From Saprospiraceae bacterium (lineage in GTDB: Bacteria; Bacteroidota; Bacteroidia; Chitinophagales; Saprospiraceae): 64,000 nucleotides of DNA. The stretch lies in the NCBI GenBank assembly GCA_026982695.1, contig JALSGS010000030.1:62001-126000 (forward strand), written 5' to 3'. Both the position numbers and the translations under genes were made by a program. Positions 1-64,000 of the stretch are shown here, one piece after another. The notes under the pieces are model-generated. The model did not search any database and was not told where the DNA came from. It worked only from the letters and a program-made list of their open reading frames with translations. The number at the start of each line of letters is the position of its first letter. Position 1 is the stretch's first letter.

Positions 1-554
1 CGAATGGTGCCTGACTGGCTGACTTTGGCCGTGTTGATGTCGCCCAATTGGCTGACGTTGATGAGGTTGTGTGTGACGCGGCCCGATTGATTCGCGGTGC
101 TGAGGTTGCGGTCGCCTTTTTGTTCGATATTAGTTTGGTTGAAGCGTACATTGCTACCTTCTTCGTTGAGCTTGGCGGTATTTAGATCGCCCGACTGCAA
201 GATGTGTGCTTTGTTGTTGCCGGCCTGATTCTGTAGGGCTGTCGCCGTATTCGAGTCACCTGTCTGAGTAATGGCTATCTGGTTTTTGGCCGCACCATTG
301 AGTTGGCTAATAGCTGCTTTGTTGCGGTCGCCTGACTGATTGACGTTGGCTAGGTTGTCCTTAGCCATTGTTTGGCTCACAGTAGCCGCGTTCTTGTCGC
401 CGCTTTGTAATTGGTTGGTCGTGTTGTTCTTGCCGCTTTGCGTGACTACTGAGCTGTTTTCGCTGCCAGATTGGATTGTGTTGTTTTTGTTTTGCCCCAT
501 GGCAAAGGTCGAGAATAGCAGTATGATAGCGCTAAAAAAGAATACTTTTTTCAT
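1..554 (-). CDS. Curlin-repeat secreted protein (partial, 3' end outside window)
   Basis: The minus strand reads open from an ATG at 554 to the window edge (about 184 codons). It starts with a clear signal peptide (MKKVFFFSAIILLFSTFAMG, then Q-N-K-N-N). The rest is built from repeats of the curlin type, Q-(S/T)-G-(D/S)-x-N-x-A, for example NQSGDRNKAAISQ, TQTGDSNTATALQ, LQSGDLNTAKL and SQLGDINTAKVSQ, spaced about 20-24 residues apart. In the curlin family (CsgA/CsgB) each such repeat forms one strand-loop-strand rung of an extracellular amyloid fibre. The protein is therefore probably a fibre subunit of a biofilm matrix, exported by a CsgG-type pore. No csgEFG genes are visible; they may lie beyond the edge. 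A near-consensus promoter lies about 45 bases upstream. Major versus minor subunit cannot be decided from this fragment. Confidence 0.85.
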   Translation of the reverse strand, partial: MKKVFFFSAIILLFSTFAMGQNKNNTIQSGSENSSVVTQSGKNNTTNQLQSGDKNAATVSQTMAKDNLANVNQSGDRNKAAISQLNGAAKNQIAITQTGDSNTATALQNQAGNNKAHILQSGDLNTAKLNEEGSNVRFNQTNIEQKGDRNLSTANQSGRVTHNLINVSQLGDINTAKVSQSGTI

Positions 555-596
555 GGTTGTGATGTTTTTTTGGTGTGTTATTACCCTGATTGCAAT

Positions 597-605
597 GCAA
601 AGATG
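597..605 (-). promoter_or_regulatory. Probable -7 promoter element of the curlin gene
   Basis: On the minus strand the sequence CATCTTTGC matches the Bacteroidota -7 box TAnnTTTG except for the first base. It lies about 45 bases before the curlin ATG. Nothing else of note is seen in the 177-base gap to the BrkB-like gene. Confidence 0.4.
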
Positions 606-731
606 GGGGCATACAGTCCCCTTGCACCAGCGTGCAAAGGCGTAAAATGCAGCTGTGCAAAAACACGTAGCTATTACGCCATTTTGCGTAGGGGAATGCA
701 GGGAAAAGTCATGTTACACAGGAGGTTGGAC

Positions 732-1685
732 TCACTCTTCTTCTTGGGCCAAAAGCGCTCGATTGACGACAATGGCAGCGTTGAGCTCAAAGCCTACCAA
801 TAGAAAAAGTACGTTAAACTTGATCCATAGCATGAGTACAATGATAGCACCAATCGAACCGTACAACTTGTTGTAGGTGTCGAAGGCATCGACGTAGGCT
901 GAAAAGATGAGCGAACTGGCTACAATGAGACAAGTGGCTACTAAGGTGCCCGGCATGAGCCATTCAAAGGGGCGTTGTACAGGTACACCATAGCGAAAAA
1001 TCAGTGCGATGCCACTGTATATGAGTACGATTGTGGTAAGCCATCGGAAAGCATTGAGCAATTGTTCGGATGCTGTGCTAAGGTGCAGCCAGCCTGTCAG
1101 CAAGCTCAGCAGGTGACTGCCCAATACGATAAATAGCACAGAGAGGAGCAACAATAGGCCCATCTGGATAGTCAGCGCAATGGCGATGAGCTGCTTTTTC
1201 CAACCAACCCGTTTCTTAAAAGTCGTCTTGAGGTAAGATTTCTCAAAGCCTTCCATGAGTGCCAGCATGCCATTGGAAGCAAAGTAGAGCGTCAACAGCA
1301 AGCCTAAAGAGAAAGCACTGCCACTGGGCCGCGTGATAGCGTGTATGAACGATTTGAGCTCTATGCCCGCTGTGGTAGGCATGATCTGATCGATGTAGCT
1401 ATCTACTGCCTGAATGAGTGTGTCGTAAAATGGCAGCCATAAGGCCACGTGGAATAGAAAAATAATGGCAGGAAAAAGGGCCAGAAAAAAGCTAAATGCG
1501 ATGGCATTAGCGCGCATGTTAAGGCTTTGGCGCTGCAGCTCGCCTGCCACAAACCAACCTACGTTGTATAGGGACACACCGCCCGAGCCGGGAAAGGTCG
1601 TTCGATTGGCCCAAGCTACAAGGCCTTTCAGCCACGCAGAGCGTTCGATACGCTTTCGCCATTCTTTAACTCTCAACCATTGCAT
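732..1685 (-). CDS. YihY/virulence factor BrkB family membrane protein
   Basis: A 317-residue integral membrane protein. After a basic N-terminus of about 45 residues come six hydrophobic segments, including AFSFFLALFPAIIFLF and a last one containing GAIIVLMLWIKFNVLFLLVG. The pattern A-N-A-I-A-F-S-F-F-L-A-L-F-P near residue 60, the conserved Y-x-x-(I/L)-Y-G-S-(I/L)-G-A loop (KLYGSIGAIIVLMLW) and G-F-E-L-N-A near the C-terminus are typical of the BrkB/YihY family. The family was once mis-annotated as RNase BN; its true role is uncertain, with proposals in envelope or stress physiology. The length is normal for the family. The gene ends in EEE and is followed by the curlin gene in the same direction. 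The 4HBT gene upstream, 58 bases away, may share its transcript. Confidence 0.9.
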   Translation of the reverse strand: MQWLRVKEWRKRIERSAWLKGLVAWANRTTFPGSGGVSLYNVGWFVAGELQRQSLNMRANAIAFSFFLALFPAIIFLFHVALWLPFYDTLIQAVDSYIDQIMPTTAGIELKSFIHAITRPSGSAFSLGLLLTLYFASNGMLALMEGFEKSYLKTTFKKRVGWKKQLIAIALTIQMGLLLLLSVLFIVLGSHLLSLLTGWLHLSTASEQLLNAFRWLTTIVLIYSGIALIFRYGVPVQRPFEWLMPGTLVATCLIVASSLIFSAYVDAFDTYNKLYGSIGAIIVLMLWIKFNVLFLLVGFELNAAIVVNRALLAQEEE

Positions 1686-1743
1686 CTACTAACTTTTTCA
1701 CTGCTTGCGCAATTGCATGCTTGATCACGTAGGCAAGGGGCAT

Positions 1744-2163
1744 CTAATGAATATCTTCAAAAAAAGGACGTAGTCGCTGGAGTAACACTTCAGGTGGACC
1801 TATTCGCTTGCCGCTGTCCATATCGACAAAGCACAGTCGGACGGTGGCGCTATTGATAAGCTGTGCCTGTTCATTGAACAGCTCTACGTGGAAGGTGATA
1901 TAGTCGGTGGGTAATTTGCGCAGCGTAGTGCATATAGTAATCAGATCGTCGTATCGGGCTGGGCGCAAGTAGCGCACCTGCATGGCTACTACGGGCATCA
2001 TGATGCGGTAATCTGCTTCGAGTGATTTGTAGGTGAGTCCAAGAGCGCGCAGCATTTCCACTCGACCAATTTCGTAGTAATTGGCATAGTAGCCATAGTA
2101 GAGATAGCCCATGGGGTCGGTCTCGCCATAGCGCACGCGTTTCTTATATTCGAAAGAATACAT
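1744..2163 (-). CDS. Acyl-CoA thioesterase, 4HBT/YbgC type
   Basis: A 139-residue single hotdog-fold protein. The N-terminus Y-K-K-R-V-R-Y-G-E-T-D-P-M-G-Y-L-Y-Y-G-Y-Y-A-N-Y-Y-E holds the 4HBT signature, with the catalytic Asp in the TDPMG segment; later Y-L-R-P-A-R-Y-D-D and F-V-D-M-D-S-G-K fit the family. Such enzymes hydrolyse short- or medium-chain acyl-CoA thioesters in the cytoplasm; YbgC homologues are linked to phospholipid metabolism and the Tol-Pal system. No tol genes are seen here, so the substrate is open. The start MYSFEYKKR is the only sensible one. It is divergent from pgpH, with a 145-base gap that carries the pgpH promoter. Confidence 0.88.
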   Translation of the reverse strand: MYSFEYKKRVRYGETDPMGYLYYGYYANYYEIGRVEMLRALGLTYKSLEADYRIMMPVVAMQVRYLRPARYDDLITICTTLRKLPTDYITFHVELFNEQAQLINSATVRLCFVDMDSGKRIGPPEVLLQRLRPFFEDIH

Positions 2164-2296
2164 AGTGCAGTATTGTTGTGGATGCGTGTCAGGGCAAATT
2201 GCGAGGCGAAAATAGGGGATGAAGTCGTATTGGCCGCAAGACGTGTTGCACTATACATCTGACAGGGCACTTTGGCGTAATGACGCGGCAACTCGC

Positions 2297-2305
2297 TACC
2301 TTTGC
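2297..2305 (+). promoter_or_regulatory. -7 promoter element of pgpH, implying a leaderless or nearly leaderless mRNA
   Basis: TACCTTTGC is a perfect match to the Bacteroidota -7 box TAnnTTTG. It lies only four bases before the ATG at 2309, and a TTTG-like -33 element (CTTTGG) lies about 24 bases upstream. If the element works as in Bacteroides, transcription starts at or next to the A of the start codon. The box also argues against the upstream in-frame ATG at 2219. Confidence 0.6.
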
Positions 2306-2308
2306 CCC

Positions 2309-4414
2309 ATGATAGTGGAAAATTTGCGCAAGCGCTTGCCATGGTGGCCTGTTGCACTAGCGACTGGGCTGACGATTGCGTTGCTGGTGCTGTTTTTCCC
2401 AAATAAGGCGAGCTTTCGCTATGCCTATGAGGTAGGTAAGCCTTGGCGCTACGACGACCTTTATGCACCGGTCACCTTTCCCATTCTCAAATCAGAAGAA
2501 GAACTGGCTGCTACGCGTCAGTCGATCGAGCAACACATGCCGCCGGTATATGTGTTCGATGAAGGCATGGAGCGGGTACAACTCGAGCGCTTTTCGCGTG
2601 CCTTTGCCCAACGCCTCGAGGATGCACGTGTGCAACAACTGTACGACGACTTGCTGCACCAGCCCGACACCTATCGCAAATTGGCTGCAGGGCTGCTGCA
2701 TCGGGCCTATCAGCGCGGCATCTTTGAATTGGAAGAAGCTCATCGCAATGCTCCGCCCGACTTTGTGCTACAGGTAGTGCGTGGCAATACCGTCAGCCGA
2801 TTGACGCGCCAAGAAGTGCAGACAGTCGAAGAAGTGCGGGCCCTCCTCAGTGATTCGTTGCTGTATAGCCAATTGCCCGAAGCCGAATTTTTGCTGTTTG
2901 TCACTGATTTAGTGGTGCCCAATGTGCACTACAGCGATAGCCTTACGCGCCAATGGTTGGCCAACGAGCTGGCCAAAGTGTCGTTGGTACAGGGCGTAGT
3001 CAATGAGGGTGAGCTGATCGTGCCGAGAGGAGGAATCGTCACGCCAGAAGTAGCTCAAAAACTCAAGTCGTATCAGGCCGAGTTGGCTCGCCAAATGAAC
3101 AGTGTATCGCGTTATTCGCTTTTTGTCGGATATCTGCTGCTAACTCTCCTGGTCTTGGGTGTGTATTTGATGTGGTTGTGGTCCTTTGTGCCTTTTAGCT
3201 TGGAGCGGTTTTCCATATTGGTCTTTCTACTCATGTGGTTTGTACTTTTTGGCTTTCTGACCTGGCAAATGGAAGGCACGGCAGGCTTGTCAGCTTGGAT
3301 GGTGCCCTTTTGCATTGTTCCCATCGTCGTCAAGACCTTTTTTTCAGAGCGCTTGGCCGTACTGACACATCTGGCAGTAGTGTTGCAGGCCAGTATTCTG
3401 ACCAGTTTGGGATATGAATTCACTTTTTTAGAGCTCCTGGCTGGCATGATGGCAGTGCTAGGCACTACCGACACGCGCGACTGGGGCCGTTTCTTCCGAC
3501 TGCTCACCTTTATCATGATGATCTACTTGTTGGGCTATTTGGGTTTAGTACTCATCCGGGAGGGACACCTGGCATTGGATACATGGGCTGTGGCGGCCCA
3601 GCTGGTAGTGGCCAGTGTGTTGACAATGTTGGCTTTTCCACTCATACCCTTGTTAGAGCGCGTCTTTGGCTTTATCTCGCCCATCACCTTAGTCGAATTG
3701 TCGGACTTGAACCGGCCCTTGCTCAAAGAGTTGTCGTTTAAGGCTCCTGGTACACTACAACATTCGCTGCAGGTAGGGCATTTGGCGGAAGCTGTTGCTA
3801 ATGCCATAGGTGCCAATGCTCTATTGCTCAAAACAGCAGCTCTCTATCACGACATCGGCAAAATGGTACAACCTCACTATTTTGTAGAAAATCAAAGTAG
3901 AGAAAACCCGCATGATCAGCTTTCGCCAAAAGAGTCAGCCCAGATTATCATTAGCCACGTGACAGAAGGCCTCAAGTTGGCGCGCAAATACAAGCTACCT
4001 CCAGCATTGAGCCGGTTTATTCCCACACATCATGGTACCTCACGAGTAGAGTATTTTTATCGTAATTGGCTAGCTACTCACCCGCAGGCCAATAAAGGGC
4101 CTGTAGATGATAGTGATTTTCGCTATCCAGGGCCTAAACCCTTCACACGTGAAGAGGCCATTCTCATGGTGGTCGATTCCGTAGAAGCAGCGGCCCGTAG
4201 TCTCAACAAGCCTACAGGCAAAGACCTCGATGAGCTAGTAGACAAAATCGTGGCACAAAAAATGGCCGATGGCCAGTTCGATGAGTCTGAGTTGAGCTTT
4301 CACGATTTAGTGAGCATCAAAGACGTACTCAAAAAGCAGTTGCGCAGTGTGCATCACGTGCGCGTAGAATATCCAAAGGGGAAAGAAAAAGTACAACCTG
4401 ACGACAAGCCTTGA
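2309..4414 (+). CDS. pgpH: 7TM-HD family cyclic dinucleotide phosphodiesterase (PgpH-like)
   Basis: A protein of about 701 residues from the chosen ATG; an upstream ATG (2219) would add 30 residues with no family character and would lie before the promoter. Order of parts: one N-terminal membrane anchor (PVALATGLTIALLVLFF), a large extracytoplasmic 7TMR-HDED region rich in charged helices, a block of seven membrane segments, then a cytoplasmic HDIG domain with the motif LYHDIGK, a downstream H-D-Q-L, THHGT and a final V-D-S-V-E-A-A. In Listeria and relatives PgpH hydrolyses c-di-AMP; the Bacteroidota proteins of this layout are assumed to do the same. The length is normal. It heads a rightward run; lipB begins 34 bases later. 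Confidence 0.9.
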   Translation: MIVENLRKRLPWWPVALATGLTIALLVLFFPNKASFRYAYEVGKPWRYDDLYAPVTFPILKSEEELAATRQSIEQHMPPVYVFDEGMERVQLERFSRAFAQRLEDARVQQLYDDLLHQPDTYRKLAAGLLHRAYQRGIFELEEAHRNAPPDFVLQVVRGNTVSRLTRQEVQTVEEVRALLSDSLLYSQLPEAEFLLFVTDLVVPNVHYSDSLTRQWLANELAKVSLVQGVVNEGELIVPRGGIVTPEVAQKLKSYQAELARQMNSVSRYSLFVGYLLLTLLVLGVYLMWLWSFVPFSLERFSILVFLLMWFVLFGFLTWQMEGTAGLSAWMVPFCIVPIVVKTFFSERLAVLTHLAVVLQASILTSLGYEFTFLELLAGMMAVLGTTDTRDWGRFFRLLTFIMMIYLLGYLGLVLIREGHLALDTWAVAAQLVVASVLTMLAFPLIPLLERVFGFISPITLVELSDLNRPLLKELSFKAPGTLQHSLQVGHLAEAVANAIGANALLLKTAALYHDIGKMVQPHYFVENQSRENPHDQLSPKESAQIIISHVTEGLKLARKYKLPPALSRFIPTHHGTSRVEYFYRNWLATHPQANKGPVDDSDFRYPGPKPFTREEAILMVVDSVEAAARSLNKPTGKDLDELVDKIVAQKMADGQFDESELSFHDLVSIKDVLKKQLRSVHHVRVEYPKGKEKVQPDDKP

Positions 4415-4447
4415 TGTTTGCGAAGGGAAAACGCCAAAAAATGGGTT

Positions 4448-5191
4448 ATGAACGCAAAAACAACTCCGCCAGCTATCACCCAACCTCGCGTCGTCTTTCA
4501 AGACTTGGGCCTCATACCCTATAAGCAAGCATGGGATTATCAGACGCAGTTGCACCAAACATTGGTGCAGCGCAAACTGCACAATCGGTCATTGCCACCT
4601 GAGCAGCAGCAGCCGCAGCGCCACTATCTACTGTTTTGTACCCACCCACACGTGTATACCTTGGGCAAGAGTGGCTCCTTAGACCATTTGCTGCTCGACG
4701 AAGCAGCGCTCCGCAGGCGTGGTATCGAGTTCTACAAAATCAATCGAGGTGGCGATATCACTTACCATGGGCCAGGCCAGATCGTGGGCTATCCCATATT
4801 TGACTTGGATGAGCTTTTTACCGATGTACATCGCTATGTGCGTATGCTCGAAGAGGTAATCATACGCACACTGGCAGAATACGGTTTAGAAGGTATGCGC
4901 ATTCCAAAGTATACGGGGGTGTGGCTGGCCGGTAGCGATGTGCTGCCGCAGCGCAAGATTTGCGCTATTGGCGTGCACTTGAGCCGCTGGGTCACTATGC
5001 ATGGCTTTGCCTTCAATGTCAATACCGATCTGACCTATTTTCGCAACATCATCCCTTGCGGTATTAGCGATGAGAATAAGGCTGTCACTTCTTTGGCACT
5101 AGAGTTGAGCCATCAGGTTGATGAGGATGAGGTGCGCCAAAAGCTCAAAAAGCATTTTTCTGAACTATTTGGGTTCGAATGGGTCGTGTAG
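4448..5191 (+). CDS. lipB: Lipoyl(octanoyl) transferase
   Basis: LipB moves the octanoyl group from octanoyl-ACP to the lipoyl domains of 2-oxoacid dehydrogenases and the glycine cleavage H protein, the first step of lipoate synthesis in the cytoplasm. The protein shows the family signature RGGDITYHGPGQIVGYPI, the catalytic lysine (Lys170 in KICAIGVHL) and the catalytic cysteine (Cys204 in IIPCGI). The ATG at 4448 gives about 247 residues, normal for the family; a TTG at 4418 would add ten residues of no clear value. It follows pgpH closely. No lipA is seen in the window. Confidence 0.95.
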   Translation: MNAKTTPPAITQPRVVFQDLGLIPYKQAWDYQTQLHQTLVQRKLHNRSLPPEQQQPQRHYLLFCTHPHVYTLGKSGSLDHLLLDEAALRRRGIEFYKINRGGDITYHGPGQIVGYPIFDLDELFTDVHRYVRMLEEVIIRTLAEYGLEGMRIPKYTGVWLAGSDVLPQRKICAIGVHLSRWVTMHGFAFNVNTDLTYFRNIIPCGISDENKAVTSLALELSHQVDEDEVRQKLKKHFSELFGFEWVV

Positions 5192-5245
5192 GCTTGCGCT
5201 TTAAGCATGTGTTTTTCATTTTGCGACAAGCAAAAGGCACAGCCT

Positions 5246-5653
5246 ATGCTCAAAGACATTCCTCGACGTAAAGTTACTGATGTGGCTATGGCCGTAGCGC
5301 CAAGACTAGACGACCCTCACACAGATGACTTGTGGGATGTGTACCTCATCAACATGAAAGAGGTGCCCCTATATCACGTATTGGTAGCTTCGGAGGGCTA
5401 TGGCCAAATAGGAAATGACAAAGTAAAGACAACAATTTTGAGACATTATTTTGAAGAAGTAGGACCTTTGCGAGCCGTGCAAATCGAGCCCATCATGCCG
5501 GATATGTTTCAGATCACCAACCAATTTTGGGTGAGCTTCTGGCACGACGGCTATATGTACGACAAGAAATACGTCTTCGTGCGCGGTAGTATCCGGGAAG
5601 ACCATTTTACAGCCCTACCATTTCTCAACCAACAAGGTGTAATGATCCGATGA
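5246..5653 (+). CDS. Conserved Bacteroidota protein of unknown function
   Basis: I recognise the pattern of this protein (M-L-K-D-I-P-R-R-K-V-x-D-V-A-M-A-V at the start, then W-D-V-Y-L-I-N-x-K, Y-G-x-I, K-V-K-T-x-x-L-R-H, I-E-P-I, S-F-W-H-D-G-Y-x-Y-D-K-K-Y-V-F-V, ending G-V-M-I-R) as a family widespread in Bacteroidota, often left hypothetical or wrongly named as a phenylalanyl-tRNA synthetase subunit. It has no tRNA synthetase motifs. It is a soluble protein of about 135 residues with alternating strands and helices. The ATG at 5246 fits the conserved N-terminus better than the one at 5207. It overlaps the next gene by four bases (ATGA), which suggests coupled translation with the acyl-CoA thioesterase. 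Its function is unknown. Confidence 0.8.
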   Translation: MLKDIPRRKVTDVAMAVAPRLDDPHTDDLWDVYLINMKEVPLYHVLVASEGYGQIGNDKVKTTILRHYFEEVGPLRAVQIEPIMPDMFQITNQFWVSFWHDGYMYDKKYVFVRGSIREDHFTALPFLNQQGVMIR

Positions 5654-6180
5654 GTGAACTTAGAGCTAAACGCGTAGCAGAGTCTGAAACCATCATGACA
5701 GAGATGGTCATGCCTAACGATACCAACCCTATGGGCAACCTCATGGGGGGCAACCTCATGAGATGGATGGACATTGTGGCCAGCATCTGTGCAGGCAAAC
5801 ACACTGAGTCGCATGTGGTCACTGCCTCAGTAGACCACGTCTCTTTTCAACGAGCTATCAAGCTGGGAGAGATTGTGACTTTGCGTGCGCGCGTCACGCG
5901 TGCATTTAATACTTCAGTAGAGGTGTTTGTAGAAGTCTTTACCGCTGACATCAAAGGCCACAACCATCGACGCTGTAACCACGCTTACTTCACTTTTGTG
6001 GCTTTAGACGAAAAAACGCTAAAGCCACAGCCCGTGCCCCCTCTCTTACCCCTAACTAAAGAAGAGCAGGAGCTCTACGACAGCGCTATACGTCGGCGGG
6101 AACTCCGCTTGGTGCTCAGTGGTCGGATGAAACCTGAACAAGCTACTGAAATCAGAAACTTGTTTGCCGAGATGGACTGA
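5650..6180 (+). CDS. Acyl-CoA thioesterase (YciA/BACH-type hotdog)
   Basis: A 176-residue acyl-CoA hydrolase of the cytosolic thioesterase/YciA type. The hotdog core contains N-D-T-N-P-M-G-N-L-M-G-G-N-L-M-R-W-M-D, where Asn and Asp residues of the active site lie, then HVVTASVDHVSFQRAIKLGE and H-R-R-C-N-H-A-Y-F-T-F-V-A-L-D. These enzymes cleave fatty acyl-CoA to free acid and CoA. A C-terminal helical extension of about 45 residues is common in Bacteroidota members. The start overlaps the preceding conserved gene by four bases. Confidence 0.9.
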   Translation: MSELRAKRVAESETIMTEMVMPNDTNPMGNLMGGNLMRWMDIVASICAGKHTESHVVTASVDHVSFQRAIKLGEIVTLRARVTRAFNTSVEVFVEVFTADIKGHNHRRCNHAYFTFVALDEKTLKPQPVPPLLPLTKEEQELYDSAIRRRELRLVLSGRMKPEQATEIRNLFAEMD

Positions 6181-6260
6181 GATGCGCCTCTCAAAATCAG
6201 GGGTATTTGAAGGTCAAACTGGATTCCTTACTTTGCGAGCTACTTTGAAAATGGCTCGCT

Positions 6261-8429
6261 ATGACAATGCACATCTCTTTTTTACGTCCTGCTTGGCTGT
6301 GGATTTTGGCTGTAGCCATTTGTTCTGCTTGTGAAACCCAAATGCACGAAGCGACTATGAGTATTGTCGACAAAAAAGACATTCAGCCACCCAAGTGTGT
6401 ACAGCGACCCAAAGAACTCACCATTCACGGGGATACGCGTATCGATAAATACTACTGGCTGCGCGAACGTGACAATCCTGAAGTCATCGCCTATCTGGAA
6501 GCTGAAAATGCTTATACCGACACCATGATGAGCCATTTGAAACCCTTTCAGGAGCAGCTCTTTGAGGAAATGAAAAGCCGCATCAAGGAGCGCGACGTGT
6601 CGGTACCCGCATTCAAAAATGGCTACTGGTACTACACGCGCTACGAAGAAGGTAAAGAATACCCGATCTACTGTCGTAAAAGGGGTAGCTTGGAGGCCAT
6701 AGAGGAAGTCATGCTCGACGTCAATGAGCTGGCAGCCTCGCACGACTACTACCACGTTAACAGCCTCAGCGTCAGCCCCGACAACAAATGGTTGGCTTTT
6801 GGCGAAGATACCCTTAGCCGCCGTCAGTACACGATTCGATTCAGAAATCTGGAAACGGGTGAGTTCCTCCCTCAACGCATTCTCAATACGACGGGCAGCG
6901 CCGTATGGGCTGCCGATAGCAAGACGATCTTCTATACGGCCAAAGAGCCCGAAACTTTGCGCGCCTACAAAGTATTACGCCATCAGTTGGGTACCGATCC
7001 TACCCAAGATGTGGAGGTGTTCCACGAAGCTGACGAGACTTTTGTGTGTGGCGTAGGCAAGACGCGTTCAGAAAAGTACATTCTCATCGGCTCTTGGCAG
7101 ACGGTCTCGTCCGAGTATCGCTACTTGCCCGCTGATCAGCCTCACGGCCAATGGCAGGTATTCGAACCCCGCCAACGCAACTTGGAATACGACATTGATC
7201 ATCATACCGATGGCAAGTGGTATGTGCGTACCAACCTGGATGCCAAAAACTTTCGGCTGATGGAGACATCTGAAGGTGCCACTGGCCGGGCACATTGGAA
7301 GGAGGTAGTGCCACATCGGTCTGATGTGTTACTCGAAAGCGTGGAAATATTCAAAGACTTTTTGGTACTCGAAGAGCGCATCAAGGGTATCACGCATCTA
7401 CGCATATGGCCGCTTGCCTCAGATATGGAGGCGCATACCATTAGTTTTCGCGATGATGCCTATGTGGCTTATGTAGACAACAATCCAGAGTTCGATCAAA
7501 AACAAGTACGCATAGGCTATCAGTCCATGACTACGCCACCTACCGTCTATGATTACAATCCACGCACGCGCCAGCTCGATCTGAAGAAGCAACAAGAAGT
7601 ATTGGGCGGCTTTTCACCCGACGACTACGTATCCGAACGCCTCTATGCACTCGCTCGCGATGGAGTAGAAGTGCCCATTACGCTGGTTTATCGAAAAGGC
7701 TTTACCCAAGATGGCAGTGCCCCATTGCTTCTCTATGGCTATGGTTCATATGGGTATAGTCTCGACCCCTCGTTTAGTACTACGCGCCTTAGCTTGCTCG
7801 ATCGCGGCTTCGTCTATGCCATCGCACATGTGCGGGGTGGCTCAGAGCTGGGCCGGCAGTGGTACGAAGATGGCAAACTGCTCAAGAAGAAAAATACTTT
7901 CTTCGATTTTATCGATTGTGCCACCTATCTCCTCGAACAGAGCTACACTTCTAAGGGCAAGCTCTACGCCATGGGAGGCAGCGCAGGAGGCTTACTGATG
8001 GGTGCAGTGGTCAACTTCCGCCCCGATTTGTGGAAGGGCGTCGTAGCGGCAGTGCCTTTTGTCGATGTGCTTACCACGATGCTCGACGAATCCATCCCAC
8101 TCACTACGGGAGAGTTTGACGAATGGGGCGACCCCAAAATCCCCGAATACTACTGGTACATGAAGTCTTATTCGCCCTACGACAACGTCAGTGCCCAAGA
8201 CTATCCAGCTATGTTGGTCACTACGGGCCTTCACGATTCGCAAGTGCAGTATTGGGAACCTGCTAAGTGGGTGGCCAAACTGCGCGAGCTAAAGACCGAT
8301 CACAACCCCTTGCTGTTGTATACCAACATGGAAGCGGGGCATGGCGGTGCATCGGGGCGCTTCAGGCGCTTGCGCGAAGTGGCTATGGAGTATGCCTTCC
8401 TCCTCGACTTAGCGGGTAAGGTCCAATAG
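6261..8429 (+). CDS. ptrB: S9A oligopeptidase B-like peptidase, predicted lipoprotein
   Basis: A 722-residue prolyl-oligopeptidase-family enzyme that cleaves short peptides, probably after basic residues if it is a true oligopeptidase B. The N-terminal half is the seven-bladed propeller (start of the family at W-L-R-E-R-D-N-P-E-V). The C-terminal hydrolase domain has the catalytic Ser574 in GGSAGG, Asp659 in GLHDSQV and His694 in EAGHGG. Unlike cytoplasmic oligopeptidase B, the N-terminus is a lipoprotein signal (W-I-L-A-V-A-I-C-S-A-C), so it is likely anchored in the envelope facing the periplasm. A near-consensus promoter (TTACTTTGC) lies near 6229. A second in-frame ATG three residues later would make little difference. 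Confidence 0.9.
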   Translation: MTMHISFLRPAWLWILAVAICSACETQMHEATMSIVDKKDIQPPKCVQRPKELTIHGDTRIDKYYWLRERDNPEVIAYLEAENAYTDTMMSHLKPFQEQLFEEMKSRIKERDVSVPAFKNGYWYYTRYEEGKEYPIYCRKRGSLEAIEEVMLDVNELAASHDYYHVNSLSVSPDNKWLAFGEDTLSRRQYTIRFRNLETGEFLPQRILNTTGSAVWAADSKTIFYTAKEPETLRAYKVLRHQLGTDPTQDVEVFHEADETFVCGVGKTRSEKYILIGSWQTVSSEYRYLPADQPHGQWQVFEPRQRNLEYDIDHHTDGKWYVRTNLDAKNFRLMETSEGATGRAHWKEVVPHRSDVLLESVEIFKDFLVLEERIKGITHLRIWPLASDMEAHTISFRDDAYVAYVDNNPEFDQKQVRIGYQSMTTPPTVYDYNPRTRQLDLKKQQEVLGGFSPDDYVSERLYALARDGVEVPITLVYRKGFTQDGSAPLLLYGYGSYGYSLDPSFSTTRLSLLDRGFVYAIAHVRGGSELGRQWYEDGKLLKKKNTFFDFIDCATYLLEQSYTSKGKLYAMGGSAGGLLMGAVVNFRPDLWKGVVAAVPFVDVLTTMLDESIPLTTGEFDEWGDPKIPEYYWYMKSYSPYDNVSAQDYPAMLVTTGLHDSQVQYWEPAKWVAKLRELKTDHNPLLLYTNMEAGHGGASGRFRRLREVAMEYAFLLDLAGKVQ

Positions 8430-8471
8430 TGAAAATGTGCTATCTGTATCGTTGTACAAAAGACAAGTAAC

Positions 8472-9302
8472 ATGCAACCTACTTATGAACAAGCACAGCA
8501 AGCAGCCTCTTTTGTTGCTGAGCATTGGCCTCATCGGCCTGTAGCGGGCATTATATTGGGCACGGGCTTAGGTGTGCTTGTCGAAGATGTGGTAGTAGAT
8601 GTGCGTCTTCCCTATGCAACAATCCCGTATTTTCCCGTATCTACAGCGCCTAGCCATAAGGGGCAGCTATTGTGCGGGCGTTTGGCGGGCAAGCCCGTGT
8701 TGGTCATGGAAGGGCGTCTACATTACTATGAAGGCTATTCATTGGCCCAGGTTACTTTTCCTGTAAGGGTGATGAAGCTATTGGGTGCAGATCTGCTCGT
8801 GGCTTCTAACGCCAGTGGCGCTGTACATCCGGATTACGAAATCGGCGATATAGTGGTGTTGCGCGATCACATCAACCTGTTGCCCGACAACCCGCTACGT
8901 GGACCCAACGACGAGCGCTTTGGCCCGCGTTTCCCCGACATGTCGCAGCCCTATGATGCGCAACTCATCGAGCAAGTGTGGGCTTTCGCCAAAAAGCAGG
9001 GCATACGCATCCACAAGGGCGTGTACGCCGTATTGAGTGGCCCCAACCTCGAAACGCCTGCCGAATACGCGTATCTGCACCAAATAGGTGCTGATGTAGT
9101 GGGCATGTCCACGGTGCCTGAGGTGATCGTAGCTCGTCATATGGACATGCGTACCTTGGCACTTTCGGTGGTGACGGATAGAGGTTATCCACTTGAAGTG
9201 ATTCGCCAGGTCAGTGTGGAAGACGTCATAGCTGCCGCCGAAGCGGCAGGTAAAGATATGGCCCAGCTGATATGCCATGTATTGGACCAACTTGAGGGAT
9301 AA
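8472..9302 (+). CDS. punA: Purine nucleoside phosphorylase
   Basis: A 276-residue trimeric-type purine nucleoside phosphorylase, cleaving (deoxy)inosine and guanosine with phosphate to base and ribose-1-phosphate for salvage. Motifs seen: G-I-I-L-G-T-G-L-G-V-L at the phosphate loop, P-S-H-K-G, M-E-G-R-L-H-Y-Y-E-G-Y, ASNASGAVHPDYEIGDIV, DHINLLPDNPLRGPN, GPNLETPAEY and DVVGMSTVPE, which carries the Met and Thr of the ribose and base site. The length is normal. It lies 42 bases after the peptidase gene and is followed by lolD. Confidence 0.94.
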   Translation: MQPTYEQAQQAASFVAEHWPHRPVAGIILGTGLGVLVEDVVVDVRLPYATIPYFPVSTAPSHKGQLLCGRLAGKPVLVMEGRLHYYEGYSLAQVTFPVRVMKLLGADLLVASNASGAVHPDYEIGDIVVLRDHINLLPDNPLRGPNDERFGPRFPDMSQPYDAQLIEQVWAFAKKQGIRIHKGVYAVLSGPNLETPAEYAYLHQIGADVVGMSTVPEVIVARHMDMRTLALSVVTDRGYPLEVIRQVSVEDVIAAAEAAGKDMAQLICHVLDQLEG

Positions 9303-9367
9303 AGCTGTAGTAGCAGGATAGAGGGCACTTTTCTGTGTCTTGGCTACAATGACGAACATTTTGAAAA

Positions 9368-10030
9368 ATGATGCTGGAAGCAAAAGACATTCACAAGTCG
9401 TACGATGGGCTACATGTGCTTAAAGGCGTAAATCTCCAAGTGCGCGAAGGAGAGATTGTCGCCATTGTGGGTAAATCCGGTGCAGGAAAGTCTACTTTGC
9501 TACATATTATAGGTGCTTTGGATGTTCCCGATGCAGGGCAGGTATATATCGCTGGCACGGATGTATTTGCCTTAGATACCGACGAGCTGGCACGCTTTCG
9601 CAATCGCTACATTGGCTTTGTCTTCCAGTTTCACCACCTTTTGCCCGAGTTTACGGCGTTGGAGAACGTATGCTTGCCTGCTTTTATCGCGAATATGCCT
9701 GAGCAACAAGCGCGCAAACGCGCTCAAGAGTTGCTCGATTATCTGGGCCTTAGCGATCGGCTGGAGCACAAACCTGGCCAGTTGTCGGGCGGCGAACAAC
9801 AGCGCGTAGCCGTAGCACGGGCACTAATGAACCGCCCTGCTATTGTGTTTGCCGATGAGCCTTCGGGCAATCTCGACTCAGTCTCTTCACAAGACCTGCA
9901 TCAGCTGATTTTTCAGTTGAGAAATGACTTTGGACAAACTTTTGTCATTGCCACGCACAACCAAGACCTGGCCACGATGAGCGATCGCATCATGCGCATG
10001 CGCGATGGCACCTTGGTAAATGAAAGCTGA
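9368..10030 (+). CDS. lolD: Lipoprotein-releasing ABC transporter ATPase LolD-like
   Basis: A 220-residue ABC ATPase of the MacB/LolD class. It has Walker [11 protein letters not shown]-loop [16 protein letters not shown], the signature [15 protein letters not shown], Walker [13 protein letters not shown] and the H-loop A-T-H-N. The F[13 protein letters not shown] segment is typical of LolD, which powers release of outer-membrane lipoproteins. In Bacteroidota the LolD gene is often separate from lolCE, as here: no permease is adjacent. Two start ATGs lie side by side (9368 and 9371). Confidence 0.88.
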
Positions 10031-10206
10031 ATTTACATCGAGCTGCATGGCCTTTTACACCAAAAACGCAATACCTTAAGGTGTCAAAACCAACCAGATC
10101 CCTCTTGTGAGCTTGTGAGGCTATAGCCGGGCAAGTGGAAATATGGTTTGCAACTCAAGGGCTCTTTGTAATATATCGCCCTGCTGATCGAAAACTTTCT
10201 GTCTTT

Positions 10207-11115
10207 ATGGAACGCATTCAACTACTCGATTTGCACTTCCGAAATACGCCCCAAGCCATAGCTGCCTTCTTGGTCGAGACCCAAGCAGGGCCTGTGTTGA
10301 TCGAGACGGGCCCGCACAGTACATGGCCCCATTTGGTTGAAGCACTACGCACACATGGCTATGCTCCTCGAGATGTGTCGCACGTATTGCTCACGCATAT
10401 TCATTTGGACCATGCAGGTGCCGCATGGGCATTTGCTCAACAAGGAGCCCAAATCTATGTACACCCCAAAGGTGCTCCCCACTTGGCCAATCCGCAGCGC
10501 CTCATCAGCTCGGCACGCCGCATCTATCAAGATGAGATGGATGCACTTTGGGGCCGCATGGAACCCATCAAAGCTGATCAGCTAGTGGTACCTGAAGATG
10601 AGCAGCAGTTTGAAATAGGAGGTGTCACTTTTCGAGCACTTTTTACACCGGGGCATGCCGTGCATCACATTGCTTGGCAAGTGGGCGAAGCCATTTTCTG
10701 TGGCGATGTAGCAGGTGTGCGCGTACCGGGTGGCATTGTCGTGCCGCCGTGTCCACCTCCCGATATTCACATTCCTCATTGGCTGGAGAGCATCGATCGG
10801 ATTAAGCAATCGGGAGCTACTCAGCTATGGCTTACCCATTTTGGCCCAGTAGAAGAAGAGGTAGCATCACATCTGGATGCTTTAGCCGCGCGTCTGCTCG
10901 ATTGGGCCAATTGGATGCGTCCTTTTTTTGAAGCAGGTACGCCTCCCGCTGAGGTGACGCCCAAGTTTCAACAATACGTGAATGCACAGTTGCGTCAGGC
11001 AGGGATCACTACGCCTGAAATGCACAAACGCTATGAGCTGGCTAACCCCGCGTGGATGAGTGTTTGGGGGTTGCTCAGATACTGGGAAAAGATAGGGTCA
11101 CGCGCTGATGAGTAG
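10207..11115 (+). CDS. MBL-fold metallo-hydrolase
   Basis: A cytoplasmic metallo-beta-lactamase-fold hydrolase of about 302 residues. The zinc motif T-H-I-H-L-D-H-A-G-A-A is intact, followed by a later His (T-P-G-H-A-V-H-H), an Asp (F-C-G-D-V-A-G) and a final L-T-H-F-G-P, which together give the usual seven ligands. The C-terminal third is helical. The substrate cannot be told from the sequence. The start MERIQLLDLHF is preferred over an upstream ATG at 10135 because the family begins there. The 176-base gap before it shows no clear promoter box. Confidence 0.85.
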   Translation: MERIQLLDLHFRNTPQAIAAFLVETQAGPVLIETGPHSTWPHLVEALRTHGYAPRDVSHVLLTHIHLDHAGAAWAFAQQGAQIYVHPKGAPHLANPQRLISSARRIYQDEMDALWGRMEPIKADQLVVPEDEQQFEIGGVTFRALFTPGHAVHHIAWQVGEAIFCGDVAGVRVPGGIVVPPCPPPDIHIPHWLESIDRIKQSGATQLWLTHFGPVEEEVASHLDALAARLLDWANWMRPFFEAGTPPAEVTPKFQQYVNAQLRQAGITTPEMHKRYELANPAWMSVWGLLRYWEKIGSRADE

Positions 11116-11134
11116 CACAGTGCAGCACGGTGAG

Positions 11135-11359
11135 CTACTGTAACTGAATCGTACGGCGGATGGCGTCTACAATCTTGATGAGGACTATCAGGTCGGGCAT
11201 GGAGAGTTTGTCTTCACGGGTGTTAGGCCCTTCCACTATTTCTTCTTGTACATCAGATTGGGAGATTGTGCAGCTGCGCAATGTGTTGAGGTACCCATAG
11301 CTTGCCGTGCTGGTAAGCAACATAAAGGCGAAGAGATAAATAGGAAGGCGTTTTTTCAT
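11135..11359 (-). CDS. Small exported protein of unknown function
   Basis: A 74-residue protein with a signal peptide (MKKRLPIYLFAFMLLTSTASYG) and a short mature part with one patch of acidic residues and an amphipathic C-terminus (P-D-L-I-V-L-I-K-I-V-D-A-I-R-R). No family recognised. The start at 11359 is chosen because a perfect -7 box (TACCTTTG, 11397 to 11390 on the minus strand) covers the alternative start at 11392. It stands convergent to the MBL-fold gene, with 19 bases between the stops. Confidence 0.55.
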   Translation of the reverse strand: MKKRLPIYLFAFMLLTSTASYGYLNTLRSCTISQSDVQEEIVEGPNTREDKLSMPDLIVLIKIVDAIRRTIQLQ

Positions 11360-11389
11360 TCTTTTCTTTGAAGTTTTATAATGGTTTAT

Positions 11390-11397
11390 CAAAGGTA
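11390..11397 (-). promoter_or_regulatory. -7 promoter element of the small exported protein
   Basis: TACCTTTG on the minus strand matches the Bacteroidota -7 consensus exactly and would give a leader of about 27 bases before the ATG at 11359. Confidence 0.55.
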
Positions 11398-11522
11398 CTG
11401 CGATTTCCGCTCAAGGAGAAGTGTTTAAGTCGAGGAATTTTAGCTACTGGTCTATTAGCTTCCGTATTGAAAAGACGGTATAGGTGGGCAATAAGTTGCA
11501 CGTTGCCCTGTGCAAAGTTTCA

Positions 11523-11558
11523 ACAAGAGAGCCACTTGTGGCTAAGTGGCTCTCTTGT
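11523..11558 (-). terminator. Strong hairpin terminator after the Asp-box T9SS gene
   Basis: A perfect 15-bp inverted repeat (ACAAGAGAGCCACTT and its complement) with a 6-base loop lies just past the stop of the leftward T9SS gene. There is no long U tract, but the stem is very stable; it could also shield the small exported gene. Confidence 0.6.
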
Positions 11559-11566
11559 CGCTCGGA

Positions 11567-13480
11567 TTACATTTTGACAAAAGTATGTGAGAGGATTTGA
11601 CTACCCACTTGTATGCGCAACCAATAGACGCCTTTCGGCAAATGCGACACATCGGTCCGCACTATGGGTTGAAAAGGCAATTGCCGCTGAGTGTATACGC
11701 GTCCCATCGCATCTACTATTTGCAAGCTAAGTTGAGGGGCGGCTGCTTCACCCTTGATTTGGATGCGGAGCTGATCCCAAACGGGGTTAGGCGATAGCTG
11801 CAGTTCGAGCAGGGTACCCGTAGGTGATGAGGTGGCTACTACGCCAAATAGTTCGGCTAGGTCCAGGCGCACATGCATGATGTAATTGGATGCGGGGTCG
11901 TCTTCGTCGCCCCGTATGGCCAAGCCTGGCTCGAAGTCTTGTTGGTAAGTGAGATGTAATTGCTCGTCGAGTACATTGCGTGCCACACTGGGAAAGACTG
12001 CTTCGGTGAAGTCGATTAGGTCGGGATCGGAAATATCGGGGTTGATGATGTCATAGGGCGCTGTCCAGCTCATGCCGCCATCGATCGATGCGATGACGTA
12101 TACATGTCGGTAGTGTTCGGGTACGATGCTGCCTTGCTTGGTGGCGTTTTCATTGATCTTGTCTTCAGCCACGGCTGAGTATGCCAAGTAAATGTTGTTT
12201 TGTGCATCTACACCTGCTGAAGGGAAACTCGTAAGGGAGGTAAAGTAAAGCGCGATGTTGTTGATGCTTTGAATGTCTATGGTATCATTGTCATTGGCAT
12301 CGACGAGGTCAGCGATCAGTTGCAGGCTGTCGTTGCCAAAGGTTTCGTTCCAATACAAGATGCCACTCATAGCCGGGTAATATTGAGTGGCACCGTCGGT
12401 GAAATCCGAGTCGATGACGTACATGCGTCCAAACCAGGCATGAGCCATGCCATTGCGATCGATCAGTACTGTACCCGAATTGTCGGAAGTGAAGATAGCC
12501 AGCGAGTCAGGTGCAGCGGGGTCAAAGCCATTGAGGTCGTCGAAGGTGTATCCCTGGTCTACCTGATAGTTGTCCAAGGGGAAGTCGTTGAGGACATAGC
12601 GCGTCCAAGTTTGCCCATTGTCATTTGACTTGGCCAGTACTACGTCGTTCCAGCTATTGAACAAAGCAATTGCCACGTAGTTGCTATCCGCATCAATGGC
12701 GTAGGAGTCGGCGTCGTTGTTGGTAAAGTAGTCGGGGCCAAAAGCTGGAATGACCATGTCGGTAATGTCCCAAGTGTCGCCTCCGTCAGTAGAGCGGAAG
12801 TAGAGCAGCTGGCCGTCGACGCCATTGTAAGGCGCTCCGCTGAGCCCAGAAGGCGTGGTAATAGCAATGGCATGAATGGTATTGCCATTGGGGCCGCCTA
12901 TGGCCATTCGGGGCCACAAAAGGCCATCGGGCGCGGTGCTTGGGATGTCGAATTCTTCCCAGCTACCTTGCTCATCTTGGCGCAATATGTGAGCTTTGTA
13001 TGGAGGTGGCGAGGCGTGGCACAGGATCACATCGCGCCCATCGGCTAGCGTCCCGATGGCAGGCCAGCCCGTGCGCAAGTTCATCTCCAGGCGGCTGGAA
13101 GGGCTGTCTTCCCAGCTCGTGCCATCGAAATGGTTGTAGCCGGATCCTCGATCGGGAAAGCCACCTGAGGCTTGAAGTCCTATGGTCCAGCTGGCACTAA
13201 AGGTGCCATCGGGGCGCCGCACCAGCCGGTGTTGCATGGAGTTGTTGGTCTGCAAGTCGTACAAAGTCTCGCCAATTATTTGTTCTGGTTCGGCACGTAG
13301 ATGTGGCCATGGGGAAGGTGCCACGGGTAATGCAGGTAATGCTTCTAGCCCGGTAGTGAATCTAGCGGGGTACACTTGGTCGCGCAGTAGTGCTGCTGGC
13401 CTGACCAGTTTGCCCACAGGCTGAGCGCCAGCCAGCAGCGTCCATAGCGACAAACTAAGGGTGAGTAATAATCTGTCCAT
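11567..13480 (-). CDS. Secreted Asp-box (sialidase-like) propeller protein with T9SS sorting domain
   Basis: A 637-residue secreted protein. It starts with a signal peptide (LLLTLSLSLWTLLAGAQ). The body contains several Asp-box-like motifs of sialidase/BNR propellers: S-T-D-G-G-D-T-W, S-N-D-N-G-Q-T-W and S-I-D-G-G-M-S-W. The last 80 residues are a type A T9SS C-terminal domain: L-S-P-N-P-V-W-D-Q-L-R-I-Q-I-K-G, then D-A-M-G-R-V, L-P-K-G-V-Y-W-L-R-I and a final H-T-F-V-K-M. It is therefore exported by the Sec system and then through the outer membrane by type IX secretion. The catalytic Arg triad of true sialidases is not evident, so a binding or structural role is as likely as catalysis. Confidence 0.88.
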   Translation of the reverse strand: MDRLLLTLSLSLWTLLAGAQPVGKLVRPAALLRDQVYPARFTTGLEALPALPVAPSPWPHLRAEPEQIIGETLYDLQTNNSMQHRLVRRPDGTFSASWTIGLQASGGFPDRGSGYNHFDGTSWEDSPSSRLEMNLRTGWPAIGTLADGRDVILCHASPPPYKAHILRQDEQGSWEEFDIPSTAPDGLLWPRMAIGGPNGNTIHAIAITTPSGLSGAPYNGVDGQLLYFRSTDGGDTWDITDMVIPAFGPDYFTNNDADSYAIDADSNYVAIALFNSWNDVVLAKSNDNGQTWTRYVLNDFPLDNYQVDQGYTFDDLNGFDPAAPDSLAIFTSDNSGTVLIDRNGMAHAWFGRMYVIDSDFTDGATQYYPAMSGILYWNETFGNDSLQLIADLVDANDNDTIDIQSINNIALYFTSLTSFPSAGVDAQNNIYLAYSAVAEDKINENATKQGSIVPEHYRHVYVIASIDGGMSWTAPYDIINPDISDPDLIDFTEAVFPSVARNVLDEQLHLTYQQDFEPGLAIRGDEDDPASNYIMHVRLDLAELFGVVATSSPTGTLLELQLSPNPVWDQLRIQIKGEAAAPQLSLQIVDAMGRVYTQRQLPFQPIVRTDVSHLPKGVYWLRIQVGSQILSHTFVKM

Positions 13481-13521
13481 ATCGCCTGAAGTTTATGATG
13501 ATGAAAAATGCTTCAGTTAGT

Positions 13522-13537
13522 AGGAAGATATCTTCCT
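13522..13537. promoter_or_regulatory. 16-bp perfect palindrome between two divergent T9SS cargo genes
   Basis: AGGAAGATATCTTCCT is a perfect palindrome 42 bases upstream of the leftward Asp-box gene, in the 250-base gap to the rightward PA-domain gene. It has the form of a dimeric operator. Confidence 0.4.
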
Positions 13538-13652
13538 GCTACAAAGAGATACAACTAACTGACAGTGAGCTTTAAGTGGTGAAAAATATTTGCTCTCTGA
13601 CAATTAGCAGCATTGGGCTGTGTGGGGACGTTCCTGTCGAAAGGAAGTTAAT

Positions 13653-13661
13653 TACATTTGC
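13653..13661 (+). promoter_or_regulatory. -7 promoter element of the PA-domain T9SS gene
   Basis: TACATTTGC matches TAnnTTTG exactly and would give a leader of about 67 bases. A second partial match (ATACTTTG) lies near 13690. Confidence 0.5.
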
Positions 13662-13730
13662 CCAATGTGGCGAAATAAAGTTTTATCATACTTTGTTGCC
13701 TCTATATTTTTTTATTAAAAAAAAACTGTT

Positions 13731-16082
13731 ATGAGCAAATTTACTCGCTATCTGACCTGGTCAGTAATCCTGTTGTTAGCTCTATTGAATGGGCAGGATC
13801 TTCAGGCCCAGCGCAACTATCAGCTAGTGCTGTCAGGAGCTGCTTCAGGTACCTACACAGCAATTCCTGCTGCCTTTGGCGGTGCTGATTTTTGTGGTGG
13901 TGTTACGGTAATGGGAGACTTGGTGATTGTCGATGATGGGACTGGTACTACTACAGATGGCTGCGAGATGCCTCAAAACGATGTCGCCGGAAAAATTGCT
14001 TTAATCGATCGTGGTACTTGCCAGTTTGGGGTGAAGTGCTTGAATGCGGAGAATGCGGGTGCCATCGCGGTGATTATCTGCAACAACAACGATGATCCGC
14101 CTTTCCCTATGGCGCCTGGCAATGTAGGTAATCAAGTGACTATCCCGAGCTTTATGATGGCTAAAGCCGATTGTGAAGCATTTCGCAACGAGATTCCCGC
14201 TGGCGTCTCGGCCAATTTAGAACCCATCCCTGTAGAGCTGCCTGCTGTATATACGGTACTTTGGGGTGGCAATGGCGAGGGGTCTTTTACGGATAGCCTC
14301 AATGGCTGGACGGTGAACAGCATTTCATGTGGTGGCGTGCCTACAAACTACCAGTTGTGGCAGTGGACCCCTGATGGCGATATTTCAGATCAGGGCGCAT
14401 ATGTCGGTGGAGGTGGACTGATGGCTTCGCCCACTATGTGTACAGGGGTCGCTTACTTCGACTCGGACTACTACGACAATGACGGCACGCCCAACAACTT
14501 TGGCAACGGTCCTTGTGCTGCTCCTCAGGTAGGTGAGCTCATTTCTCCCCCTATCGACATCAGCCAGTATAATGTAGCAGGGGTGAGCTTGGTGTTCTAT
14601 CAGGCTACGCGGCAGTTTCAGAGTGCCTATATCGTGGGCTGGAGCACCGATGGTGGCGTCACTTGGGATAGTACCTTTATCAATACCGACCTGCCCATTA
14701 ACAGTGGCCACATCACGGGGTTGGTGCGCGTGCCACTGCCCGGTGCCGCTGGTGCCAGCGACCTGCGCATCAAATTCCGCTATGAGGGCAATTACTATTA
14801 CTGGATGATTGACGATGTATACATTGTGGAGCAGGAAGCCAACAACATGCAAGTCAACTCGTTCTATGCCATTCCACAGAATGCTCAATTTCCGCAAGGT
14901 GAGCTCGACCCCATTTACTTCTTAGCCGATATCGAAAATGTAGGTGCTGTAGATCAGACCAATGTCAATTTGAACGTTACGATCGTCAATGACGATACAG
15001 GTGAGGAGGTGTTCAGTGCCGACAATTTCTATGGCGATGTAATGGCCAACCAGCTGGTAGAAAACATACCTTTCGACGAGGTGTTCGTCCCCGAAGTGCC
15101 TCAAGGAAGCTATACAGGTACGTACACCATCTCGGCAGATGAACCCGATTTTGACGAGTCGAACAACACGCAGACTTTCCATTTTATGGTTACGGACTCT
15201 ACGTATGCCAAGGAAACGGGGGCTACGCGTACCGTGTTTCCGGCTGAAAGTAACTGGGATGACACTGAACCCCATAGCTGGGCTTACGGCAATTGCTATT
15301 ACATAACTAATGGCAGTGGCAAGTTTATGAGCTCGATGAGCTTTGGCATCGGCAATGCTGCCGAAATACCCGATCGCGACCTACTGCTCACTGTGTACAA
15401 ATGGGTGGATGACAACGAAGATGGCAACTGTGATCCGGATGAGCGCACGCGCGTGGCGCTGGGGCTGTATACCATTCAGGGCACGGAAAACCCAGAGGAC
15501 TTGGTGACCGTGTATGTGCCGGGATTCCCCGACGACGAGATGCCCCTCATGTTAGAGGATGATACCTATTACGTGGTCATGGTAGAGTATATCACTGAAG
15601 ACCAAGTTGATTTTGTACTTTCGGCTTCGGAAGATTACAACTATCAGGCCATGGCATTTATCACTGGTCCTGATATTCTGAATCAGCCGCGTTATGCTGC
15701 GATGCTGGGTATTAATGGAGACTTGTCGGTAGAGCCATATAGCTGGGTGGGCTTTGGTCTTGACATCGTGCCGGTGGTGCGCATGAATGTCTCACCCGTC
15801 ACTTTTGTCAATGAGCCACTGTCGGAAGCCAATAAGGTGAATCTGTTCCCCAATCCAGTGCAAGATCAACTGACGGTTTCACTCGATATGGAACAACGCT
15901 TCGACAAGGTGTACGTGCGTATTAGCGACTTACATGGCCGCATCCTCAGTGAGGCTACTTACGACGATGTGTGGCAAACTACACTGCAGTTTGACACCAG
16001 TGCGTATCCTTCAGGTACCTACCAGCTTACCATTATTACCGATAAGGGACACACCACGCGTCGCTTTGTCGTCACTCATTGA
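13731..16082 (+). CDS. Secreted PA-domain protein with T9SS sorting domain
   Basis: A 783-residue secreted protein. A signal peptide (ILLLALLNGQDLQAQ) is followed by a protease-associated (PA) domain at about residues 45-170: D-V-A-G-K-I-A-L-I-D-R-G-T-C-Q-F, then K-C-L-N-A-E-N-A-G-A-I-A-V-I-I-C-N-N and a V-T-I-P-S-F-M segment. The middle (about 190-370) looks like a jelly-roll with acidic and aromatic residues; a CARDB-like stretch follows (V-D-Q-T-N-V-N-L-N-V-T-I-V-N). The C-terminus is a T9SS type A domain (N-L-F-P-N-P-V-Q-D-Q-L-T-V, Y-P-S-G-T-Y-Q-L-T-I, R-R-F-V-V-T-H). No protease catalytic domain is present, so the PA domain here is not part of an obvious peptidase. It is likely a surface or extracellular adhesion or binding protein. 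Confidence 0.85.
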   Translation: MSKFTRYLTWSVILLLALLNGQDLQAQRNYQLVLSGAASGTYTAIPAAFGGADFCGGVTVMGDLVIVDDGTGTTTDGCEMPQNDVAGKIALIDRGTCQFGVKCLNAENAGAIAVIICNNNDDPPFPMAPGNVGNQVTIPSFMMAKADCEAFRNEIPAGVSANLEPIPVELPAVYTVLWGGNGEGSFTDSLNGWTVNSISCGGVPTNYQLWQWTPDGDISDQGAYVGGGGLMASPTMCTGVAYFDSDYYDNDGTPNNFGNGPCAAPQVGELISPPIDISQYNVAGVSLVFYQATRQFQSAYIVGWSTDGGVTWDSTFINTDLPINSGHITGLVRVPLPGAAGASDLRIKFRYEGNYYYWMIDDVYIVEQEANNMQVNSFYAIPQNAQFPQGELDPIYFLADIENVGAVDQTNVNLNVTIVNDDTGEEVFSADNFYGDVMANQLVENIPFDEVFVPEVPQGSYTGTYTISADEPDFDESNNTQTFHFMVTDSTYAKETGATRTVFPAESNWDDTEPHSWAYGNCYYITNGSGKFMSSMSFGIGNAAEIPDRDLLLTVYKWVDDNEDGNCDPDERTRVALGLYTIQGTENPEDLVTVYVPGFPDDEMPLMLEDDTYYVVMVEYITEDQVDFVLSASEDYNYQAMAFITGPDILNQPRYAAMLGINGDLSVEPYSWVGFGLDIVPVVRMNVSPVTFVNEPLSEANKVNLFPNPVQDQLTVSLDMEQRFDKVYVRISDLHGRILSEATYDDVWQTTLQFDTSAYPSGTYQLTIITDKGHTTRRFVVTH

Positions 16083-16104
16083 GCTGGTGGCCAATTGAGG
16101 TAAA

Positions 16105-16145
16105 AGAAAATCCCGAGGCAAACTCGCCTCGGGATTTTCTTTTTG
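16105..16145. terminator. Bidirectional rho-independent terminator
   Basis: A perfect 15-bp stem (AGAAAATCCCGAGGC with its complement, loop AAACTC) is flanked by A-rich sequence on the left and CTTTTTG on the right. It lies between two convergent genes, so it can end transcripts from both sides. Confidence 0.85.
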
Positions 16146-16157
16146 TAATGTGTCAGC

Positions 16158-17183
16158 TCACTTCAGTACAAAGCTGCCTTGTCCTGCCAGGTATCCCTTG
16201 TTGTAGATTTCAACTGTGTAGTTGCCCTTTTGGAAGTTGATGTTAGGCTTCCAGTCGAAGCACATGCGTTCTTCTTCGTTGGCGTATTCGTGTTCGGCTA
16301 CTTGAGTGTAGAGGATTTCCTCCTTCGTTTTAGGGTTGACGATGGTACCCGAGCCCAACTCTTCAATTGCCAAGGTTTCACCTACGGGATTGATGATGCG
16401 GATGAAGAATTTTTCCGTTCCGGGCTTAGCTACTTCATTAGGCAATGCAGTAAAGCAGATGCGCAACAAGTCGACGTTTTTGGCAGTACGTCGCCGGCTA
16501 GGTGATTTGCCTTTGCGTTGCTTATAGCCAGTTACTTGTACATCGGCCACTTTGATCACGGAAGCCAGATGTACTTTATCGGCCAGTCGTTCTTTTTCGG
16601 TAACCAGTACGGCCTGGGCTTGTGCCAATTGTTCTTTTTCTGCCAGCGTGCCTGCAAGCTGTGCTTCTAGCGAGTCTGCTCGCATGCCCAATGAGTCGGC
16701 TTTGGCAGCCAACATGGCGTTTTCTTCTTTGAGCGCTTCGATTTCTTCGATATAGCTGGCCACTTGTTCGCGTAGTTGCGCCAGTTCGGCACGGGCTTCT
16801 TCCAGCCTCCGACGATCTTTGATGAGGTTTGCGATTTTGCGGCGCTGGGCATTGAGCTCTTCAATTTGTTCTTCGATCAAGGAGTTGAGCTCGGCATTGG
16901 TGTCGCGCAACTCTTCCAGTTCCATGAGTGCGCGGTCGTATTGGTCTTCTAATTCGAGGCGTAGGCGTTCGGCTTCTTCGAGTTGACTCACCTTTTCTTC
17001 TAGTTGTCGGCTTTTGCTCAGGTTTTGGTAAGTGAGAAAACCAATTACAGCCAACAAGAGTACGCCTATTACTACCGAGATCGCTACGATGCGTTCTGAT
17101 CCTTTGCTTTTGTTCGGTATAGGTGTAGTGGGCGTGCCCATACCTTCCGGTTGCTTTTGGTTAGTCGTTGACATAGCATTCAT
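16158..17183 (-). CDS. Membrane-anchored coiled-coil protein, conserved in Bacteroidota
   Basis: A protein of about 341 residues. A polar N-terminus rich in Pro and Thr is followed by one membrane segment (IVAISVVIGVLLLAVIGFLTY), then about 140 residues of heptad coiled coil (leucine- and glutamate-rich, L-E-E-K-V-S-Q-L-E-E through A-Q-A-V-L-V-T-E-K-E-R-L). A globular C-terminal domain of about 120 residues contains F-F-I-R-I-I-N-P-x-G-E and F-x-K-G-N-Y-T-V-E-I-Y. This layout recurs in Bacteroidota as an uncharacterised protein. The large part is probably periplasmic. Start: an ATG at 17183 or 17174; the longer frame to 17261 has no clear merit. Confidence 0.75.
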   Translation of the reverse strand: MNAMSTTNQKQPEGMGTPTTPIPNKSKGSERIVAISVVIGVLLLAVIGFLTYQNLSKSRQLEEKVSQLEEAERLRLELEDQYDRALMELEELRDTNAELNSLIEEQIEELNAQRRKIANLIKDRRRLEEARAELAQLREQVASYIEEIEALKEENAMLAAKADSLGMRADSLEAQLAGTLAEKEQLAQAQAVLVTEKERLADKVHLASVIKVADVQVTGYKQRKGKSPSRRRTAKNVDLLRICFTALPNEVAKPGTEKFFIRIINPVGETLAIEELGSGTIVNPKTKEEILYTQVAEHEYANEEERMCFDWKPNINFQKGNYTVEIYNKGYLAGQGSFVLK

Positions 17184-17390
17184 TTTTTGTGTAGTGTGAA
17201 TTGCTTTTTTTAACAGCTCTGGACAAGGCAGCTTTTTGTGTGACTGCATTGCCAAATGCATTGATTGAATGTCAGGATAGTGGAAGTTTGTTCGCTTTTG
17301 CCCAGAATAATTTGTAGATAGCGCGCTGATAGCTTGTTGTCTTTACTTTGAAAGAGGTGCTTACTTTACAGGGCAAATGAGGGGTGGGTG

Positions 17391-17750
17391 ATGAATGTAG
17401 CTGCTTTTCGGCATTATTGTTTGAGAAAAAAGGGAGCAAGTGAATCACTACCCTTTAACGAGGATACCTTCACCTTCAAGGTGAAGGGAAAAATATTTGC
17501 TTTGCTGCTTTTAGATCAGATACCAGCTCGAGCCAACCTCAAATGTGCGCCTCAAAGAGCTATAATATTGCGTGAGACGTGGCGTGAGGCGATCTTGCCT
17601 GGCTGGCACATGCACAAAAAGCATTGGAACACTGTGGTGATTGAGGCATTGCCCGAATCTTTGTTATGTACTTTGATTGATCATTCATATGCATTAGTAG
17701 TATCGGGATTGCCTCAAAAACTACACCGACAGTTGAAACTCATGTCATGA
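17391..17750 (+). CDS. MmcQ/YjbR family protein
   Basis: A 119-residue protein of the MmcQ/YjbR family, with a double-winged CyaY-like fold. Typical marks are the opening R-x-Y-C-L-x-K-x-G-x-x-E-x-x-P-F, F-K-V-x-G-K-I-F-A-L, the W-x-x-x-x-L-P-G-W-H-M-x-K-x-H-W-N-T-V segment and S-Y-A-L-V-V-S-G-L-P at the end. DNA binding has been proposed for the family but its role is not established. A GTG one codon upstream is an alternative start. A near-consensus promoter (TTTACTTTG) lies near 17342. It overlaps the oxidoreductase gene by four bases. Confidence 0.9.
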   Translation: MNVAAFRHYCLRKKGASESLPFNEDTFTFKVKGKIFALLLLDQIPARANLKCAPQRAIILRETWREAILPGWHMHKKHWNTVVIEALPESLLCTLIDHSYALVVSGLPQKLHRQLKLMS

Positions 17751-18769
17751 AGCGCGTAGACGTATTAGTAGTAGGGATGGGGTTGGCAGGAGCTTTGCTG
17801 ACGCGCGCCTTGCAGCAGCAAGGAATGCACGTACAGGTATTTGATCCATCACCTGGACATAGCGCTACACGCATAGCTGCAGGTGTGGTCAACCCCGTCA
17901 CGGGGCGTCGACTGGTAAAAGTCAATCGCGTAGAGGAGTTTCTGCCTGCAGCAGTACATACATGGCGCGGGCTGGAAGCAGAGTTGGGCTGCACGTTGTG
18001 GGAGCCCATGCCTATTGTGTGGGCTTTATCCGATGTGAAGGCCGAAAATGATTGGCTGGCGCGTTGTGGCGATCCAGCATATGCGCCATGGATTAGAGAG
18101 CGTGTCCCTCCCCAGTGGCTGCCCCACTGGGTGGCACCTGCCCGTCACTTTGGCTATACGGTGGGTGGGGGGCGCGTGCGTTTATCTGTGTTCCTCGATG
18201 CATTTGCTCAGAAGCTGCAACGAGAAGGTTGTTGGACGGCTGAACCTTTTGTCTATGAGGCGTTACAGGTGCGGGCCAATGGCGTGTGTTATAAAGAATG
18301 GCAAGCAGCACATGTAGTCTATTGTGAGGGAATAGGTGTGCGGCACAATCCGTTTTTTCGACACTTGCCTTTGCGCGCGGTAAAGGGAGAAATACTGCTT
18401 GTGCGTATTGGGCTATCTTTACCTTCACTTATGCTCAAACGCAAAGTGATGCTGGTGCCATTACGCGAAATAGGGCTATTGTGGGTAGGGGCTACTTTTG
18501 TCAATGACTGTGCTCAGGCCCAACCCACAGTGGAAGGCAGGCGTTATTTAGAAGCTCGAATGCACGAGTTGCTGCAGTTGCCCTTTGAAGTGGTCGATCA
18601 GCGTGCAGGGGTGCGGCCTATTACTACTGACCGGCGCCCTGTGTTGGTGCGTCATCAGATATATCCGCGCTTGTGGGCTTTTAACGGATTGGCCTCCAGG
18701 GGGGCACTTACAGGGCCGCTATGGGCCGAAGAGATGGCTCGCTACCTAATGAAGGGGTGGCAAGTGTGA
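17747..18769 (+). CDS. FAD-dependent DAO-family oxidoreductase
   Basis: A 340-residue flavoprotein. The N-terminus has the Rossmann motif V-D-V-L-V-V-G-M-G-L-A-G-A-L-L and an acidic residue region for FAD, followed by A-T-R-I-A-A-G-V-V-N-P-V-T-G-R-R-L-V-K, a segment typical of a Bacteroidota group of D-amino-acid-oxidase-like proteins. The C-terminal G-V-R-P-I-T-T-D-R-R-P and N-G-L-A-S-R-G match the FAD-closing region. It likely oxidises an amine or amino acid; the substrate is unknown. It is coupled to the MmcQ gene and its end lies 35 bases before the rarA start. Confidence 0.85.
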   Translation: MKRVDVLVVGMGLAGALLTRALQQQGMHVQVFDPSPGHSATRIAAGVVNPVTGRRLVKVNRVEEFLPAAVHTWRGLEAELGCTLWEPMPIVWALSDVKAENDWLARCGDPAYAPWIRERVPPQWLPHWVAPARHFGYTVGGGRVRLSVFLDAFAQKLQREGCWTAEPFVYEALQVRANGVCYKEWQAAHVVYCEGIGVRHNPFFRHLPLRAVKGEILLVRIGLSLPSLMLKRKVMLVPLREIGLLWVGATFVNDCAQAQPTVEGRRYLEARMHELLQLPFEVVDQRAGVRPITTDRRPVLVRHQIYPRLWAFNGLASRGALTGPLWAEEMARYLMKGWQV

Positions 18770-18804
18770 AGCATTGCAGCAATCCTTTACCAATACGCAA
18801 CTCG

Positions 18805-20079
18805 ATGGAACCTCTTGCAGAAAGGATGCGTCCTCGTAGCTTGGACGACTATGTAGGGCAAGCTCATCTGGTAGGACCAGGAGGAGTGCTGCGACGCGCC
18901 ATCGAGTTGGGGCGATTGCCGTCATTGATTTTGTGGGGGCCACCAGGCACGGGAAAGACCACGCTGGCACGCATTATTGCCCATAGCTTAGATTGCCCTT
19001 TTTTTGCACTTAGTGCGATTAGTTCGGGTGTTAAAGAAGTGCGCGATACTATAGAGAAGGCACAAAAGCAACGATTTTTTGATCGCCCTGCTCCTATATT
19101 GTTTATCGATGAAATACATCGCTTTAGCAAAGCACAGCAGGATTCCCTGCTGGGTGCAGTAGAACGCGGCGTGGTAACATTGATCGGTGCTACTACAGAG
19201 AATCCCAGCTTTGAAGTGATTCCGGCCTTGCTGTCGCGTTGTCAGGTGTATGTTCTAGAGCCGTTGGGCCGTGAGCAGCTGCAACAATTGCTCGAACGGG
19301 CCTTAGCGCAGGATGTGGTGTTGCGTCATTTAGACGTGGAGCTAAAAGAGTATGAAGCATTGCTGCGCTATAGTGGTGGGGATGCGCGCCGGCTATACAA
19401 TGCTTTGGAATTAGTTTGTGCGCAAGCACAACCCGGAACACCATTGGTCATTACTGACGAGCGAGTGCGCGAGGCCGTGCAGCATCAGACCATCTTATTT
19501 GATAAAGGCGGAGAACAACACTATGACTTGGCCTCAGCTTTTATCAAATCCATTAGAGGAAGCGACCCCAATGCAGCTGTGTACTGGCTGGCACGTATGA
19601 TTGAAGGAGGTGAAGACCTCAAGTTTATTGCGCGGCGCCTTGTCATTAGTGCAGCCGAAGATGTAGGCCTGGCCAACCCCAATGCACTACTAATGGCTAC
19701 CACAGCAGCACAGGCTGCCCTTCAGGTGGGTTTACCCGAAGCGCGCATTATCTTGAGTCAAGCAGCTATTTATTTGGCGGCTTCGCCCAAGTCCAATTCG
19801 GCATATGAGGCAATTAATAAAGCGCAAGCAGCCGTACGCCAATATGGCGCTGTACCCGTACCATTACATTTGCGCAATGCGCCTACATCTTTGATGAAAC
19901 AACTCGGCTACGCTAAGGACTATCGCTATCCACACGAGTTCGAGGACCATTTTTCTGTACAGGAGTATTTGCCGAAAGGGCTGGAAGGTAGCTCCTTCTA
20001 TCGCCCTGCCGAAAATGCTCATGAGCAGCGCCTGGCTGACTATCTGCGCAGGCTGTGGAAAGAGAAATATGAATATTGA
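18805..20079 (+). CDS. rarA: Replication-associated recombination protein A (AAA+ ATPase)
   Basis: RarA/MgsA acts at stalled replication forks together with SSB and DNA polymerase. The protein opens with P-L-A-E-R-M-R-P-R-S-L-D-D-Y-V-G-Q, typical of the RuvB/RarA clamp-loader clade. It has Walker A GPPGTGKTT, Walker B L-F-I-D-E-I-H-R, sensor 1 GATTENPSFEV, an Arg finger region L-L-S-R-C-Q-V-Y and the family-specific C-terminal tetramer domain (F-I-K-S-I-R-G-S-D-P-N-A-A-V-Y-W-L-A-R-M-I). The ATG at 18805 gives 424 residues, normal for RarA; the longer frame from 18721 would overlap the oxidoreductase. Confidence 0.95.
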   Translation: MEPLAERMRPRSLDDYVGQAHLVGPGGVLRRAIELGRLPSLILWGPPGTGKTTLARIIAHSLDCPFFALSAISSGVKEVRDTIEKAQKQRFFDRPAPILFIDEIHRFSKAQQDSLLGAVERGVVTLIGATTENPSFEVIPALLSRCQVYVLEPLGREQLQQLLERALAQDVVLRHLDVELKEYEALLRYSGGDARRLYNALELVCAQAQPGTPLVITDERVREAVQHQTILFDKGGEQHYDLASAFIKSIRGSDPNAAVYWLARMIEGGEDLKFIARRLVISAAEDVGLANPNALLMATTAAQAALQVGLPEARIILSQAAIYLAASPKSNSAYEAINKAQAAVRQYGAVPVPLHLRNAPTSLMKQLGYAKDYRYPHEFEDHFSVQEYLPKGLEGSSFYRPAENAHEQRLADYLRRLWKEKYEY

Positions 20080-20206
20080 ATTGACGCTACTTGTTGGATG
20101 TCTATTCGCTGGCACATAGCGCGAAAAATTGCATTACTGAGTAGTAAGTAGTTTTCTATCAGTAAAACACCTTTCATCATCTTGTCTCTAAAGTGAGGAG
20201 CGCGTA

Positions 20207-20992
20207 ATGAGAAAGAAATCCGTTGCAGTCCTTTTGGCACTATTGTTTGGGTGGATGGGAGCCCATCGTTTTTATTTAGGGCAACGAGTTTTAGGACTAA
20301 TCATGATGAGCTTATGCCTCATAGGCATATGGCAGGCATCTGTGCCTGTCTATTTTCCCATTGTGCTGGTGTCCATCGGCTTGTGGTGGATATTGGACTT
20401 TTTGTTGTTTCTAACTATGCCGGTAGCTGAATTTGACAGAAAATACAACGCCGAATTTGTGGACAGAGGACAAAAGCGCAAATGGCGCCGTACAGCGGGC
20501 AAAAGGAGCAAGAAGAAGTCCATGCGCGTAGATCCCGAGTTTCAGCGACTGAAAGAGCAGGGCATAAACGCACTCAAGGAATACGAATTGCAACAAGCTT
20601 TGCATGCTTTGAAAGAAGCAGTACGCCTATATGCCGATGACGAAGAGATACATTTTCATCTGGCATGTGTGTATTCTTTGTTGGAAATGCCTTATCCGGC
20701 AATGTATCATCTGGCACAGGCCGTTTCATTTGGCTTTGCCGATTTGGATCAGATCGAGACCCATGAGGCACTGGCTTTCTTGCGTACTCATCCCGACTTT
20801 AGGGCTTTTCAGCAGCGGGGATATCGCTACGAAGATCCCCAAGACACTTCATTACAATTGGAAGCCCCCTCTGATGATGGGCCCAACTTGCTGGCGCAGC
20901 TGAAGGTGTTGCAGGACTTGCGGCAGCGCGGCCTACTCACAAAGGAGGAGTACGAGCAGGAGCGCGCCCGTATTGAGCTCAAACGCACATGA
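20207..20992 (+). CDS. TM2-domain protein with TPR-like and SHOCT parts
   Basis: A 261-residue protein in three parts. Residues 1-80 are a TM2 domain: two membrane helices with G-W-M-G-A-H-R-F-Y-L-G between them. Residues about 105-210 are a helical TPR-like region (G-I-N-A-L-K-E-Y-E-L-Q-Q-A-L-H-A-L-K-E-A-V-R-L and H-L-A-C-V-Y-S-L-L-E). The C-terminal 35 residues are a SHOCT motif (L-L-A-Q-L-K-V-L-Q-D-L-R-Q-R-G-L-L-T-K-E-E-Y-E). TM2 and SHOCT are found on many small membrane proteins of unknown role. It is convergent to priA with only four bases between the genes. Confidence 0.8.
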   Translation: MRKKSVAVLLALLFGWMGAHRFYLGQRVLGLIMMSLCLIGIWQASVPVYFPIVLVSIGLWWILDFLLFLTMPVAEFDRKYNAEFVDRGQKRKWRRTAGKRSKKKSMRVDPEFQRLKEQGINALKEYELQQALHALKEAVRLYADDEEIHFHLACVYSLLEMPYPAMYHLAQAVSFGFADLDQIETHEALAFLRTHPDFRAFQQRGYRYEDPQDTSLQLEAPSDDGPNLLAQLKVLQDLRQRGLLTKEEYEQERARIELKRT

Positions 20993-20996
20993 ACCC

Positions 20997-23492
20997 TTAT
21001 GGATCTACGTCTATAGCCCATCGGGTGGTGGTGAGGCCTTCGCGTTGCCGAAGTTGGTCAATGAGCTGGCGCACGAGTTGTTTGGCATGGGCCAATTTTA
21101 AAGTTTTGGGTGGCAATTTGATGAGTAGATCGAGCAGATACCAGCTTCGAATGCGGCCTACCAGCGGGATGGCAGGCCCCAGTATGGCTTCGCCCAGCTC
21201 TTTGCGCAGCTCGTGGGCCAGTAGCTTGGCTGCTTCGTTGGCTGTGGCAGGTGTTTTGTGTTTTACAGTGATTTTAATGAGTCGTTGCCAAGGTGGATAG
21301 CCAAATTGCTGGCGCTCGCGTATTTCACGGGAAAAAAAGGCAGCGTAGTCGTGAGCCAATACTTCGTGCAGGACGGGGTGGGTAGTATCTTCGGTTTGAA
21401 TAATGACTTTGCCTTGCTTGTTGCGGCGGCCTGCGCGTCCTGCTACTTGGACCATGAGCTGAAACGCGCGCTCAGTAGCGCGAAAGTCGGGAAAGCGCCA
21501 CAACTGATCGGCACTAAGGATGCCGATGAGGCCTACATGTGCAAAGTCGAGCCCCTTAGTGACCATCTGGGTGCCTACAAGTATGTCGAGTTGTTGCGTT
21601 TCGAATTGGATGAGTACCTTTTCGAGTTGCTTTTTTGATCGGGCCATATCGCGATCTAGGCGCCCGATGCGGGCATCGGGAAAGAGAATCTTGAGTTCAT
21701 CTTCGATTTTTTCAGTGCCAAAACCTTTGAGTACCAGCTCGGTACTCTGGCAGGCAGGGCATTGCTGCGATATGTGTTCTTGGTAGCCACAGTAGTGGCA
21801 TTGCAAGTTGTTGAACTGTTTGTGATATGTGAGGGTGACATCGCAGTATTGGCATTGGGCAGCCCAACCGCATTGTTGGCAGCGCAATGCGGTGGCAAAG
21901 CCGCGCCGATTCTGAAACAGGATGACTTGCTCGTTTTGCGCAATTACGCGTGCGATTTCTTCCAGTAGTAAAGGGGTAAAGTGGCTGCGCAGTTGTTTTT
22001 TTCGACGTGCTGCACATACGTCAGCTACTTGCATCTGAGGTAAACTGATGCCTCCATATCGCTCTTGTAGTGTGACTAAGCCGTATTTACCTCTTTGTGC
22101 ATTGAAATAAGACTCTACAGAAGGCGTGGCCGTACCCAGCAAGATGGGAATGTCGAGATGATGGGCATACCACACAGCTGCATCGCGGGCTTGATATCTC
22201 GGGGCAGGATCAGTTTGTTTGTAGGAGGGGTCGTGTGCTTCGTCTACGATAATGAGTTGCAGGTTGGTAAAGGGCAACAGTAGGGCCGAGCGTGCACCTG
22301 TAATAATGCCATGGCCTGCCCGCACGGCTTGCCACAGCTCGATGCGCTCGTTTGGGGCTAGTCGGTGGTGGTAGGCCAATATTTCCTTTTGTGAGAAGTA
22401 TTGGCGTAGGCGTCGGAACAGCTGAGTGGTCAGTGCTACTTCAGGGACGAGGTAGAGTATTTGCCCGCCTTGCTGCAGCACTTTTTGCATGAGTGTTATG
22501 TATAGGCGCGTCTTGCCACTACTCGTGACGCCATGTAGCAACACGGGGCGCCTTTCGGCAAAATGCCGCTCGATGTGTTGCAGGGCGCTGGCTTGCGCAG
22601 TGGAAAGGGGTGCGTGGGCGGGAGGGAGCCCTTCGTCGGCATCGTCGTCGGCAAACAGACGACTCACCTGCAGTTCATATGATGTGAGGACACCCTTGCG
22701 CTCTAGGGCACGTAGCACGCCGTAGTCTACACCGGCTATTTGGATGAGCTCTTTTTTGGTGACGTGAGCCTTTTTTTGTGAAAGCTGTACCAAGGCCAGC
22801 AATGCGTGGGCTTGACGTTCGGATCGCCCGCATCGTTCAAAGGCTTCTTGTATCAACTCAGGGTGGTCATGATAGGGATCGGCCAGCCGGATGCAGCTCG
22901 CTGTGCGAGCCTTGTAGCGTTCGCGTATTGTTTCTTTAATGTAGACCATGCGCTGGTCGAGCAGCTGTTTGACTATAGGCATAATGGATTTGCGCCCCAG
23001 AATTTTTCGCAACTCGCCTATAGGCAGTGTTTCACGGATGCGCAGTGCTTGCACGATGGGCTGTATCTGTGGGGAGTGTGGCGTGTCGGCATCATCGTCA
23101 AAAAGGGGGCTGAGCACAATCATGCGCTCGCTACTGAGCTTGAAGTAGGTAGGTAGGGCTACATCCATTACTTCACCTAACGTGGCCGCATAGTAGGTGG
23201 CGATCCATTCCCATAGTTGTAGTTGCGGCTCGCTGACGATGGGCTGGGCATCCAATACCGATAGAATGGGTTTAGTGGGATGACTGGGCTTCGTGTTGTG
23301 CACGCGCCATACGAGCCCTGCGTAGTACTTTCCCTTGCCAAAGGGCACTTCTACGCGCACACCCCGTTGCACTTGCGTAGCCCATTGCTCGGGTATGTGA
23401 TAGGTATAGGTGTGTGCTAAGGGAAGTGGAAGCACTACCTCGGCCCATATCGTCGTGCTGGGGTCGGGATGGAGCTGTGTGTGTGTACTCAC
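20997..23492 (-). CDS. priA: Primosomal replication restart helicase PriA
   Basis: A 3'-5' helicase of about 831 residues that reloads the replisome at collapsed forks. The N-terminal DNA-binding part begins at I-W-A-E-V-V-L-P-L-P-L. The helicase core has Walker A G-V-T-S-S-G-K-T, DEAH box (L-I-I-V-D-E-A-H-D) and Q-V-A-G-R-A-G-R motif VI. Between the two RecA lobes lies the zinc region with eight cysteines (C-Q-Q-C-G-W, C-Q-Y-C, C-H-Y-C-G-Y and C-P-A-C). There is no ATG at the right place: a GTG at 23492 (MSTHTQ...) is chosen; a TTG at 23537 would add 15 residues. Confidence 0.93.
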   Translation of the reverse strand: MSTHTQLHPDPSTTIWAEVVLPLPLAHTYTYHIPEQWATQVQRGVRVEVPFGKGKYYAGLVWRVHNTKPSHPTKPILSVLDAQPIVSEPQLQLWEWIATYYAATLGEVMDVALPTYFKLSSERMIVLSPLFDDDADTPHSPQIQPIVQALRIRETLPIGELRKILGRKSIMPIVKQLLDQRMVYIKETIRERYKARTASCIRLADPYHDHPELIQEAFERCGRSERQAHALLALVQLSQKKAHVTKKELIQIAGVDYGVLRALERKGVLTSYELQVSRLFADDDADEGLPPAHAPLSTAQASALQHIERHFAERRPVLLHGVTSSGKTRLYITLMQKVLQQGGQILYLVPEVALTTQLFRRLRQYFSQKEILAYHHRLAPNERIELWQAVRAGHGIITGARSALLLPFTNLQLIIVDEAHDPSYKQTDPAPRYQARDAAVWYAHHLDIPILLGTATPSVESYFNAQRGKYGLVTLQERYGGISLPQMQVADVCAARRKKQLRSHFTPLLLEEIARVIAQNEQVILFQNRRGFATALRCQQCGWAAQCQYCDVTLTYHKQFNNLQCHYCGYQEHISQQCPACQSTELVLKGFGTEKIEDELKILFPDARIGRLDRDMARSKKQLEKVLIQFETQQLDILVGTQMVTKGLDFAHVGLIGILSADQLWRFPDFRATERAFQLMVQVAGRAGRRNKQGKVIIQTEDTTHPVLHEVLAHDYAAFFSREIRERQQFGYPPWQRLIKITVKHKTPATANEAAKLLAHELRKELGEAILGPAIPLVGRIRSWYLLDLLIKLPPKTLKLAHAKQLVRQLIDQLRQREGLTTTRWAIDVDP

Positions 23493-23724
23493 GTGTCGAC
23501 GGTTTTGCCCGTGTGCTTGGGCACAAAATACGTGCAATTTAGCGGCAAAAGCTGTGTGTTGTGCTCGCGATCGGTGCGATTGGGTTCGCCCTTAAGGCAA
23601 GCATTGCACTTGGAGAAGACGCCACGTGTGGCTTTCTCTGTAAATAGCAAACTGTGATGGCGGAATGGAGTTGCACAATTTTTTCCATTTGGACGAACAA
23701 TTCTGACCTTTTAGTACATACACA

Positions 23725-23898
23725 AAATACCACAGCTAAAAACCGATTACATCGCCTTGGACGCCATTCCCTATCGAAGCGCGTCACTGCATTCAATTGA
23801 GCGACTCCAAAAAACCAATATAACCAAGTCCAAGAGCTTAACTGGGGTTTAGTTACTGACGGAAAAGCGTGGCCTGCATGGCCATGCTTTTCTTTTTT
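23725..23898 (+). ncRNA. Candidate structured small RNA (possibly 6S-like)
   Basis: The 516-base gap between priA and the DUF1015 gene holds a rightward terminator with no gene in front of it. Upstream of that terminator the sequence can fold into an interrupted rod: CAG/CTG and CTAAA/TTTAG outer pairs (near 23743 and 23850), then CTTGGAC at about 23756 with GTCCAAG at about 23827, enclosing an unpaired or weakly paired middle of about 65 bases. A rod with a central bubble and about 170 bases recalls 6S RNA. This is inference from a few short helices; the start is a guess and no strong promoter box is seen. Confidence 0.3.
23863..23898 (+). terminator. Orphan rho-independent terminator
   Basis: A 12-bp stem with one G-T pair (AAAAGCGTGGCC with GGCCATGCTTTT, loop TGCAT) is followed by CTTTTTT on the plus strand. 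No rightward protein gene precedes it, since priA runs leftward, so it implies an unlisted rightward transcript. Confidence 0.75.
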
Positions 23899-23950
23899 GA
23901 GCCACAAGCTATATTGAGTAGGGAGGCGCTTAGTCTTGGCAGGGAACGGT

Positions 23951-23959
23951 TACCTTTGC
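23951..23959 (+). promoter_or_regulatory. -7 promoter element of the DUF1015 gene
   Basis: TACCTTTGC matches TAnnTTTG exactly. It lies after the orphan terminator and gives a leader of about 46 bases. Confidence 0.6.
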
Positions 23960-24008
23960 ACCCCAATAGTTCGAACCCCATATCTAAATCCCAAAACAGC
24001 AGCTGCTC

Positions 24009-25124
24009 ATGCGCATAGCCCCTTTTCAAGCAATCTTGCCCAACTTGCGGCTTATCTCTTCTTTTGATCGCTTTTTCAAAACGGTAAAAGAAGCTTATGC
24101 CCAATATGCAGCTCATGGATTTTTTCAAAAGGCAGCCCAAGAGTCGATCTACGTATATCGCATCGAGCAAGAAGGGCGAGCTCACTGGGGATATGTGTGT
24201 GCGGTACATATAGAGGACTATTTGCAAGGGCATATTAAGCCTCACGAGCATACACTTGCGCAAAAAGAGCAACAGCAGTTGCATTTGATGTTGCAGCGAA
24301 AGGCACAAGTGAAGCCCGTGTTGCTTACTTGGCAGGGGCAAGACAATTTGCTGGTTTATGCGCGCCGTTGGGCTGCACTACACGACCCTACACTCGATTT
24401 GGAACTCGACACCGAAGACAGCCGGCATACGCTATGGGCAATATCGGATGGAGCAGCGATTCGTCAGGTACAAGATGAATTTTCCCGACGGGTGTCCACT
24501 ACTTACATTGCCGATGGGCATCATCGCAGTAAGGTAGTAGCTATGCTCTACGAACGCGCTGCCGATGCGGATCGCCAATCGCAATTTGAATGGCTGTTGG
24601 CGGCGTGTTTCCCCACTGACCAATTGCGCATTTGGGACTATAACCGCGTCATCGATACGCGCAATGAGATCAGCTTCACGCGGTTTTTGGCTCGGCTGTC
24701 GGAATATTGCGATATCACTTACATGGATATCCCCCATCAACCGCGTGCCCCTCACTACATGACGCTTTTTCTGGCCAATGAATGGTATGCGCTTCGTTGG
24801 AAATCCCAATGGGTACGCCCTGTACAGCCCCAACTGCCCGTTTTGGATGTAGACTTGTTTAATCGCTACGTGTTGGGCGATATTTTGGGCATTATGGATG
24901 TACGCCACGACAAGCGAGTAAGCTATGTGGCCGGACGGCATGGCTTAGAAGGACTCAAGGAAAAAGTGTTGAAAAACGAGCATCGCATGGGATTTTGCCT
25001 GTATCCAGTAGCGATGGAAGACTTTTTGACTATCTCGGATGCCGGTTGTACACTTCCTCCAAAATCTACTTGGTTCGAGCCACGCATGAAAAATGGGTTA
25101 ATCGTGAAGGAGTTGATGCTTTGA
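24009..25124 (+). CDS. DUF1015 family protein
   Basis: A 371-residue member of DUF1015, seen by M-R-I-A-P-F-Q-A-I-L-P at the start, Y-V-Y-R-I-E-Q-E, H-E-H-T-L, K-P-V-L-L-T-W, the conserved Y-I-A-D-G-H-H-R-S motif at about residue 162, and L-F-L-A-N-E-W-Y-x-L-x-W. The family has no proven function. In Bacteroidota it is often next to serine synthesis genes; none is visible here. It is slightly shorter than the usual 400 or so residues but shows no break. A tiny membrane protein gene follows 43 bases later. Confidence 0.9.
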   Translation: MRIAPFQAILPNLRLISSFDRFFKTVKEAYAQYAAHGFFQKAAQESIYVYRIEQEGRAHWGYVCAVHIEDYLQGHIKPHEHTLAQKEQQQLHLMLQRKAQVKPVLLTWQGQDNLLVYARRWAALHDPTLDLELDTEDSRHTLWAISDGAAIRQVQDEFSRRVSTTYIADGHHRSKVVAMLYERAADADRQSQFEWLLAACFPTDQLRIWDYNRVIDTRNEISFTRFLARLSEYCDITYMDIPHQPRAPHYMTLFLANEWYALRWKSQWVRPVQPQLPVLDVDLFNRYVLGDILGIMDVRHDKRVSYVAGRHGLEGLKEKVLKNEHRMGFCLYPVAMEDFLTISDAGCTLPPKSTWFEPRMKNGLIVKELML

Positions 25125-25167
25125 TGGGGTGTTGGGACAGTGCATGAGATTTTAATGTGTAGTGCAT

Positions 25168-25341
25168 ATGATGGCGAAAAGGATAATAGGTATTTTGCTT
25201 TTAACAGGCTTGTTGATTTCGCTGGGCTACAAGCTAGAACAGGAGTTGGAACTTGTAGCGGACAATAACCTGCTGTTACTGGTGGTGTTGTTGGTGTTGC
25301 TGGTATTGATTTTGGGGATTCGGCGTGTTTTGCGCGATTGA
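25168..25341 (+). CDS. Small two-helix membrane protein
   Basis: A 57-residue reading frame with two Met codons at its start (25168 and 25171). It encodes M-M-A-K-R followed by a membrane helix (IIGILLLTGLLISLGY), a short acidic turn (K-L-E-Q-E-L-E-L-V-A-D-N-N) and a second helix (LLLLVVLLVLLVLILG) ending R-R-V-L-R-D. The positive-inside ends and clean hairpin layout speak for a real gene. No family recognised. It lies between DUF1015 and the stop of the convergent LytTR gene, with 18 bases to spare. Confidence 0.5.
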   Translation: MMAKRIIGILLLTGLLISLGYKLEQELELVADNNLLLLVVLLVLLVLILGIRRVLRD

Positions 25342-25359
25342 GCGCTTGCTGTGGAGCGT

Positions 25360-26094
25360 TCAATTGTTGCGATCTATGATGCGGCCCTTGATGTAGTTTT
25401 CAAAAAAGGAATCGCGATAGGCACGGCCTAAAGGCAGGTAATCTTGCCCCAGGTACAGGCCTGTGTGCTCTACTTCAGTAATGTAGTCGAGGTTGACAAT
25501 GTATGACTTGCCTATGCGTGCGAAGCGGGTAGCAGGCAGTTGTCGATAGATCGTGCTGAGATTCATAGCTGTGATGATCTTGTTGCCATCGGCGCAGTGC
25601 AAAATGACGTAGTCTTTCATGCCTTCGATATAGCGGATATCGTGAAAGCTTAGCTTGATGAGTTTGCGTTCAGAACGCACAAAAAAGTATTCTTGGGCTC
25701 CGCGTTGCTCTAGTTCATTTTGTCGTATAGAGGTAAATATTTGGCGTGCGCGCATCACTGCTTTCATAAATCGCTCTTCTCGGATGGGCTTTACCAGATA
25801 GTCCACTACTTGTAGCTCATAGCCTTCTAATGCATATTGGGGATAGGCTGTAGTAATGATGGTAAGCGGCGGATTTTTGAGGTTGAGCAGCAAGTCTAGG
25901 CCGTTGATTGCGGGCATTTCAATGTCGAGGAAGAGCAAGTCGATGTCGCCATTTTCCAATCGGCTGATGACCTGCATGGGATTGCTATAGCTGCCTTCAA
26001 GGACCAACCATTCGTAGGGTTCGAGAAGCAACTCAATGCCCTGTCGGGCCAAAGGTTCGTCATCAAGGATGATACAGTGCAGCGGGCAGTTCAT
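25360..26094 (-). CDS. LytTR-family response regulator
   Basis: A 244-residue response regulator. Receiver domain at residues 1-120: acidic pocket I-L-D-D-E-P, phospho-acceptor Asp in L-L-F-L-D-I-E-M-P, T/S in I-I-T-T-A-Y and the conserved Lys in Y-L-V-K-P-I. LytTR DNA-binding domain at about 140-240: F-V-R-S-E-R-K-L-I-K-L-S-F-H-D-I-R-Y-I-E-G-M-K-D-Y-V and F-A-R-I-G-K-S-Y-I-V-N-L. It overlaps the end of the upstream LytS-type kinase gene by 32 bases, so the two surely form one operon and a cognate pair. Confidence 0.93.
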   Translation of the reverse strand: MNCPLHCIILDDEPLARQGIELLLEPYEWLVLEGSYSNPMQVISRLENGDIDLLFLDIEMPAINGLDLLLNLKNPPLTIITTAYPQYALEGYELQVVDYLVKPIREERFMKAVMRARQIFTSIRQNELEQRGAQEYFFVRSERKLIKLSFHDIRYIEGMKDYVILHCADGNKIITAMNLSTIYRQLPATRFARIGKSYIVNLDYITEVEHTGLYLGQDYLPLGRAYRDSFFENYIKGRIIDRNN

Positions 26095-27181
26095 CGGTCT
26101 TTATCCTTGTATGGAGCATGAGTAGGATGTGGACAGTCCATGTACTGGGCTCTCGCGTGATCCATATGGCATAATGCCCTGGGTAGAGGGTGTCAAAACG
26201 CTGACGTGCAGCACGCATCCCCAGCCCAGAAGGTTTGTCCAAACTCTGTTGAGAACGCGAATTAGTGCAAATGAACTCTATATGTTGTTCACCTACAATG
26301 AATTTTATATCAATGAATCCATTTCCATCTACTAAATTGCCATGCTTGACGGCATTTTCCACAAATGGAATGAATAGCAAAGGTGCTACCTTGATTTTGT
26401 CGGGCTGGCCTATCACCTCTAGGCTGACGCGCTGAAATTGTCCTCTGATTTTTTCCAGTTCTAGGTAATCGCGCAGGAAAGAAATTTCTCGCACTAAGTC
26501 TATTCTGGAAAGCTTGGTATGGTAGAGGTGATAGCGCAATAGCTCAGAAAGATGCAGCAAATATTGTGCTGCTTTCTTGGGTTGGCTTTTGCTCAGTACA
26601 TATAGATTGTTCAGTGCATTGAGCAGAAAATGAGCATTGAGCTGACTGCGAATAATTTTCAGCTTTGAATCGATGGTCATTTGGTCTTGTTGCTTGACCA
26701 AAATGGACAGGGCATAGTAGTACTTGAATAATTTCAGCGATATGGCTGTGCCCAATAAGGTGAGCGTAGGGTGGTAGGTGGTGAGGATAAATTCAGAGAT
26801 CTGCTGTTGCATGGAACATTCGGTGCAGGCCAAATCCCAAAACACAAAATGCGACCACAAAGCACTCAGTAGTGCAAAGATGAAGGTCAGTACTATATAG
26901 AGCAAGTAGCGCTCTTTGAGCAGCAACCACGGGATAAGAACGTACAAGTTGGTATATACAATGAGCATGTCTACGGATAATCCCATCGCTACGAGGTCAT
27001 GGTCCCAAGCTTCAGTAATGCCAAACAGCGAAAGCGTCTCATCCATGTAAATGCACATCCAAAATATGATGTGTAACAAAATGCGTATGCGCCAATCGCG
27101 CATCCAAAGGGGAAGGATAGTCGTATCTACTTTGGGGGGGGATGGACTGATGTGAGGGGAGGTAGCTTTTTCCTCTTTCAT
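26063..27181 (-). CDS. LytS/YehU-type sensor histidine kinase
   Basis: A membrane histidine kinase of about 372 residues. Four membrane segments (from I-L-L-H-I-I-F-W-M to L-G-T-A-I-S-L-K-L-F) fill the first half. The cytoplasmic half is the His_kinase family (PF06580 type): the phospho-acceptor His in R-S-Q-L-N-A-H-F-L-L-N-A-L-N-N-L, and the ATP-binding N-box F-V-E-N-A-V-K-H-G and G-L-G-M. The usual Q-(I/L)-N-P-H has Ala for Pro. The reading frame is open back to an ATG at 27310, but family homology starts after the ATG at 27181 and the upstream part would cover the promoter of the facing gene. The signal is unknown. Confidence 0.88.
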   Translation of the reverse strand: MKEEKATSPHISPSPPKVDTTILPLWMRDWRIRILLHIIFWMCIYMDETLSLFGITEAWDHDLVAMGLSVDMLIVYTNLYVLIPWLLLKERYLLYIVLTFIFALLSALWSHFVFWDLACTECSMQQQISEFILTTYHPTLTLLGTAISLKLFKYYYALSILVKQQDQMTIDSKLKIIRSQLNAHFLLNALNNLYVLSKSQPKKAAQYLLHLSELLRYHLYHTKLSRIDLVREISFLRDYLELEKIRGQFQRVSLEVIGQPDKIKVAPLLFIPFVENAVKHGNLVDGNGFIDIKFIVGEQHIEFICTNSRSQQSLDKPSGLGMRAARQRFDTLYPGHYAIWITREPSTWTVHILLMLHTRIKTDELPAALYHP

Positions 27182-27323
27182 GGGTAGTTGGGATACAGTG
27201 TGCGGAACGCCAATGATTTTTCTCGTTTGGATCGAGGTGTGGGGATCATTTTTGTAAAAACGTGACAGGAAAAGTGGTACAAAAATTGGTGCATGGGTAA
27301 TATATAACAATTATACTTTATCA

Positions 27324-28838
27324 ATGAAAAATCTTCTCGAGTTATCGCGGATTATCACTAAGCGCAAGGTGCGGAAAATTGAAATTTTTGATGCAGCGAC
27401 ACTAAAGCAAAAGTCGAGCAAATTCAACGAGTTTTACGAAGCCCTCGTAGAGGGCAAGTTGAAAAATGATCGCGATGCAGCCAAATTGTTGTACGACTGT
27501 ACTCCTACGGAGGATAAATATAGGCAATTAAAGAGTCGTTTTCGCAAGCGCCTGCTCAACACTTTGTTTTTTATTGACATCAATGAGCCGGCAGCGTCCA
27601 ATTACGATCGCGCTTATTTTACTGCCAATAAGGAATGGACTCAGATACGCATCTTGCTGCAGTACAATGCGAAAGCTACTGCAGCTCAGATGGCCCGTAG
27701 GTTGCTGACAGTGGCTTTAAAATACGAATTTGCTGACATTGTCGTCAATTGCTGTCGGATTTTGCGCCAGTTGGCTGCTGAGTATGGGGATGAGAAGGAA
27801 TTTGAGGCGTATGAAGATCACTTACAGTATTTTTTGCCAGTGTTGCACGCGGAGTTGGAAGCAGAAAGCAAGTACCAACACATCTTGCTGGAATATTACA
27901 GAACGGATTATACAGATGAGGCTTTCCAGAAGCACATGCAACAGTGGTGCCATGAGTTGGTTGCTTTGTCGGAGCGTCATCAGTCGCCACTGATCTTTTA
28001 CCACATGTTTTTGGCTTGGGCTATGCGTTTTGAGTTAGCCCATGATTTTCGTTCGGTGATTGAAGTATGTGTTCAGGCTGAGCATTACTATCGGACACAC
28101 AGCAAGTTTTATCAGGCCAGACGCTTGAGTGATTTCTATTTTCACCAGTTGGTGGCATTACTCCACTTACGGGATTTTTTGCGCGGCAAGGCTGTGGCAG
28201 AAAAGGCTTTCAAAACGCTGGAGTTGGGCTCAGAGCAGTGGTTTGCCTTTATGGAGCGCTATTTTTTGTTGGCTATGCATACGGAGAACTACATCCAAGC
28301 GATGGCTGTGCATGGCGAGGTTGTGGGGCATAATCAATTTCGCAAGTTACCATTGGAACAAAGAGAGCGTTGGCACATTTTCGAAGCATGGTTAGCCTAT
28401 TTTGTCGAGGCTTTGAGCCAAGTGCAGCCCATTTTGAAGGCCCAACAAACAAAGCGCTTTAAGGTACGGCAATTTTTAGCTGATCCCATATTATATCCAC
28501 GTCATCAGCGCATGTTTACGGTGCAGAAAGTGACCGTTCAGATGTTGTTTTTCCTGGAAAGGAACCAGTACAATCAAGCTGCCGATTGTGTAGATCGCCT
28601 ACGCAGCTATGCCCGTCGACAGTTGAAGAAGGATGAGTACGTGCGCGTGGTGAATTTCATCCGGCTACTGCAACAGTTGGCCAAAGTCGATTTTGATCCG
28701 CAGCGGGTGCAGGGGGCAGACAAATATTTGACACGTCTTGAAGCACATCCCTTTTTCTATCGGGGATTATTGTACGAGTTGGAGGTAGTGCCTTACGAGC
28801 AATTGTGGCAATTTTTGCTACAACGCTTAGCCAAGTAG
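27324..28838 (+). CDS. Helical repeat protein of unknown function
   Basis: A 504-residue soluble protein without signal peptide or membrane segment, predicted almost entirely helical, with TPR-like helix pairs (for example A-R-R-L-S-D-F-Y-F-H-Q-L-V-A-L-L-H and F-M-E-R-Y-F-L-L-A-M-H). The N-terminal 80 residues are basic (K-R-K-V-R-K-I-E-I-F-D, K-Y-R-Q-L-K-S-R-F-R-K-R-L-L-N-T-L-F-F-I-D). I recall similar N-termini among large uncharacterised protein sets of Saprospiraceae, but cannot confirm it here. It faces the LytS/LytTR operon across a gap of about 140 bases. Its function is unknown. Confidence 0.75.
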   Translation: MKNLLELSRIITKRKVRKIEIFDAATLKQKSSKFNEFYEALVEGKLKNDRDAAKLLYDCTPTEDKYRQLKSRFRKRLLNTLFFIDINEPAASNYDRAYFTANKEWTQIRILLQYNAKATAAQMARRLLTVALKYEFADIVVNCCRILRQLAAEYGDEKEFEAYEDHLQYFLPVLHAELEAESKYQHILLEYYRTDYTDEAFQKHMQQWCHELVALSERHQSPLIFYHMFLAWAMRFELAHDFRSVIEVCVQAEHYYRTHSKFYQARRLSDFYFHQLVALLHLRDFLRGKAVAEKAFKTLELGSEQWFAFMERYFLLAMHTENYIQAMAVHGEVVGHNQFRKLPLEQRERWHIFEAWLAYFVEALSQVQPILKAQQTKRFKVRQFLADPILYPRHQRMFTVQKVTVQMLFFLERNQYNQAADCVDRLRSYARRQLKKDEYVRVVNFIRLLQQLAKVDFDPQRVQGADKYLTRLEAHPFFYRGLLYELEVVPYEQLWQFLLQRLAK

Positions 28839-28857
28839 TTGGATCGATTTTTCGACG

Positions 28858-28866
28858 TACTTTTGC
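28858..28866 (+). promoter_or_regulatory. -7 promoter element of cmk
   Basis: TACTTTTGC matches TAnnTTTG and places the transcript start about 19 bases before the TTG start of cmk, which supports that start. Confidence 0.5.
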
Positions 28867-28887
28867 GGCCGACCAAAAGCGCTTCGT

Positions 28888-29565
28888 TTGAAGAAGATTA
28901 TCATTGCCATCGATGGCTACAGCTCTACGGGCAAAAGTACGCTTGCCAAGGCTTTGGGTGAGGCCTTGGGCTACAGATACATCAGTACGGGCGACATGTA
29001 CCGAGCAGTAGCGTTGTATTTTTTACAGCATGGCATTGCCTTGACCGATGAGGAGGCCATCCGCAAAGCCTTGTCGGATATTGAGCTGCGTTTTTACCGA
29101 ACTCCACAGGGAAACCGATTGCATCTCAATGGCAGAGACGTGCAAGACGACTTGCGCCGAATGGATGTAGCCGATTTGGTAAGCCAAGTAGCTGCAATTC
29201 CTGCGGTGCGCCGCGAGATGGTGCGCCAACAGCGCCTCATGGGCCAGGAGAAAAGCCTTGTAATGGATGGACGCGACATCGGTACAGTGGTGTTTCCCGA
29301 AGCTGAGCTCAAGATCTTTCTCACGGCTTCGCCTGAAGCACGGGCGCGTAGGCGATATGAAGAGCTCAAGGCAAAGGGGGTAGAAGTGACATTGGATGAA
29401 GTGCGTCGCAACATCGAACAGCGCGACCGAATCGATACCACCCGTGCTGATAGCCCCTTGCGCATGGCTGAAGATGCTGTACTCATCGACAACACCCATC
29501 TGAGTCCAGAGCAGCAATTGGACTGTGCGCTGGAGCTGGCACGCCAACGCATTGAAGATTGCTAA
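28888..29565 (+). CDS. cmk: Cytidylate kinase
   Basis: Cmk phosphorylates CMP and dCMP with ATP in pyrimidine nucleotide synthesis. The 225 residues include the P-loop G-Y-S-S-T-G-K-S-T, the S-T-G-D-M-Y-R motif, the CMP-binding insert region and D-G-R-D-I-G-T-V-V-F-P, then the lid R-R-R-Y-E-E-L. The start codon is TTG: there is no ATG between the promoter box and the P-loop, and K-K-I-I-I-A-I-D-G fits the family start. It stands 49 bases after the helical repeat gene. Confidence 0.95.
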   Translation: MKKIIIAIDGYSSTGKSTLAKALGEALGYRYISTGDMYRAVALYFLQHGIALTDEEAIRKALSDIELRFYRTPQGNRLHLNGRDVQDDLRRMDVADLVSQVAAIPAVRREMVRQQRLMGQEKSLVMDGRDIGTVVFPEAELKIFLTASPEARARRRYEELKAKGVEVTLDEVRRNIEQRDRIDTTRADSPLRMAEDAVLIDNTHLSPEQQLDCALELARQRIEDC

Positions 29566-29570
29566 TTGGC

Positions 29571-29578
29571 TATCTTTG
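29571..29578 (+). promoter_or_regulatory. -7 promoter element of the small membrane protein gene
   Basis: TATCTTTG matches the consensus exactly and would give a leader of about 17 bases before the ATG at 29599. Confidence 0.5.
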
Positions 29579-29598
29579 TAAGTTAAAACAGTCTTGCC

Positions 29599-29820
29599 AT
29601 GAGCCAACAACGAAAGGAATCTCCGCATTCCGACGATCAGCCTGAATATATTGGAAATATCTGGGGGTGGAAATTCTCGCTTATTAGCCTGGCGATTATC
29701 TTGGCTACAATGGCGCTCATGGTACTGCGCTATTATACGATGGACAACCCTCCAGACTCGATTTTTTTCTTTCCCCAATCTCCACCAGATACCATGCGGG
29801 TAGATACTTTGATGGAGTAA
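29599..29820 (+). CDS. Small single-pass membrane protein
   Basis: A 73-residue protein: a polar N-terminus (about 20 residues), then I-W-G-W-K followed by one membrane helix (SLISLAIILATMALMVLRYY) and a short C-terminal tail rich in Pro and Asp. The W-G-W-K-F-S-L lead into the helix resembles small conserved Bacteroidota proteins, but no function is known to me. It has its own promoter box and is followed 10 bases later by dapF, so it may be co-transcribed with it. Confidence 0.65.
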   Translation: MSQQRKESPHSDDQPEYIGNIWGWKFSLISLAIILATMALMVLRYYTMDNPPDSIFFFPQSPPDTMRVDTLME

Positions 29821-29830
29821 ATATTTCTAG

Positions 29831-30622
29831 ATGAAGGTACCTTTTGTCAAGTATCACGGCACCGGCAATGACTTTATCCTCATCGATCAGCACCAACGGC
29901 AGTGGCTCTCGCCAAAAGACCACGAAACAATTGCTGCTTTGTGTCGTCGGCGTTTTGGCATTGGCGCGGATGGGCTTATTCTGCTACAAGCACATGAACA
30001 GTATGACTTTGAGATGATCTATTTCAATGCCGATGGCCAAACCAGTACCATGTGTGGCAATGGTGGGCGGTGCATTGTAGCTTTTGCCGAAAGGCTAGGC
30101 ATTGTAAAAGAGGGGCAATGTCGATTTGCAGCGGTAGATGGCGTGCATGAAGCGCGCATCCGGTCCGATGGCATCGTTGAGCTACGCATGGGGGATGTGC
30201 ACCAGATCGAGCAATGGGCGGAAGATGCTTGTGTGTTGGATACGGGCTCGCCCCATTACGTGCAATTTGTTCGGGAAGTGGCACAACTTGATGTAGTACA
30301 GGCAGGGCGGCGCGTGCGTTATAGTGAGCCTTTTGCGCGCGAAGGTATCAATGTGAATTTTGCTCAAGCAAAAAGCGATCATCATTTGGTAGTGGCTACT
30401 TACGAGCGCGGCGTCGAAGATGAAACCTGGTCGTGTGGTACGGGCGTGACGGCAGCTGCGTTGGCTTGGGCTGCGCGCCATCCACAGGTAGGCAACTCAA
30501 TAAAGGTGCACACTAAAGGTGGCCTGCTGGAGGTGCGCTTTCAGCGGAAAAGTAGTGGCTTTTCGAATGTGTGGCTTTGTGGCCCTGCCACTTATGTGTT
30601 TTCGGGCGAAGTGGAAGTTTGA
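29831..30622 (+). CDS. dapF: Diaminopimelate epimerase
   Basis: DapF converts LL- to meso-diaminopimelate for lysine and peptidoglycan synthesis. The 263-residue protein has both catalytic cysteines: Cys75 in M-C-G-N-G-G-R-C and Cys202 in W-S-C-G-T-G-V-T-A-A. The N-terminal F-V-K-Y-H-G-T-G-N-D-F-I-L-I-D and the G-I-N-V-N-F-A segment complete the family pattern. The length is normal. Its stop lies 9 bases from that of the convergent membrane protein gene. Confidence 0.96.
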   Translation: MKVPFVKYHGTGNDFILIDQHQRQWLSPKDHETIAALCRRRFGIGADGLILLQAHEQYDFEMIYFNADGQTSTMCGNGGRCIVAFAERLGIVKEGQCRFAAVDGVHEARIRSDGIVELRMGDVHQIEQWAEDACVLDTGSPHYVQFVREVAQLDVVQAGRRVRYSEPFAREGINVNFAQAKSDHHLVVATYERGVEDETWSCGTGVTAAALAWAARHPQVGNSIKVHTKGGLLEVRFQRKSSGFSNVWLCGPATYVFSGEVEV

Positions 30623-30631
30623 CTGTCGATA

Positions 30632-31201
30632 TTAAGCGCTAGCTTTGCTGCGCATTTGGCGCCATAGGGCGATGGCTACTACAGCCATGAGCAACAATAA
30701 GCTGAGCGCAACTGACCACCACTTGAGCGTGGTAAAAATGGCAGCAGCATGCCCAACCCATTCGGGATAATCGGGGTAGCACCAAGCCATTGTGCCGATG
30801 CACAAGTTCTCCAACCAGTCAACCCATACGGCCAATATGGGCACAAAAGCCAGGTAGTAGTAGTGGGTATGCGCTTTTTGGGAAATGGCCCATGGCAGGT
30901 AGCGCAACAGTAGGAATACGAGCAACAATCCATACACCACAGGGTACACCATGTCGACAACCCAAGAGGTGAATAATGCCCATGACCGAGCGGCCCCCAG
31001 GTGTGCAGCCCAGGCTCGGCCTTCATTGGCAGTCCAAGACAACCGGATGTCGAGTGGCGGCAGTACTTCAGGGTTGACTTGCTGCATGTGGTGTACAAGT
31101 GCGGGAAAGATGGCTAAGTTGAATAGTAGCAGCAGTGCAAATAGCCAACCGATGATGCGCCATTGAGTTAGAAGCATGAGGCGATGAATGAGTGGATGCA
31201 T
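30632..31201 (-). CDS. Multi-pass membrane protein of unknown function
   Basis: A 189-residue protein with four hydrophobic segments (WLFALLLLFNLAIFPALV; MVYPVVYGLLLVFLLLRYL; YLAFVPILAVWVDWLENLC; SVALSLLLLMAVVAIALW). The Y-x-x-Y-G-L-L-L and D-W-L-E-N loops resemble a family of uncharacterised bacterial membrane proteins, but I cannot name it. It is divergent from the GbsR/MarR regulator gene across 116 bases, so the regulator might control it. Confidence 0.7.
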   Translation of the reverse strand: MHPLIHRLMLLTQWRIIGWLFALLLLFNLAIFPALVHHMQQVNPEVLPPLDIRLSWTANEGRAWAAHLGAARSWALFTSWVVDMVYPVVYGLLLVFLLLRYLPWAISQKAHTHYYYLAFVPILAVWVDWLENLCIGTMAWCYPDYPEWVGHAAAIFTTLKWWSVALSLLLLMAVVAIALWRQMRSKASA

Positions 31202-31254
31202 GGTCGCTGGATTTACCGTAAAGGTAGTGTACCAGGCAGACCAAGAGAAATGGG

Positions 31255-31263
31255 TACTTTTGC
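31255..31263 (+). promoter_or_regulatory. -7 promoter element of the GbsR/MarR regulator gene
   Basis: TACTTTTGC matches TAnnTTTG and gives a leader of about 52 bases before the ATG at 31318. Confidence 0.5.
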
Positions 31264-31317
31264 TGAGGAATAGTCAAGCTCATTTTGGGAATATGCAAAT
31301 CACAATAATTGCACTGA

Positions 31318-31818
31318 ATGAAGTTGGATGAAGCAAAAGAGCGTTTTATTCAAGCCTGGGGTACTATGGCCTCGAGCTGGGGAGTGAATCGTACAATGGC
31401 CCAAATACATGCACTATTACTCATTACCCCCGAACCCCTTAATGCCGACCAAGTAATGGAGGCCTTGCAGATCTCAAGGGGAAATGCCAACATGAACTTG
31501 CGCGCATTGATGGATTGGGGATTGGTGCACAAGGAGTTGATTACCGGGCAGCGCAAAGAGTATTTCCGTGCAGAAAAAGATATTTGGGAAGTAGTGCGCC
31601 GCATTATTATCGAGCGTAAAAAACGCGAGCTAGAACCCATGATCCGCGCTATGGAAGAATTGAAAAAAGTCGAGGGCGAAGGGCCCGAAGTAGAAGCCTT
31701 TAGAAAAACCGTTTCGGAGATTGAAGATTTGTCGGTAAAAGCCGATCAAGTGCTGGAACGGCTGGTACAGACCAATCCCAATTGGATTTTGAGTGCCTTG
31801 CTTTCGTTGATTCGTTGA
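31318..31818 (+). CDS. GbsR/MarR family transcriptional regulator
   Basis: A 166-residue winged-helix regulator. Start K-L-D-E-A-K-E-R-F-I-Q-A-W-G-T-M-A-S-S-W-G and the helix-turn-helix region L-N-A-D-Q-V-M-E-A-L-Q-I-S-R-G-N-A-N-M-N-L-R-A-L are typical of the GbsR group, followed by the wing (V-H-K-E-L-I-T-G-Q-R-K-E-Y-F) and a long coiled C-terminus. In Bacillus GbsR senses choline; the target here is unknown. The gene is divergent from a membrane protein gene and 36 bases before queG. Confidence 0.88.
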   Translation: MKLDEAKERFIQAWGTMASSWGVNRTMAQIHALLLITPEPLNADQVMEALQISRGNANMNLRALMDWGLVHKELITGQRKEYFRAEKDIWEVVRRIIIERKKRELEPMIRAMEELKKVEGEGPEVEAFRKTVSEIEDLSVKADQVLERLVQTNPNWILSALLSLIR

Positions 31819-31854
31819 GCAAATGATGTGTTTACCTGATTAGATCACCTGTAA

Positions 31855-32820
31855 TTGGAACACTTCAAATACAAACTGGCGGCACGACTCAAGCAACGGG
31901 CACATGCAATGGGCTTTGATCACGTCGGCATTGCCCGGGCTGAATATATGGACGAAGAAGCACGTCGCCTGGAAGCATGGCTCAATCGTGGCTATCACGG
32001 CACTATGTACTGGATGGCGCGCCACTTCGATTTGCGCGTCGATCCGCGCAAGCTGGTGCCGGAAGCGCGCTCAGTCATCGTATTGACGTACAACTACTAT
32101 CCAGCACAGCAACCCCCACATGCCGACGTGCCGCGTATAGCGCGCTATGCGTGGGGGCGTGACTATCACAAGGTCATTAGAAAGAAGCTGAAGCAGCTAT
32201 TGCGATGGCTCAAGGACGAGAGCGGTACTGACGTGCAGGGGCGCGGCTTTGTAGACAGTGCACCCGTACTAGAGCGCGACTGGGCCCGACGTGCAGGCAT
32301 CGGTTGGCAAGGCAAGCATACCTTGCTGTTGCGCAAAGGCGAGGGCTCATGGTTTTTTCTCGCTGCACTCATCGTCGATTTGGAGCTACCTGCTGATCCA
32401 CCGGTGCGTACCGATCACTGTGGCACGTGCCGGCGTTGTATTGAGGCTTGCCCAACTGGTGCCATAGATGCTCATGGATATGTGCTCGATGCCCGCCGTT
32501 GTATCTCTTATCTGACCATCGAACTCAAAGATGCCATTCCACACCAGTTTACCGACCAACTGAAGGGCTGGGTCTTTGGCTGCGACATTTGTCAGGAAGT
32601 TTGCCCTTGGAATCGCTTTGCACGCCCCCATCATGAGCCCAATTTTGCGCCTCACCCCAAGCTATGGCACATGACGCGCGAAGACTGGCAAGCACTCACA
32701 CGTGAAACTTTTGACGAAGTATTTTCGGGTACGCCTGTTGAGCGGGCTGGATATGAAAAACTCATGGAGACTATTCGCTTGCTACCTTCAGCAAAGTCAT
32801 CTACTGAACCATCGCCGTAG
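31855..32820 (+). CDS. queG: Epoxyqueuosine reductase
   Basis: QueG reduces epoxyqueuosine to queuosine in tRNA, using cobalamin and two [4Fe-4S] clusters. Seen here: the N-terminal corrin-binding part (Y-W-M-A-R-H-F-D-L-R-V-D-P-R-K-L-V-P and Y-A-W-G-R-D-Y-H), V-D-S-A-P-V-L-E-R-D-W-A-R-R-A-G-I-G-W-Q-G-K, and two cluster motifs, C-G-T-C-R-R-C-I-E-A-C-P-T-G and C-D-I-C-Q-E-V-C-P-W-N. The protein has 321 residues with a TTG start: the first in-frame ATG would remove the first 18 residues, which belong to the fold. Its 3' end overlaps the pseudogene on the other strand by about 20 bases. Confidence 0.94.
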   Translation: MEHFKYKLAARLKQRAHAMGFDHVGIARAEYMDEEARRLEAWLNRGYHGTMYWMARHFDLRVDPRKLVPEARSVIVLTYNYYPAQQPPHADVPRIARYAWGRDYHKVIRKKLKQLLRWLKDESGTDVQGRGFVDSAPVLERDWARRAGIGWQGKHTLLLRKGEGSWFFLAALIVDLELPADPPVRTDHCGTCRRCIEACPTGAIDAHGYVLDARRCISYLTIELKDAIPHQFTDQLKGWVFGCDICQEVCPWNRFARPHHEPNFAPHPKLWHMTREDWQALTRETFDEVFSGTPVERAGYEKLMETIRLLPSAKSSTEPSP

Positions 32821-34195
32821 TAGTGTGTACTACTTGGGGCACGAAGATGCGTAGGTAATATAGCTCTAATACCCGGTGGTGCGGCCGTTCGAGGATGTGT
32901 ATAGAACTCCCCCTTTCAAGGGCAAAGCCGCCGATTCATTGACCATCCTTACTTACTGCTATCAATAGGCCATCGGTAGGCAAAGGCGCTTGCCACTTGA
33001 TGAATACTTTGTCGCCTTTCAGCAAAATAAGGAAGACGGGAGCCTGAGATGCTTGGAACCAACCTTCAGCTTGAGCTTTTTTCACTCGACCGCTCTTGGT
33101 GTCGATGAGTCGTACTCGCTCGATAAATATTTTGCCCCAACATAGGCGAGGAGTCAATCGTAGAAAAAGAAACGCTCGACTGTACCACTTTGGGCACAAT
33201 GGGTGAGCCGATGGGCTGCCATTCTTCAAATAGATCGTAGCGTTCTACGGTCAGTGTAAGCCAAGGCAAGTAGCCACTAAGCACTCCGTCGAGTGCAATG
33301 GCTTGGCCATCAAGCGTAGGGTGCGCTTTAAAGGACTGGATAGAAATGTCGTTGAAAGTACAGCTATCCCTAATTACCACATCGACTACTTGTGTGCAGC
33401 CATTGGCATCGCTGACGGCAAGCATGTACGTACCTGGCGATAGTCCATTCAGGTTACTTTTGCTGGCGCCAGTACTCCATTGGTAGAAATGGGGTTGTGT
33501 GCCACCTGTATAGCCCATGCATCTAAATCGCCGTCGTTTTGTCCGCAGGGTGAAGCAGTGGTCGTTACCTGTACTTGGAGTGAATCAGGTGCTTCCACCA
33601 GCAGGTCGTGTACGAAAGTACATCCGTTGGCATCTGTAATGTTCAGTGCCCATTGTCCCGCAGCCAGGATTTCATGTACGGTAGCCGTACTGCCATCGGG
33701 CCAGCTGATGGTGTAGGTCGGTTGGTTGCCCCAAAGCGTGAGTATGGCTGTACCGTCGTTAGCGTCGTAGTAGCTTGGAGGCACAATTTGTATGGCTATT
33801 GAAGGCGTATCGCAAGAGGGCGGACAACTTTGCGGCCCTACAGCTACAATATTGGACTCGACGAATGAGTCGCAGCTCCACAGGCGCACACAGCGGCGAA
33901 ACCAAGTAGGTTGGCTCACTTGTGGAGGCTGGTACCACAGCTCATGCCATTCAGCAATAGGTGTTCATACACTGATACCACTAGTGAGTGGTGTAGTTGT
34001 TTGAATCCACACAACTTGCAGTTGGTCGTTAGATAAGCTCGGATCGGCCAGGCTTTCGATTTTTTGGGGTGTTTGCCCAGGGCAAAACTCTTGATATGCC
34101 GGTCCGATCATGCCAGGATCAAATTGACATTGGGCTACTGCTACATAGCATGGCAGCCATCCCAAACAGCATATGATCAAAAGGGTAATTCGCAT
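32801..34195 (-). pseudogene. Broken gene for a secreted SprB-repeat-like protein with T9SS domain
   Basis: Four leftward reading-frame pieces form one coherent protein of about 460 residues: a signal peptide (MRITLLIICCLGWLPCYVAVAQ), a module ending W-F-R-R-C-V-R-L-W-S-C-D-S-F-V-E-S-N, SprB-like repeats (I-T-D-A-N-G-C-T and V-S-D-A-N-G-C-T), a Y-R-V-R-L-I-D-T segment and a T9SS-like end (L-E-L-Y-Y-L-R-I-F). Lesions: an in-frame TGA at 33965-33967; a loss of one base near 33519; a 4-base tandem duplication (CTCG twice, 33115-33122) that restores the frame; and a second in-frame TGA at 32936-32938, after which the frame stays open to a TAG at 32801. Each repair gives family-like sequence. It is dead as written, unless the assembly is poor here. 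Confidence 0.8.
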
Positions 34196-34412
34196 TTGCA
34201 GCGATTCGCTTTTTGCCAGCAAGTAATGGATTTTGAAAATGTACTGTTCGTATTGACAAGTGTGTTTTGCAACGGGATAAAGTGTTTGATATGTAAAAAA
34301 TAGACCGACTATCCCCTTTCAGCTATGGCGCTGCTTCGAAAGCTAAAGTCTTGGATTTGGATAACTGCTTCGGCTTATCTTGGCCGATCAAAACCGAAAA
34401 ACCACGTTGCCC

Positions 34413-35645
34413 ATGTCTGGTGCTCCTATCTGTATTGTCGGGGCAGGCCCTGCGGGAGCTTCGGCTGCGTTGAAGCTAGCCTATTACGGCATTTCATGTG
34501 TGCTCATTGACAAAGCTACTTTCCCACGAGACAAAGTTTGTGGCGACGCGATCAGTGGTAAGGTGACCACTTTGCTCAATCGCCTCGATCCTACCATTAT
34601 TCAGCGTTTTGAAGGCGAGCCCATCAAGGTGCCTATTTGGGGCATTCAGTTTTTTGCACCTAATGGGGTACCCATGGAGATCCCCTTTGTGCCTTTACCC
34701 GGTACGGATCTACCGGGTGCTCCTGGCTATGTGAGCAAGCGCTTGGACTTCGATCACTTTATGATCAAGGAAATAGCGCGCTGTGCAGCCGTTCAGTTGC
34801 GTTTAGGCGTAGCAGTGACGGGCTATGAGCGCACTGCTTTGGGGTGGCGTGTGTCTTTGGCCAGTGGAGAAGTGCTCGATACGCCGTTGTTGTTGGTTGC
34901 CGACGGCGCACACTCGCACTTCAGTCGCCACATAGCGGGCTTGCCCATGGACAAAAAACATCATGCAGGTGCTGTGCGGGCTTACTATCGTGGTGTACAG
35001 GGCATGGACTCGCGTGGCTTTATCGAACTGCATTTTCTCAAAGAACTGACGCCGGGTTATTTCTGGATCTTTCCCTTGCCTGATGGTCAAGCTAATGTAG
35101 GCTTGGGCATGCGTTCAGACTACATTGCACGCCGCCGCGTCAATTTGCGCAAGGCCTTTGACGAGGTGATACGCCACCATCCGGTATTGAGCAAGCGTTT
35201 TGTACAGGCTGAACGCTTGAGTGCTGTACAGGGGTATGGCTTGCCATTGGGCTCGGGTAGGTATCGCATTTCTGGCGACCATTACATGCTTTTGGGCGAT
35301 GCAGCCCATTTGGTGGATCCATTGACAGGCGAGGGGATTGGCAATGGGTTTTATTCAGGTTTCATTGCTGCAGATCAGACAAAAGCTTGTTTAGAGGCCA
35401 ATAAGTTTTCTGCCGACTTTATGCGTGCTTATGACCTGCGCATCGATCGGGTGTTGGGGGGCGAGTTGCGCCTCAGTTACCAGATGCAGCGCTTGGCGCG
35501 CTATCCCTTCTTGGTCAACATCATTGCACGCATCATACACCGCAATCAGGGAGTGGTTGATGCCATCTCGCGCATGTACACCGATTTCGAATATCGAAAG
35601 CAGTTGATCAATCCCTTTTTTTGGTTGCGACAGATGTGGAAATAG
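34413..35645 (+). CDS. Geranylgeranyl reductase-family FAD oxidoreductase
   Basis: A flavoprotein of about 410 residues of the geranylgeranyl/digeranylgeranyl reductase family. The FAD fold starts at P-I-C-I-V-G-A-G-P-A-G-A-S-A-A-L; the family motif P-R-D-K-V-C-G-D-A-I-S-G follows, and near the C-terminal half G-D-A-A-H-L-V-D-P-L-T-G-E-G-I-G-N. Relatives reduce isoprenoid double bonds or act on other lipids. In this phylum the substrate is not known; menaquinone or carotenoid side chains are possible. A TTG at 34380 would add 11 residues; the ATG at 34413 is preferred as the Rossmann motif starts right after it. No obvious partner is next to it. Confidence 0.88.
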   Translation: MSGAPICIVGAGPAGASAALKLAYYGISCVLIDKATFPRDKVCGDAISGKVTTLLNRLDPTIIQRFEGEPIKVPIWGIQFFAPNGVPMEIPFVPLPGTDLPGAPGYVSKRLDFDHFMIKEIARCAAVQLRLGVAVTGYERTALGWRVSLASGEVLDTPLLLVADGAHSHFSRHIAGLPMDKKHHAGAVRAYYRGVQGMDSRGFIELHFLKELTPGYFWIFPLPDGQANVGLGMRSDYIARRRVNLRKAFDEVIRHHPVLSKRFVQAERLSAVQGYGLPLGSGRYRISGDHYMLLGDAAHLVDPLTGEGIGNGFYSGFIAADQTKACLEANKFSADFMRAYDLRIDRVLGGELRLSYQMQRLARYPFLVNIIARIIHRNQGVVDAISRMYTDFEYRKQLINPFFWLRQMWK

Positions 35646-35654
35646 GTAATGGTC

Positions 35655-36731
35655 TTACCCCAGCAATAGGGGAGCTACTTCAGGTAGGGCCAACACTTGC
35701 TGGATGTTCGGCTGGTCAATTTGGGTCAGACGGATGGCAAAAGACTGCCGCAGGCCCTGAGGCAACATCGGGTTGGTGAGCAAATGGGCGAGTCGTTGGA
35801 TAGCGACAGGGGAAAGTCGGGAGGCTTGTTGGTGTAGCCAGTGCCATGCCTCATCAAGCCAGCCAGCCAAGGCATCGAGTTGCCATTCAGGGCGATCTAT
35901 TTTCTGGAGAATTTGGTGCAGCGCAGGGGAATCTGCTTGGGTGAACCACACTTCGGGTGAGGGCCATTGGTCTATACCCATGCGTACGAACTGGATGAGT
36001 TTGTCGGCAGTGTGGGTGTCCAGACATGCGCATGCTAGTTGGTATAGCATCTTTTCGTCTTGCTGCCAATCAGGTAGCTTGGCAGCAAGCTGAAAAAACT
36101 GAACGAGAGAACGCGGCGTAGTAGGAGGGCGTTGTACCAGTGTAGGCCAGGTACGCACAAAGCGAATAGCGCGCGAATCGATGTGGTGTGCGCGTGCCCA
36201 TGCCACCCAGCTATCTAGGTCGAATCGCATATGGAGGTGTATGAGCCTGTTGTGCATGGCATCGTCGAGTGGGGTGACGCTATAGTCGCCCTGATCGGGA
36301 TTTGCGGTGAGCACCAACTGCCACTTTTCGGGTAGTCGCCAGCTGAGTAACTCGTGGCGTTGCCATAGGGGCATTAGGCCGCGCAAAATGCGATCATCTG
36401 CCCTGTTGAAATCATCTAGCAATAGGATTCCTGGCCCTGTTTCTTGTGGTATCCAGGCAGGAGGGCGCAATACGGTGTGGGTCCCTTCTATGGCAGGCAT
36501 GCCGATCAGATCACCCATTTCTTCAAATTGAGCTGGGGCGATGTGAATGAGGGGCCAATCTAGCTCTTGTGCAAGGGCTTCTACCAGGGCAGTTTTGCCA
36601 ATGCCTGGCGGCCCCCACAGGCAAGGGCTAAGGCGTGCTTGGCCTGTGAGAGCCAGATGCATGTTGGTATGAAAAATGTGGTGCAACAGCTGGCGCACCT
36701 CACGCGGCGTCAGTGTATGAGGTGAGCTCAT
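35655..36731 (-). CDS. MoxR-type AAA+ ATPase
   Basis: A 358-residue AAA+ ATPase of the MoxR kind: Walker A G-P-P-G-I-G-K-T-A, Walker B I-L-L-L-D-D-F-N-R-A, sensor L-V-L-T-A-N-P-D-Q-G-D-Y and arginine finger region D-D-A-M-H-N-R-L-I-H-L. The C-terminal 120 residues are helical and specific. MoxR proteins help assemble or load cofactors of partner complexes and usually sit beside a VWA-domain gene; none is adjacent here. Instead the gene begins 6 bases after the end of a class V aminotransferase gene, so the two are likely in one operon. Confidence 0.85.
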   Translation of the reverse strand: MSSPHTLTPREVRQLLHHIFHTNMHLALTGQARLSPCLWGPPGIGKTALVEALAQELDWPLIHIAPAQFEEMGDLIGMPAIEGTHTVLRPPAWIPQETGPGILLLDDFNRADDRILRGLMPLWQRHELLSWRLPEKWQLVLTANPDQGDYSVTPLDDAMHNRLIHLHMRFDLDSWVAWARAHHIDSRAIRFVRTWPTLVQRPPTTPRSLVQFFQLAAKLPDWQQDEKMLYQLACACLDTHTADKLIQFVRMGIDQWPSPEVWFTQADSPALHQILQKIDRPEWQLDALAGWLDEAWHWLHQQASRLSPVAIQRLAHLLTNPMLPQGLRQSFAIRLTQIDQPNIQQVLALPEVAPLLLG

Positions 36732-36737
36732 GGCCTT

Positions 36738-38255
36738 TTAGTCGTTAGGGGTAATGGGGGTGTGCAACCAGTGCATGGCTAGATCGCGTTCGCGCTGTTG
36801 CCCGTCTTTGTGGTAGAATTCGTTGGTTGCGTGATCATAGCGGTAATCGTCGGCCCATTGCTTGTGGTTTTTTGCTAATTCTTCGAGGGCATGTACGATG
36901 TAATGCGCTTCTTGATCAGTCATGGTTGGGTGTATAGACAGGCGTACCCAACCAGGTTTTACTTCCAGGCGGCCGTGATCGATCTCGTCGGTAATGGCTT
37001 TCGATTTTTCATAGGAGATCTGCAAGAGGTAATGCCCGTAGGTGCCTGCGCATGAGCAGCCGCCTCGCGTCTGGATGCCGTAGCGGTCGTTGAGCAGCCG
37101 TACCGCCAAGTTGTAGTGCAGCCCCTCGATGTAGAACGAGATGACGCCCAATCGATGGCGTTGATGGTCGGCCAGTAGGTGCAAGTTGGGTATGCGCTGC
37201 ATACCCGGCCACAAGATGTCGAGTAGTGCTTCTTCACGTTGCCACATCCGTTGGGGGGTCATTTCTTCTTTAAGGCGTATGGCTAGCCCTGCTTTGATAG
37301 TCTGTAGAAAAGCCGGTGTGCCACCATCTTCTCGTGCTTGGATGTCGTCAAAATATCGACGCCCACCCCAGGGGTTTGTCCAGGCTACGGTACCGCCGCC
37401 GGGCACGTCGGGCACTTCGTTGTGATACAATTCCGAGTTGAATACGATGATACCAGGTGTGCCGGGCCCACCTAAAAACTTGTGTGGCGAAAAATAAATG
37501 GCGTCGAGGCGTTCCTCTTCCTTGTCGGGATGCATCTGGATGGGGATGTACGGAGCAGCGCAGGCAAAATCTACGAAGCAAAGCCCTCCATGATGGTGCA
37601 TAATGGCTGCTAATTGATGATAAGGAGTGAAGATACCCGTGACGTTCGAGCAGGAGGTGAATGCCCCTATCTTGAGCTTGCGTTTTGCATAGCGGCGCAG
37701 TAAGTCTTCCAAGTGGTTGAGATCTACTTCTCCAGTGTCGGTGGGGCGGATCACCTCTAAATCTGCAATGGTTTCGAGCCAGGAGATCTGGTTGGAGTGA
37801 TGCTCCATATGAGTGACAAACACCACAGGGCGGTCGGCTTCGGATAGATGGATTTGATCGCGGAATCGCTCGTGCACGCGCAAGCCCAAGATGCGTTGAA
37901 ATTTGTTGATCACGCTCGTCATACCAGCCCCCCGAGCTAAGATTACATCTTGTTCGTTGCCACCCACGTGTTGCTTGATGAGTTGTAAGGCTTCGTGATA
38001 GGCATGTGTCATGGCCGAGCCCGTGGTGCTGGTCTCGGTATGCGTGTTGCCGACAAAGGGCATGATCTGCTGTTGTAGCCGCGATTCGATTGGGCCATAG
38101 AGCCGGCCCGAAGCGGTCCAGTCGGCATATACCAAGGGTTGTTTGCCAAAAGGCGTTTCGAACTGTTGGTCAATACCGATGATGTGTTTGCGAAAGCGAG
38201 CAAACCACTGCTGGAGTGAGGGGTTTTCAGTAGAAACAGAAGTTGTTTTTTTCAT
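36738..38255 (-). CDS. Class V aminotransferase (cysteine desulfurase-like)
   Basis: A PLP enzyme of about 505 residues. The start M-K-K-T-T-S-V-S-T-E-N follows a spacer with no homology, so the longer frame to 38573 is rejected; it would also overlap the facing korA promoter. Family marks: Y-A-D-W-T-A-S-G-R near residue 42, T-H-M-E-H-H-S-N-Q-I-S-W, the PLP-binding Lys in Y-F-S-P-H-K-F-L-G-G-P-G-T-P-G, and a Cys near the end of a loop (T-R-G-G-C-S-C-A-G) as in cysteine desulfurases. It is longer than IscS/SufS and matches the isopenicillin-epimerase or selenocysteine-lyase-like group. The true reaction is unknown. It shares an operon with the MoxR gene. Confidence 0.85.
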   Translation of the reverse strand: MKKTTSVSTENPSLQQWFARFRKHIIGIDQQFETPFGKQPLVYADWTASGRLYGPIESRLQQQIMPFVGNTHTETSTTGSAMTHAYHEALQLIKQHVGGNEQDVILARGAGMTSVINKFQRILGLRVHERFRDQIHLSEADRPVVFVTHMEHHSNQISWLETIADLEVIRPTDTGEVDLNHLEDLLRRYAKRKLKIGAFTSCSNVTGIFTPYHQLAAIMHHHGGLCFVDFACAAPYIPIQMHPDKEEERLDAIYFSPHKFLGGPGTPGIIVFNSELYHNEVPDVPGGGTVAWTNPWGGRRYFDDIQAREDGGTPAFLQTIKAGLAIRLKEEMTPQRMWQREEALLDILWPGMQRIPNLHLLADHQRHRLGVISFYIEGLHYNLAVRLLNDRYGIQTRGGCSCAGTYGHYLLQISYEKSKAITDEIDHGRLEVKPGWVRLSIHPTMTDQEAHYIVHALEELAKNHKQWADDYRYDHATNEFYHKDGQQRERDLAMHWLHTPITPND

Positions 38256-38445
38256 ATCACAAATTGTTGTGAGGGCAAATATGGCTATTGGAGCGTGCTT
38301 GTATAGGCACTTGTGGGTATGCAGACAGTGAATATTGTCATCATTTGCAAGTACAAGGCGGTGTAAATTGCCCGCTGAGCACAAAAATGCTAAATTTCCA
38401 CCTCCAAAAGGCATATTTGTCTTTGTGGTACTCAACGCGTTGCTG

Positions 38446-40308
38446 ATGAACAAAGTAAAGGAAATCCAAGAAGAGGTCACCATTAAATTTGCAGGTGACT
38501 CGGGCGATGGCATGCAGCTTACGGGTGCCTTATTTACCGATAATACGGCGCTGACGGGCTCGGACTTAGCCACCTTTCCCGACTTTCCAGCTGAGATACG
38601 TGCCCCGGCAGGTACCTTGCCGGGCGTGTCGGGTTTTCAAATCCATTTTGGGAGCAAGAAGATATTTACACCAGGCGACGAGTACGATGTCTTGGTTGCC
38701 ATGAATGCTGCGGCACTCAAGACCAACTTGTCAAGAGTCAAGAAAGGAGGTACTGTCATTGTCAATACGGAAGGTTTTGATGTCAAAAACTTGCGCTTGG
38801 CCAAGTACGCAGCTAATCCTTTGGAAGATGGAAGCCTTCAGGGGTACGAGTTGTATGCCATTCCCATCACCAAATTGACCCGAGAGGCACTGGCCGACAC
38901 TTCGTTGGGCACGAAGGAAAAGGATCGCAGCAAGAATATGTTTGTGTTGGGCTTTCTGTTGTGGCGTTACAATCGCGATGTGAAGAGCGTAGAGCGCTTT
39001 TTGGAGGCGAAGTTTGCCACTAAGTACGAAATTTTGCGTGCCAACCTCAAGGTATTGCGTGCCGGATACCACTTTGGAGAGACTACCGAAACATTTACAA
39101 CTACTTACGAGGTCAAACCGGCACCCTTGCCCAAGGGGACGTATCGCAGTATCATGGGCAACCAGGCATTGGTGTTGGGCTTGTTGGCTGCAGCCAACAA
39201 GTCAGGCTTGCCTCTTTTCTATGGTTCGTATCCCATCACGCCGGCCAGCGACATTTTACATCAGTTATCCACTTATCGCCATTTGGGCGTGAAGACTTTT
39301 CAAGCTGAAGATGAAATCGCAGCCATCTGTGCAGCCATTGGCGCCTCATATGGGGGTGCCTTAGCCGTGACGGGCACTTCGGGGCCGGGCATTGCGCTCA
39401 AATCAGAAGCCATGGGCTTGGCCGTGATGCTGGAACTGCCTTTGGTCGTGTGCGATATTCAGCGAGGGGGGCCTTCTACGGGCTTGCCCACTAAGACGGA
39501 ACAGGCCGACTTGCTACAAGTTATGTATGGGCGTAATGGCGAAAGCCCCATGCCCGTGCTGGCAGCTCGTTCACCTTCTGATGCATTTGAAGCGGCTTTT
39601 GAGGCTTGCCGCATCGCCCTCCAACATATGACTCCTGTAGTGCTGCTTAGTGATGGATACATCGCCAATGGTGCTGAGCCATGGCGCTTTCCTAAGGCTG
39701 ATGAATTGCCTGAGATACCTGTGCATTTTGCGCAAGCCAAAGCTTCGGAAAATGGGCAGCCCTTTTTGCCATATGCGCGCGACGAGCGCCAGGTACGCCC
39801 CTGGGCACTGCCAGGCACTTCCGGCCTGGCCCACCGCATTGGTGGGCTGGAAAAAGCGCATCTCACCGGCGATGTGTCTTACGACCCGGACAACCACAAC
39901 TTGATGGTACGCCTGCGCGAAGAAAAAGTACAGCGGATAGCCCAGTTCATTCCCGAGCAACAAATAACTTCTGGTGTGGAGCAAGGGGAACTACTGCTAT
40001 TGGGTTGGGGTTCGACTTTTGGTGTGCTCGAGTCTGTGACGCGTACTTTATTGGCTGAAGGGCATCGAGTAGGCCACGTGCATTTGCGCTATTTAAATCC
40101 GATGCCCCGCAATTTAGGTGAGCTGATGAGGCGCTACGACAAGGTATTGGTACCTGAGCTCAATAGGGGACAACTGGCTCAGTTGCTACGTGCCAAGTAT
40201 TTGCTTCCCATAGTGTCGTTCAACAGCGTGCGTGGTGTACCTATTTCGCATAACGAACTGCTGGCATTTGCGCGTGAGCAGTTGCGTCAAGACGCGCAGG
40301 TGTCTTGA
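38446..40308 (+). CDS. korA: 2-oxoacid:ferredoxin oxidoreductase, fused gamma-alpha subunit
   Basis: A 620-residue subunit of 2-oxoglutarate (or related 2-oxoacid):ferredoxin oxidoreductase. Residues 1-200 form the gamma (POR) domain with F-A-G-D-S-G-D-G-M-Q-L-T-G; the rest is the pyrimidine-binding alpha domain with G-N-Q-A-L-V-L-G-L-L-A-A, Y-P-I-T-P-A-S-D-I-L-H and T-G-T-S-G-P-G-I-A-L-K-S-E. The fusion is usual for KorA in Bacteroidota. The complex decarboxylates 2-oxoglutarate to succinyl-CoA with ferredoxin, or runs in reverse. The frame is open further upstream but the ATG at 38446 starts the conserved part. korB follows 45 bases later. Confidence 0.93.
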   Translation: MNKVKEIQEEVTIKFAGDSGDGMQLTGALFTDNTALTGSDLATFPDFPAEIRAPAGTLPGVSGFQIHFGSKKIFTPGDEYDVLVAMNAAALKTNLSRVKKGGTVIVNTEGFDVKNLRLAKYAANPLEDGSLQGYELYAIPITKLTREALADTSLGTKEKDRSKNMFVLGFLLWRYNRDVKSVERFLEAKFATKYEILRANLKVLRAGYHFGETTETFTTTYEVKPAPLPKGTYRSIMGNQALVLGLLAAANKSGLPLFYGSYPITPASDILHQLSTYRHLGVKTFQAEDEIAAICAAIGASYGGALAVTGTSGPGIALKSEAMGLAVMLELPLVVCDIQRGGPSTGLPTKTEQADLLQVMYGRNGESPMPVLAARSPSDAFEAAFEACRIALQHMTPVVLLSDGYIANGAEPWRFPKADELPEIPVHFAQAKASENGQPFLPYARDERQVRPWALPGTSGLAHRIGGLEKAHLTGDVSYDPDNHNLMVRLREEKVQRIAQFIPEQQITSGVEQGELLLLGWGSTFGVLESVTRTLLAEGHRVGHVHLRYLNPMPRNLGELMRRYDKVLVPELNRGQLAQLLRAKYLLPIVSFNSVRGVPISHNELLAFAREQLRQDAQVS

Positions 40309-40353
40309 ATCAGGCAGGTAGTTACAACTTTTGCTTTCGCTAAAACACAAGCC

Positions 40354-41391
40354 ATGACTACTCCTACTACCACGGTGCGTAAAGCCAAAGATTTTGCCAG
40401 CGATCAGGAAGTGCGCTGGTGTCCTGGATGCGGAGATTATTCTATTCTCAAGCAAACGCAAAGCGTAATGGCCGAGGCAGGCCTCGACCCCGATCAGGTA
40501 GTGGTCGTTTCGGGTATTGGGTGTTCTTCGCGCTTCCCATACTACATGAATACCTACGGTATCCATGGCATTCACGGGCGAGCACCAGCTATCGCAGCGG
40601 GTTTGCGCATGGTACGGCCCGAGCTCGACGTATGGGTGATCACAGGCGACGGCGACGGCCTGAGCATTGGTGGCAACCACTTTATTCATGCTTTGCGCCG
40701 CAACTTCAACATGCGTATCCTGTTGTTCAACAATCAGATATATGGGCTAACGAAGGGACAGTATTCACCTACTTCCGAAGTTTTTAAAAAGACCAAGTCG
40801 TCGCCATGGGGCTCGCTCGACCACCCGATCAATCCCGTGGCATTGGCCTTGGGGGCCGATGCTACTTTCGTGGCTCGTTCGTTAGATCGCGACCCCAAAC
40901 ATCTCAAGGAAATGCTGCGGCGCGCACATGAACACAAGGGCTCGGCGCTGGTAGAGATTTACCAAAATTGTCCCATCTTCAACGACAAAGCTTTTGCTCC
41001 CTTTACGGAAAAGGACAGTAAAGAAGTAAACGATTTGTTTTTGACGCATGGCCAACCACTCATTTTTGGCGCAAACCGCGACAAAGGCATCCGGCTAGAG
41101 GGCTGTAAGCCCGTAGTAGTCGATCTGGAAAAAGATGGCTACAGTGCGGATGACTTGTGGATACACGATGAGCGCGATTTGTTCAAAGCCCAAATATTGG
41201 CGCGCTTCTTCGATGATCCACATCAATGTGACTCGCCCTGTTTGCCTCGACCCTTTGGCGTGATCTATGCTGTGGAGCGTCCGTGTTATGAAGATCTGCT
41301 CGAAGCTCAGATCCAGCAGGCACGTGCCATCAAAGGTGAGCCAACACTCGACCAACTACTGGCCGGCAACAATACCTGGACCATTGAATGA
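40354..41391 (+). CDS. korB: 2-oxoacid:ferredoxin oxidoreductase, beta subunit
   Basis: A 345-residue TPP-binding beta subunit that completes the enzyme with the fused subunit upstream. Motifs: R-W-C-P-G-C-G-D-Y-S-I-L at the [4Fe-4S] or TPP region, S-G-I-G-C-S-S-R-F-P-Y-Y, H-G-R-A-P-A-I-A-A-G, and the TPP motif G-D-G-D-G-L-S-I-G-G-N-H with N-N-Q-I-Y-G-L-T-K-G-Q-Y-S-P-T-S. The H-G-R-A and G-L-T-K-G-Q segments match the 2-oxoglutarate type. It ends with a 212-base gap to the flavoprotein gene. Confidence 0.93.
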   Translation: MTTPTTTVRKAKDFASDQEVRWCPGCGDYSILKQTQSVMAEAGLDPDQVVVVSGIGCSSRFPYYMNTYGIHGIHGRAPAIAAGLRMVRPELDVWVITGDGDGLSIGGNHFIHALRRNFNMRILLFNNQIYGLTKGQYSPTSEVFKKTKSSPWGSLDHPINPVALALGADATFVARSLDRDPKHLKEMLRRAHEHKGSALVEIYQNCPIFNDKAFAPFTEKDSKEVNDLFLTHGQPLIFGANRDKGIRLEGCKPVVVDLEKDGYSADDLWIHDERDLFKAQILARFFDDPHQCDSPCLPRPFGVIYAVERPCYEDLLEAQIQQARAIKGEPTLDQLLAGNNTWTIE

Positions 41392-41481
41392 GTAGATAAT
41401 AGCTGATCGCTCTAGCGCCAGCTAACTGAGATTACGACGCTACAACCAGAACCAACGCTGCACCTTATAGAGCACTGCGTT

Positions 41482-41499
41482 AGCACACACTGGTGTGCT
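41482..41499 (+). promoter_or_regulatory. Hairpin in the leader before the flavoprotein gene
   Basis: AGCACAC-ACTG-GTGTGCT is a perfect 7-bp hairpin about 105 bases before the ATG at 41604. A weak U-rich tail follows (TTTAGG). It may attenuate read-through from korAB; the rest of the 212-base gap shows nothing clear. Confidence 0.35.
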
Positions 41500-41603
41500 T
41501 TAGGTCTGAAAAACCAAGGGCATCGACTCACACCTGTAGAAAATACCAGCCTGCTTGGAGAGTGGGCAGGGCTTGCAGTTTTCACAAATCAAAACCCATC
41601 GAT

Positions 41604-42971
41604 ATGCCCTTTAGTGATCACGTTGTAGCTGTATTTGGTGGTGCAGTGTCGGGTGCTGAGGCAGCCTGGCAACTGGCCACGCGAGGTGTGCAGGTAGTCG
41701 TTTTTGAACAAAACAAATTGCCTTACGGCAAAATTGAAGATGGCTTGCCCAAGTGGCACGTGCGCCTGCGCGATAAAGAAGAAGCACGCATCGATCAAAA
41801 GCTCACCCATCCCAACGTCATTTTTGTGCCTGCCATCAAATTGGGCCGAGATTTGGATTTTGAAGACATAGCGCGCAACTGGGGGTTTAGCGCCATTTTG
41901 CTGGCCATAGGTGCTTGGCGTGACCGACCTCTGCCCATACCTGGCGTGGATCAATATATAGGCAAGGGGTTATGTTATCAGAATGCGTTTATGTATTGGT
42001 TCAACCACATGCATGAACCCAACTATGATGGCCCCAAGTGCCAGATAGAAGATGGTGCTATTGTAGTGGGTGGTGGGCTGGCTTCGATCGATGTGTGCAA
42101 GGCCATCATGATGAGCTTGGTAGAAGCGCGTTTGCGCCAGCGCGGCATCGAGACGCACCTGTTCGAGTTAGACAAAGGCATCGATCGGGTATTACAACGC
42201 CATGGGTTGCGCTTCGAAGACCTCCAACTCCAGGGATGTACGCTTTTTTATCGGCGCCGCATCGAAGACATGCCACTCACCCCAATGGATACCTCGACGC
42301 CTGAGCTATTGGCCAAAGCACAGCTAGTGCGCAAAAAAGTGTTGACTCATGCCATGCAAAAATTTTTCTTCAAGGTAGCTCTTCAACACGTACCCGTAGA
42401 CAAACTCGTAGCTGATGATCGGCTGGCAGGGCTGGTCTTTTGCCGTACTCAGTTGCAAGAAGATGGCCGCGCAGTGGCTATACCTGGTAGCGAACGCCCC
42501 GTGCAGGCACCGCTCGTCGTCTCTTCCATTGGCTCTATACCTGAGGTCATCGGCGGTATCCCCATGCAGGGACAGACCTATAAGCTGGTAGCCGACGATT
42601 GTTGTATGCTCGATGGTTTCGAGCATGTGTTCGTGATTGGCAATGCCCTCACAGGTCGTGGCAATATCAATGAATCGCTGAAACACGGGCGTATCGTATC
42701 AGAGGCTTTGGCCAACTACTACCTAAATGATGATGAAGCAGCCATAGCAGCAGCTATCCAACGGGCAGAAGAAAAAATTTCAAGTGGATTGGTGCGCATC
42801 TTGCGCCGTATCGGCAAGCGAAAACCACCAGATGCGTCTACGCGTCAGCGAATTTTTGAAAAAGTCAAGGCGCTGCAACGGCAAGTGGGATACGACGGCC
42901 AGTACACTCAGTGGATCGAACGGCACCGGCCCATCCGCCTCGAAGAGATGTTGGGGCTAATGCATGAGTGA
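41604..42971 (+). CDS. FAD/NAD(P)-dependent oxidoreductase, ferredoxin-NADP reductase-like (FprA type)
   Basis: A two-dinucleotide-binding flavoprotein of about 455 residues: FAD motif V-A-V-F-G-G-A-V-S-G-A-E-A-A, V-V-F-E-Q-N-K-L-P-Y-G-K-I-E-D-G-L-P-K-W-H (the Bacteroidota form of the P-x-G-L-V-R-x-G-V-A-P-D-H segment of adrenodoxin-reductase/FprA and GltD proteins), a second site G-A-I-V-V-G-G-G-L-A-S-I-D-V-C-K and a C-terminal I-G-N-A-L-T-G-R-G-N-I-N-E-S. The first Gly motif is G-G-x-x-S-G instead of G-x-G-x-x-G, as in some relatives. Its place after korAB suggests it passes electrons between ferredoxin and NAD(P). The ATG at 41604 is preferred over 41493. Confidence 0.85.
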   Translation: MPFSDHVVAVFGGAVSGAEAAWQLATRGVQVVVFEQNKLPYGKIEDGLPKWHVRLRDKEEARIDQKLTHPNVIFVPAIKLGRDLDFEDIARNWGFSAILLAIGAWRDRPLPIPGVDQYIGKGLCYQNAFMYWFNHMHEPNYDGPKCQIEDGAIVVGGGLASIDVCKAIMMSLVEARLRQRGIETHLFELDKGIDRVLQRHGLRFEDLQLQGCTLFYRRRIEDMPLTPMDTSTPELLAKAQLVRKKVLTHAMQKFFFKVALQHVPVDKLVADDRLAGLVFCRTQLQEDGRAVAIPGSERPVQAPLVVSSIGSIPEVIGGIPMQGQTYKLVADDCCMLDGFEHVFVIGNALTGRGNINESLKHGRIVSEALANYYLNDDEAAIAAAIQRAEEKISSGLVRILRRIGKRKPPDASTRQRIFEKVKALQRQVGYDGQYTQWIERHRPIRLEEMLGLMHE

Positions 42972-43041
42972 AGTGCTCTGCCAGTACCTCGCATGTACCT
43001 TGGCAACTGCTTGCAAGTTGATCTTTAATCTTGTGCACCGT

Positions 43042-45603
43042 ATGAAACGATTTTTTGCCTTGCTACTGTCATGTAGCCCAATGCTGTGGGCTGGTTGCTC
43101 ACAAGCTGATATGTCGGCGGAAATACCTCAAATTGCCGTGACCTATGAGCTCATTGCAAATGGCTGGCAGGGGCAGCCACAGTACAAAGCTGCTTTTCGA
43201 CTGGAAAATCGCGGCACGTGCTCCTTGGCCGACACCGCTTGGAGCTTGTGGTTCAACCAGAGCTATCGGCCTTTAGTGGCCGATAGCACTACGGGTGGCG
43301 CGCGCATCGAACGCGTCAGTGGCGATTGGTATCGGCTGATGCCTACCCCAGGATTTCGACTGCCTCCCGACAGCAGTGTGGTAGTGACTATGGTGGGCAA
43401 ATGGAGTATTGCAAAGATATCAGATGCACCCTGTGGGCTCTACTTTACGTTTGGCGACAAGCAGGTGCCGGTAGCACAATATTCCATTGCACCATTTGTA
43501 CGACCCGAGCAAATACACCGCCTACCGGCCGATCGAGTGCCCATCCCCAATGCAGCACTCGACTTTGCCCAAAACAGTCGTGTCAGTTTGTTGCCACCAG
43601 CACAACTCACGCCGATATTGCCTACACCGTATACTTTCCAGCGAGGCCAGGACAGCGTCGTGCTCGATGCTCGACAGCTCGAAATCCACTATCAACCATC
43701 GCTGCGCCGTGAAGCAGAGCTATTAGCTGACCGACTAGCGCAACTCATGGGGCAAAGCCCCTCTCTACTACCAAGTGGCAATGGAGGTAAAGGCCACATA
43801 TTGTTGGGAGTGAGTGCTATAGGGGTGGATGGCAGGCAGCAAGAGGCCTATCACCTTTCGGCAAACGGCGTATCAGGTATAGAGATTTGGGGTAGCGATG
43901 CGGCAGGAGTATTTTACGGATGTCAGACCCTCTTGCAACTCTTCCCCATAGATGCATGGGCAAGCCCGCAATCGCGTATTGAACTGCCAGCGGTATTGGT
44001 GCAAGATGCTCCGCGTTTCAGGTGGCGCGGGATGCATCTCGACGTGGCGCGCAATTTCCACACCAAGACCAGTGTATATCGACTACTCGATGTAATGGCA
44101 TTTTACAAGCTCAATCGGCTGCATTTTCACTTGAGCAATGACGAGGGCTGGCGCCTTGAGATTCCGGGATTACCTGAACTGACGCAGGTGGGCGGCCGGC
44201 GTGGCCATACACTCGACGAAGCCGAATTCCTCCATCCGGCCTATGGATCTGGCCCCGATCCCAATGCCCCTAACAATCGCGGCTCGGGTTGGTATTCCAC
44301 TACCGACTTTGTCGAGATCTTGCGCTATGCAGCAGATCGCCATATAGAGGTAGTTCCCGAAATCGTAGTACCAGGGCATGCTCGTGCTGCTATTAAAGCT
44401 ATGGAGGCACGAGCCGAGCGCTTGCGCATCCAAGCCCAGCCACAAGCAGCTGATCAGTATTTGCTTTCCGAAACGGCCGATACATCGAAATACCTGTCTG
44501 TGCAGGGCTATGACGACAACGTCGTCAATGTGTGCCGAGAGTCGGTATATGCTTTTTTGAGCAAAGTTATCGACGAGTTGCAGGCGATGTATCGGCAGGC
44601 AGGGTTGAGATTGCACATGGTACATACGGGCGGCGACGAGGTGCCCAAAGGCACCTGGAGTGGCTCGCCCCTCTGTCACGAGTTGGTCCAGTATCGCGAT
44701 GAGCTGAAGCAAACCTATGATCTGACTTACTACTTTCGGCGCAGATTGCGCGATGTGTTGCGCATGCGCGGCTTGACTATGGCAGGGTGGGAAGAGGTAG
44801 GTATGCGCATCGATGAACGAGGTAGCCGTCCCAATCCCGAGTTTGTGTCTGATTCCATCGTGCTGTTTGTATGGAATAGCCTGTGGGGGCAAGAAGATTT
44901 AGGCTATAGGTTGGCCAATGCGGGCTATCCGGTTGTGCTGTGCAATGTGACTAATCTGTACTTCGACCTGGCATACGACAAAGACCCCAACGAACCCGGC
45001 CTGTATTGGGGAGGCTATGTCGATACGCGCAAAGCTTGGGAGTTTCAACCGCTCGACTTGTTTCGCTCTTCTTGGGTTGATCCATTGGGCCGTCCGCTGT
45101 CGCGCCAGCGACTGGCGCAACTAGAGCGACTACGACCACAGGCAAAAAGCCGTATTTTGGGCTTGCAAGCACAGCTATGGAGCGAAACCGTCAAAGGGCC
45201 AGATATGCTCGAATACTATTATTTGCCTAAAATGTTGGGATTGGCCGAACGCGCATGGGCACCTCAACCTCGATGGGTAACGCTCACCGACACAATCAGT
45301 GAAAATGCAGCCCGCATGCAAGCATGGAATGAATTTGCCAATCGGGTTGGCCAACGCGAGTTGCCGAGACTTGATTACCTCAACAATGGATATCACTATC
45401 GCATCCCACCACCTGGTGTCCGCATCGAGCAGGGTGTATTATATGCCAATGTGCGATTTCCGGGGCTTACCATCCGCTATACCACAGATGGTAGTGTGCC
45501 CACGGCACAATCGCCCGTATACAGACAGCCCGTAAGAGTGGGGCAAGCTACAGTACGAGTGGCAGTATTCGATCGTCAAGGGCGTTATCGCTTGATGCGG
45601 TGA
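43042..45603 (+). CDS. GH20 beta-N-acetylhexosaminidase, predicted lipoprotein
   Basis: A protein of about 853 residues with a lipoprotein signal (F-F-A-L-L-L-S-C-S-P-M-L-W-A-G-C). Domains: an N-terminal CHB_HEX-like sugar-binding domain (residues about 30-150), a GH20b domain, the GH20 catalytic barrel with R-G-M-H-L-D-V-A-R-N-F, W-R-L-E-I and the catalytic pair Asp532-Glu533 in H-T-G-G-D-E-V-P-K-G, and a short C-terminal Fn3-like domain (I-R-Y-T-T-D-G-S-V-P-T). It should release terminal GlcNAc or GalNAc in the envelope or from polymers outside. It is convergent to the exopolysaccharide operon with 9 bases between stops. The ORF is open to 42964 but the signal starts at 43042. Confidence 0.92.
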   Translation: MKRFFALLLSCSPMLWAGCSQADMSAEIPQIAVTYELIANGWQGQPQYKAAFRLENRGTCSLADTAWSLWFNQSYRPLVADSTTGGARIERVSGDWYRLMPTPGFRLPPDSSVVVTMVGKWSIAKISDAPCGLYFTFGDKQVPVAQYSIAPFVRPEQIHRLPADRVPIPNAALDFAQNSRVSLLPPAQLTPILPTPYTFQRGQDSVVLDARQLEIHYQPSLRREAELLADRLAQLMGQSPSLLPSGNGGKGHILLGVSAIGVDGRQQEAYHLSANGVSGIEIWGSDAAGVFYGCQTLLQLFPIDAWASPQSRIELPAVLVQDAPRFRWRGMHLDVARNFHTKTSVYRLLDVMAFYKLNRLHFHLSNDEGWRLEIPGLPELTQVGGRRGHTLDEAEFLHPAYGSGPDPNAPNNRGSGWYSTTDFVEILRYAADRHIEVVPEIVVPGHARAAIKAMEARAERLRIQAQPQAADQYLLSETADTSKYLSVQGYDDNVVNVCRESVYAFLSKVIDELQAMYRQAGLRLHMVHTGGDEVPKGTWSGSPLCHELVQYRDELKQTYDLTYYFRRRLRDVLRMRGLTMAGWEEVGMRIDERGSRPNPEFVSDSIVLFVWNSLWGQEDLGYRLANAGYPVVLCNVTNLYFDLAYDKDPNEPGLYWGGYVDTRKAWEFQPLDLFRSSWVDPLGRPLSRQRLAQLERLRPQAKSRILGLQAQLWSETVKGPDMLEYYYLPKMLGLAERAWAPQPRWVTLTDTISENAARMQAWNEFANRVGQRELPRLDYLNNGYHYRIPPPGVRIEQGVLYANVRFPGLTIRYTTDGSVPTAQSPVYRQPVRVGQATVRVAVFDRQGRYRLMR

Positions 45604-45612
45604 GCTGCTTAA

Positions 45613-47040
45613 TCAGGAATGGGGGGTGTCAAAGTCCTTGATTCGTACGATCATAGCCAACATGAGGTAGAAAATGAGGCTATTGGGTAATAGCGTAATG
45701 GCTTCTTGTGGATAGCTGGCCAATGCCAGCATAAACACACAAGTGACCAGTGCCAGATACACGAGTTTGAGTGACGGGGCATGTACCCGGTAATACCAGT
45801 ATATGCCCTGCTGTAGCGCTGCAAATAGTAGTATCATGTAGAGTAGTAGGCCTACCCAGCCGGTTTCTACTGCGAGCCGTACGTACAGGCTATCGTGTGC
45901 AAAGTTGGCCAACCATGAATCTGGGGTGAACCGCTTACCCCAATAGCCCGTACTACCCAACCCAGCACCAAAGGGGTGTGATTGAATAAAGGGCTGAATT
46001 TTTTCCTGGTTTTTCAAGCGCAATTGTAGGGAGGCATCTTCTGTAGGGCGAAAAGCTGACTGCAAGCGATAGATCACGGCGCTGTGAGTCGATTTCATCA
46101 TAAAAGCAGCACCTATCAAAAATACCGCGATACTGATCGTGAGGCTTCGCCTGTTGAGCGACAGTAGCGTGGCAAAGGCAATCCCTGCAGGCACCATTAC
46201 TACAGGCGTTCGCGAGCCCGCATAGGCAATGGCCAACCACATGCTGATGCCGCCTAGGGCTAATAGCAGGCGTTTCCACCATTGCCAGTTCCCCGCAGCT
46301 AATATGAAGCAAGCTACACTTATGTAGGCCATAAGTATGCCATAAGTCGTCGGATCACTGAAAAAGCTGAAAATGCGTAAGCGCCCCCATTGGTAGATGA
46401 GCTGAAAGCGCAGGGCATCGGCGTGTAGCCATGCCATTTCGGTAGGGGTGAATCCCAAAAATTCTTGCTTGAGGCCATACAGTGCGGCGACAAATGACCA
46501 AAAAAGAATCGCCCTGAGTGCGCGAAAAACTTCCTTGCGCGACTCAAAAGCGCGTAGTGCTACAAAGTACAATAGTAGCAACAGAGCCACACTACGCACT
46601 GTGTAGATCCAAGCTAAACGCGAGCCCGCTACCGGATTGATAGCCTGTAACAAGTTGTAGCCAATCCATATGACGATGCATAGCGAAATGGGATTGGTTG
46701 CGTAGTGCATATGCTTTTCACTTGCCAGCCGAACCAATAGCCCGAAGATGAGCCATGTCATCAGTAGATCGAGCAACGTGCCAATGGGAGCAGTGGTGTA
46801 TTTGGCCGCAAGGCCGATGAGAAAACCCGCGGCTATAGTGAGCTGGAGCCCAAAGGTCAGGTCGACCAGGGCGAAGAACAGCAAGGGCATGCCGATTATC
46901 GCAGCTGTGGCAAGCAAGGCGATCTTTAATGGCAAAAGGGCATACAGCGTCACACAACCTGCAGCAAGGCTTAGTCCCAGCCCCAGGCCGAGCCACCCGT
47001 CGAGCTTACGTTCGATGAATTGTGTGCGCAACCATCTCAC
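45613..47040 (-). CDS. O-antigen ligase/Wzy-like polymerase family protein
   Basis: A 475-residue integral membrane protein with about ten to twelve hydrophobic segments and a large loop between the last ones (F-N-Q-... L-R-L-K-N-Q-E-K-I-Q-P-F-I-Q-S-H-P-F-G-A-G-L-G-S-T-G). The segment H-P-F-G-A-G-L-G-S and S-W-L-A-N-F-A-H-D-S-L-Y-V-R-L-A-V-E-T-G matches the WzyC/O-antigen ligase family (PF04932): H-P-x-x-G-x-G and H-N-x-x-L-x-x-x-x-E-x-G. In the context of Wzc- and Wzx-like genes it is best read as the polymerase of the exopolysaccharide. It is the last gene of the leftward operon. Confidence 0.88.
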   Translation of the reverse strand: MRWLRTQFIERKLDGWLGLGLGLSLAAGCVTLYALLPLKIALLATAAIIGMPLLFFALVDLTFGLQLTIAAGFLIGLAAKYTTAPIGTLLDLLMTWLIFGLLVRLASEKHMHYATNPISLCIVIWIGYNLLQAINPVAGSRLAWIYTVRSVALLLLLYFVALRAFESRKEVFRALRAILFWSFVAALYGLKQEFLGFTPTEMAWLHADALRFQLIYQWGRLRIFSFFSDPTTYGILMAYISVACFILAAGNWQWWKRLLLALGGISMWLAIAYAGSRTPVVMVPAGIAFATLLSLNRRSLTISIAVFLIGAAFMMKSTHSAVIYRLQSAFRPTEDASLQLRLKNQEKIQPFIQSHPFGAGLGSTGYWGKRFTPDSWLANFAHDSLYVRLAVETGWVGLLLYMILLFAALQQGIYWYYRVHAPSLKLVYLALVTCVFMLALASYPQEAITLLPNSLIFYLMLAMIVRIKDFDTPHS

Positions 47041-47043
47041 AGC

Positions 47044-47151
47044 TTAAAAGATGACTACTTTCAAGAAAAAGCCCAGTAACATCAGCAAACAAAGGCCTAA
47101 GGCCACGTATTCGATAATGCGTTCTTTGGTGTTCAATTTTCTGCTTTCCAT
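47044..47151 (-). CDS. 35-residue single-helix membrane peptide in the EPS operon
   Basis: An ATG at 47151 opens a 35-codon frame: M-E-S-R-K-L-N-T-K-E-R-I-I-E-Y then one membrane helix (VALGLCLLMLLGFFLKVVIF). It overlaps the end of the glycosyltransferase gene by 19 bases and its stop lies 3 bases before the start of the polymerase gene, so its position is fixed by tight operon packing on both sides. It has charged head and clean helix as expected of a real membrane peptide, but is too short for family recognition. It may help the adjacent polymerase; this is inference. Confidence 0.6.
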   Translation of the reverse strand: MESRKLNTKERIIEYVALGLCLLMLLGFFLKVVIF

Positions 47152-48368
47152 AGCTGTTTGCATTTTGAATGTCGCGATAAGATGTCGAACAATTGATCTA
47201 CGCGTGCCTGCCAACTGTTCTGGCGCGCTATGGATAGGCGTTGTTGTTGTAGTTCCGGATTTTTATCGGCAGCGATGGCGCGATCGATGAGTTGTACAAA
47301 CTGTGCAGGGTGTTGGGCCAGGAATATCACTGGCTCGAAGGTGCAAATGTCTGCTGAAAATGCAGTGGACACTACTGCCTTGCCAGCAGCCAGATATTCG
47401 TTTATCTTCAAGGGGTAGATGCTGGCAGTAAGTGTGTTGCATGCAAAGGGCAGCAACGTACAATCGAAGTGTTGGAGCCAGGAAGGTAGCGCTTCTATGG
47501 GGCGAGGTCCCATGAAATGGACATTGGGCAAGGCACGCAAAGGAGCAATTTGCTCGCGTTGTGCGTTAATAGGGCCTACGAGTATCAGCTGTTTGTCTGG
47601 GTGGCGCTGGGCCACTTCGTGCAGTAGTGTGTAGTCGATGCGATAAGGATCGAGGTTACCCGTATATCCTATGAATGGACCAGATAGGGCTTGGAGCTCG
47701 GCAGGTCGTGGCAGGGGGTGGGCCAGAGCTTGTGCAAAACAGTCAACATCTACGGCATTGGGAAGTAAATAGGTGTGTGGGTTTAGAGGTTTTTTCAGTG
47801 TGTAGAGTCGGCGCGAGGTGACCCACACGACGTCTGCTTGACTGATGGCCTTGCGTTCGAGTTGAGGACCATGACGGGCCGTCCATGGGTCTTGTGTGAT
47901 GTCGTCCACGCATTGATACACCTGACAACAGGCTTGAGCTGCTGCTGGTAGTGTAGGTAGATAGTAGGGGTTGTAGCAGTTGATATACAGAAATTGGCGT
48001 ATGCCATGCCGATGGAGCCATTGGTACACGGCGTTCCACGCAATGCGTTCGTTGTATTGTCGCAGGTACTCGTACAATTTGCCATGTGGCAAAAAATTGA
48101 TGGGCAAGATGGGTGGGGGCTGCAATACTTTTACTTGTGGCAGCTCTGGGATACTTTTCTCGAGGGGGTGGCCACGTCGTAGCACCTTCCACCGTTTTTG
48201 CGTCAGCGGCTCGCGGCGTCGCTGCCATAGGGTGCGCCAGCTGTAAGGAGGATTGACATACCAGATGCGATGGCCTTGGCGGGCCAGCTGGCAGGCAAGG
48301 GAACGCGAAATGGAACTGTAGGGATTTTCCCAAGGGAAAAGTGTATGGTACACTACGTCGAGAGGCAT
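47133..48368 (-). CDS. Glycosyltransferase (GT-B fold)
   Basis: A protein of about 411 residues from the ATG at 48368, which overlaps the methyltransferase gene by 16 bases. It shows a GT-B-like layout: N-terminal half with S-R-S-L-A-C-Q-L-A-R-Q-G-H-R-I-W-Y-V-N-P-P, C-terminal half with G-Y-T-G-N-L-D-P-Y-R-I-D, H-P-D-K-Q-L-I-L-V-G-P, N-V-H-F-M-G-P-R-P and K-I-N-E-Y-L-A-A-G-K-A-V-V-S-T, the donor-binding loop of retaining GT4-like enzymes. TuaH-like transferases have similar starts. It probably adds one sugar of the exopolysaccharide repeat. A longer start at 48437 is possible. Confidence 0.85.
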   Translation of the reverse strand: MPLDVVYHTLFPWENPYSSISRSLACQLARQGHRIWYVNPPYSWRTLWQRRREPLTQKRWKVLRRGHPLEKSIPELPQVKVLQPPPILPINFLPHGKLYEYLRQYNERIAWNAVYQWLHRHGIRQFLYINCYNPYYLPTLPAAAQACCQVYQCVDDITQDPWTARHGPQLERKAISQADVVWVTSRRLYTLKKPLNPHTYLLPNAVDVDCFAQALAHPLPRPAELQALSGPFIGYTGNLDPYRIDYTLLHEVAQRHPDKQLILVGPINAQREQIAPLRALPNVHFMGPRPIEALPSWLQHFDCTLLPFACNTLTASIYPLKINEYLAAGKAVVSTAFSADICTFEPVIFLAQHPAQFVQLIDRAIAADKNPELQQQRLSIARQNSWQARVDQLFDILSRHSKCKQLWKAEN

Positions 48369-49198
48369 GAGTGCGCTTTTTCCAATAAGACAAACTCTTT
48401 GGTGATGAGCAAGTGTAGTGGCCAACGCCTGATCCATCCTTGAGGGATAGCTGCTATGCGGTTGAGAATGCTATGGCTTTTGCGCCAGCGCAATTGTAGG
48501 TCTGTTTGTGCCAATATGGACATCAGCTTTGGATGAGTGAGCTGATTGAGTCCCCGATAAGCCGACAATAAATCTGATTCAAGTTGCCCTACCAGTGGCT
48601 TATTGTGACGGCGGATGAGCCATAGCAACAGAGGCTCGGGCAAATATTGGCACCACGGGATGCCCACTGCATGTACTACGTGGCTGGCATAAGGGCTTTG
48701 CCAAGGTGGATAGGAGATGAAGAGCTGCCCTTCGGGAGTAAGCAGTTGAGAGAATGCGCGAAAGATTTGTGGCAGGTGTTCTATAGGAATGTGTTCGACT
48801 ACATCGTTCATGGCTATGAAGTCGAATGGACCTTCTGGAGGGTCTTCCAGGAGGTTGCGTAGCTCAAAGCGGACATTGCGCACACCATATTTGTCTTGTA
48901 ACTTTTGGGCAATAGCAAGGTGGTGTGCGTCGATGTCGATGCCTATTACTTCGCATTGCCAAGTGGTCGCATACCACAAGCTCATGCCGCCCATGCCACA
49001 GCCAAAATCCAAGATACGCTTGCCATCCAGACGGAAGTGCTGGCGCAGTAGGCGCTTGTCCACCTTGAGGTGAGGTGCATGTTCGTCGATGAAGTTGGTT
49101 TCAGCGTAGGCGATCCCTTCGGCAAACAACTCCATGGGCATATCGGCAAGCGGATGTGGTCTCATTTCATTCATGGGTAGTACGATTAGTTGTGACAT
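48353..49198 (-). CDS. Class I SAM-dependent methyltransferase
   Basis: A 281-residue methyltransferase with motif I I-L-D-F-G-C-G-M-G-G-M-S-L, the acidic E-V-I-G-I-D-I-D at strand 2, F-D-F-I-A-M-N-D-V-V-E-H-I-P at motif IV and a C-terminal half with hydrophobic stretches. In its operon it could methylate a sugar or lipid-linked intermediate of the exopolysaccharide. Start: ATG at 49198, or at 49174 (M-N-E-M-R-P-H). It overlaps the flippase gene by 32 bases. Confidence 0.88.
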   Translation of the reverse strand: MSQLIVLPMNEMRPHPLADMPMELFAEGIAYAETNFIDEHAPHLKVDKRLLRQHFRLDGKRILDFGCGMGGMSLWYATTWQCEVIGIDIDAHHLAIAQKLQDKYGVRNVRFELRNLLEDPPEGPFDFIAMNDVVEHIPIEHLPQIFRAFSQLLTPEGQLFISYPPWQSPYASHVVHAVGIPWCQYLPEPLLLWLIRRHNKPLVGQLESDLLSAYRGLNQLTHPKLMSILAQTDLQLRWRKSHSILNRIAAIPQGWIRRWPLHLLITKEFVLLEKAHSCLST

Positions 49199-50564
49199 GT
49201 GGCTGGGCCTGAGTGGAGGCCGTCGTCTTTGTGGTGCCAGCTCGGTTGCACTGCACTAACGCAATACCTTTTTGGGCAAAAGCCCAACTGTGTACAAAGC
49301 ACCGCCACCACCTCACGTCCAAGTGTTTGCGCAGTTGCCATTGCATCAAGAGGAAGAGTATGAAGTAAGTGAGTAGTGTGCCCCAGGCAGCACCGATTAC
49401 GCCCATTGCATTGATAAACAGAAAGTTGCATGCCATATTGAGTAGTGCTCCCAGAAGGGTGAGCTGAAAATTGAGGCGTTGGTGGCCAATGGCGTCCATG
49501 ATTGTACCAAACTGGACGGCAAAGGGCAGAAAGAGTGCAAACAGTATGGTAATGCGCAGTATGGGCACTGATTGGGCATAACCAGGACCAGCAATGAACT
49601 GGATGCACCAGGGTGCAGTAAGCCATACACCTATTACGGCAGGTACTAATGGGGTCAAAATGGCACCTACTGCTTTTTCGTATAGGATACCTACAGCTTT
49701 TAGGCCTTGTGCCTCGACGCGTAGAGCGGACTGAGGAAAGACAAGGCTGGCTAGGCTATGTGTGGGTACATCTGCTAAGTTGTTGATCTTGATTGCGGCT
49801 TCGTAGAGGGCTATTCCCGTAGCCCCTGCATTGGGCAGAATGCCAAGCATGAGCTTGTCGATGCTCCGGTAGAGCATAGTGCTGAGATTGGTACCCAAGG
49901 TGTATTTGCCAAAAGCCAGCAAAGTGCGCATCCATTGCTTGTCGGGCTTTTGCGGACGGCACAAATAAGGCCAAGCTGTAAAGGTGGCTACGCATGAGCC
50001 AGCAGTAGCCGCACCAACTTGTGCCCAAGCTAAATAGTGTAGTGGCGGAGAGAGCTCTTGCCACCAGAAATAGAGAACAACTAAAAAAAATGTGAGCTGG
50101 CGCACCACATTGCTGTAAAATACCCCTTTGAACGATAGTTGTGCTTGCTGTACGAAATTGAAATGAAAAAACGGAGTGAGTAATAGAGTAGTAAGTGCAT
50201 AGATGCGCAGCAGCGAGGCAAGTAAAGGCAGTTGCAGACTGTGGGCAAGTAGCGGTGCACTTACCCACACGCCCATGCTGATTGTAGCGGCCAACAACAG
50301 GTGAAGCGTCAATGAAGCATAGAACACGGTATTGTAGGTCGGTCCTTGAGCGGGCGCTAAATGCTTGACCAGCCCGTTCTGAATAAGACCTATACGCCCT
50401 ACTTCTAGTATAGATGTGAGCGTGAGCAACAGGGCCCATGTGCCCATAGCCTCCTTGTCGAGTAGGCGGAAAAGCATCCAAAGACTGCCTAGACTGATCA
50501 GGAGTGCGCTGCCTTTTTCCAATAGGGAAAAGATGCCAGACTTGAGCCAAAATGATGCTTTCAA
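49167..50564 (-). CDS. Polysaccharide flippase, Wzx/MOP superfamily
   Basis: A 465-residue membrane protein with about twelve or more helices in the pattern of polysaccharide_synt/Wzx flippases: opening W-L-K-S-G-I-F-S-L-L-E-K-G-S-A-L-L-I-S-L-G, then M-G-T-W-A-L-L-L-T-L-T-S-I-L-E-V-G-R-I-G-L-I-Q-N-G, the mid-protein F-G-K-Y-T-L-G-T-N-L-S-T-M-L-Y-R-S-I-D-K-L-M-L-G. It should move the lipid-linked repeat unit across the inner membrane. The C-terminal 25 residues are polar. It follows the Wzc-like gene after 31 bases. Confidence 0.9.
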   Translation of the reverse strand: MKASFWLKSGIFSLLEKGSALLISLGSLWMLFRLLDKEAMGTWALLLTLTSILEVGRIGLIQNGLVKHLAPAQGPTYNTVFYASLTLHLLLAATISMGVWVSAPLLAHSLQLPLLASLLRIYALTTLLLTPFFHFNFVQQAQLSFKGVFYSNVVRQLTFFLVVLYFWWQELSPPLHYLAWAQVGAATAGSCVATFTAWPYLCRPQKPDKQWMRTLLAFGKYTLGTNLSTMLYRSIDKLMLGILPNAGATGIALYEAAIKINNLADVPTHSLASLVFPQSALRVEAQGLKAVGILYEKAVGAILTPLVPAVIGVWLTAPWCIQFIAGPGYAQSVPILRITILFALFLPFAVQFGTIMDAIGHQRLNFQLTLLGALLNMACNFLFINAMGVIGAAWGTLLTYFILFLLMQWQLRKHLDVRWWRCFVHSWAFAQKGIALVQCNRAGTTKTTASTQAQPHVTTNRTTHE

Positions 50565-50595
50565 TTTCTTGTTTTTTATTGTTGTCCTTAAATGA

Positions 50596-52746
50596 CTACA
50601 AGTTTCGCATGTCCACTTTGTTGAGTATAGCGCCCAATAGCTTTTTATCCAATGACTTGAGGTAGAAGATACTTTGTTGATCTTGTTGTTCGATGGTATC
50701 GCGTGCCGAGCAAATGAGTACTACTCTTTGGACAAAAGGATCTAGCTCTTTGCTATCGGGAAAGTCGTTGAGTGCTGCTCCTTCCAGAAAGATGAAATCG
50801 AATTGTGTGCGATAGTGATCCAGCATTTGCTTGAATTCTGTTTCAGAAAACACTTCCATGGGCGATCGACCCATGGATTTGTTGCCGATGATGGTGATCG
50901 CTTCGGGGAGGGGGGATAGAACGATACCTATGTCTTGAGGTTGTAGATTGGGGTGAGTGCTGTGTTGGAAGGTGCTTAGGGTATTGTGTCGGAGGTTGGT
51001 ATCGACGATGAGCACGCGCTTGTGTTGTAGAGCCAATGCATAGGCGGTACACAAGATTAAGTACGACTTGCCGGCACCTTTCCGGAGGCTGGTGAATAGC
51101 ACGATTTGTTTTTTGGAGGCGATGAGCTCGTGACGAAGTGCGCGAATGTTTTCGCGAAACAATTGAAGTGGGTTGGGCAAGGATGCTGCTTCAAATAGTT
51201 GCGACAGATGGAGCTGAGGGCTCTGGCTGTCTACTACGGCCACTAGGAGTGGAAGCTCTGTGCGTTGTACAAAGACAGGAGGGCTGTACAAGGTAGTATC
51301 GAGAAAAGCTGCGAGCAAGATGAGCAATACCATGAGCCCGCCTGAAGCGGTGGCTGCAAAGACCGAGATGAGCAGGCGCTTTTTGGGCTTGGGCTTGTCG
51401 GGCAAGGTAGGAGGTTCGAGCAGTCGAATAGGTACTTCCTGATGCTCGCTCTGCAACTTGGCTTCTTTGAGCTTTTCCATCAGTTCTAAATATTCCTTTT
51501 CCAGCACTTGGCGTTCTTGCTCCATGCGCGTCAGCTCGGCATCATTGGCTACCAGCAAGTTGGCTTGCCCACGCAATCGCTCAATTTCCTTGTGCAAGGA
51601 GTGTACAGCGGCTTTTGCCAACTCTAACTCTAGTTCTTTATCGATGCGGGCTTTGAGCAAGGTCTCTACGCGATCTTCTGAATGTGGGCCGCCATCTTGC
51701 CGGAGGTTGGCCAGTCGTGCAATGAGTTTTTCTTGGCGTTGGCGCAATTGGGCAATTTGTTGGGCCAGCTGATGGTTTTTTCGTCCATCTTTCAAGTACT
51801 CGGCATTGAGCTTTTTGATCTGGTCGGTTAGGGCTTGCACTTCTTCGTTGAGGAAGATCGTGCGTGCAAAGGCATCTCCCTTAACGTGGTTACGTGCTAG
51901 GATATACTGATTGAGGCGTTGAATGGCTTTTTCCAGTGCTGGAATCTTTTGGGCTGTGCGTTCGCGTTCGAGTTCCAGTTCGCGCACATGAGCAAGGAGG
52001 TTTTCTTTTTGGCGTGTGATGTCGACTAGGTTGTTCGATCGGCGATATGCTTCAATCTGTGCTTGTTTTTCTTCGAGCAGTTTTTTCTTCTCTTCTACTT
52101 GTTTTTGCCAAAACTCCAATGATTTGCGCTCATCGGCTACCAATTCTTGGCGATATAGCTGAAAAAACTCTTCCAGATATGCCTTAGTGGCAAACAGGGC
52201 CAACTGAGGAGATTCAAAGGTGAATGACAGCTCCAAGTAGTCGGTATCACCTTTGCGCACTATTTCCATATGCTTGAGTAGCGATTCGTAGTCGTAGCCG
52301 TAGGCTTGGGCCAGACGGTTGAGTTGGACAGTAGCTTCCCAAGTGGTTGTATCGGTTTGTAGGGCCAGCGCCACGGGCTGTTGTGCCTTGTGCGTATCGG
52401 TGGTAGGGCGCTTGATTTTGTCAGGTTGGCGAAATGGCTGATCGCTGTATAGCTCGTGTTGAAGTAGACGCCAGCTTAGCCGTTGTACGATAGAGCGCGA
52501 CTTCATGAATTCGATGAGCTGGTTGAAACTGCTTTCAATTTGAAACTTTTGTACAAAGGCCGATTCGCGCTCAATGACGATTCCCTTGTAGTTGAGTATA
52601 CCTGTCTCGATAAGCGCATTGGCTTGATATTGCGAGGGCAATAGACTAATAATGAGAAAGGATAGTATGCCTGTTACGGCCATTGTTGAGCCGACGAGCC
52701 ATTTTCTGCGCCATAAAATAGTCCATAAGTACCCGATGTCCATCAT
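50596..52746 (-). CDS. Wzc-like polysaccharide co-polymerase with ATPase domain
   Basis: A 716-residue chain-length determinant of the Wzz/Wzc type. Domains: N-terminal Wzz with a membrane helix (KWLVGSTMAVTGILSFLIISLL), a long periplasmic coiled coil (about residues 190-430), a second membrane helix near 455-480 (preceded by P-P-T-L-P-D-K-P-K-P-K-K), then a cytoplasmic ATPase: Walker A-like L-R-K-G-A-G-K-S-Y, Walker A' V-L-I-V-D-T-N-L-R and an F-I-F-L-E-G-A-A-L B-like strand. The C-terminus is N-K-V-D-M-R-N-L with no cluster of tyrosines, which autophosphorylating BY-kinases normally carry. It is the first gene of the export operon, with a consensus promoter at 52901-52908. Confidence 0.88.
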   Translation of the reverse strand: MMDIGYLWTILWRRKWLVGSTMAVTGILSFLIISLLPSQYQANALIETGILNYKGIVIERESAFVQKFQIESSFNQLIEFMKSRSIVQRLSWRLLQHELYSDQPFRQPDKIKRPTTDTHKAQQPVALALQTDTTTWEATVQLNRLAQAYGYDYESLLKHMEIVRKGDTDYLELSFTFESPQLALFATKAYLEEFFQLYRQELVADERKSLEFWQKQVEEKKKLLEEKQAQIEAYRRSNNLVDITRQKENLLAHVRELELERERTAQKIPALEKAIQRLNQYILARNHVKGDAFARTIFLNEEVQALTDQIKKLNAEYLKDGRKNHQLAQQIAQLRQRQEKLIARLANLRQDGGPHSEDRVETLLKARIDKELELELAKAAVHSLHKEIERLRGQANLLVANDAELTRMEQERQVLEKEYLELMEKLKEAKLQSEHQEVPIRLLEPPTLPDKPKPKKRLLISVFAATASGGLMVLLILLAAFLDTTLYSPPVFVQRTELPLLVAVVDSQSPQLHLSQLFEAASLPNPLQLFRENIRALRHELIASKKQIVLFTSLRKGAGKSYLILCTAYALALQHKRVLIVDTNLRHNTLSTFQHSTHPNLQPQDIGIVLSPLPEAITIIGNKSMGRSPMEVFSETEFKQMLDHYRTQFDFIFLEGAALNDFPDSKELDPFVQRVVLICSARDTIEQQDQQSIFYLKSLDKKLLGAILNKVDMRNL

Positions 52747-52885
52747 TCGGGGGTTGTTTTCTCAAGTATGCGTTGCGTAGCAGTGAGCCGCGATTGAGAG
52801 GCACACAAGCTGATTTTGTCGAAATGAGCCAAAAACAGGGCCGATTTTGGCACAAACTATCGGACTTGAGGGAGTTTGTGTCAAC

Positions 52886-52891
52886 GGGGGG
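52886..52891 (-). promoter_or_regulatory. C6 tract in the leader of the Wzc-like gene
   Basis: On the minus strand ATTATTCCCCCCGTTG lies about 7-12 bases after the predicted transcript start of the Wzc-like gene. It is one of several C tracts in untranslated regions of this locus, each on the coding strand of the next gene. Confidence 0.35.
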
Positions 52892-52900
52892 AATAATACC

Positions 52901-52908
52901 CAAAGGTA
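52901..52908 (-). promoter_or_regulatory. -7 promoter element of the exopolysaccharide export operon
   Basis: TACCTTTG on the minus strand is an exact consensus match. It lies just past the terminator of the LytTR gene and about 155 bases before the Wzc-like start, so the export operon has its own promoter and a long leader. Confidence 0.6.
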
Positions 52909-52923
52909 CAGCTTGTAGCTGTG

Positions 52924-52958
52924 TAAAAAAAGGAATCGACTCTATTGCTATAGAGCCG
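52924..52958 (-). terminator. Rho-independent terminator of the LytTR gene
   Basis: On the minus strand a 9-bp stem with one mismatch (CGGCTCTAT/ATAGAGTCG, loop AGCA) is followed by ATTCCTTTTTTT. It separates the regulatory genes from the export operon. Confidence 0.7.
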
Positions 52959-53039
52959 ACATCCCAATGATCCATTGTTGTACAGAAAAGCTTTTGTGTA
53001 TAAAGTTGGGTTGAGTATGTGCAGGGAGTTTTCCACGTA

Positions 53040-53726
53040 TTACAATAGATGAATGCGGGCCATAAGCGAGGGCTTGTTGGCTCTGCTGATGGGGATGACT
53101 TTATTGCCAATGACTAAAGAATTGTCTTCTATGTCTTCAATTTTGCTCATGTTGACAATATAAGTTCGGTGTACGCGGTAGAATCTCGTCTGGTCCAACT
53201 TTTTGTAGATGTTTTTGAGCGTACTGTAGATAATGTGACTGCCTTTTGTGGTTTTGATGCGCACGTAGTCACCTACGTTTTCAAAGTAGAGGATGTCGTC
53301 GTAGTTCAGCCGAAGAAAGCGACCGTCTTCTTTGATGTACACCTCTTCGCTGCTACGTGGCGTCGCATGTAGCAATTGTTGTTGGGCTTTGCCTACGGCT
53401 TCTAAGAATCGGGGCCAAGTGATGGGCTTCTTGAGGTAGTCCACCGCTTTGTATTCGAAGGCTTCATAGGCGTAATCTTTTTTGGCAGTGGTGAAAATGA
53501 CTAGTGGCAAAGTAGGTAGATGTTCGAGTAGCTCGATGCCACTGAGTTTAGGCATCTCTATATCGAGAAATAGCAAGTCAATTTCTTCCTTTTCAAGCCA
53601 TTGTTGAGCTTGTTGGCCGTCGGTAGCTATGCCTACTACTACCAGATAGGGGATCTGTTGGCAGAATCGCATGAGCGATTTGCAGGCTAAGGTGTCGTCA
53701 TCTACGATGAGGCACTTCATTTTCAT
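53040..53726 (-). CDS. LytTR-family response regulator of the EPS locus
   Basis: A 228-residue regulator: receiver at 1-118 (I-V-D-D-D pocket, acceptor Asp in L-L-F-L-D-I-E-M-P, T-T in I-F-T-T-A-K, Lys in Y-L-K-K-P-I) and a LytTR DNA-binding domain at about 130-225 (V-Y-I-K-E-D-G-R-F-L-R-L-N-Y-D-D-I-L-Y-F-E-N-V-G-D-Y-V-R-I, R-V-H-R-T-Y-I-V-N). It is followed by a terminator and by the Wzc-like operon, so it is a good candidate activator or repressor of it. Its receiver is a close paralogue of the receiver-only protein just upstream. Confidence 0.92.
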   Translation of the reverse strand: MKMKCLIVDDDTLACKSLMRFCQQIPYLVVVGIATDGQQAQQWLEKEEIDLLFLDIEMPKLSGIELLEHLPTLPLVIFTTAKKDYAYEAFEYKAVDYLKKPITWPRFLEAVGKAQQQLLHATPRSSEEVYIKEDGRFLRLNYDDILYFENVGDYVRIKTTKGSHIIYSTLKNIYKKLDQTRFYRVHRTYIVNMSKIEDIEDNSLVIGNKVIPISRANKPSLMARIHLL

Positions 53727-53790
53727 GGCGGTGGGTTGAATTGGTTTATTAGATATTGTACAAGTATGGTTTAGGGAATGTGTTGTAGTG

Positions 53791-54141
53791 TCAAAGGAGT
53801 TGACCTATCACTTTTTTAAACTGTTCGTGTGATACGGGTTTGGTGAGTACGGCTGCTGCTCGAGCTGCTGCACCGTTGAGCCGTTCTACTTTGCTCGTTA
53901 CGAGTACGACGTGTTGTGATTGTGAGGGGGGCAGGTGTTTGAGCAGTTGCTTGCCGTCTATGCCAGGCAGATCTAGATCGAGGAAAACAATATCGAACTG
54001 TTGATTTTCCAACATCGATAATGCCTCATGGCCATCAGCACACGCACCAATCACTTGCAAGTGAGGCATTTTGTGGCACAGGCGTTCAAGCGATTTGCGT
54101 GCAATTAAGTCGTCATCTACGATAAGACACTTTTTCTTCAT
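53791..54141 (-). CDS. Receiver-only response regulator
   Basis: A 116-residue protein made of a receiver domain alone: I-V-D-D-D pocket, acceptor Asp in V-F-L-D-L-D-L-P-G, Ser/Thr in L-V-T-S-K and Lys in V-L-T-K-P-V. The first half is strikingly like the LytTR regulator downstream (K-C-L-I-V-D-D-D, K-S-L, R-x-C, P-x-L-x-V-x-G, D-G, F-L-D, L-L-x-H-L-P), so the two probably came from one gene by duplication, with the DNA-binding half lost here. It may shuttle phosphate between the hybrid kinase and other parts. Confidence 0.9.
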   Translation of the reverse strand: MKKKCLIVDDDLIARKSLERLCHKMPHLQVIGACADGHEALSMLENQQFDIVFLDLDLPGIDGKQLLKHLPPSQSQHVVLVTSKVERLNGAAARAAAVLTKPVSHEQFKKVIGQLL

Positions 54142-54189
54142 GTTTGTCTGTGTTTTGGTTAAAAATGAGAAATGTCAAAAGCCCTTTGC

Positions 54190-57093
54190 TTATCCTACTA
54201 CGATTTCACTAGCCTTCATGAGGGTTTTTTTCATTCGTTCTAGGTCGGCTTGCAATACAGGTATCAGTTTTTCGACCTGCTGTTCTAATTGTTCTATTTG
54301 CCCCAACAGTTTGGCAGGGGCAACCTTGGTGATATCGGTATTTTCCAAGATCTCTAACTTGTTGCTGATGTGAGATAGCCCTACCATGAGAAAGTTGGGC
54401 TTGAGCTTGTGTGCGAGTTTTGCGAATGCTTTCCACTCTTCTTTTTGCGCCAGACTTTTTAGTTGGTAGAATTCTTTGAGCGTCACTTTGAGAAAAGTCT
54501 CGAAGATATCGGTGGCATATTCTAGGTCGCCTTCGTAGAAAAATTCCAAATAATTGGTGTCCAATTCGTTGCTAAAGTGGAAGGGATCGTTGTGATTGGC
54601 GGCCTTCATGCTGCGGCCTCCTTTGATGGCGAATTTGTTGAGCAGTTGTTGGAGCTGCTTGGGGGCAAAGGGCTTGGTGAGAAAGTCGTTCATGCCTGCA
54701 TCCAGTGCTTCGCTTTTGCGAGAGGTAAGGGCTGAGGCAGTAAGTGCGATGATAGGAGTTGTTTTATTGGGCCCTTTGCCTTTTCTGATCTGTTGAGTGG
54801 CTTCTATGCCATCCATTAAGGGCATTTGTAGGTCCATAAAGATGAGATCAAAGGATTTGGTAAGGGCCATGTGTAGCCCTTCTTTGCCATTTGTAGCGAG
54901 TTCGAATCGGATGCCCCATTTTTTGAGCAATTCACATATGTATTGTCGATTCATGTAGTTGTCTTCTACTACCAGTACGCGGAAATTGTGTGTGTGGAAG
55001 GATATATCTTCGACCCATTCTTCGCCGATGTGTACGGCTTTTTTACCCGTATCTGTGAAACTCAGGTAGATAGTGAAGGTAGTGCCTTTGCCCAGCTCAC
55101 TTTCTACGTGGATAGAGCCTCCTTGCAGCTCTACGAGGCGTTTGGTAATGGCCAAGCCCAATCCCGTACCTCCGTAGCGGTATTTAATTTCTTGGCTAGC
55201 TTGTTCGAAGTTGTTGAAGATATGGGTGAGGCGTTCTTTGGCAATGCCGATACCCGTATCGAACACTTCTATTTTCAGATCTACGCGTTTGCCTGCTTTA
55301 TTGAGCCGTTCGATGCGAATGCCGAAGTGCCCTTTTTCAGTGAACTTTTCGGCATTGCTCATCAAATTGAGCAAGATCTGATTGAGCATCATATCATCGC
55401 CGATGTAGAGCGTGTCGATAGCAGAATCGATTTCAACACGCACCTCTACGGATTTGTTGGTTGCTTTCATTTTGAAGGTGGCCTCAATATTGCGCACTAG
55501 GCTGTTGAGATCAAATTCGCGCTGTTGTACTTCTACCTTTCCCGACTCGATCTTGGAGATGTCGAGAATGTCCGAGATGAGGTTGTGTAGTATTTGCGCC
55601 GAGCTTTTCAGGGTAGATAGATAGGCCTGTTGGCGTTTGCTGAGTCTTGTGTCGGACAGCAGGTGGGTCATACCAATCACTGCGTTGAGAGGTGTGCGTA
55701 TTTCATGGCTCATGTTGGCCAGGAACAATTTCTCGGCCTGTTGTGCTTCTTCAGCTGATCGCTTGGCTTGTTCTAGTTCTTTGAGCAGCCGTTTTTGGGA
55801 TGTGATGTCTAACAAGGCAGAGATAGATCCAATGATGTGGCCATTGAGGTCGTATCGCGGCGCCATGCTGACCATTGCCCAGAAGAGCTCGCCGTTTTTT
55901 TTGCGGCATTTGAGTTCGAAGAGTGGCATTTGTGCACCCAGTCCTTTTTGCATTAGCTCGCGGGCACGCCCTTTATTGCGTTCGGGGATAATCATTTCCA
56001 GGGGGTCAGTGCCGAGAAGTTCTTTGTGTGAGAAGCCCGTCATGGAACACAATTGTTCGTTGACATCTATAATGCGTCCTTGGTCATCCATTTCCAGTAG
56101 TCCTAATTGCATGCGCTGGATAATGGTGCGGTATTTTTCTTCGTTGGTGCGGATGGTTTGATGAGCGCGTTCTTCGTCGGTTACGTCGCGAAAGTTCCAC
56201 AGGCAGCCCAAATATTGCCCTTCTTCATAGATGGGTACAAAGTCGATGCGAAGCAGCTTGCCGTTTTTCAATTCCCACAATTGGTTGATCTGTTCTTGTT
56301 TGTCTTGCCATACTTGTTGGCTCCACTGACTGAAGCTTTGCTCATCCTGGAAGGCTTTGTGGATGTGTTGAAAGAGTTGCGCGGTGGGCTTTCCAATAAG
56401 CCATTCGGGGCTGATGAGCAAGTGAAAGGTATGACAAAACATTTCATTGACTAAGATGACCTCACCTGTCTCATTGGTCACCAGTGCACCGCTGTGCAGG
56501 TTCTTGATCAGGGCAGCTAGCCGGGTTTGAGTTCGCTTGAACTGAGCTTCGGCTTGCTTTTTATCGGTAATGTCTTGCGCTACACATGCAATTTCAAGAA
56601 TATTGCCTTCTTCGAGTATCAAGTTGGTTTGGATGTGCACCCATAGTATTTGCTGGCCTGGGGTGATTAAAGCTGTTTCGTAATAGCTGCTCAACCTTTT
56701 TTCTTCCATTTGTGCCTTGATCTGCTCCCAGAAAGCCTCGCGCGAGGCGGCTGGCACAAATTGGCGGATGTCGGTGTTGAGTATGTCGGCAGCGCGAATG
56801 CCCAATTTCATGCATCCCCTTTGGTTGATATAGGTGACATTACCCGAAGGGGTGAACTTGAAGACTAAATCGCCAGCTGATTCTACCATCTGTCGATAGG
56901 CCGATTCGCTTTGGCGCAGCGAGTCTGTGACCAAGCGCAAGCGTCGTTGAAAGGCGTGTTCTTTTTCTTGTAGCTCTGTTTGGAGTGCTTGTATTTGTTC
57001 TTTCAGGGCGTGCATGGCCTTTTCGGTAGCCATGCGTGCTTGTTGTTCGCGCTCTAAGAGCCGTTCGAGTACTTCTCTATTTTTTTCAGGCAT
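54190..57093 (-). CDS. Soluble hybrid histidine kinase (PAS-PAS-PAS-HK-REC-HPt)
   Basis: A 967-residue hybrid kinase with no membrane segment. Order: coiled coil (1-65), three PAS domains (about 65-185, 190-310, 315-435), HisKA with phospho-acceptor His463 in M-S-H-E-I-R-T-P-L-N, HATPase (N-L-M-S-N-A-E-K-F-T, D-T-G-I-G-I, G-G-T-G-L-G-L-A-I), a receiver with acceptor Asp754 in I-F-M-D-L-Q-M-P, and a C-terminal HPt domain with His895 in L-A-H-K-L-K-P-N. The whole phosphorelay up to HPt is thus on one chain, and the last phosphate acceptor is likely the receiver-only protein or the LytTR regulator in the next two genes. It senses a cytoplasmic cue, perhaps redox, gas or a small ligand through PAS. 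Confidence 0.95.
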   Translation of the reverse strand: MPEKNREVLERLLEREQQARMATEKAMHALKEQIQALQTELQEKEHAFQRRLRLVTDSLRQSESAYRQMVESAGDLVFKFTPSGNVTYINQRGCMKLGIRAADILNTDIRQFVPAASREAFWEQIKAQMEEKRLSSYYETALITPGQQILWVHIQTNLILEEGNILEIACVAQDITDKKQAEAQFKRTQTRLAALIKNLHSGALVTNETGEVILVNEMFCHTFHLLISPEWLIGKPTAQLFQHIHKAFQDEQSFSQWSQQVWQDKQEQINQLWELKNGKLLRIDFVPIYEEGQYLGCLWNFRDVTDEERAHQTIRTNEEKYRTIIQRMQLGLLEMDDQGRIIDVNEQLCSMTGFSHKELLGTDPLEMIIPERNKGRARELMQKGLGAQMPLFELKCRKKNGELFWAMVSMAPRYDLNGHIIGSISALLDITSQKRLLKELEQAKRSAEEAQQAEKLFLANMSHEIRTPLNAVIGMTHLLSDTRLSKRQQAYLSTLKSSAQILHNLISDILDISKIESGKVEVQQREFDLNSLVRNIEATFKMKATNKSVEVRVEIDSAIDTLYIGDDMMLNQILLNLMSNAEKFTEKGHFGIRIERLNKAGKRVDLKIEVFDTGIGIAKERLTHIFNNFEQASQEIKYRYGGTGLGLAITKRLVELQGGSIHVESELGKGTTFTIYLSFTDTGKKAVHIGEEWVEDISFHTHNFRVLVVEDNYMNRQYICELLKKWGIRFELATNGKEGLHMALTKSFDLIFMDLQMPLMDGIEATQQIRKGKGPNKTTPIIALTASALTSRKSEALDAGMNDFLTKPFAPKQLQQLLNKFAIKGGRSMKAANHNDPFHFSNELDTNYLEFFYEGDLEYATDIFETFLKVTLKEFYQLKSLAQKEEWKAFAKLAHKLKPNFLMVGLSHISNKLEILENTDITKVAPAKLLGQIEQLEQQVEKLIPVLQADLERMKKTLMKASEIVVG

Positions 57094-57104
57094 AAACCAT
57101 CTTT

Positions 57105-57124
57105 TTCATGGGGGGAACCATGAA
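57105..57124 (-). promoter_or_regulatory. Hairpin with C tract just before the hybrid kinase start
   Basis: TTCATGG and CCATGAA form a 7-bp inverted repeat around the loop TTCCCC on the minus strand; together they contain a C6 tract. The element ends 11 bases before the ATG and could mask it. Confidence 0.35.
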
Positions 57125-57133
57125 CGCTCTGCA

Positions 57134-57145
57134 CCTTTATAGGGG
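57134..57145 (-). promoter_or_regulatory. Shared box CCTTTATAGGG (copy 1)
   Basis: This 11-base sequence (plus strand) recurs at 59913-59923. Both copies lie in front of leftward genes of this locus (hybrid kinase and GT2). It lies in the predicted leader here. Confidence 0.25.
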
Positions 57146-57221
57146 GACATTGTACCGTGAAGGGATTAAAATTTGCAGGGTAGGTCAGGTATGGATGAGT
57201 GTGTCGTTCGTCGAGTATGCG

Positions 57222-57230
57222 GCAAATATA
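57222..57230 (-). promoter_or_regulatory. -7 promoter element of the hybrid kinase gene
   Basis: TATATTTGC on the minus strand matches TAnnTTTG exactly. The predicted leader is about 126 bases and includes the C-tract hairpin. The rest of the 388-base gap up to the beta-helix gene shows nothing else clear. Confidence 0.55.
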
Positions 57231-57269
57231 ATAGCCTGCATTTCGGGCATGTGCCGAAATACAGGCTAT
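57231..57269 (-). terminator. Long inverted repeat: terminator of the beta-helix gene and possible operator
   Basis: A 16-bp inverted repeat with one mismatch (ATAGCCTG-x-ATTTCGG and its complement, 7-base loop) ends exactly where the -7 box of the hybrid kinase begins. On the minus strand it is followed by the T-rich TATATTTG. It can end the upstream transcript; it also covers the -33 region of the next promoter and so could bind a regulator. Confidence 0.5.
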
Positions 57270-57481
57270 AAGTGACATGAAAGTCAATGATTGGGCGGTG
57301 AGCTTTTTTCTATATGCCAGTGTTTCTGTGTCTAATGGCTTGAGTTGTACATTATTGTCATTCGGTTTGTTATGGATTTTATATTTGGTTGGGAATTGGG
57401 CAGTTGTTTCATTCACTACTATTTGTGCATGGTGATTCGCTCTCTTTTGTATGTGACATTTTTCAAGCGGAGTGATTTAAG

Positions 57482-58507
57482 TCAAAACTGCATCCCTTCC
57501 GTGTGGGAGCTAAAGTTTTCCCTACCAGTGCAATACTCGGGAAAATTGCGGATGGGAGCTTGTTCATCGGGTTGGTTGCGCTGGAAGAGGCAGTCCACTA
57601 GGTCGGGGGCAGCTTCTCCTTTTAGCCTCACGTTGTAGATAGCTGTGCCAGATACGTATACACTATTTTCGATGAAAGAGCAATTTTTAAGAGTAGGGTT
57701 GCTTTGCCCCTCAACGCCATAGTTGATCATGGCGCCGCCATAATTGGCAGAATTGGCTTGAAATAGGCAGGACTCAAACTGCGGATTAGCCGTGCCATTT
57801 GCACGCCCATCGTTGAAGATGGCGCCTCCGTCTAGGTCACATCTATTAGCTACAAAAGTGCAGTTCTTGAACAGGGGGTTGGCCATTCCTCCCTGGGCAT
57901 TGTTGTAGAAGGCACCACCGTCACGGGCGTAGTTGTTGGCAAAGATACAATTGCGGATAGTAGGGCTGGAGGGTCGTTGGGTGCCGTCGTTATACCAGCC
58001 ACCACCGCTGCGCCTTATACTGCCAAAATGCCCGCTGCCATTGGCCGTGCCATCTGAGATGATGAAGCCATCAATGATGGTAGCGGGGCTGACGCCTTTT
58101 GTGAGTACTACAGTAAAGGCATTGTCTTCAAAGCTTTCTGTGCCTATTTCACCTGAAAGGATAGTGGCATTAGCGACCCAGTCGCGTTGCATAAGACTCG
58201 TTTCATGCCCTGCAAACCCACCGTATAGTTGTACGCCGTCGGGGATAATGAAAGAGAGTGAGCGGTTGTAATCGTTGGTGGTTTTGTAGCTACCTGCTGC
58301 CACCCATATTTGATCGCCTTTTTGGGCAGAAAAGAGAGCAGCTTGAAGATCGCCCGTAGCACGTGCCCATGAACTGCCATCGCCTTTTCCTCCGACTTTT
58401 ACATAGATGATTTTTCCTGAAGTTTCAGTAGCAGAAAACGACTGCCACAGCAACAACCCTGACAGCAAGAAGGTTATTCCTACTACTACGTGCAATATCC
58501 TTTGCAT
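57482..58507 (-). CDS. Exported parallel beta-helix (polymorphic repeat) protein
   Basis: A 341-residue protein with an N-terminal signal or anchor (ILHVVVGITFLLSGLLLW). After Y-V-K-V-G-G-K-G-D-G-S-S-W-A-R-A-T-G-D-L-Q-A-A-L, a start typical of right-handed beta-helix surface proteins, come about six turns with the pattern N-C-x-F-x-x-N-x-A-x-x-G-G-A-x-x-N, as in Chlamydia-type polymorphic outer membrane repeats. No T9SS domain follows; the end is ragged (R-N-F-P-E-Y-C-T-G-R-E-N-F-S-S-H). Either the C-terminus is truncated or the protein stays anchored by its N-terminus. It may bind or modify the exopolysaccharide; this is inference from position. Confidence 0.8.
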   Translation of the reverse strand: MQRILHVVVGITFLLSGLLLWQSFSATETSGKIIYVKVGGKGDGSSWARATGDLQAALFSAQKGDQIWVAAGSYKTTNDYNRSLSFIIPDGVQLYGGFAGHETSLMQRDWVANATILSGEIGTESFEDNAFTVVLTKGVSPATIIDGFIISDGTANGSGHFGSIRRSGGGWYNDGTQRPSSPTIRNCIFANNYARDGGAFYNNAQGGMANPLFKNCTFVANRCDLDGGAIFNDGRANGTANPQFESCLFQANSANYGGAMINYGVEGQSNPTLKNCSFIENSVYVSGTAIYNVRLKGEAAPDLVDCLFQRNQPDEQAPIRNFPEYCTGRENFSSHTEGMQF

Positions 58508-58652
58508 AGCAACTCTTTTTCTGGTTTTCGTGGGGTGTCACGAGGCTGTTGCAAAGGTGTTGATGCCTAAGGTGAAGTGTAGGATTATTTCGTTTTTGGG
58601 TAGAAAATATCTTGTTATTGGTCGAGTGATAGCGATGGATAGGCAGGTAGTG

Positions 58653-59828
58653 TCATTGGATGCGTTGAGCACGTTCCCATAATACACTTTGACGACCACT
58701 GATTAGGCGAAAAAAACCGCGATATACGGCATAATTCATCACGCAGAAGTAGTACGGAATAAAGAAAGCTTTGAAGCGCATAGGGCGACGGGCCAGCAGT
58801 TTGCCAGCTAAGGCCATGCTGTAAAAAGCAATTTGGGTGCCGAAGAGCGTACCATATAGCCAGTGAGTAGGAGCCAACCATCCGTTGGTGATGAAAAGTA
58901 TAGGCAGACTCATAGGAGCAAGCGTCCAGCGTAAAAGCCGATGAGAGATGTATTGAAAGCTAAGCGATCCATAGCGAAAGGGATTGACCAAGCTGCGCAA
59001 GCGCCAGGCGGCTTGTAGGCCACCTGCTGCAATGCGAATCTTTCGCTTGAGTTCTTCCTCTATGGATACCGATTGATTTTCAATGGCATATGCTTGAGGC
59101 TCATACGCCACCCGATAACCGCGCATGGCAATGCGCGTGGTGAGAAAGAAGTCTTCTACAATGGTATCGGATGGCACAGCTTCGTATAAGCAGGTGCGAA
59201 TGGAAAATAACTCTCCTGCAGCACCTACTACGCTGTGCCATTCAGCATCGAGCCGTTTAAGAGTTGATTCGTATTTCCAGTATATACTTTCGCCTGCACC
59301 GGGTGCATCGCCTTTTTCCGGAAGGGCTATGCGTTTTTCACCAGCTACGGCGCCCACTTGTGGATCCCTATAGTGCCTTACTATGTTTTTGATGGCTTGG
59401 GGGTTGACCCAAGTGTTGGCATCGCTGTAAATTACAATAGGCGATTGGACCATGGGCATGACGCGGTTCACAGCTGCAATTTTGCCTTGTCGTTTAGGCT
59501 GATGCGCTAAAATGACTTCGAAAGGACCAGGTGGATGGGCGCTTACTAATTCAGGCGTGCGATCTGTAGAACCATCTGTCACCACCAGAATGCGTAGCTT
59601 GTTAGCTGGATAGTCGAATTGTTGACTGTTGTCTAGTTTTTTTTGGATGAAGTCTTCTTCGTTCCACGCAGCAATGATAAATGTCACATTAGGCCATGTA
59701 TCGGGTGTTGATATAGGTGCTGAAGGCTTGAATAGGCGCTTACATTTTACTAAAAACCATAAAAGTGCTGCATAGCCTATGTAGGTATATAAAGCAATGC
59801 CCAATGCCGTCCAAAAAACAACTTTCAT
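58653..59828 (-). CDS. Membrane glycosyltransferase family 2
   Basis: A 391-residue GT2 enzyme with an N-terminal membrane helix, a GT-A domain (F-I-I-A-A-W-N-E-E-D-F, V-V-T-D-G-S-T-D-R-T, I-V-I-Y-S-D-A-N-T-W, G-A-V-A-G-E-K-R-I, E-D-F-F-L-T-T-R-I-A-M-R-G) and three C-terminal hydrophobic segments. The layout is that of processive or PgaC-like synthases, though the classical Q-x-x-R-W is not plain (R-K-I-R-I-A-A-G-G-L-Q-A). It could make a beta-linked chain or add a single sugar. Confidence 0.88.
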   Translation of the reverse strand: MKVVFWTALGIALYTYIGYAALLWFLVKCKRLFKPSAPISTPDTWPNVTFIIAAWNEEDFIQKKLDNSQQFDYPANKLRILVVTDGSTDRTPELVSAHPPGPFEVILAHQPKRQGKIAAVNRVMPMVQSPIVIYSDANTWVNPQAIKNIVRHYRDPQVGAVAGEKRIALPEKGDAPGAGESIYWKYESTLKRLDAEWHSVVGAAGELFSIRTCLYEAVPSDTIVEDFFLTTRIAMRGYRVAYEPQAYAIENQSVSIEEELKRKIRIAAGGLQAAWRLRSLVNPFRYGSLSFQYISHRLLRWTLAPMSLPILFITNGWLAPTHWLYGTLFGTQIAFYSMALAGKLLARRPMRFKAFFIPYYFCVMNYAVYRGFFRLISGRQSVLWERAQRIQ

Positions 59829-59912
59829 TAATTAGTTTTCTAATTTTCAATAGTATTTGCATTCAGAAGGTGATGCCTATGTAGTGAATGCATGGACCTT
59901 GCATACCTTCCC

Positions 59913-59923
59913 CCTTTATAGGG
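59913..59923 (-). promoter_or_regulatory. Shared box CCTTTATAGGG (copy 2)
   Basis: Same 11 bases as at 57134-57144, here about 90 bases before the start of the leftward GT2 gene. Confidence 0.25.
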
Positions 59924-60077
59924 CTTCCAAGATACTGCCAAAGTGCTTAGTGGGCGTTTGGTCAGTGGGAATATTGAGTGTATCAATTAAAAAAAGTACT
60001 GATTTACATTGTCACTTTTTGTAGAAAGTATTGCTGTGTTTTCATGTGTGTAAATGTGAAAAAATAGTGACTGGAGA

Positions 60078-60100
60078 AAAACAATTAAATTAGTTGTTTT
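60078..60100. promoter_or_regulatory. 23-bp near-perfect palindrome, candidate operator
   Basis: AAAACAA on the left and TTGTTTT on the right flank a TTAA-type core; of 11 base pairs around the central base only one does not match. LytTR proteins bind direct or imperfect repeats rather than this form, so the binder is open. Confidence 0.4.
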
Positions 60101-60261
60101 ATGTATGATTTTTTTTCTAGTTTATATGTACGTTTTGAATGTGTTTTTCTGGAAAAAATTTGTTATGTATTTGTGTGCAAAGTAATTTTATGAGTTGTAT
60201 CTTATCTTCATTGTGACATGACTATTGGGAAATGGAGTTGTGATACGTGAATAAGCTTTTG

Positions 60262-60269
60262 TATCTTTG
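60262..60269 (+). promoter_or_regulatory. -7 promoter element of the rightward EPS genes
   Basis: TATCTTTG matches the consensus exactly. The transcript would start near 60273 and carry a leader of about 170 bases with both C tracts. Confidence 0.55.
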
Positions 60270-60299
60270 AGTAATCAGTGAATTTGACGAGCTAAAGTT

Positions 60300-60332
60300 C
60301 CCCCCACCAGAGAAGTAAAATTATTCCCCCCC
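60300..60332 (+). promoter_or_regulatory. Two C tracts in the leader of the rightward EPS genes
   Basis: AAGTTCCCCCCACC (C6 at 60300-60305) and ATTATTCCCCCCCGTG (C7 at 60326-60332) lie in the predicted leader. The second shares ATTATTCCCCCC and the following G with the leader of the Wzc-like gene. Confidence 0.4.
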
Positions 60333-60441
60333 GTGTTTTTGAGCGCAGTGCTTGTGGGTGGCTAATGTCCTATCTGTCACTTTTTAAGTTAAGGCATTTA
60401 CCTGCAGCACACGAGGTTTTACAATTTTAACCAAAACGACC

Positions 60442-60837
60442 ATGCCTGCAGTGACTGGCAATGCCATCCTTATTGTAGAGGATCAGATAGCTATGCGCTA
60501 TCTGCTTGAAACCTTTCTGGGACGTACCTATGAAGTAGTATCTTGCCGTGATGGTTTAGAAGCTTTTTCTTGGTTAGCAGTTGGTAATGTGCCTGCACTT
60601 GTCGTATTAGATTTGGCTATGCCCCGTCTTGATGGGATGACTTTCCTCACCCAATTGCGTAGTAGTGGGTGGTACCGCGAAGTGCCAGTAATTGTCGTTT
60701 CGGCTGATGGTGCAGAAATGGACGCACAGCAGTGCGCTCAATTGAATGTAGCTGACGTATTGGTAAAGCCTTTTGATCCGAAACGATTACTGCAAACAGT
60801 GGACCAAATATTACATAAGTCTTCTGTGCCTTTATGA
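60442..60837 (+). CDS. Receiver-only response regulator, EPS locus
   Basis: A 131-residue receiver domain alone: I-V-E-D-Q acidic pocket, acceptor Asp in V-V-L-D-L-A-M-P-R-L-D-G, Ser in I-V-V-S-A-D-G and Lys in V-L-V-K-P-F-D. No output domain. It lies 33 bases before the sugar transferase gene, whose N-terminal part resembles a degenerate receiver. The two may interact, or this protein may take phosphate from the hybrid kinase's HPt domain. A CheY-like role in protein contact is likely. Confidence 0.92.
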   Translation: MPAVTGNAILIVEDQIAMRYLLETFLGRTYEVVSCRDGLEAFSWLAVGNVPALVVLDLAMPRLDGMTFLTQLRSSGWYREVPVIVVSADGAEMDAQQCAQLNVADVLVKPFDPKRLLQTVDQILHKSSVPL

Positions 60838-60870
60838 GGCACCTACATCCTGTGAAAGAAACAACACACT

Positions 60871-62001
60871 ATGAACCTAACCCTAGTACACACTCGTACC
60901 AATACTCGCGTTGTATTGGCTGTAGGCTTTGATGGCAAGTTTGCACATTACCTCACTTATGGTACGCTTCAGGGGCAGTACACACGCGAGGAATTGTATC
61001 CTATTCGCTCGTTTGACAACGCCTTTGTATGCTATCGGTGGCTAGCGCGTTATGTTCAACGGATGCCGCAAGGCCAGGAGTATCAACCTTTCTTTATTGC
61101 GATAGATTTAGACCACTTGCTGAGTAGTAAATTTGCTTTGGTGCAAGCTTTGTCCGAACATCCTGTCTTGTGGCGTGTGCCTGTGATTGTAGTGAATCGC
61201 GGACATCCCGGCCACAAATGGAAAGCCATGCACCCAGGGGTAGATGACTGCTATGATTACCCATTGCGATGGGAAGATGTGGCGCGTCGTGCCGAGTTTT
61301 TGTGGCAGTACAAACCGCTCTTTCGCGTGCATGACAAGCCAAATAGTAAAAGCGCACAGGAGACCCTGCCCATATCGGCGTATAAGGTGCCTTGGGCCAA
61401 GCGGCTGTTTGACATTGTTGTGGCAGGAGCAGCATTGCTCGTGTTGAGTCCATTGATGCTACTCATCGCCTTAGCTATTAAATTGGAGTCACGAGGGCCT
61501 GTATTATACGTATCGAAACGTGCTGGGCAGGGCTTCCGTATATTTGATTTTTACAAGTTTCGTTCCATGTACGTCGATGCCGACAAGCGCTTGTCGGAGC
61601 TGGCCCATCTAAATCGCTATGCTGATGATGAGGGACCAGCTTTTCACAAGTTGGAGCACGATCCGCGTGTGACCCGAGTGGGCCGTTTTTTGCGTAGGAC
61701 AAGCCTTGACGAACTACCACAACTATTCAATGTGCTTAAGGGCGACATGAGTATTGTAGGCAACCGGCCCTTACCCCTTTACGAAGCGCAGCAGCTTACT
61801 ACCGATGAGTGGGTGCAGCGATTTTTAGCGCCAGCTGGCTTGACGGGCTTGTGGCAAGTGAAACGAAAAGGACAAAAAAAGATGTCGGCACAGGAACGCG
61901 TACAGCTCGACGTGCAATATGCACGTGAGTGCTCTTTAATCAACGACATGAAGATTGTGATTGAAACCTTGCCAGCACTTATTCAGGAAGAGGAGTGTTG
62001 A
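60871..62001 (+). CDS. Initiating sugar transferase with N-terminal receiver-like domain
   Basis: A 376-residue protein in two parts. The C-terminal 200 residues are a bacterial sugar transferase (PF02397 type, WbaP/PglC-like): [18 protein letters not shown], one membrane helix, [44 protein letters not shown] and a final G-L-T-G-L-W-Q-V. It should load the first sugar phosphate on undecaprenyl phosphate. The N-terminal 150 residues replace the usual four membrane helices and resemble a receiver: [10 protein letters not shown] at strand 3, R-V-P-V-I-V-V-N at strand 4 and [14 protein letters not shown] at strand 5, where the conserved Lys of K-P is Tyr or Asp. Confidence 0.88.
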
Positions 62002-62042
62002 AAGAAAGCTTGGAGGTCTATAGGTAGGTTTAAAGTAGTAGT

Positions 62043-62061
62043 ATTTATCCCCCCGATAAAT
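62043..62061 (+). promoter_or_regulatory. Hairpin with C5 loop before a GT2 gene
   Basis: ATTTATC-CCCCC-GATAAAT is a perfect 7-bp hairpin whose loop is only C. It ends 11 bases before the ATG at 62073, the same spacing as the C-tract hairpin before the hybrid kinase. Confidence 0.45.
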
Positions 62062-62072
62062 GAAAAATTGGG

Positions 62073-63023
62073 ATGAATCGACGAAAGGTGAGCGTCATCA
62101 CCGTGCACTACAATGCGCCTGCGATGACAAGGCGTTTATTGCGTTCGTTGCAGCAGATAGAGGGGGATTACGAGGTCATTGTGGTAGATAATGGCTCTGC
62201 ACCGGTCCATTCAGCTCGGTTGTGGGCCGATGAATTTCCGCAGGTGCGTTTTGTGTATTCAGATGAAAATCTCGGTTTTGCTGGGGGCAATGCGTTAGCA
62301 CTGCCGCATGCGCAGGGGCGTTATTTGTTTTTTCTGAACAACGATGCATTTCCTGATTCGCAGACGATAAGTAGGTTAGTTCAATTTTTAGACGGACACC
62401 CTCGCGCAGGGGCTGTCAGTCCTTTGATTTTGGCTCGAGGCCAAAATGGCCGACCAGCTCAAGTACTTTATGCGGGAAAGACGGCGCTGCATCCGCTTAC
62501 GGGGCGCAATCGCACCTTGAGGCGTGGCACTACGGCCTGGCACTTGTGGCAGGATCCGTTTCGCACAGCATATGTGCATGGTGCTGCCATGATGGTACGA
62601 CGTGAGGTGATCGATCAGGTGGGATTTATGGATGAGCGCTTTTTTCTGTACTACGAAGAGCTCGACTGGGCTGAGCGCATGCGCTCAGTGGGTTGGGAGT
62701 TGTGGGTAGAGCCACGGGCACATGTATGGCATGATGAATCTTACACGATCGGGCCACAAAGTGGTTTGAAAGTGTTTTTTCAAACTCGGAATCGCTGGTA
62801 TTTTATGTGGCGAAACCGACCTACTTGGGCCTTTGCCGCATTCGCGGCATGGTTTTTTGCAGTAGTTATTCCCAAGCAGTGGTTGGCTTTTGCCCGAAAG
62901 GGCTACGGCGTACAGCGGCGTGCAGTCATTGATGCGTTGAGATGGGTATTGGGTAGTCAGGCCAACCGCCGCCGCATCGATGCGCGGTGGAAAGCTGCTG
63001 CATCTAATGGTGTAAATGTCTGA
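62073..63023 (+). CDS. Glycosyltransferase family 2 (rhamnosyltransferase-like)
   Basis: A 316-residue soluble GT2 enzyme of the GT2 RfbF-like group: S-V-I-T-V-H-Y-N-A-P at the start, V-I-V-V-D-N-G-S-A-P, E-N-L-G-F-A-G-G-N-A-L-A, Y-L-F-F-L-N-N-D-A-F-P (the metal-binding D-x-D equivalent), V-H-G-A-A-M-M-V-R-R-E-V, G-F-M-D-E-R-F-F-L-Y-Y-E-E-L-D-W-A-E-R. The C-terminus carries a hydrophobic stretch (W-A-F-A-A-F-A-A-W-F-F-A-V-V-I). It should transfer one sugar in the exopolysaccharide unit. The next GT2 gene starts 6 bases after its stop. Confidence 0.92.
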   Translation: MNRRKVSVITVHYNAPAMTRRLLRSLQQIEGDYEVIVVDNGSAPVHSARLWADEFPQVRFVYSDENLGFAGGNALALPHAQGRYLFFLNNDAFPDSQTISRLVQFLDGHPRAGAVSPLILARGQNGRPAQVLYAGKTALHPLTGRNRTLRRGTTAWHLWQDPFRTAYVHGAAMMVRREVIDQVGFMDERFFLYYEELDWAERMRSVGWELWVEPRAHVWHDESYTIGPQSGLKVFFQTRNRWYFMWRNRPTWAFAAFAAWFFAVVIPKQWLAFARKGYGVQRRAVIDALRWVLGSQANRRRIDARWKAAASNGVNV

Positions 63024-63028
63024 TTTTT

Positions 63029-64000
63029 ATGGAACTAGTACAAGGCGTTTTTGGTGTAGTGGCAGTAGCCTTTGCCTTTTTTCTGCTGTGGCCTTTTGTG
63101 ATGGTAATCGTATCGCGCAGATGCGGCGAAAAGCTAACGCCACAGGACCCAAATGCTACACCTGACTATGCCTGCATTGTCACTGCCTGGAAAGATGTGG
63201 CCATAGCACGGCCATTGGTGGCGTCTTTGTTGCAACAGACCTGGCCTCATCTACACATCTACCTGGTAGCCGATCGCTGTTCGGCCCAGCAGTGGGACTT
63301 GCACGATAGGCGCCTGACAGTGTTGTTTCCCGAGCAAGCGCTCGACCTCAAGGTAAAGAGCATTGCTTATGCAGTCGCGCGCTTTGTCCGCCCCCATGAC
63401 TACACAATTGTATTTGATGCCGATAATCTGGCCCATCCGCGTATGTTAGAAGTTTTGAGCCGATACGTACAAGCAGGATGGAAGGCTATACAGGGCCAAC
63501 GACGAGCTAAGAATCTCGACACCGTCATTGCTTGTGCCGATGCTACGGGTGAGTTTTACAAAAACTACGTAGAGCGCTATGTGCCCTGGTTGTTGGGCAG
63601 TTCTGCGGTAATTTCGGGCTCGGGTATGGCTGTACATTCCAATTTGTACAGAGCGTGGTTAAACAGTTCTGAGGTGGTGCGTGGGCAAATGCAGGGCCGA
63701 CGCATGATGCAGGAAGACAAGATTTTGCAAAATTGGTTAGTAGGTCGCAATCATCGCATTGCATGGGCCCGAGAAGCGGTGGTGTATGACGAAAAGGTGA
63801 CTACGCCTCGGGCTGCACGAACCCAGCGAAGTCGGTGGCTGTTTTCGTATTTTCAAAACGTGCCTTATGCACTAGGACTACTGTGGCAGGGGATCCGCAG
63901 TGGTAGTTGGAATCAAGTATTGTTTGGCATCCTCACTTCCATGCCTCCTTTATTGTTCACCGTAGGTGGCGCTGTACTTTGGGCCTTTCTGGGGTTGTGG
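63029..64000 (+). CDS. Membrane glycosyltransferase family 2 (partial, 3' end outside window)
   Basis: An ATG at 63029 opens a frame that runs to the window end (324 codons). The protein starts with a membrane helix (VFGVVAVAFAFFLLWPFVMVIV), then a GT-A domain: Y-A-C-I-V-T-A-W-K-D, I-Y-L-V-A-D-R-C-S, Y-T-I-V-F-D-A-D-N-L with the D-x-D motif, G-S-G-M-A-V-H-S-N-L-Y and Q-E-D-K-I-L-Q-N-W-L-V, then R-T-Q-R-S-R-W and further hydrophobic segments. The R-x-x-R-W motif (Q-R-S-R-W) is that of processive or membrane-integrated GT2 synthases. It follows the previous GT2 gene by 5 bases. Confidence 0.88.
   Translation, partial: MELVQGVFGVVAVAFAFFLLWPFVMVIVSRRCGEKLTPQDPNATPDYACIVTAWKDVAIARPLVASLLQQTWPHLHIYLVADRCSAQQWDLHDRRLTVLFPEQALDLKVKSIAYAVARFVRPHDYTIVFDADNLAHPRMLEVLSRYVQAGWKAIQGQRRAKNLDTVIACADATGEFYKNYVERYVPWLLGSSAVISGSGMAVHSNLYRAWLNSSEVVRGQMQGRRMMQEDKILQNWLVGRNHRIAWAREAVVYDEKVTTPRAARTQRSRWLFSYFQNVPYALGLLWQGIRSGSWNQVLFGILTSMPPLLFTVGGAVLWAFLGLW

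Follow-up and report, generated by a model that had tools for sequence, protein, structure and literature searches.

In Myxococcus xanthus it has been demonstrated by experiment that phosphorylated EpsW activates the phosphoglycosyl transferase (PGT) EpsZ (PMC12802240). EpsZ is one of the large monoPGTs and has both a transmembrane bundle and a DUF, activation is thought to occur via dimerisation, and the phosphate on EpsW is supplied by the Dif kinase DifE. The same paper refers to an earlier sequence-network study that noted receiver domains in small monoPGTs (PMC12802240). The second system of relevance is the Vibrio fischeri relay HnoX-HahK-SypF-SypG/SypE, in which a nitric oxide-sensing HnoX is found with a kinase and the signal passes an HPt step; one regulator serves transcription and another acts later on the same polysaccharide (PMC12369376).

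Here we compare these systems with an exopolysaccharide (EPS) locus of a Saprospiraceae bacterium (GCA_026982695.1, contig JALSGS010000030.1) in which a single-domain receiver (SDRR) is encoded beside a PGT. The window, by which we mean the whole 64,000-nucleotide stretch that was analysed, comprises bases 62001-126000 of a 131 kb contig from a genome of 3.84 Mb. A search of open-licence PMC papers by titles and the starts of abstracts, which is a weak instrument, found no description of the Bacteroidota SDRR-PGT pair.

Gene content of the locus

The initial annotation proposed a possible phosphorelay-wired EPS machine, and all of the parts that it named are present (Table 1). Wzc-like, Wzx-type, Wzy_C and GT2 genes make up the EPS neighbourhood, and the LytTR regulator and two receiver-only proteins are found as described. 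The priming sugar transferase has a strong catalytic match (Bac_transf, PF02397, 1.2e-62, above the cut-off) and an N-terminal domain that is receiver-like in its predicted fold. In the hybrid kinase three PAS stretches are followed by HisKA, HATPase and receiver domains. Its C-terminus, searched as a segment alone, scores 20.4 bits against PF01627 (HPt), below the Pfam cut-off of 24.6, and carries the motif AHKLKP, which has a similar form in most kinase homologues; the homologues in L068 and L070 pass the cut-off. The best 19-residue Kyte-Doolittle mean of the kinase is 1.06, and because there is no strongly hydrophobic stretch the protein is probably soluble, in keeping with the claim that it has no membrane part.

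The listed parts fall into two units, the SDRR with the PGT and the kinase with the LytTR regulator. The kinase and PGT genes lie on opposite strands with 3.8 kb between them. The gene for the 341-aa protein has a counterpart in the kinase locus of the sister species, and past the window end, 3' of the last glycosyltransferase-like gene, lie genes labelled by inspection as SGNH- and MBOAT-like.

Table 1. Features of the locus, in window coordinates
Feature	Position	Strand	Length	Remarks
Wzy_C / O-antigen ligase-like polymerase	45613..47040	-		
Wzx-type flippase	49167..50564	-		Polysacc_synt
Wzc-like protein	50596..52746	-	716 aa	Wzz domain, weak AAA match
LytTR-type response regulator	53040..53726	-	228 aa	
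R4, receiver-only protein	53791..54141	-	116 aa	
Hybrid histidine kinase	54190..57093	-	967 aa	PAS-HisKA-HATPase-REC-HPt-like
341-aa protein	57482..58507	-	341 aa	Weak Chlam_PMP repeat match; beta-helix-like by inspection
GT2 glycosyltransferase	58653..59828	-		Homologue in 13/39 SDRR-PGT loci checked
SDRR (single-domain receiver)	60442..60837	+	131 aa	Conserved neighbour of PGT
PGT (monotopic phosphoglycosyl transferase)	60871..62001	+	376 aa	Starts 33 nt past SDRR; predicted pseudoreceiver about 12-155, then Bac_transf catalytic domain 177-371
GT2 glycosyltransferase	62073..63023	+		Homologue in 22/39 SDRR-PGT loci checked
Glycosyltransferase-like gene	63029..64000, runs off window	+		Label by inspection; homologue in 25/39 loci

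Conservation of the SDRR-PGT pair

The PGT was used as a query in 100 relatives, a subset of which have homologues reaching into the N-terminal domain. With the window counted and all open reading frames (ORFs) considered, the SDRR gene directly precedes the PGT gene, in the same orientation, in 24 of the 25 loci among relatives; the exception, L043, has a different ORF upstream, cut by the contig end. Searched with the SDRR, the same 100 relatives give matches of which ranks 1-18 all adjoin a PGT of the pseudoreceiver type. A GTDB scan with the PGT, from which the best 80 of at least 595 relatives were kept, extends the pairing. Among these best 80 the SDRR is adjacent in 15/15 named Bacteroidota PGTs of the pseudoreceiver type (353-537 bits; Saprospiraceae, Desertivirga, Mucilaginibacter, Pedobacter, Pinibacter, Sediminibacterium, Dawidia, Hymenobacter, Rufibacter, Flavobacterium, Prevotellaceae and others) and in 0/67 of the remaining PGT hit rows, which score 237 bits or less and come mostly from other phyla. 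For a survey of the phylum 395 genomes were drawn, 44 of which, our own among them, have a PGT match at 1e-85. Forty loci were fetched from 47 places, our own and G079 already being in other sets and G220, G190, G440, G327 and G339 also being left out, and the SDRR is adjacent in 35 of the 40. It is adjacent in none of 20 control PGTs, which are other Bacteroidota PGTs taken from the relatives.

Pooling gives 79 loci without the window, in which the N-domain class was set by length (at least 330 aa, or shorter). The SDRR is directly upstream in 69 of the 71 long PGTs and adjacent in 4/8 of the short ones, and for each of the remaining four short PGTs a same-strand receiver is encoded about 2.2-2.5 kb upstream. 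The two long PGTs without an adjacent SDRR are that of L043 and that of L189, which has an H-NOX-kinase set upstream and a 90%-identical relative, L191, with an SDRR. Four pairs in the pool (L047/L079, L092/L195, L179/L181 and L189/L191) have PGTs that are 90-95% identical, so the 79 loci are not fully independent. The association of SDRR and PGT against the 20 controls has a Fisher probability of 3.5e-18, and the two genes form a conserved pair far beyond chance. The pairing of a free receiver with a receiver-like priming enzyme, originally noticed at one locus, is thus tightly conserved.

Distances between SDRRs and between PGT N-domains also correlate, with a coefficient of 0.60 over 37 loci, a value reached in 0/2000 permutations. 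With the catalytic domain removed the coefficient is 0.53, so that the correlation extends beyond that domain, with shared ancestry removed only partly.

A predicted pseudoreceiver and a proposed switch

The N-terminal part of the window PGT has no Pfam match at E<=1, and 4/19 members of the PGT family match Response_reg, the best at 2.8e-05. An AlphaFold model (full-chain pTM 0.55) places strands and helices of the N-domain in receiver order, (beta-alpha)5, with block pLDDT mostly 80-94 in residues 11-150, dropping to 54-64 in residues 21-40. Foldseek with this model returned PglC and WbaP, followed by receivers in the PDB (RR468, PhoB, DivK, FrzS and others), which were placed on the N-domain by target length and inference since the list gives no aligned ranges. 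The acidic pair is absent in 39/39 rows of the N-domain alignment, a residue pattern on which we reject a phosphorylatable receiver; the acceptor column holds Asp in 16/39, including D79 of the window protein. The N-domain therefore looks like a receiver by predicted fold without the acidic pair, that is, a pseudoreceiver.

We consider it probable, though well short of assured, that the SDRR, once phosphorylated, docks on the pseudoreceiver to switch the priming PGT, making up a two-protein switch with exchangeable kinases. The target of such a device would be the first committed step in making a Wzx/Wzy-type exopolysaccharide. The SDRR would be phosphorylated on D57 and would then dock on the phospho-dead domain fused to the PGT, and docking would change, most likely raise, PGT activity, by which the lipid carrier receives its first sugar. 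The feeding kinases would be exchangeable and in most loci would lie elsewhere, while in some lineages receiver+HPt hybrid kinases, or H-NOX/HNOBA kinases that would sense gas, adjoin the pair, accompanied by a regulator of the LytTR or sigma-54 type. With such genes beside the pair, enzyme activity and transcription could share one relay. The model is built on the gene pairing, the residue pattern, the predicted fold, the lineage of the kinase and the recurrence of the gene set, from which we infer SDRR phosphorylation, docking and the direction of the effect; activation as that direction is taken over from EpsW-EpsZ (PMC12802240). In some members of the family the PGT has no pseudoreceiver and the SDRR is kept, so the catalytic domain may take part in docking. 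A model of the SDRR fused to the PGT (pTM 0.59) gave no readable interface.

Origin of the window kinase

The best full-length matches of the window kinase outside its genus are in H-NOX-kinase-LytTR operons. H-NOX genes are carried by 26/100 relatives, and in 11 of the 23 neighbourhoods read (all ORFs considered; G011, G069 and G076 left out) an H-NOX gene, an HPt-bearing kinase and a LytTR gene stand side by side. In a kinase tree that leaves out the kinases of L044, L080 and L217, the window and sister kinases share a 16-row set (97/90) with every one of the 11 kinases from the H-NOX-LytTR operons; the set also holds three kinases without H-NOX beside them. A second tree groups the window kinase with H-NOX-operon kinases at 100/98. 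By its sequence, then, the window kinase belongs to the lineage of H-NOX-operon kinases.

H-NOX has 0 matches in the window's own genome and in the sister genome, which would reflect loss rather than primary absence. In the sister species kinase and PGT are on different contigs, and there is no Wzc match in the 3.3 kb examined 3' of the LytTR gene. A former H-NOX-linked module, lacking its sensor and carrying a duplicate of its receiver, would thus have moved in among the EPS genes of this genus. In the relatives read, no orthologue of the window kinase adjoins the PGT, and we reject this kinase as a conserved partner of the PGT; the co-conservation that the initial annotation expected of it with the fused transferase was not found, its orthologues being elsewhere. 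That it feeds the SDRR is suggested by neighbourhood and analogy.

Kinases and H-NOX genes near the pair

Flank lengths and taxonomy differ between the sets in which kinase adjacency was counted. Kinase genes occur in 12/40 loci of the phylum survey (p 0.005 against 0/20 controls), in 3/15 named loci (p 0.07) and in 2/24 loci of close relatives (p 0.49, not significant). Pooled, they occur in 17/79 SDRR-PGT loci against 0/20 controls (p 0.02), a comparison in which taxonomy is unmatched, the controls having been taken from relatives and the survey loci from across the phylum. LytTR regulators are found in 7/79 loci, all in the survey, against 0/20 controls, and five of the seven are confirmed by Pfam.

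Several of these loci resemble the window in architecture. A Pfam HPt is present in the kinases at L054, L088, L091, L187, L188, L190, L206, L215 and L216, and an HPt below the cut-off at L182. At L054, L088 (Hymenobacter), L091 (Rufibacter), L190, L215 and L216 the gene of a receiver+HPt hybrid kinase directly precedes that of the SDRR, both in one orientation. The order at L190 is sigma-54 regulator, H-NOX, HNOBA kinase with receiver and HPt, SDRR and PGT; genes resembling wza and wzc by inspection come after the PGT. L201 and L239+L195 share the order receiver, H-NOX, kinase, FIST-like gene, kinase, HPt-like gene and LytTR, with the SDRR-PGT pair about 1 kb past the LytTR gene in the former and about 15 kb past it, with mostly EPS-like genes (by inspection) between, in the latter. 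Small HPt-like proteins near the pair in three genomes were found with a home-made profile (1e-12 to 1e-16); the two of the three sent to Pfam have no match there. The kinases at SDRR-PGT loci come from several clades, so recruitment has probably occurred more than once. The expected co-occurrence across Bacteroidota therefore holds in part: similar sets with other HPt kinases and LytTR regulators recur in distant members of the phylum, and it is the window kinase, not the architecture, that lacks co-conservation.

In a few of the lineages a gene nearby likely encodes a nitric oxide sensor (H-NOX). H-NOX is rare in the phylum (14/198 genomes) and lies within 25 kb of this PGT type in G177, G219, G243, where three opposite-strand genes intervene, G396, where the H-NOX was identified by a home-made H-NOX profile only, and G435. 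In the 198-genome draw the two are within 25 kb in 3/5 genomes having both (binomial 1.3e-05 for p = 50/4500 kb). None of the six relatives with both (G010, G015, G017, G037, G049 and G055) has them within 25 kb, the genes being on different contigs, and pooling gives 3/11 genomes (binomial 2e-04). The link between H-NOX and the PGT looks real in some lineages and absent in others.

These counts bear on an explanation that shares the switch with the one we favour and differs on the kinase. The SDRR-PGT switch would be real and fed by a kinase encoded elsewhere, and the kinase-R4-LytTR operon would serve the transcription of EPS or other genes and be nearby by rearrangement. We rate this at slightly below an even chance. 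No kinase lies within the DNA fetched in 62/79 SDRR-PGT loci (22/24 among relatives), which fits it well, as do the placement of window-kinase orthologues away from the PGT and the separate lineage of R4 and LytTR from the SDRR. The recurrence of hybrid HPt kinases, LytTR and H-NOX near the pair in several lineages, however, is not what it predicts, nor is the lack of both kinase and LytTR genes in all 20 controls.

SDRR phosphosites and the role of R4

The window SDRR has a complete set of phosphosites (E13/D14/D57/S87/K109), and the acidic pair, D57, S/T and K are all kept in 33/38 SDRRs, with part of the set missing in L040, L049, L083, L084 and L085. The SDRR might instead serve as a sink for phosphate or as an adaptor positioning the PGT, with no allosteric switch. 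A tethering pair would equally predict the joint conservation of pseudoreceiver and SDRR, and the five incomplete SDRRs agree with it. Retention of every phosphosite in the other 33 would be needless for a pure scaffold, however, and EpsZ activity is stimulated by EpsW (PMC12802240), so that we regard this explanation as unlikely.

R4 does not appear to be a second receiver of this kind. In a receiver tree covering nine of the SDRRs it groups with LytTR receivers, apart from the SDRRs, at 99/95 on a long branch, the bootstrap not being settled, and this separation led us to reject two equivalent free receivers. A counterpart beside the kinase was seen only in the sister species among 10 kinase loci, read with a greedy ORF picker that hides some genes behind antisense ORFs, and nothing was found that ties R4 to the PGT. 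The initial proposal that R4 acts on the PGT is thus not supported. The relay as first drawn, in which the kinase HPt feeds LytTR, R4 and SDRR and both free receivers act on the PGT, is consistent with the closeness of the genes in the window and with analogous gene sets in L201, L206, L215, L216 and L239+L195, but the grouping of R4 and its presence beside the kinase only in the sister species speak against it, and we hold it to be very improbable.

Discussion

The Bacteroidota SDRR-PGT pair is best read, by analogy, as a variant of the Myxococcus EpsW-EpsZ principle. As with EpsW-EpsZ, a single-domain receiver with intact phosphosites is encoded beside a PGT. Unlike EpsZ, with its N-terminal transmembrane bundle and DUF, the PGT here has no N-terminal hydrophobic segment, its hydrophobic 19-residue windows starting only at 178-189, at the catalytic domain, and has the predicted pseudoreceiver in its place. 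EpsW is fed by DifE, whereas the Bacteroidota pair is linked to H-NOX or HPt kinases by neighbourhood. The likeness to the Vibrio fischeri relay would lie in an H-NOX that goes with its kinase, in an HPt step and in the division between transcription and a later step. According to the available part of PMC12369376, however, SypE acts through SypA and not on a PGT, the transcription regulator is SypG where the window locus has LytTR, and HnoX is present where the window's genome has no H-NOX.

A broader proposal is that Bacteroidota possess a widespread phosphorelay- and gas-gated form of EPS initiation, in which H-NOX/PAS kinases would act via HPt on LytTR or sigma-54 regulators and on the SDRR-pseudoreceiver-PGT at once. 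This we hold to be doubtful, though somewhat less so than the sink or adaptor.

The recurrence of the pair may mean that the first step of matrix production is switched directly by a phosphate signal. If the proposed switch is correct, the EpsW-EpsZ principle would extend to the Bacteroidota and to a PGT architecture that brings its own docking domain, and matrix-production switching in this phylum would become testable with two purified proteins. In some lineages the pair would tie the control of priming to H-NOX gas sensing, and if the broader proposal also holds, nitric oxide or a related signal would set matrix production at its first step, without awaiting new proteins.

Additional genes in the window and its genome

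The window contains an additional LytTR regulator gene with an adjoining His_kinase (PF06580) gene, and together these resemble a LytS-type pair. Poly_export (Wza-type) matches in the same genome number two (G000:C34 and G000:C58), neither of which lies on the window's contig.

Variation among related loci

In one subfamily of the phosphoglycosyl transferase (PGT), from loci L053–L057, the alignment places an insertion within the catalytic domain, N-terminal to the conserved NDPR motif, and split matches suggest that the PGTs of L086–L093 perhaps carry the same insertion. Where the PGT lacks the receiver-like N-terminal domain, in L209 and L218, a gene of 673–678 amino acids sits between the single-domain receiver (SDRR) and the PGT; in L215 a 741-amino acid gene is found nearby. 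Two of the EPS clusters containing the gas sensor H-NOX (L189 and L239) share the gene order H-NOX-side kinase, FIST-domain protein and second kinase.

Coordinates of genes in the window and related loci
Feature	Locus	Position	Strand	Basis
LytTR regulator and His_kinase (PF06580)	window	25360–27310	(-)	
Gene between SDRR and PGT	L209	4060–6081	(-)	
Gene between SDRR and PGT	L218	7605–9641	(+)	
FIST-domain protein	L189	5365–6498		Pfam
FIST-domain protein	L239	6713–7846		inspection

Phosphosites are lost from the SDRRs of relatives in two cases, L040 (genome G037) and L049 (G055), and no GT2b homologue was found in either cluster. These SDRRs and their clusters could possibly represent a constitutive variant.
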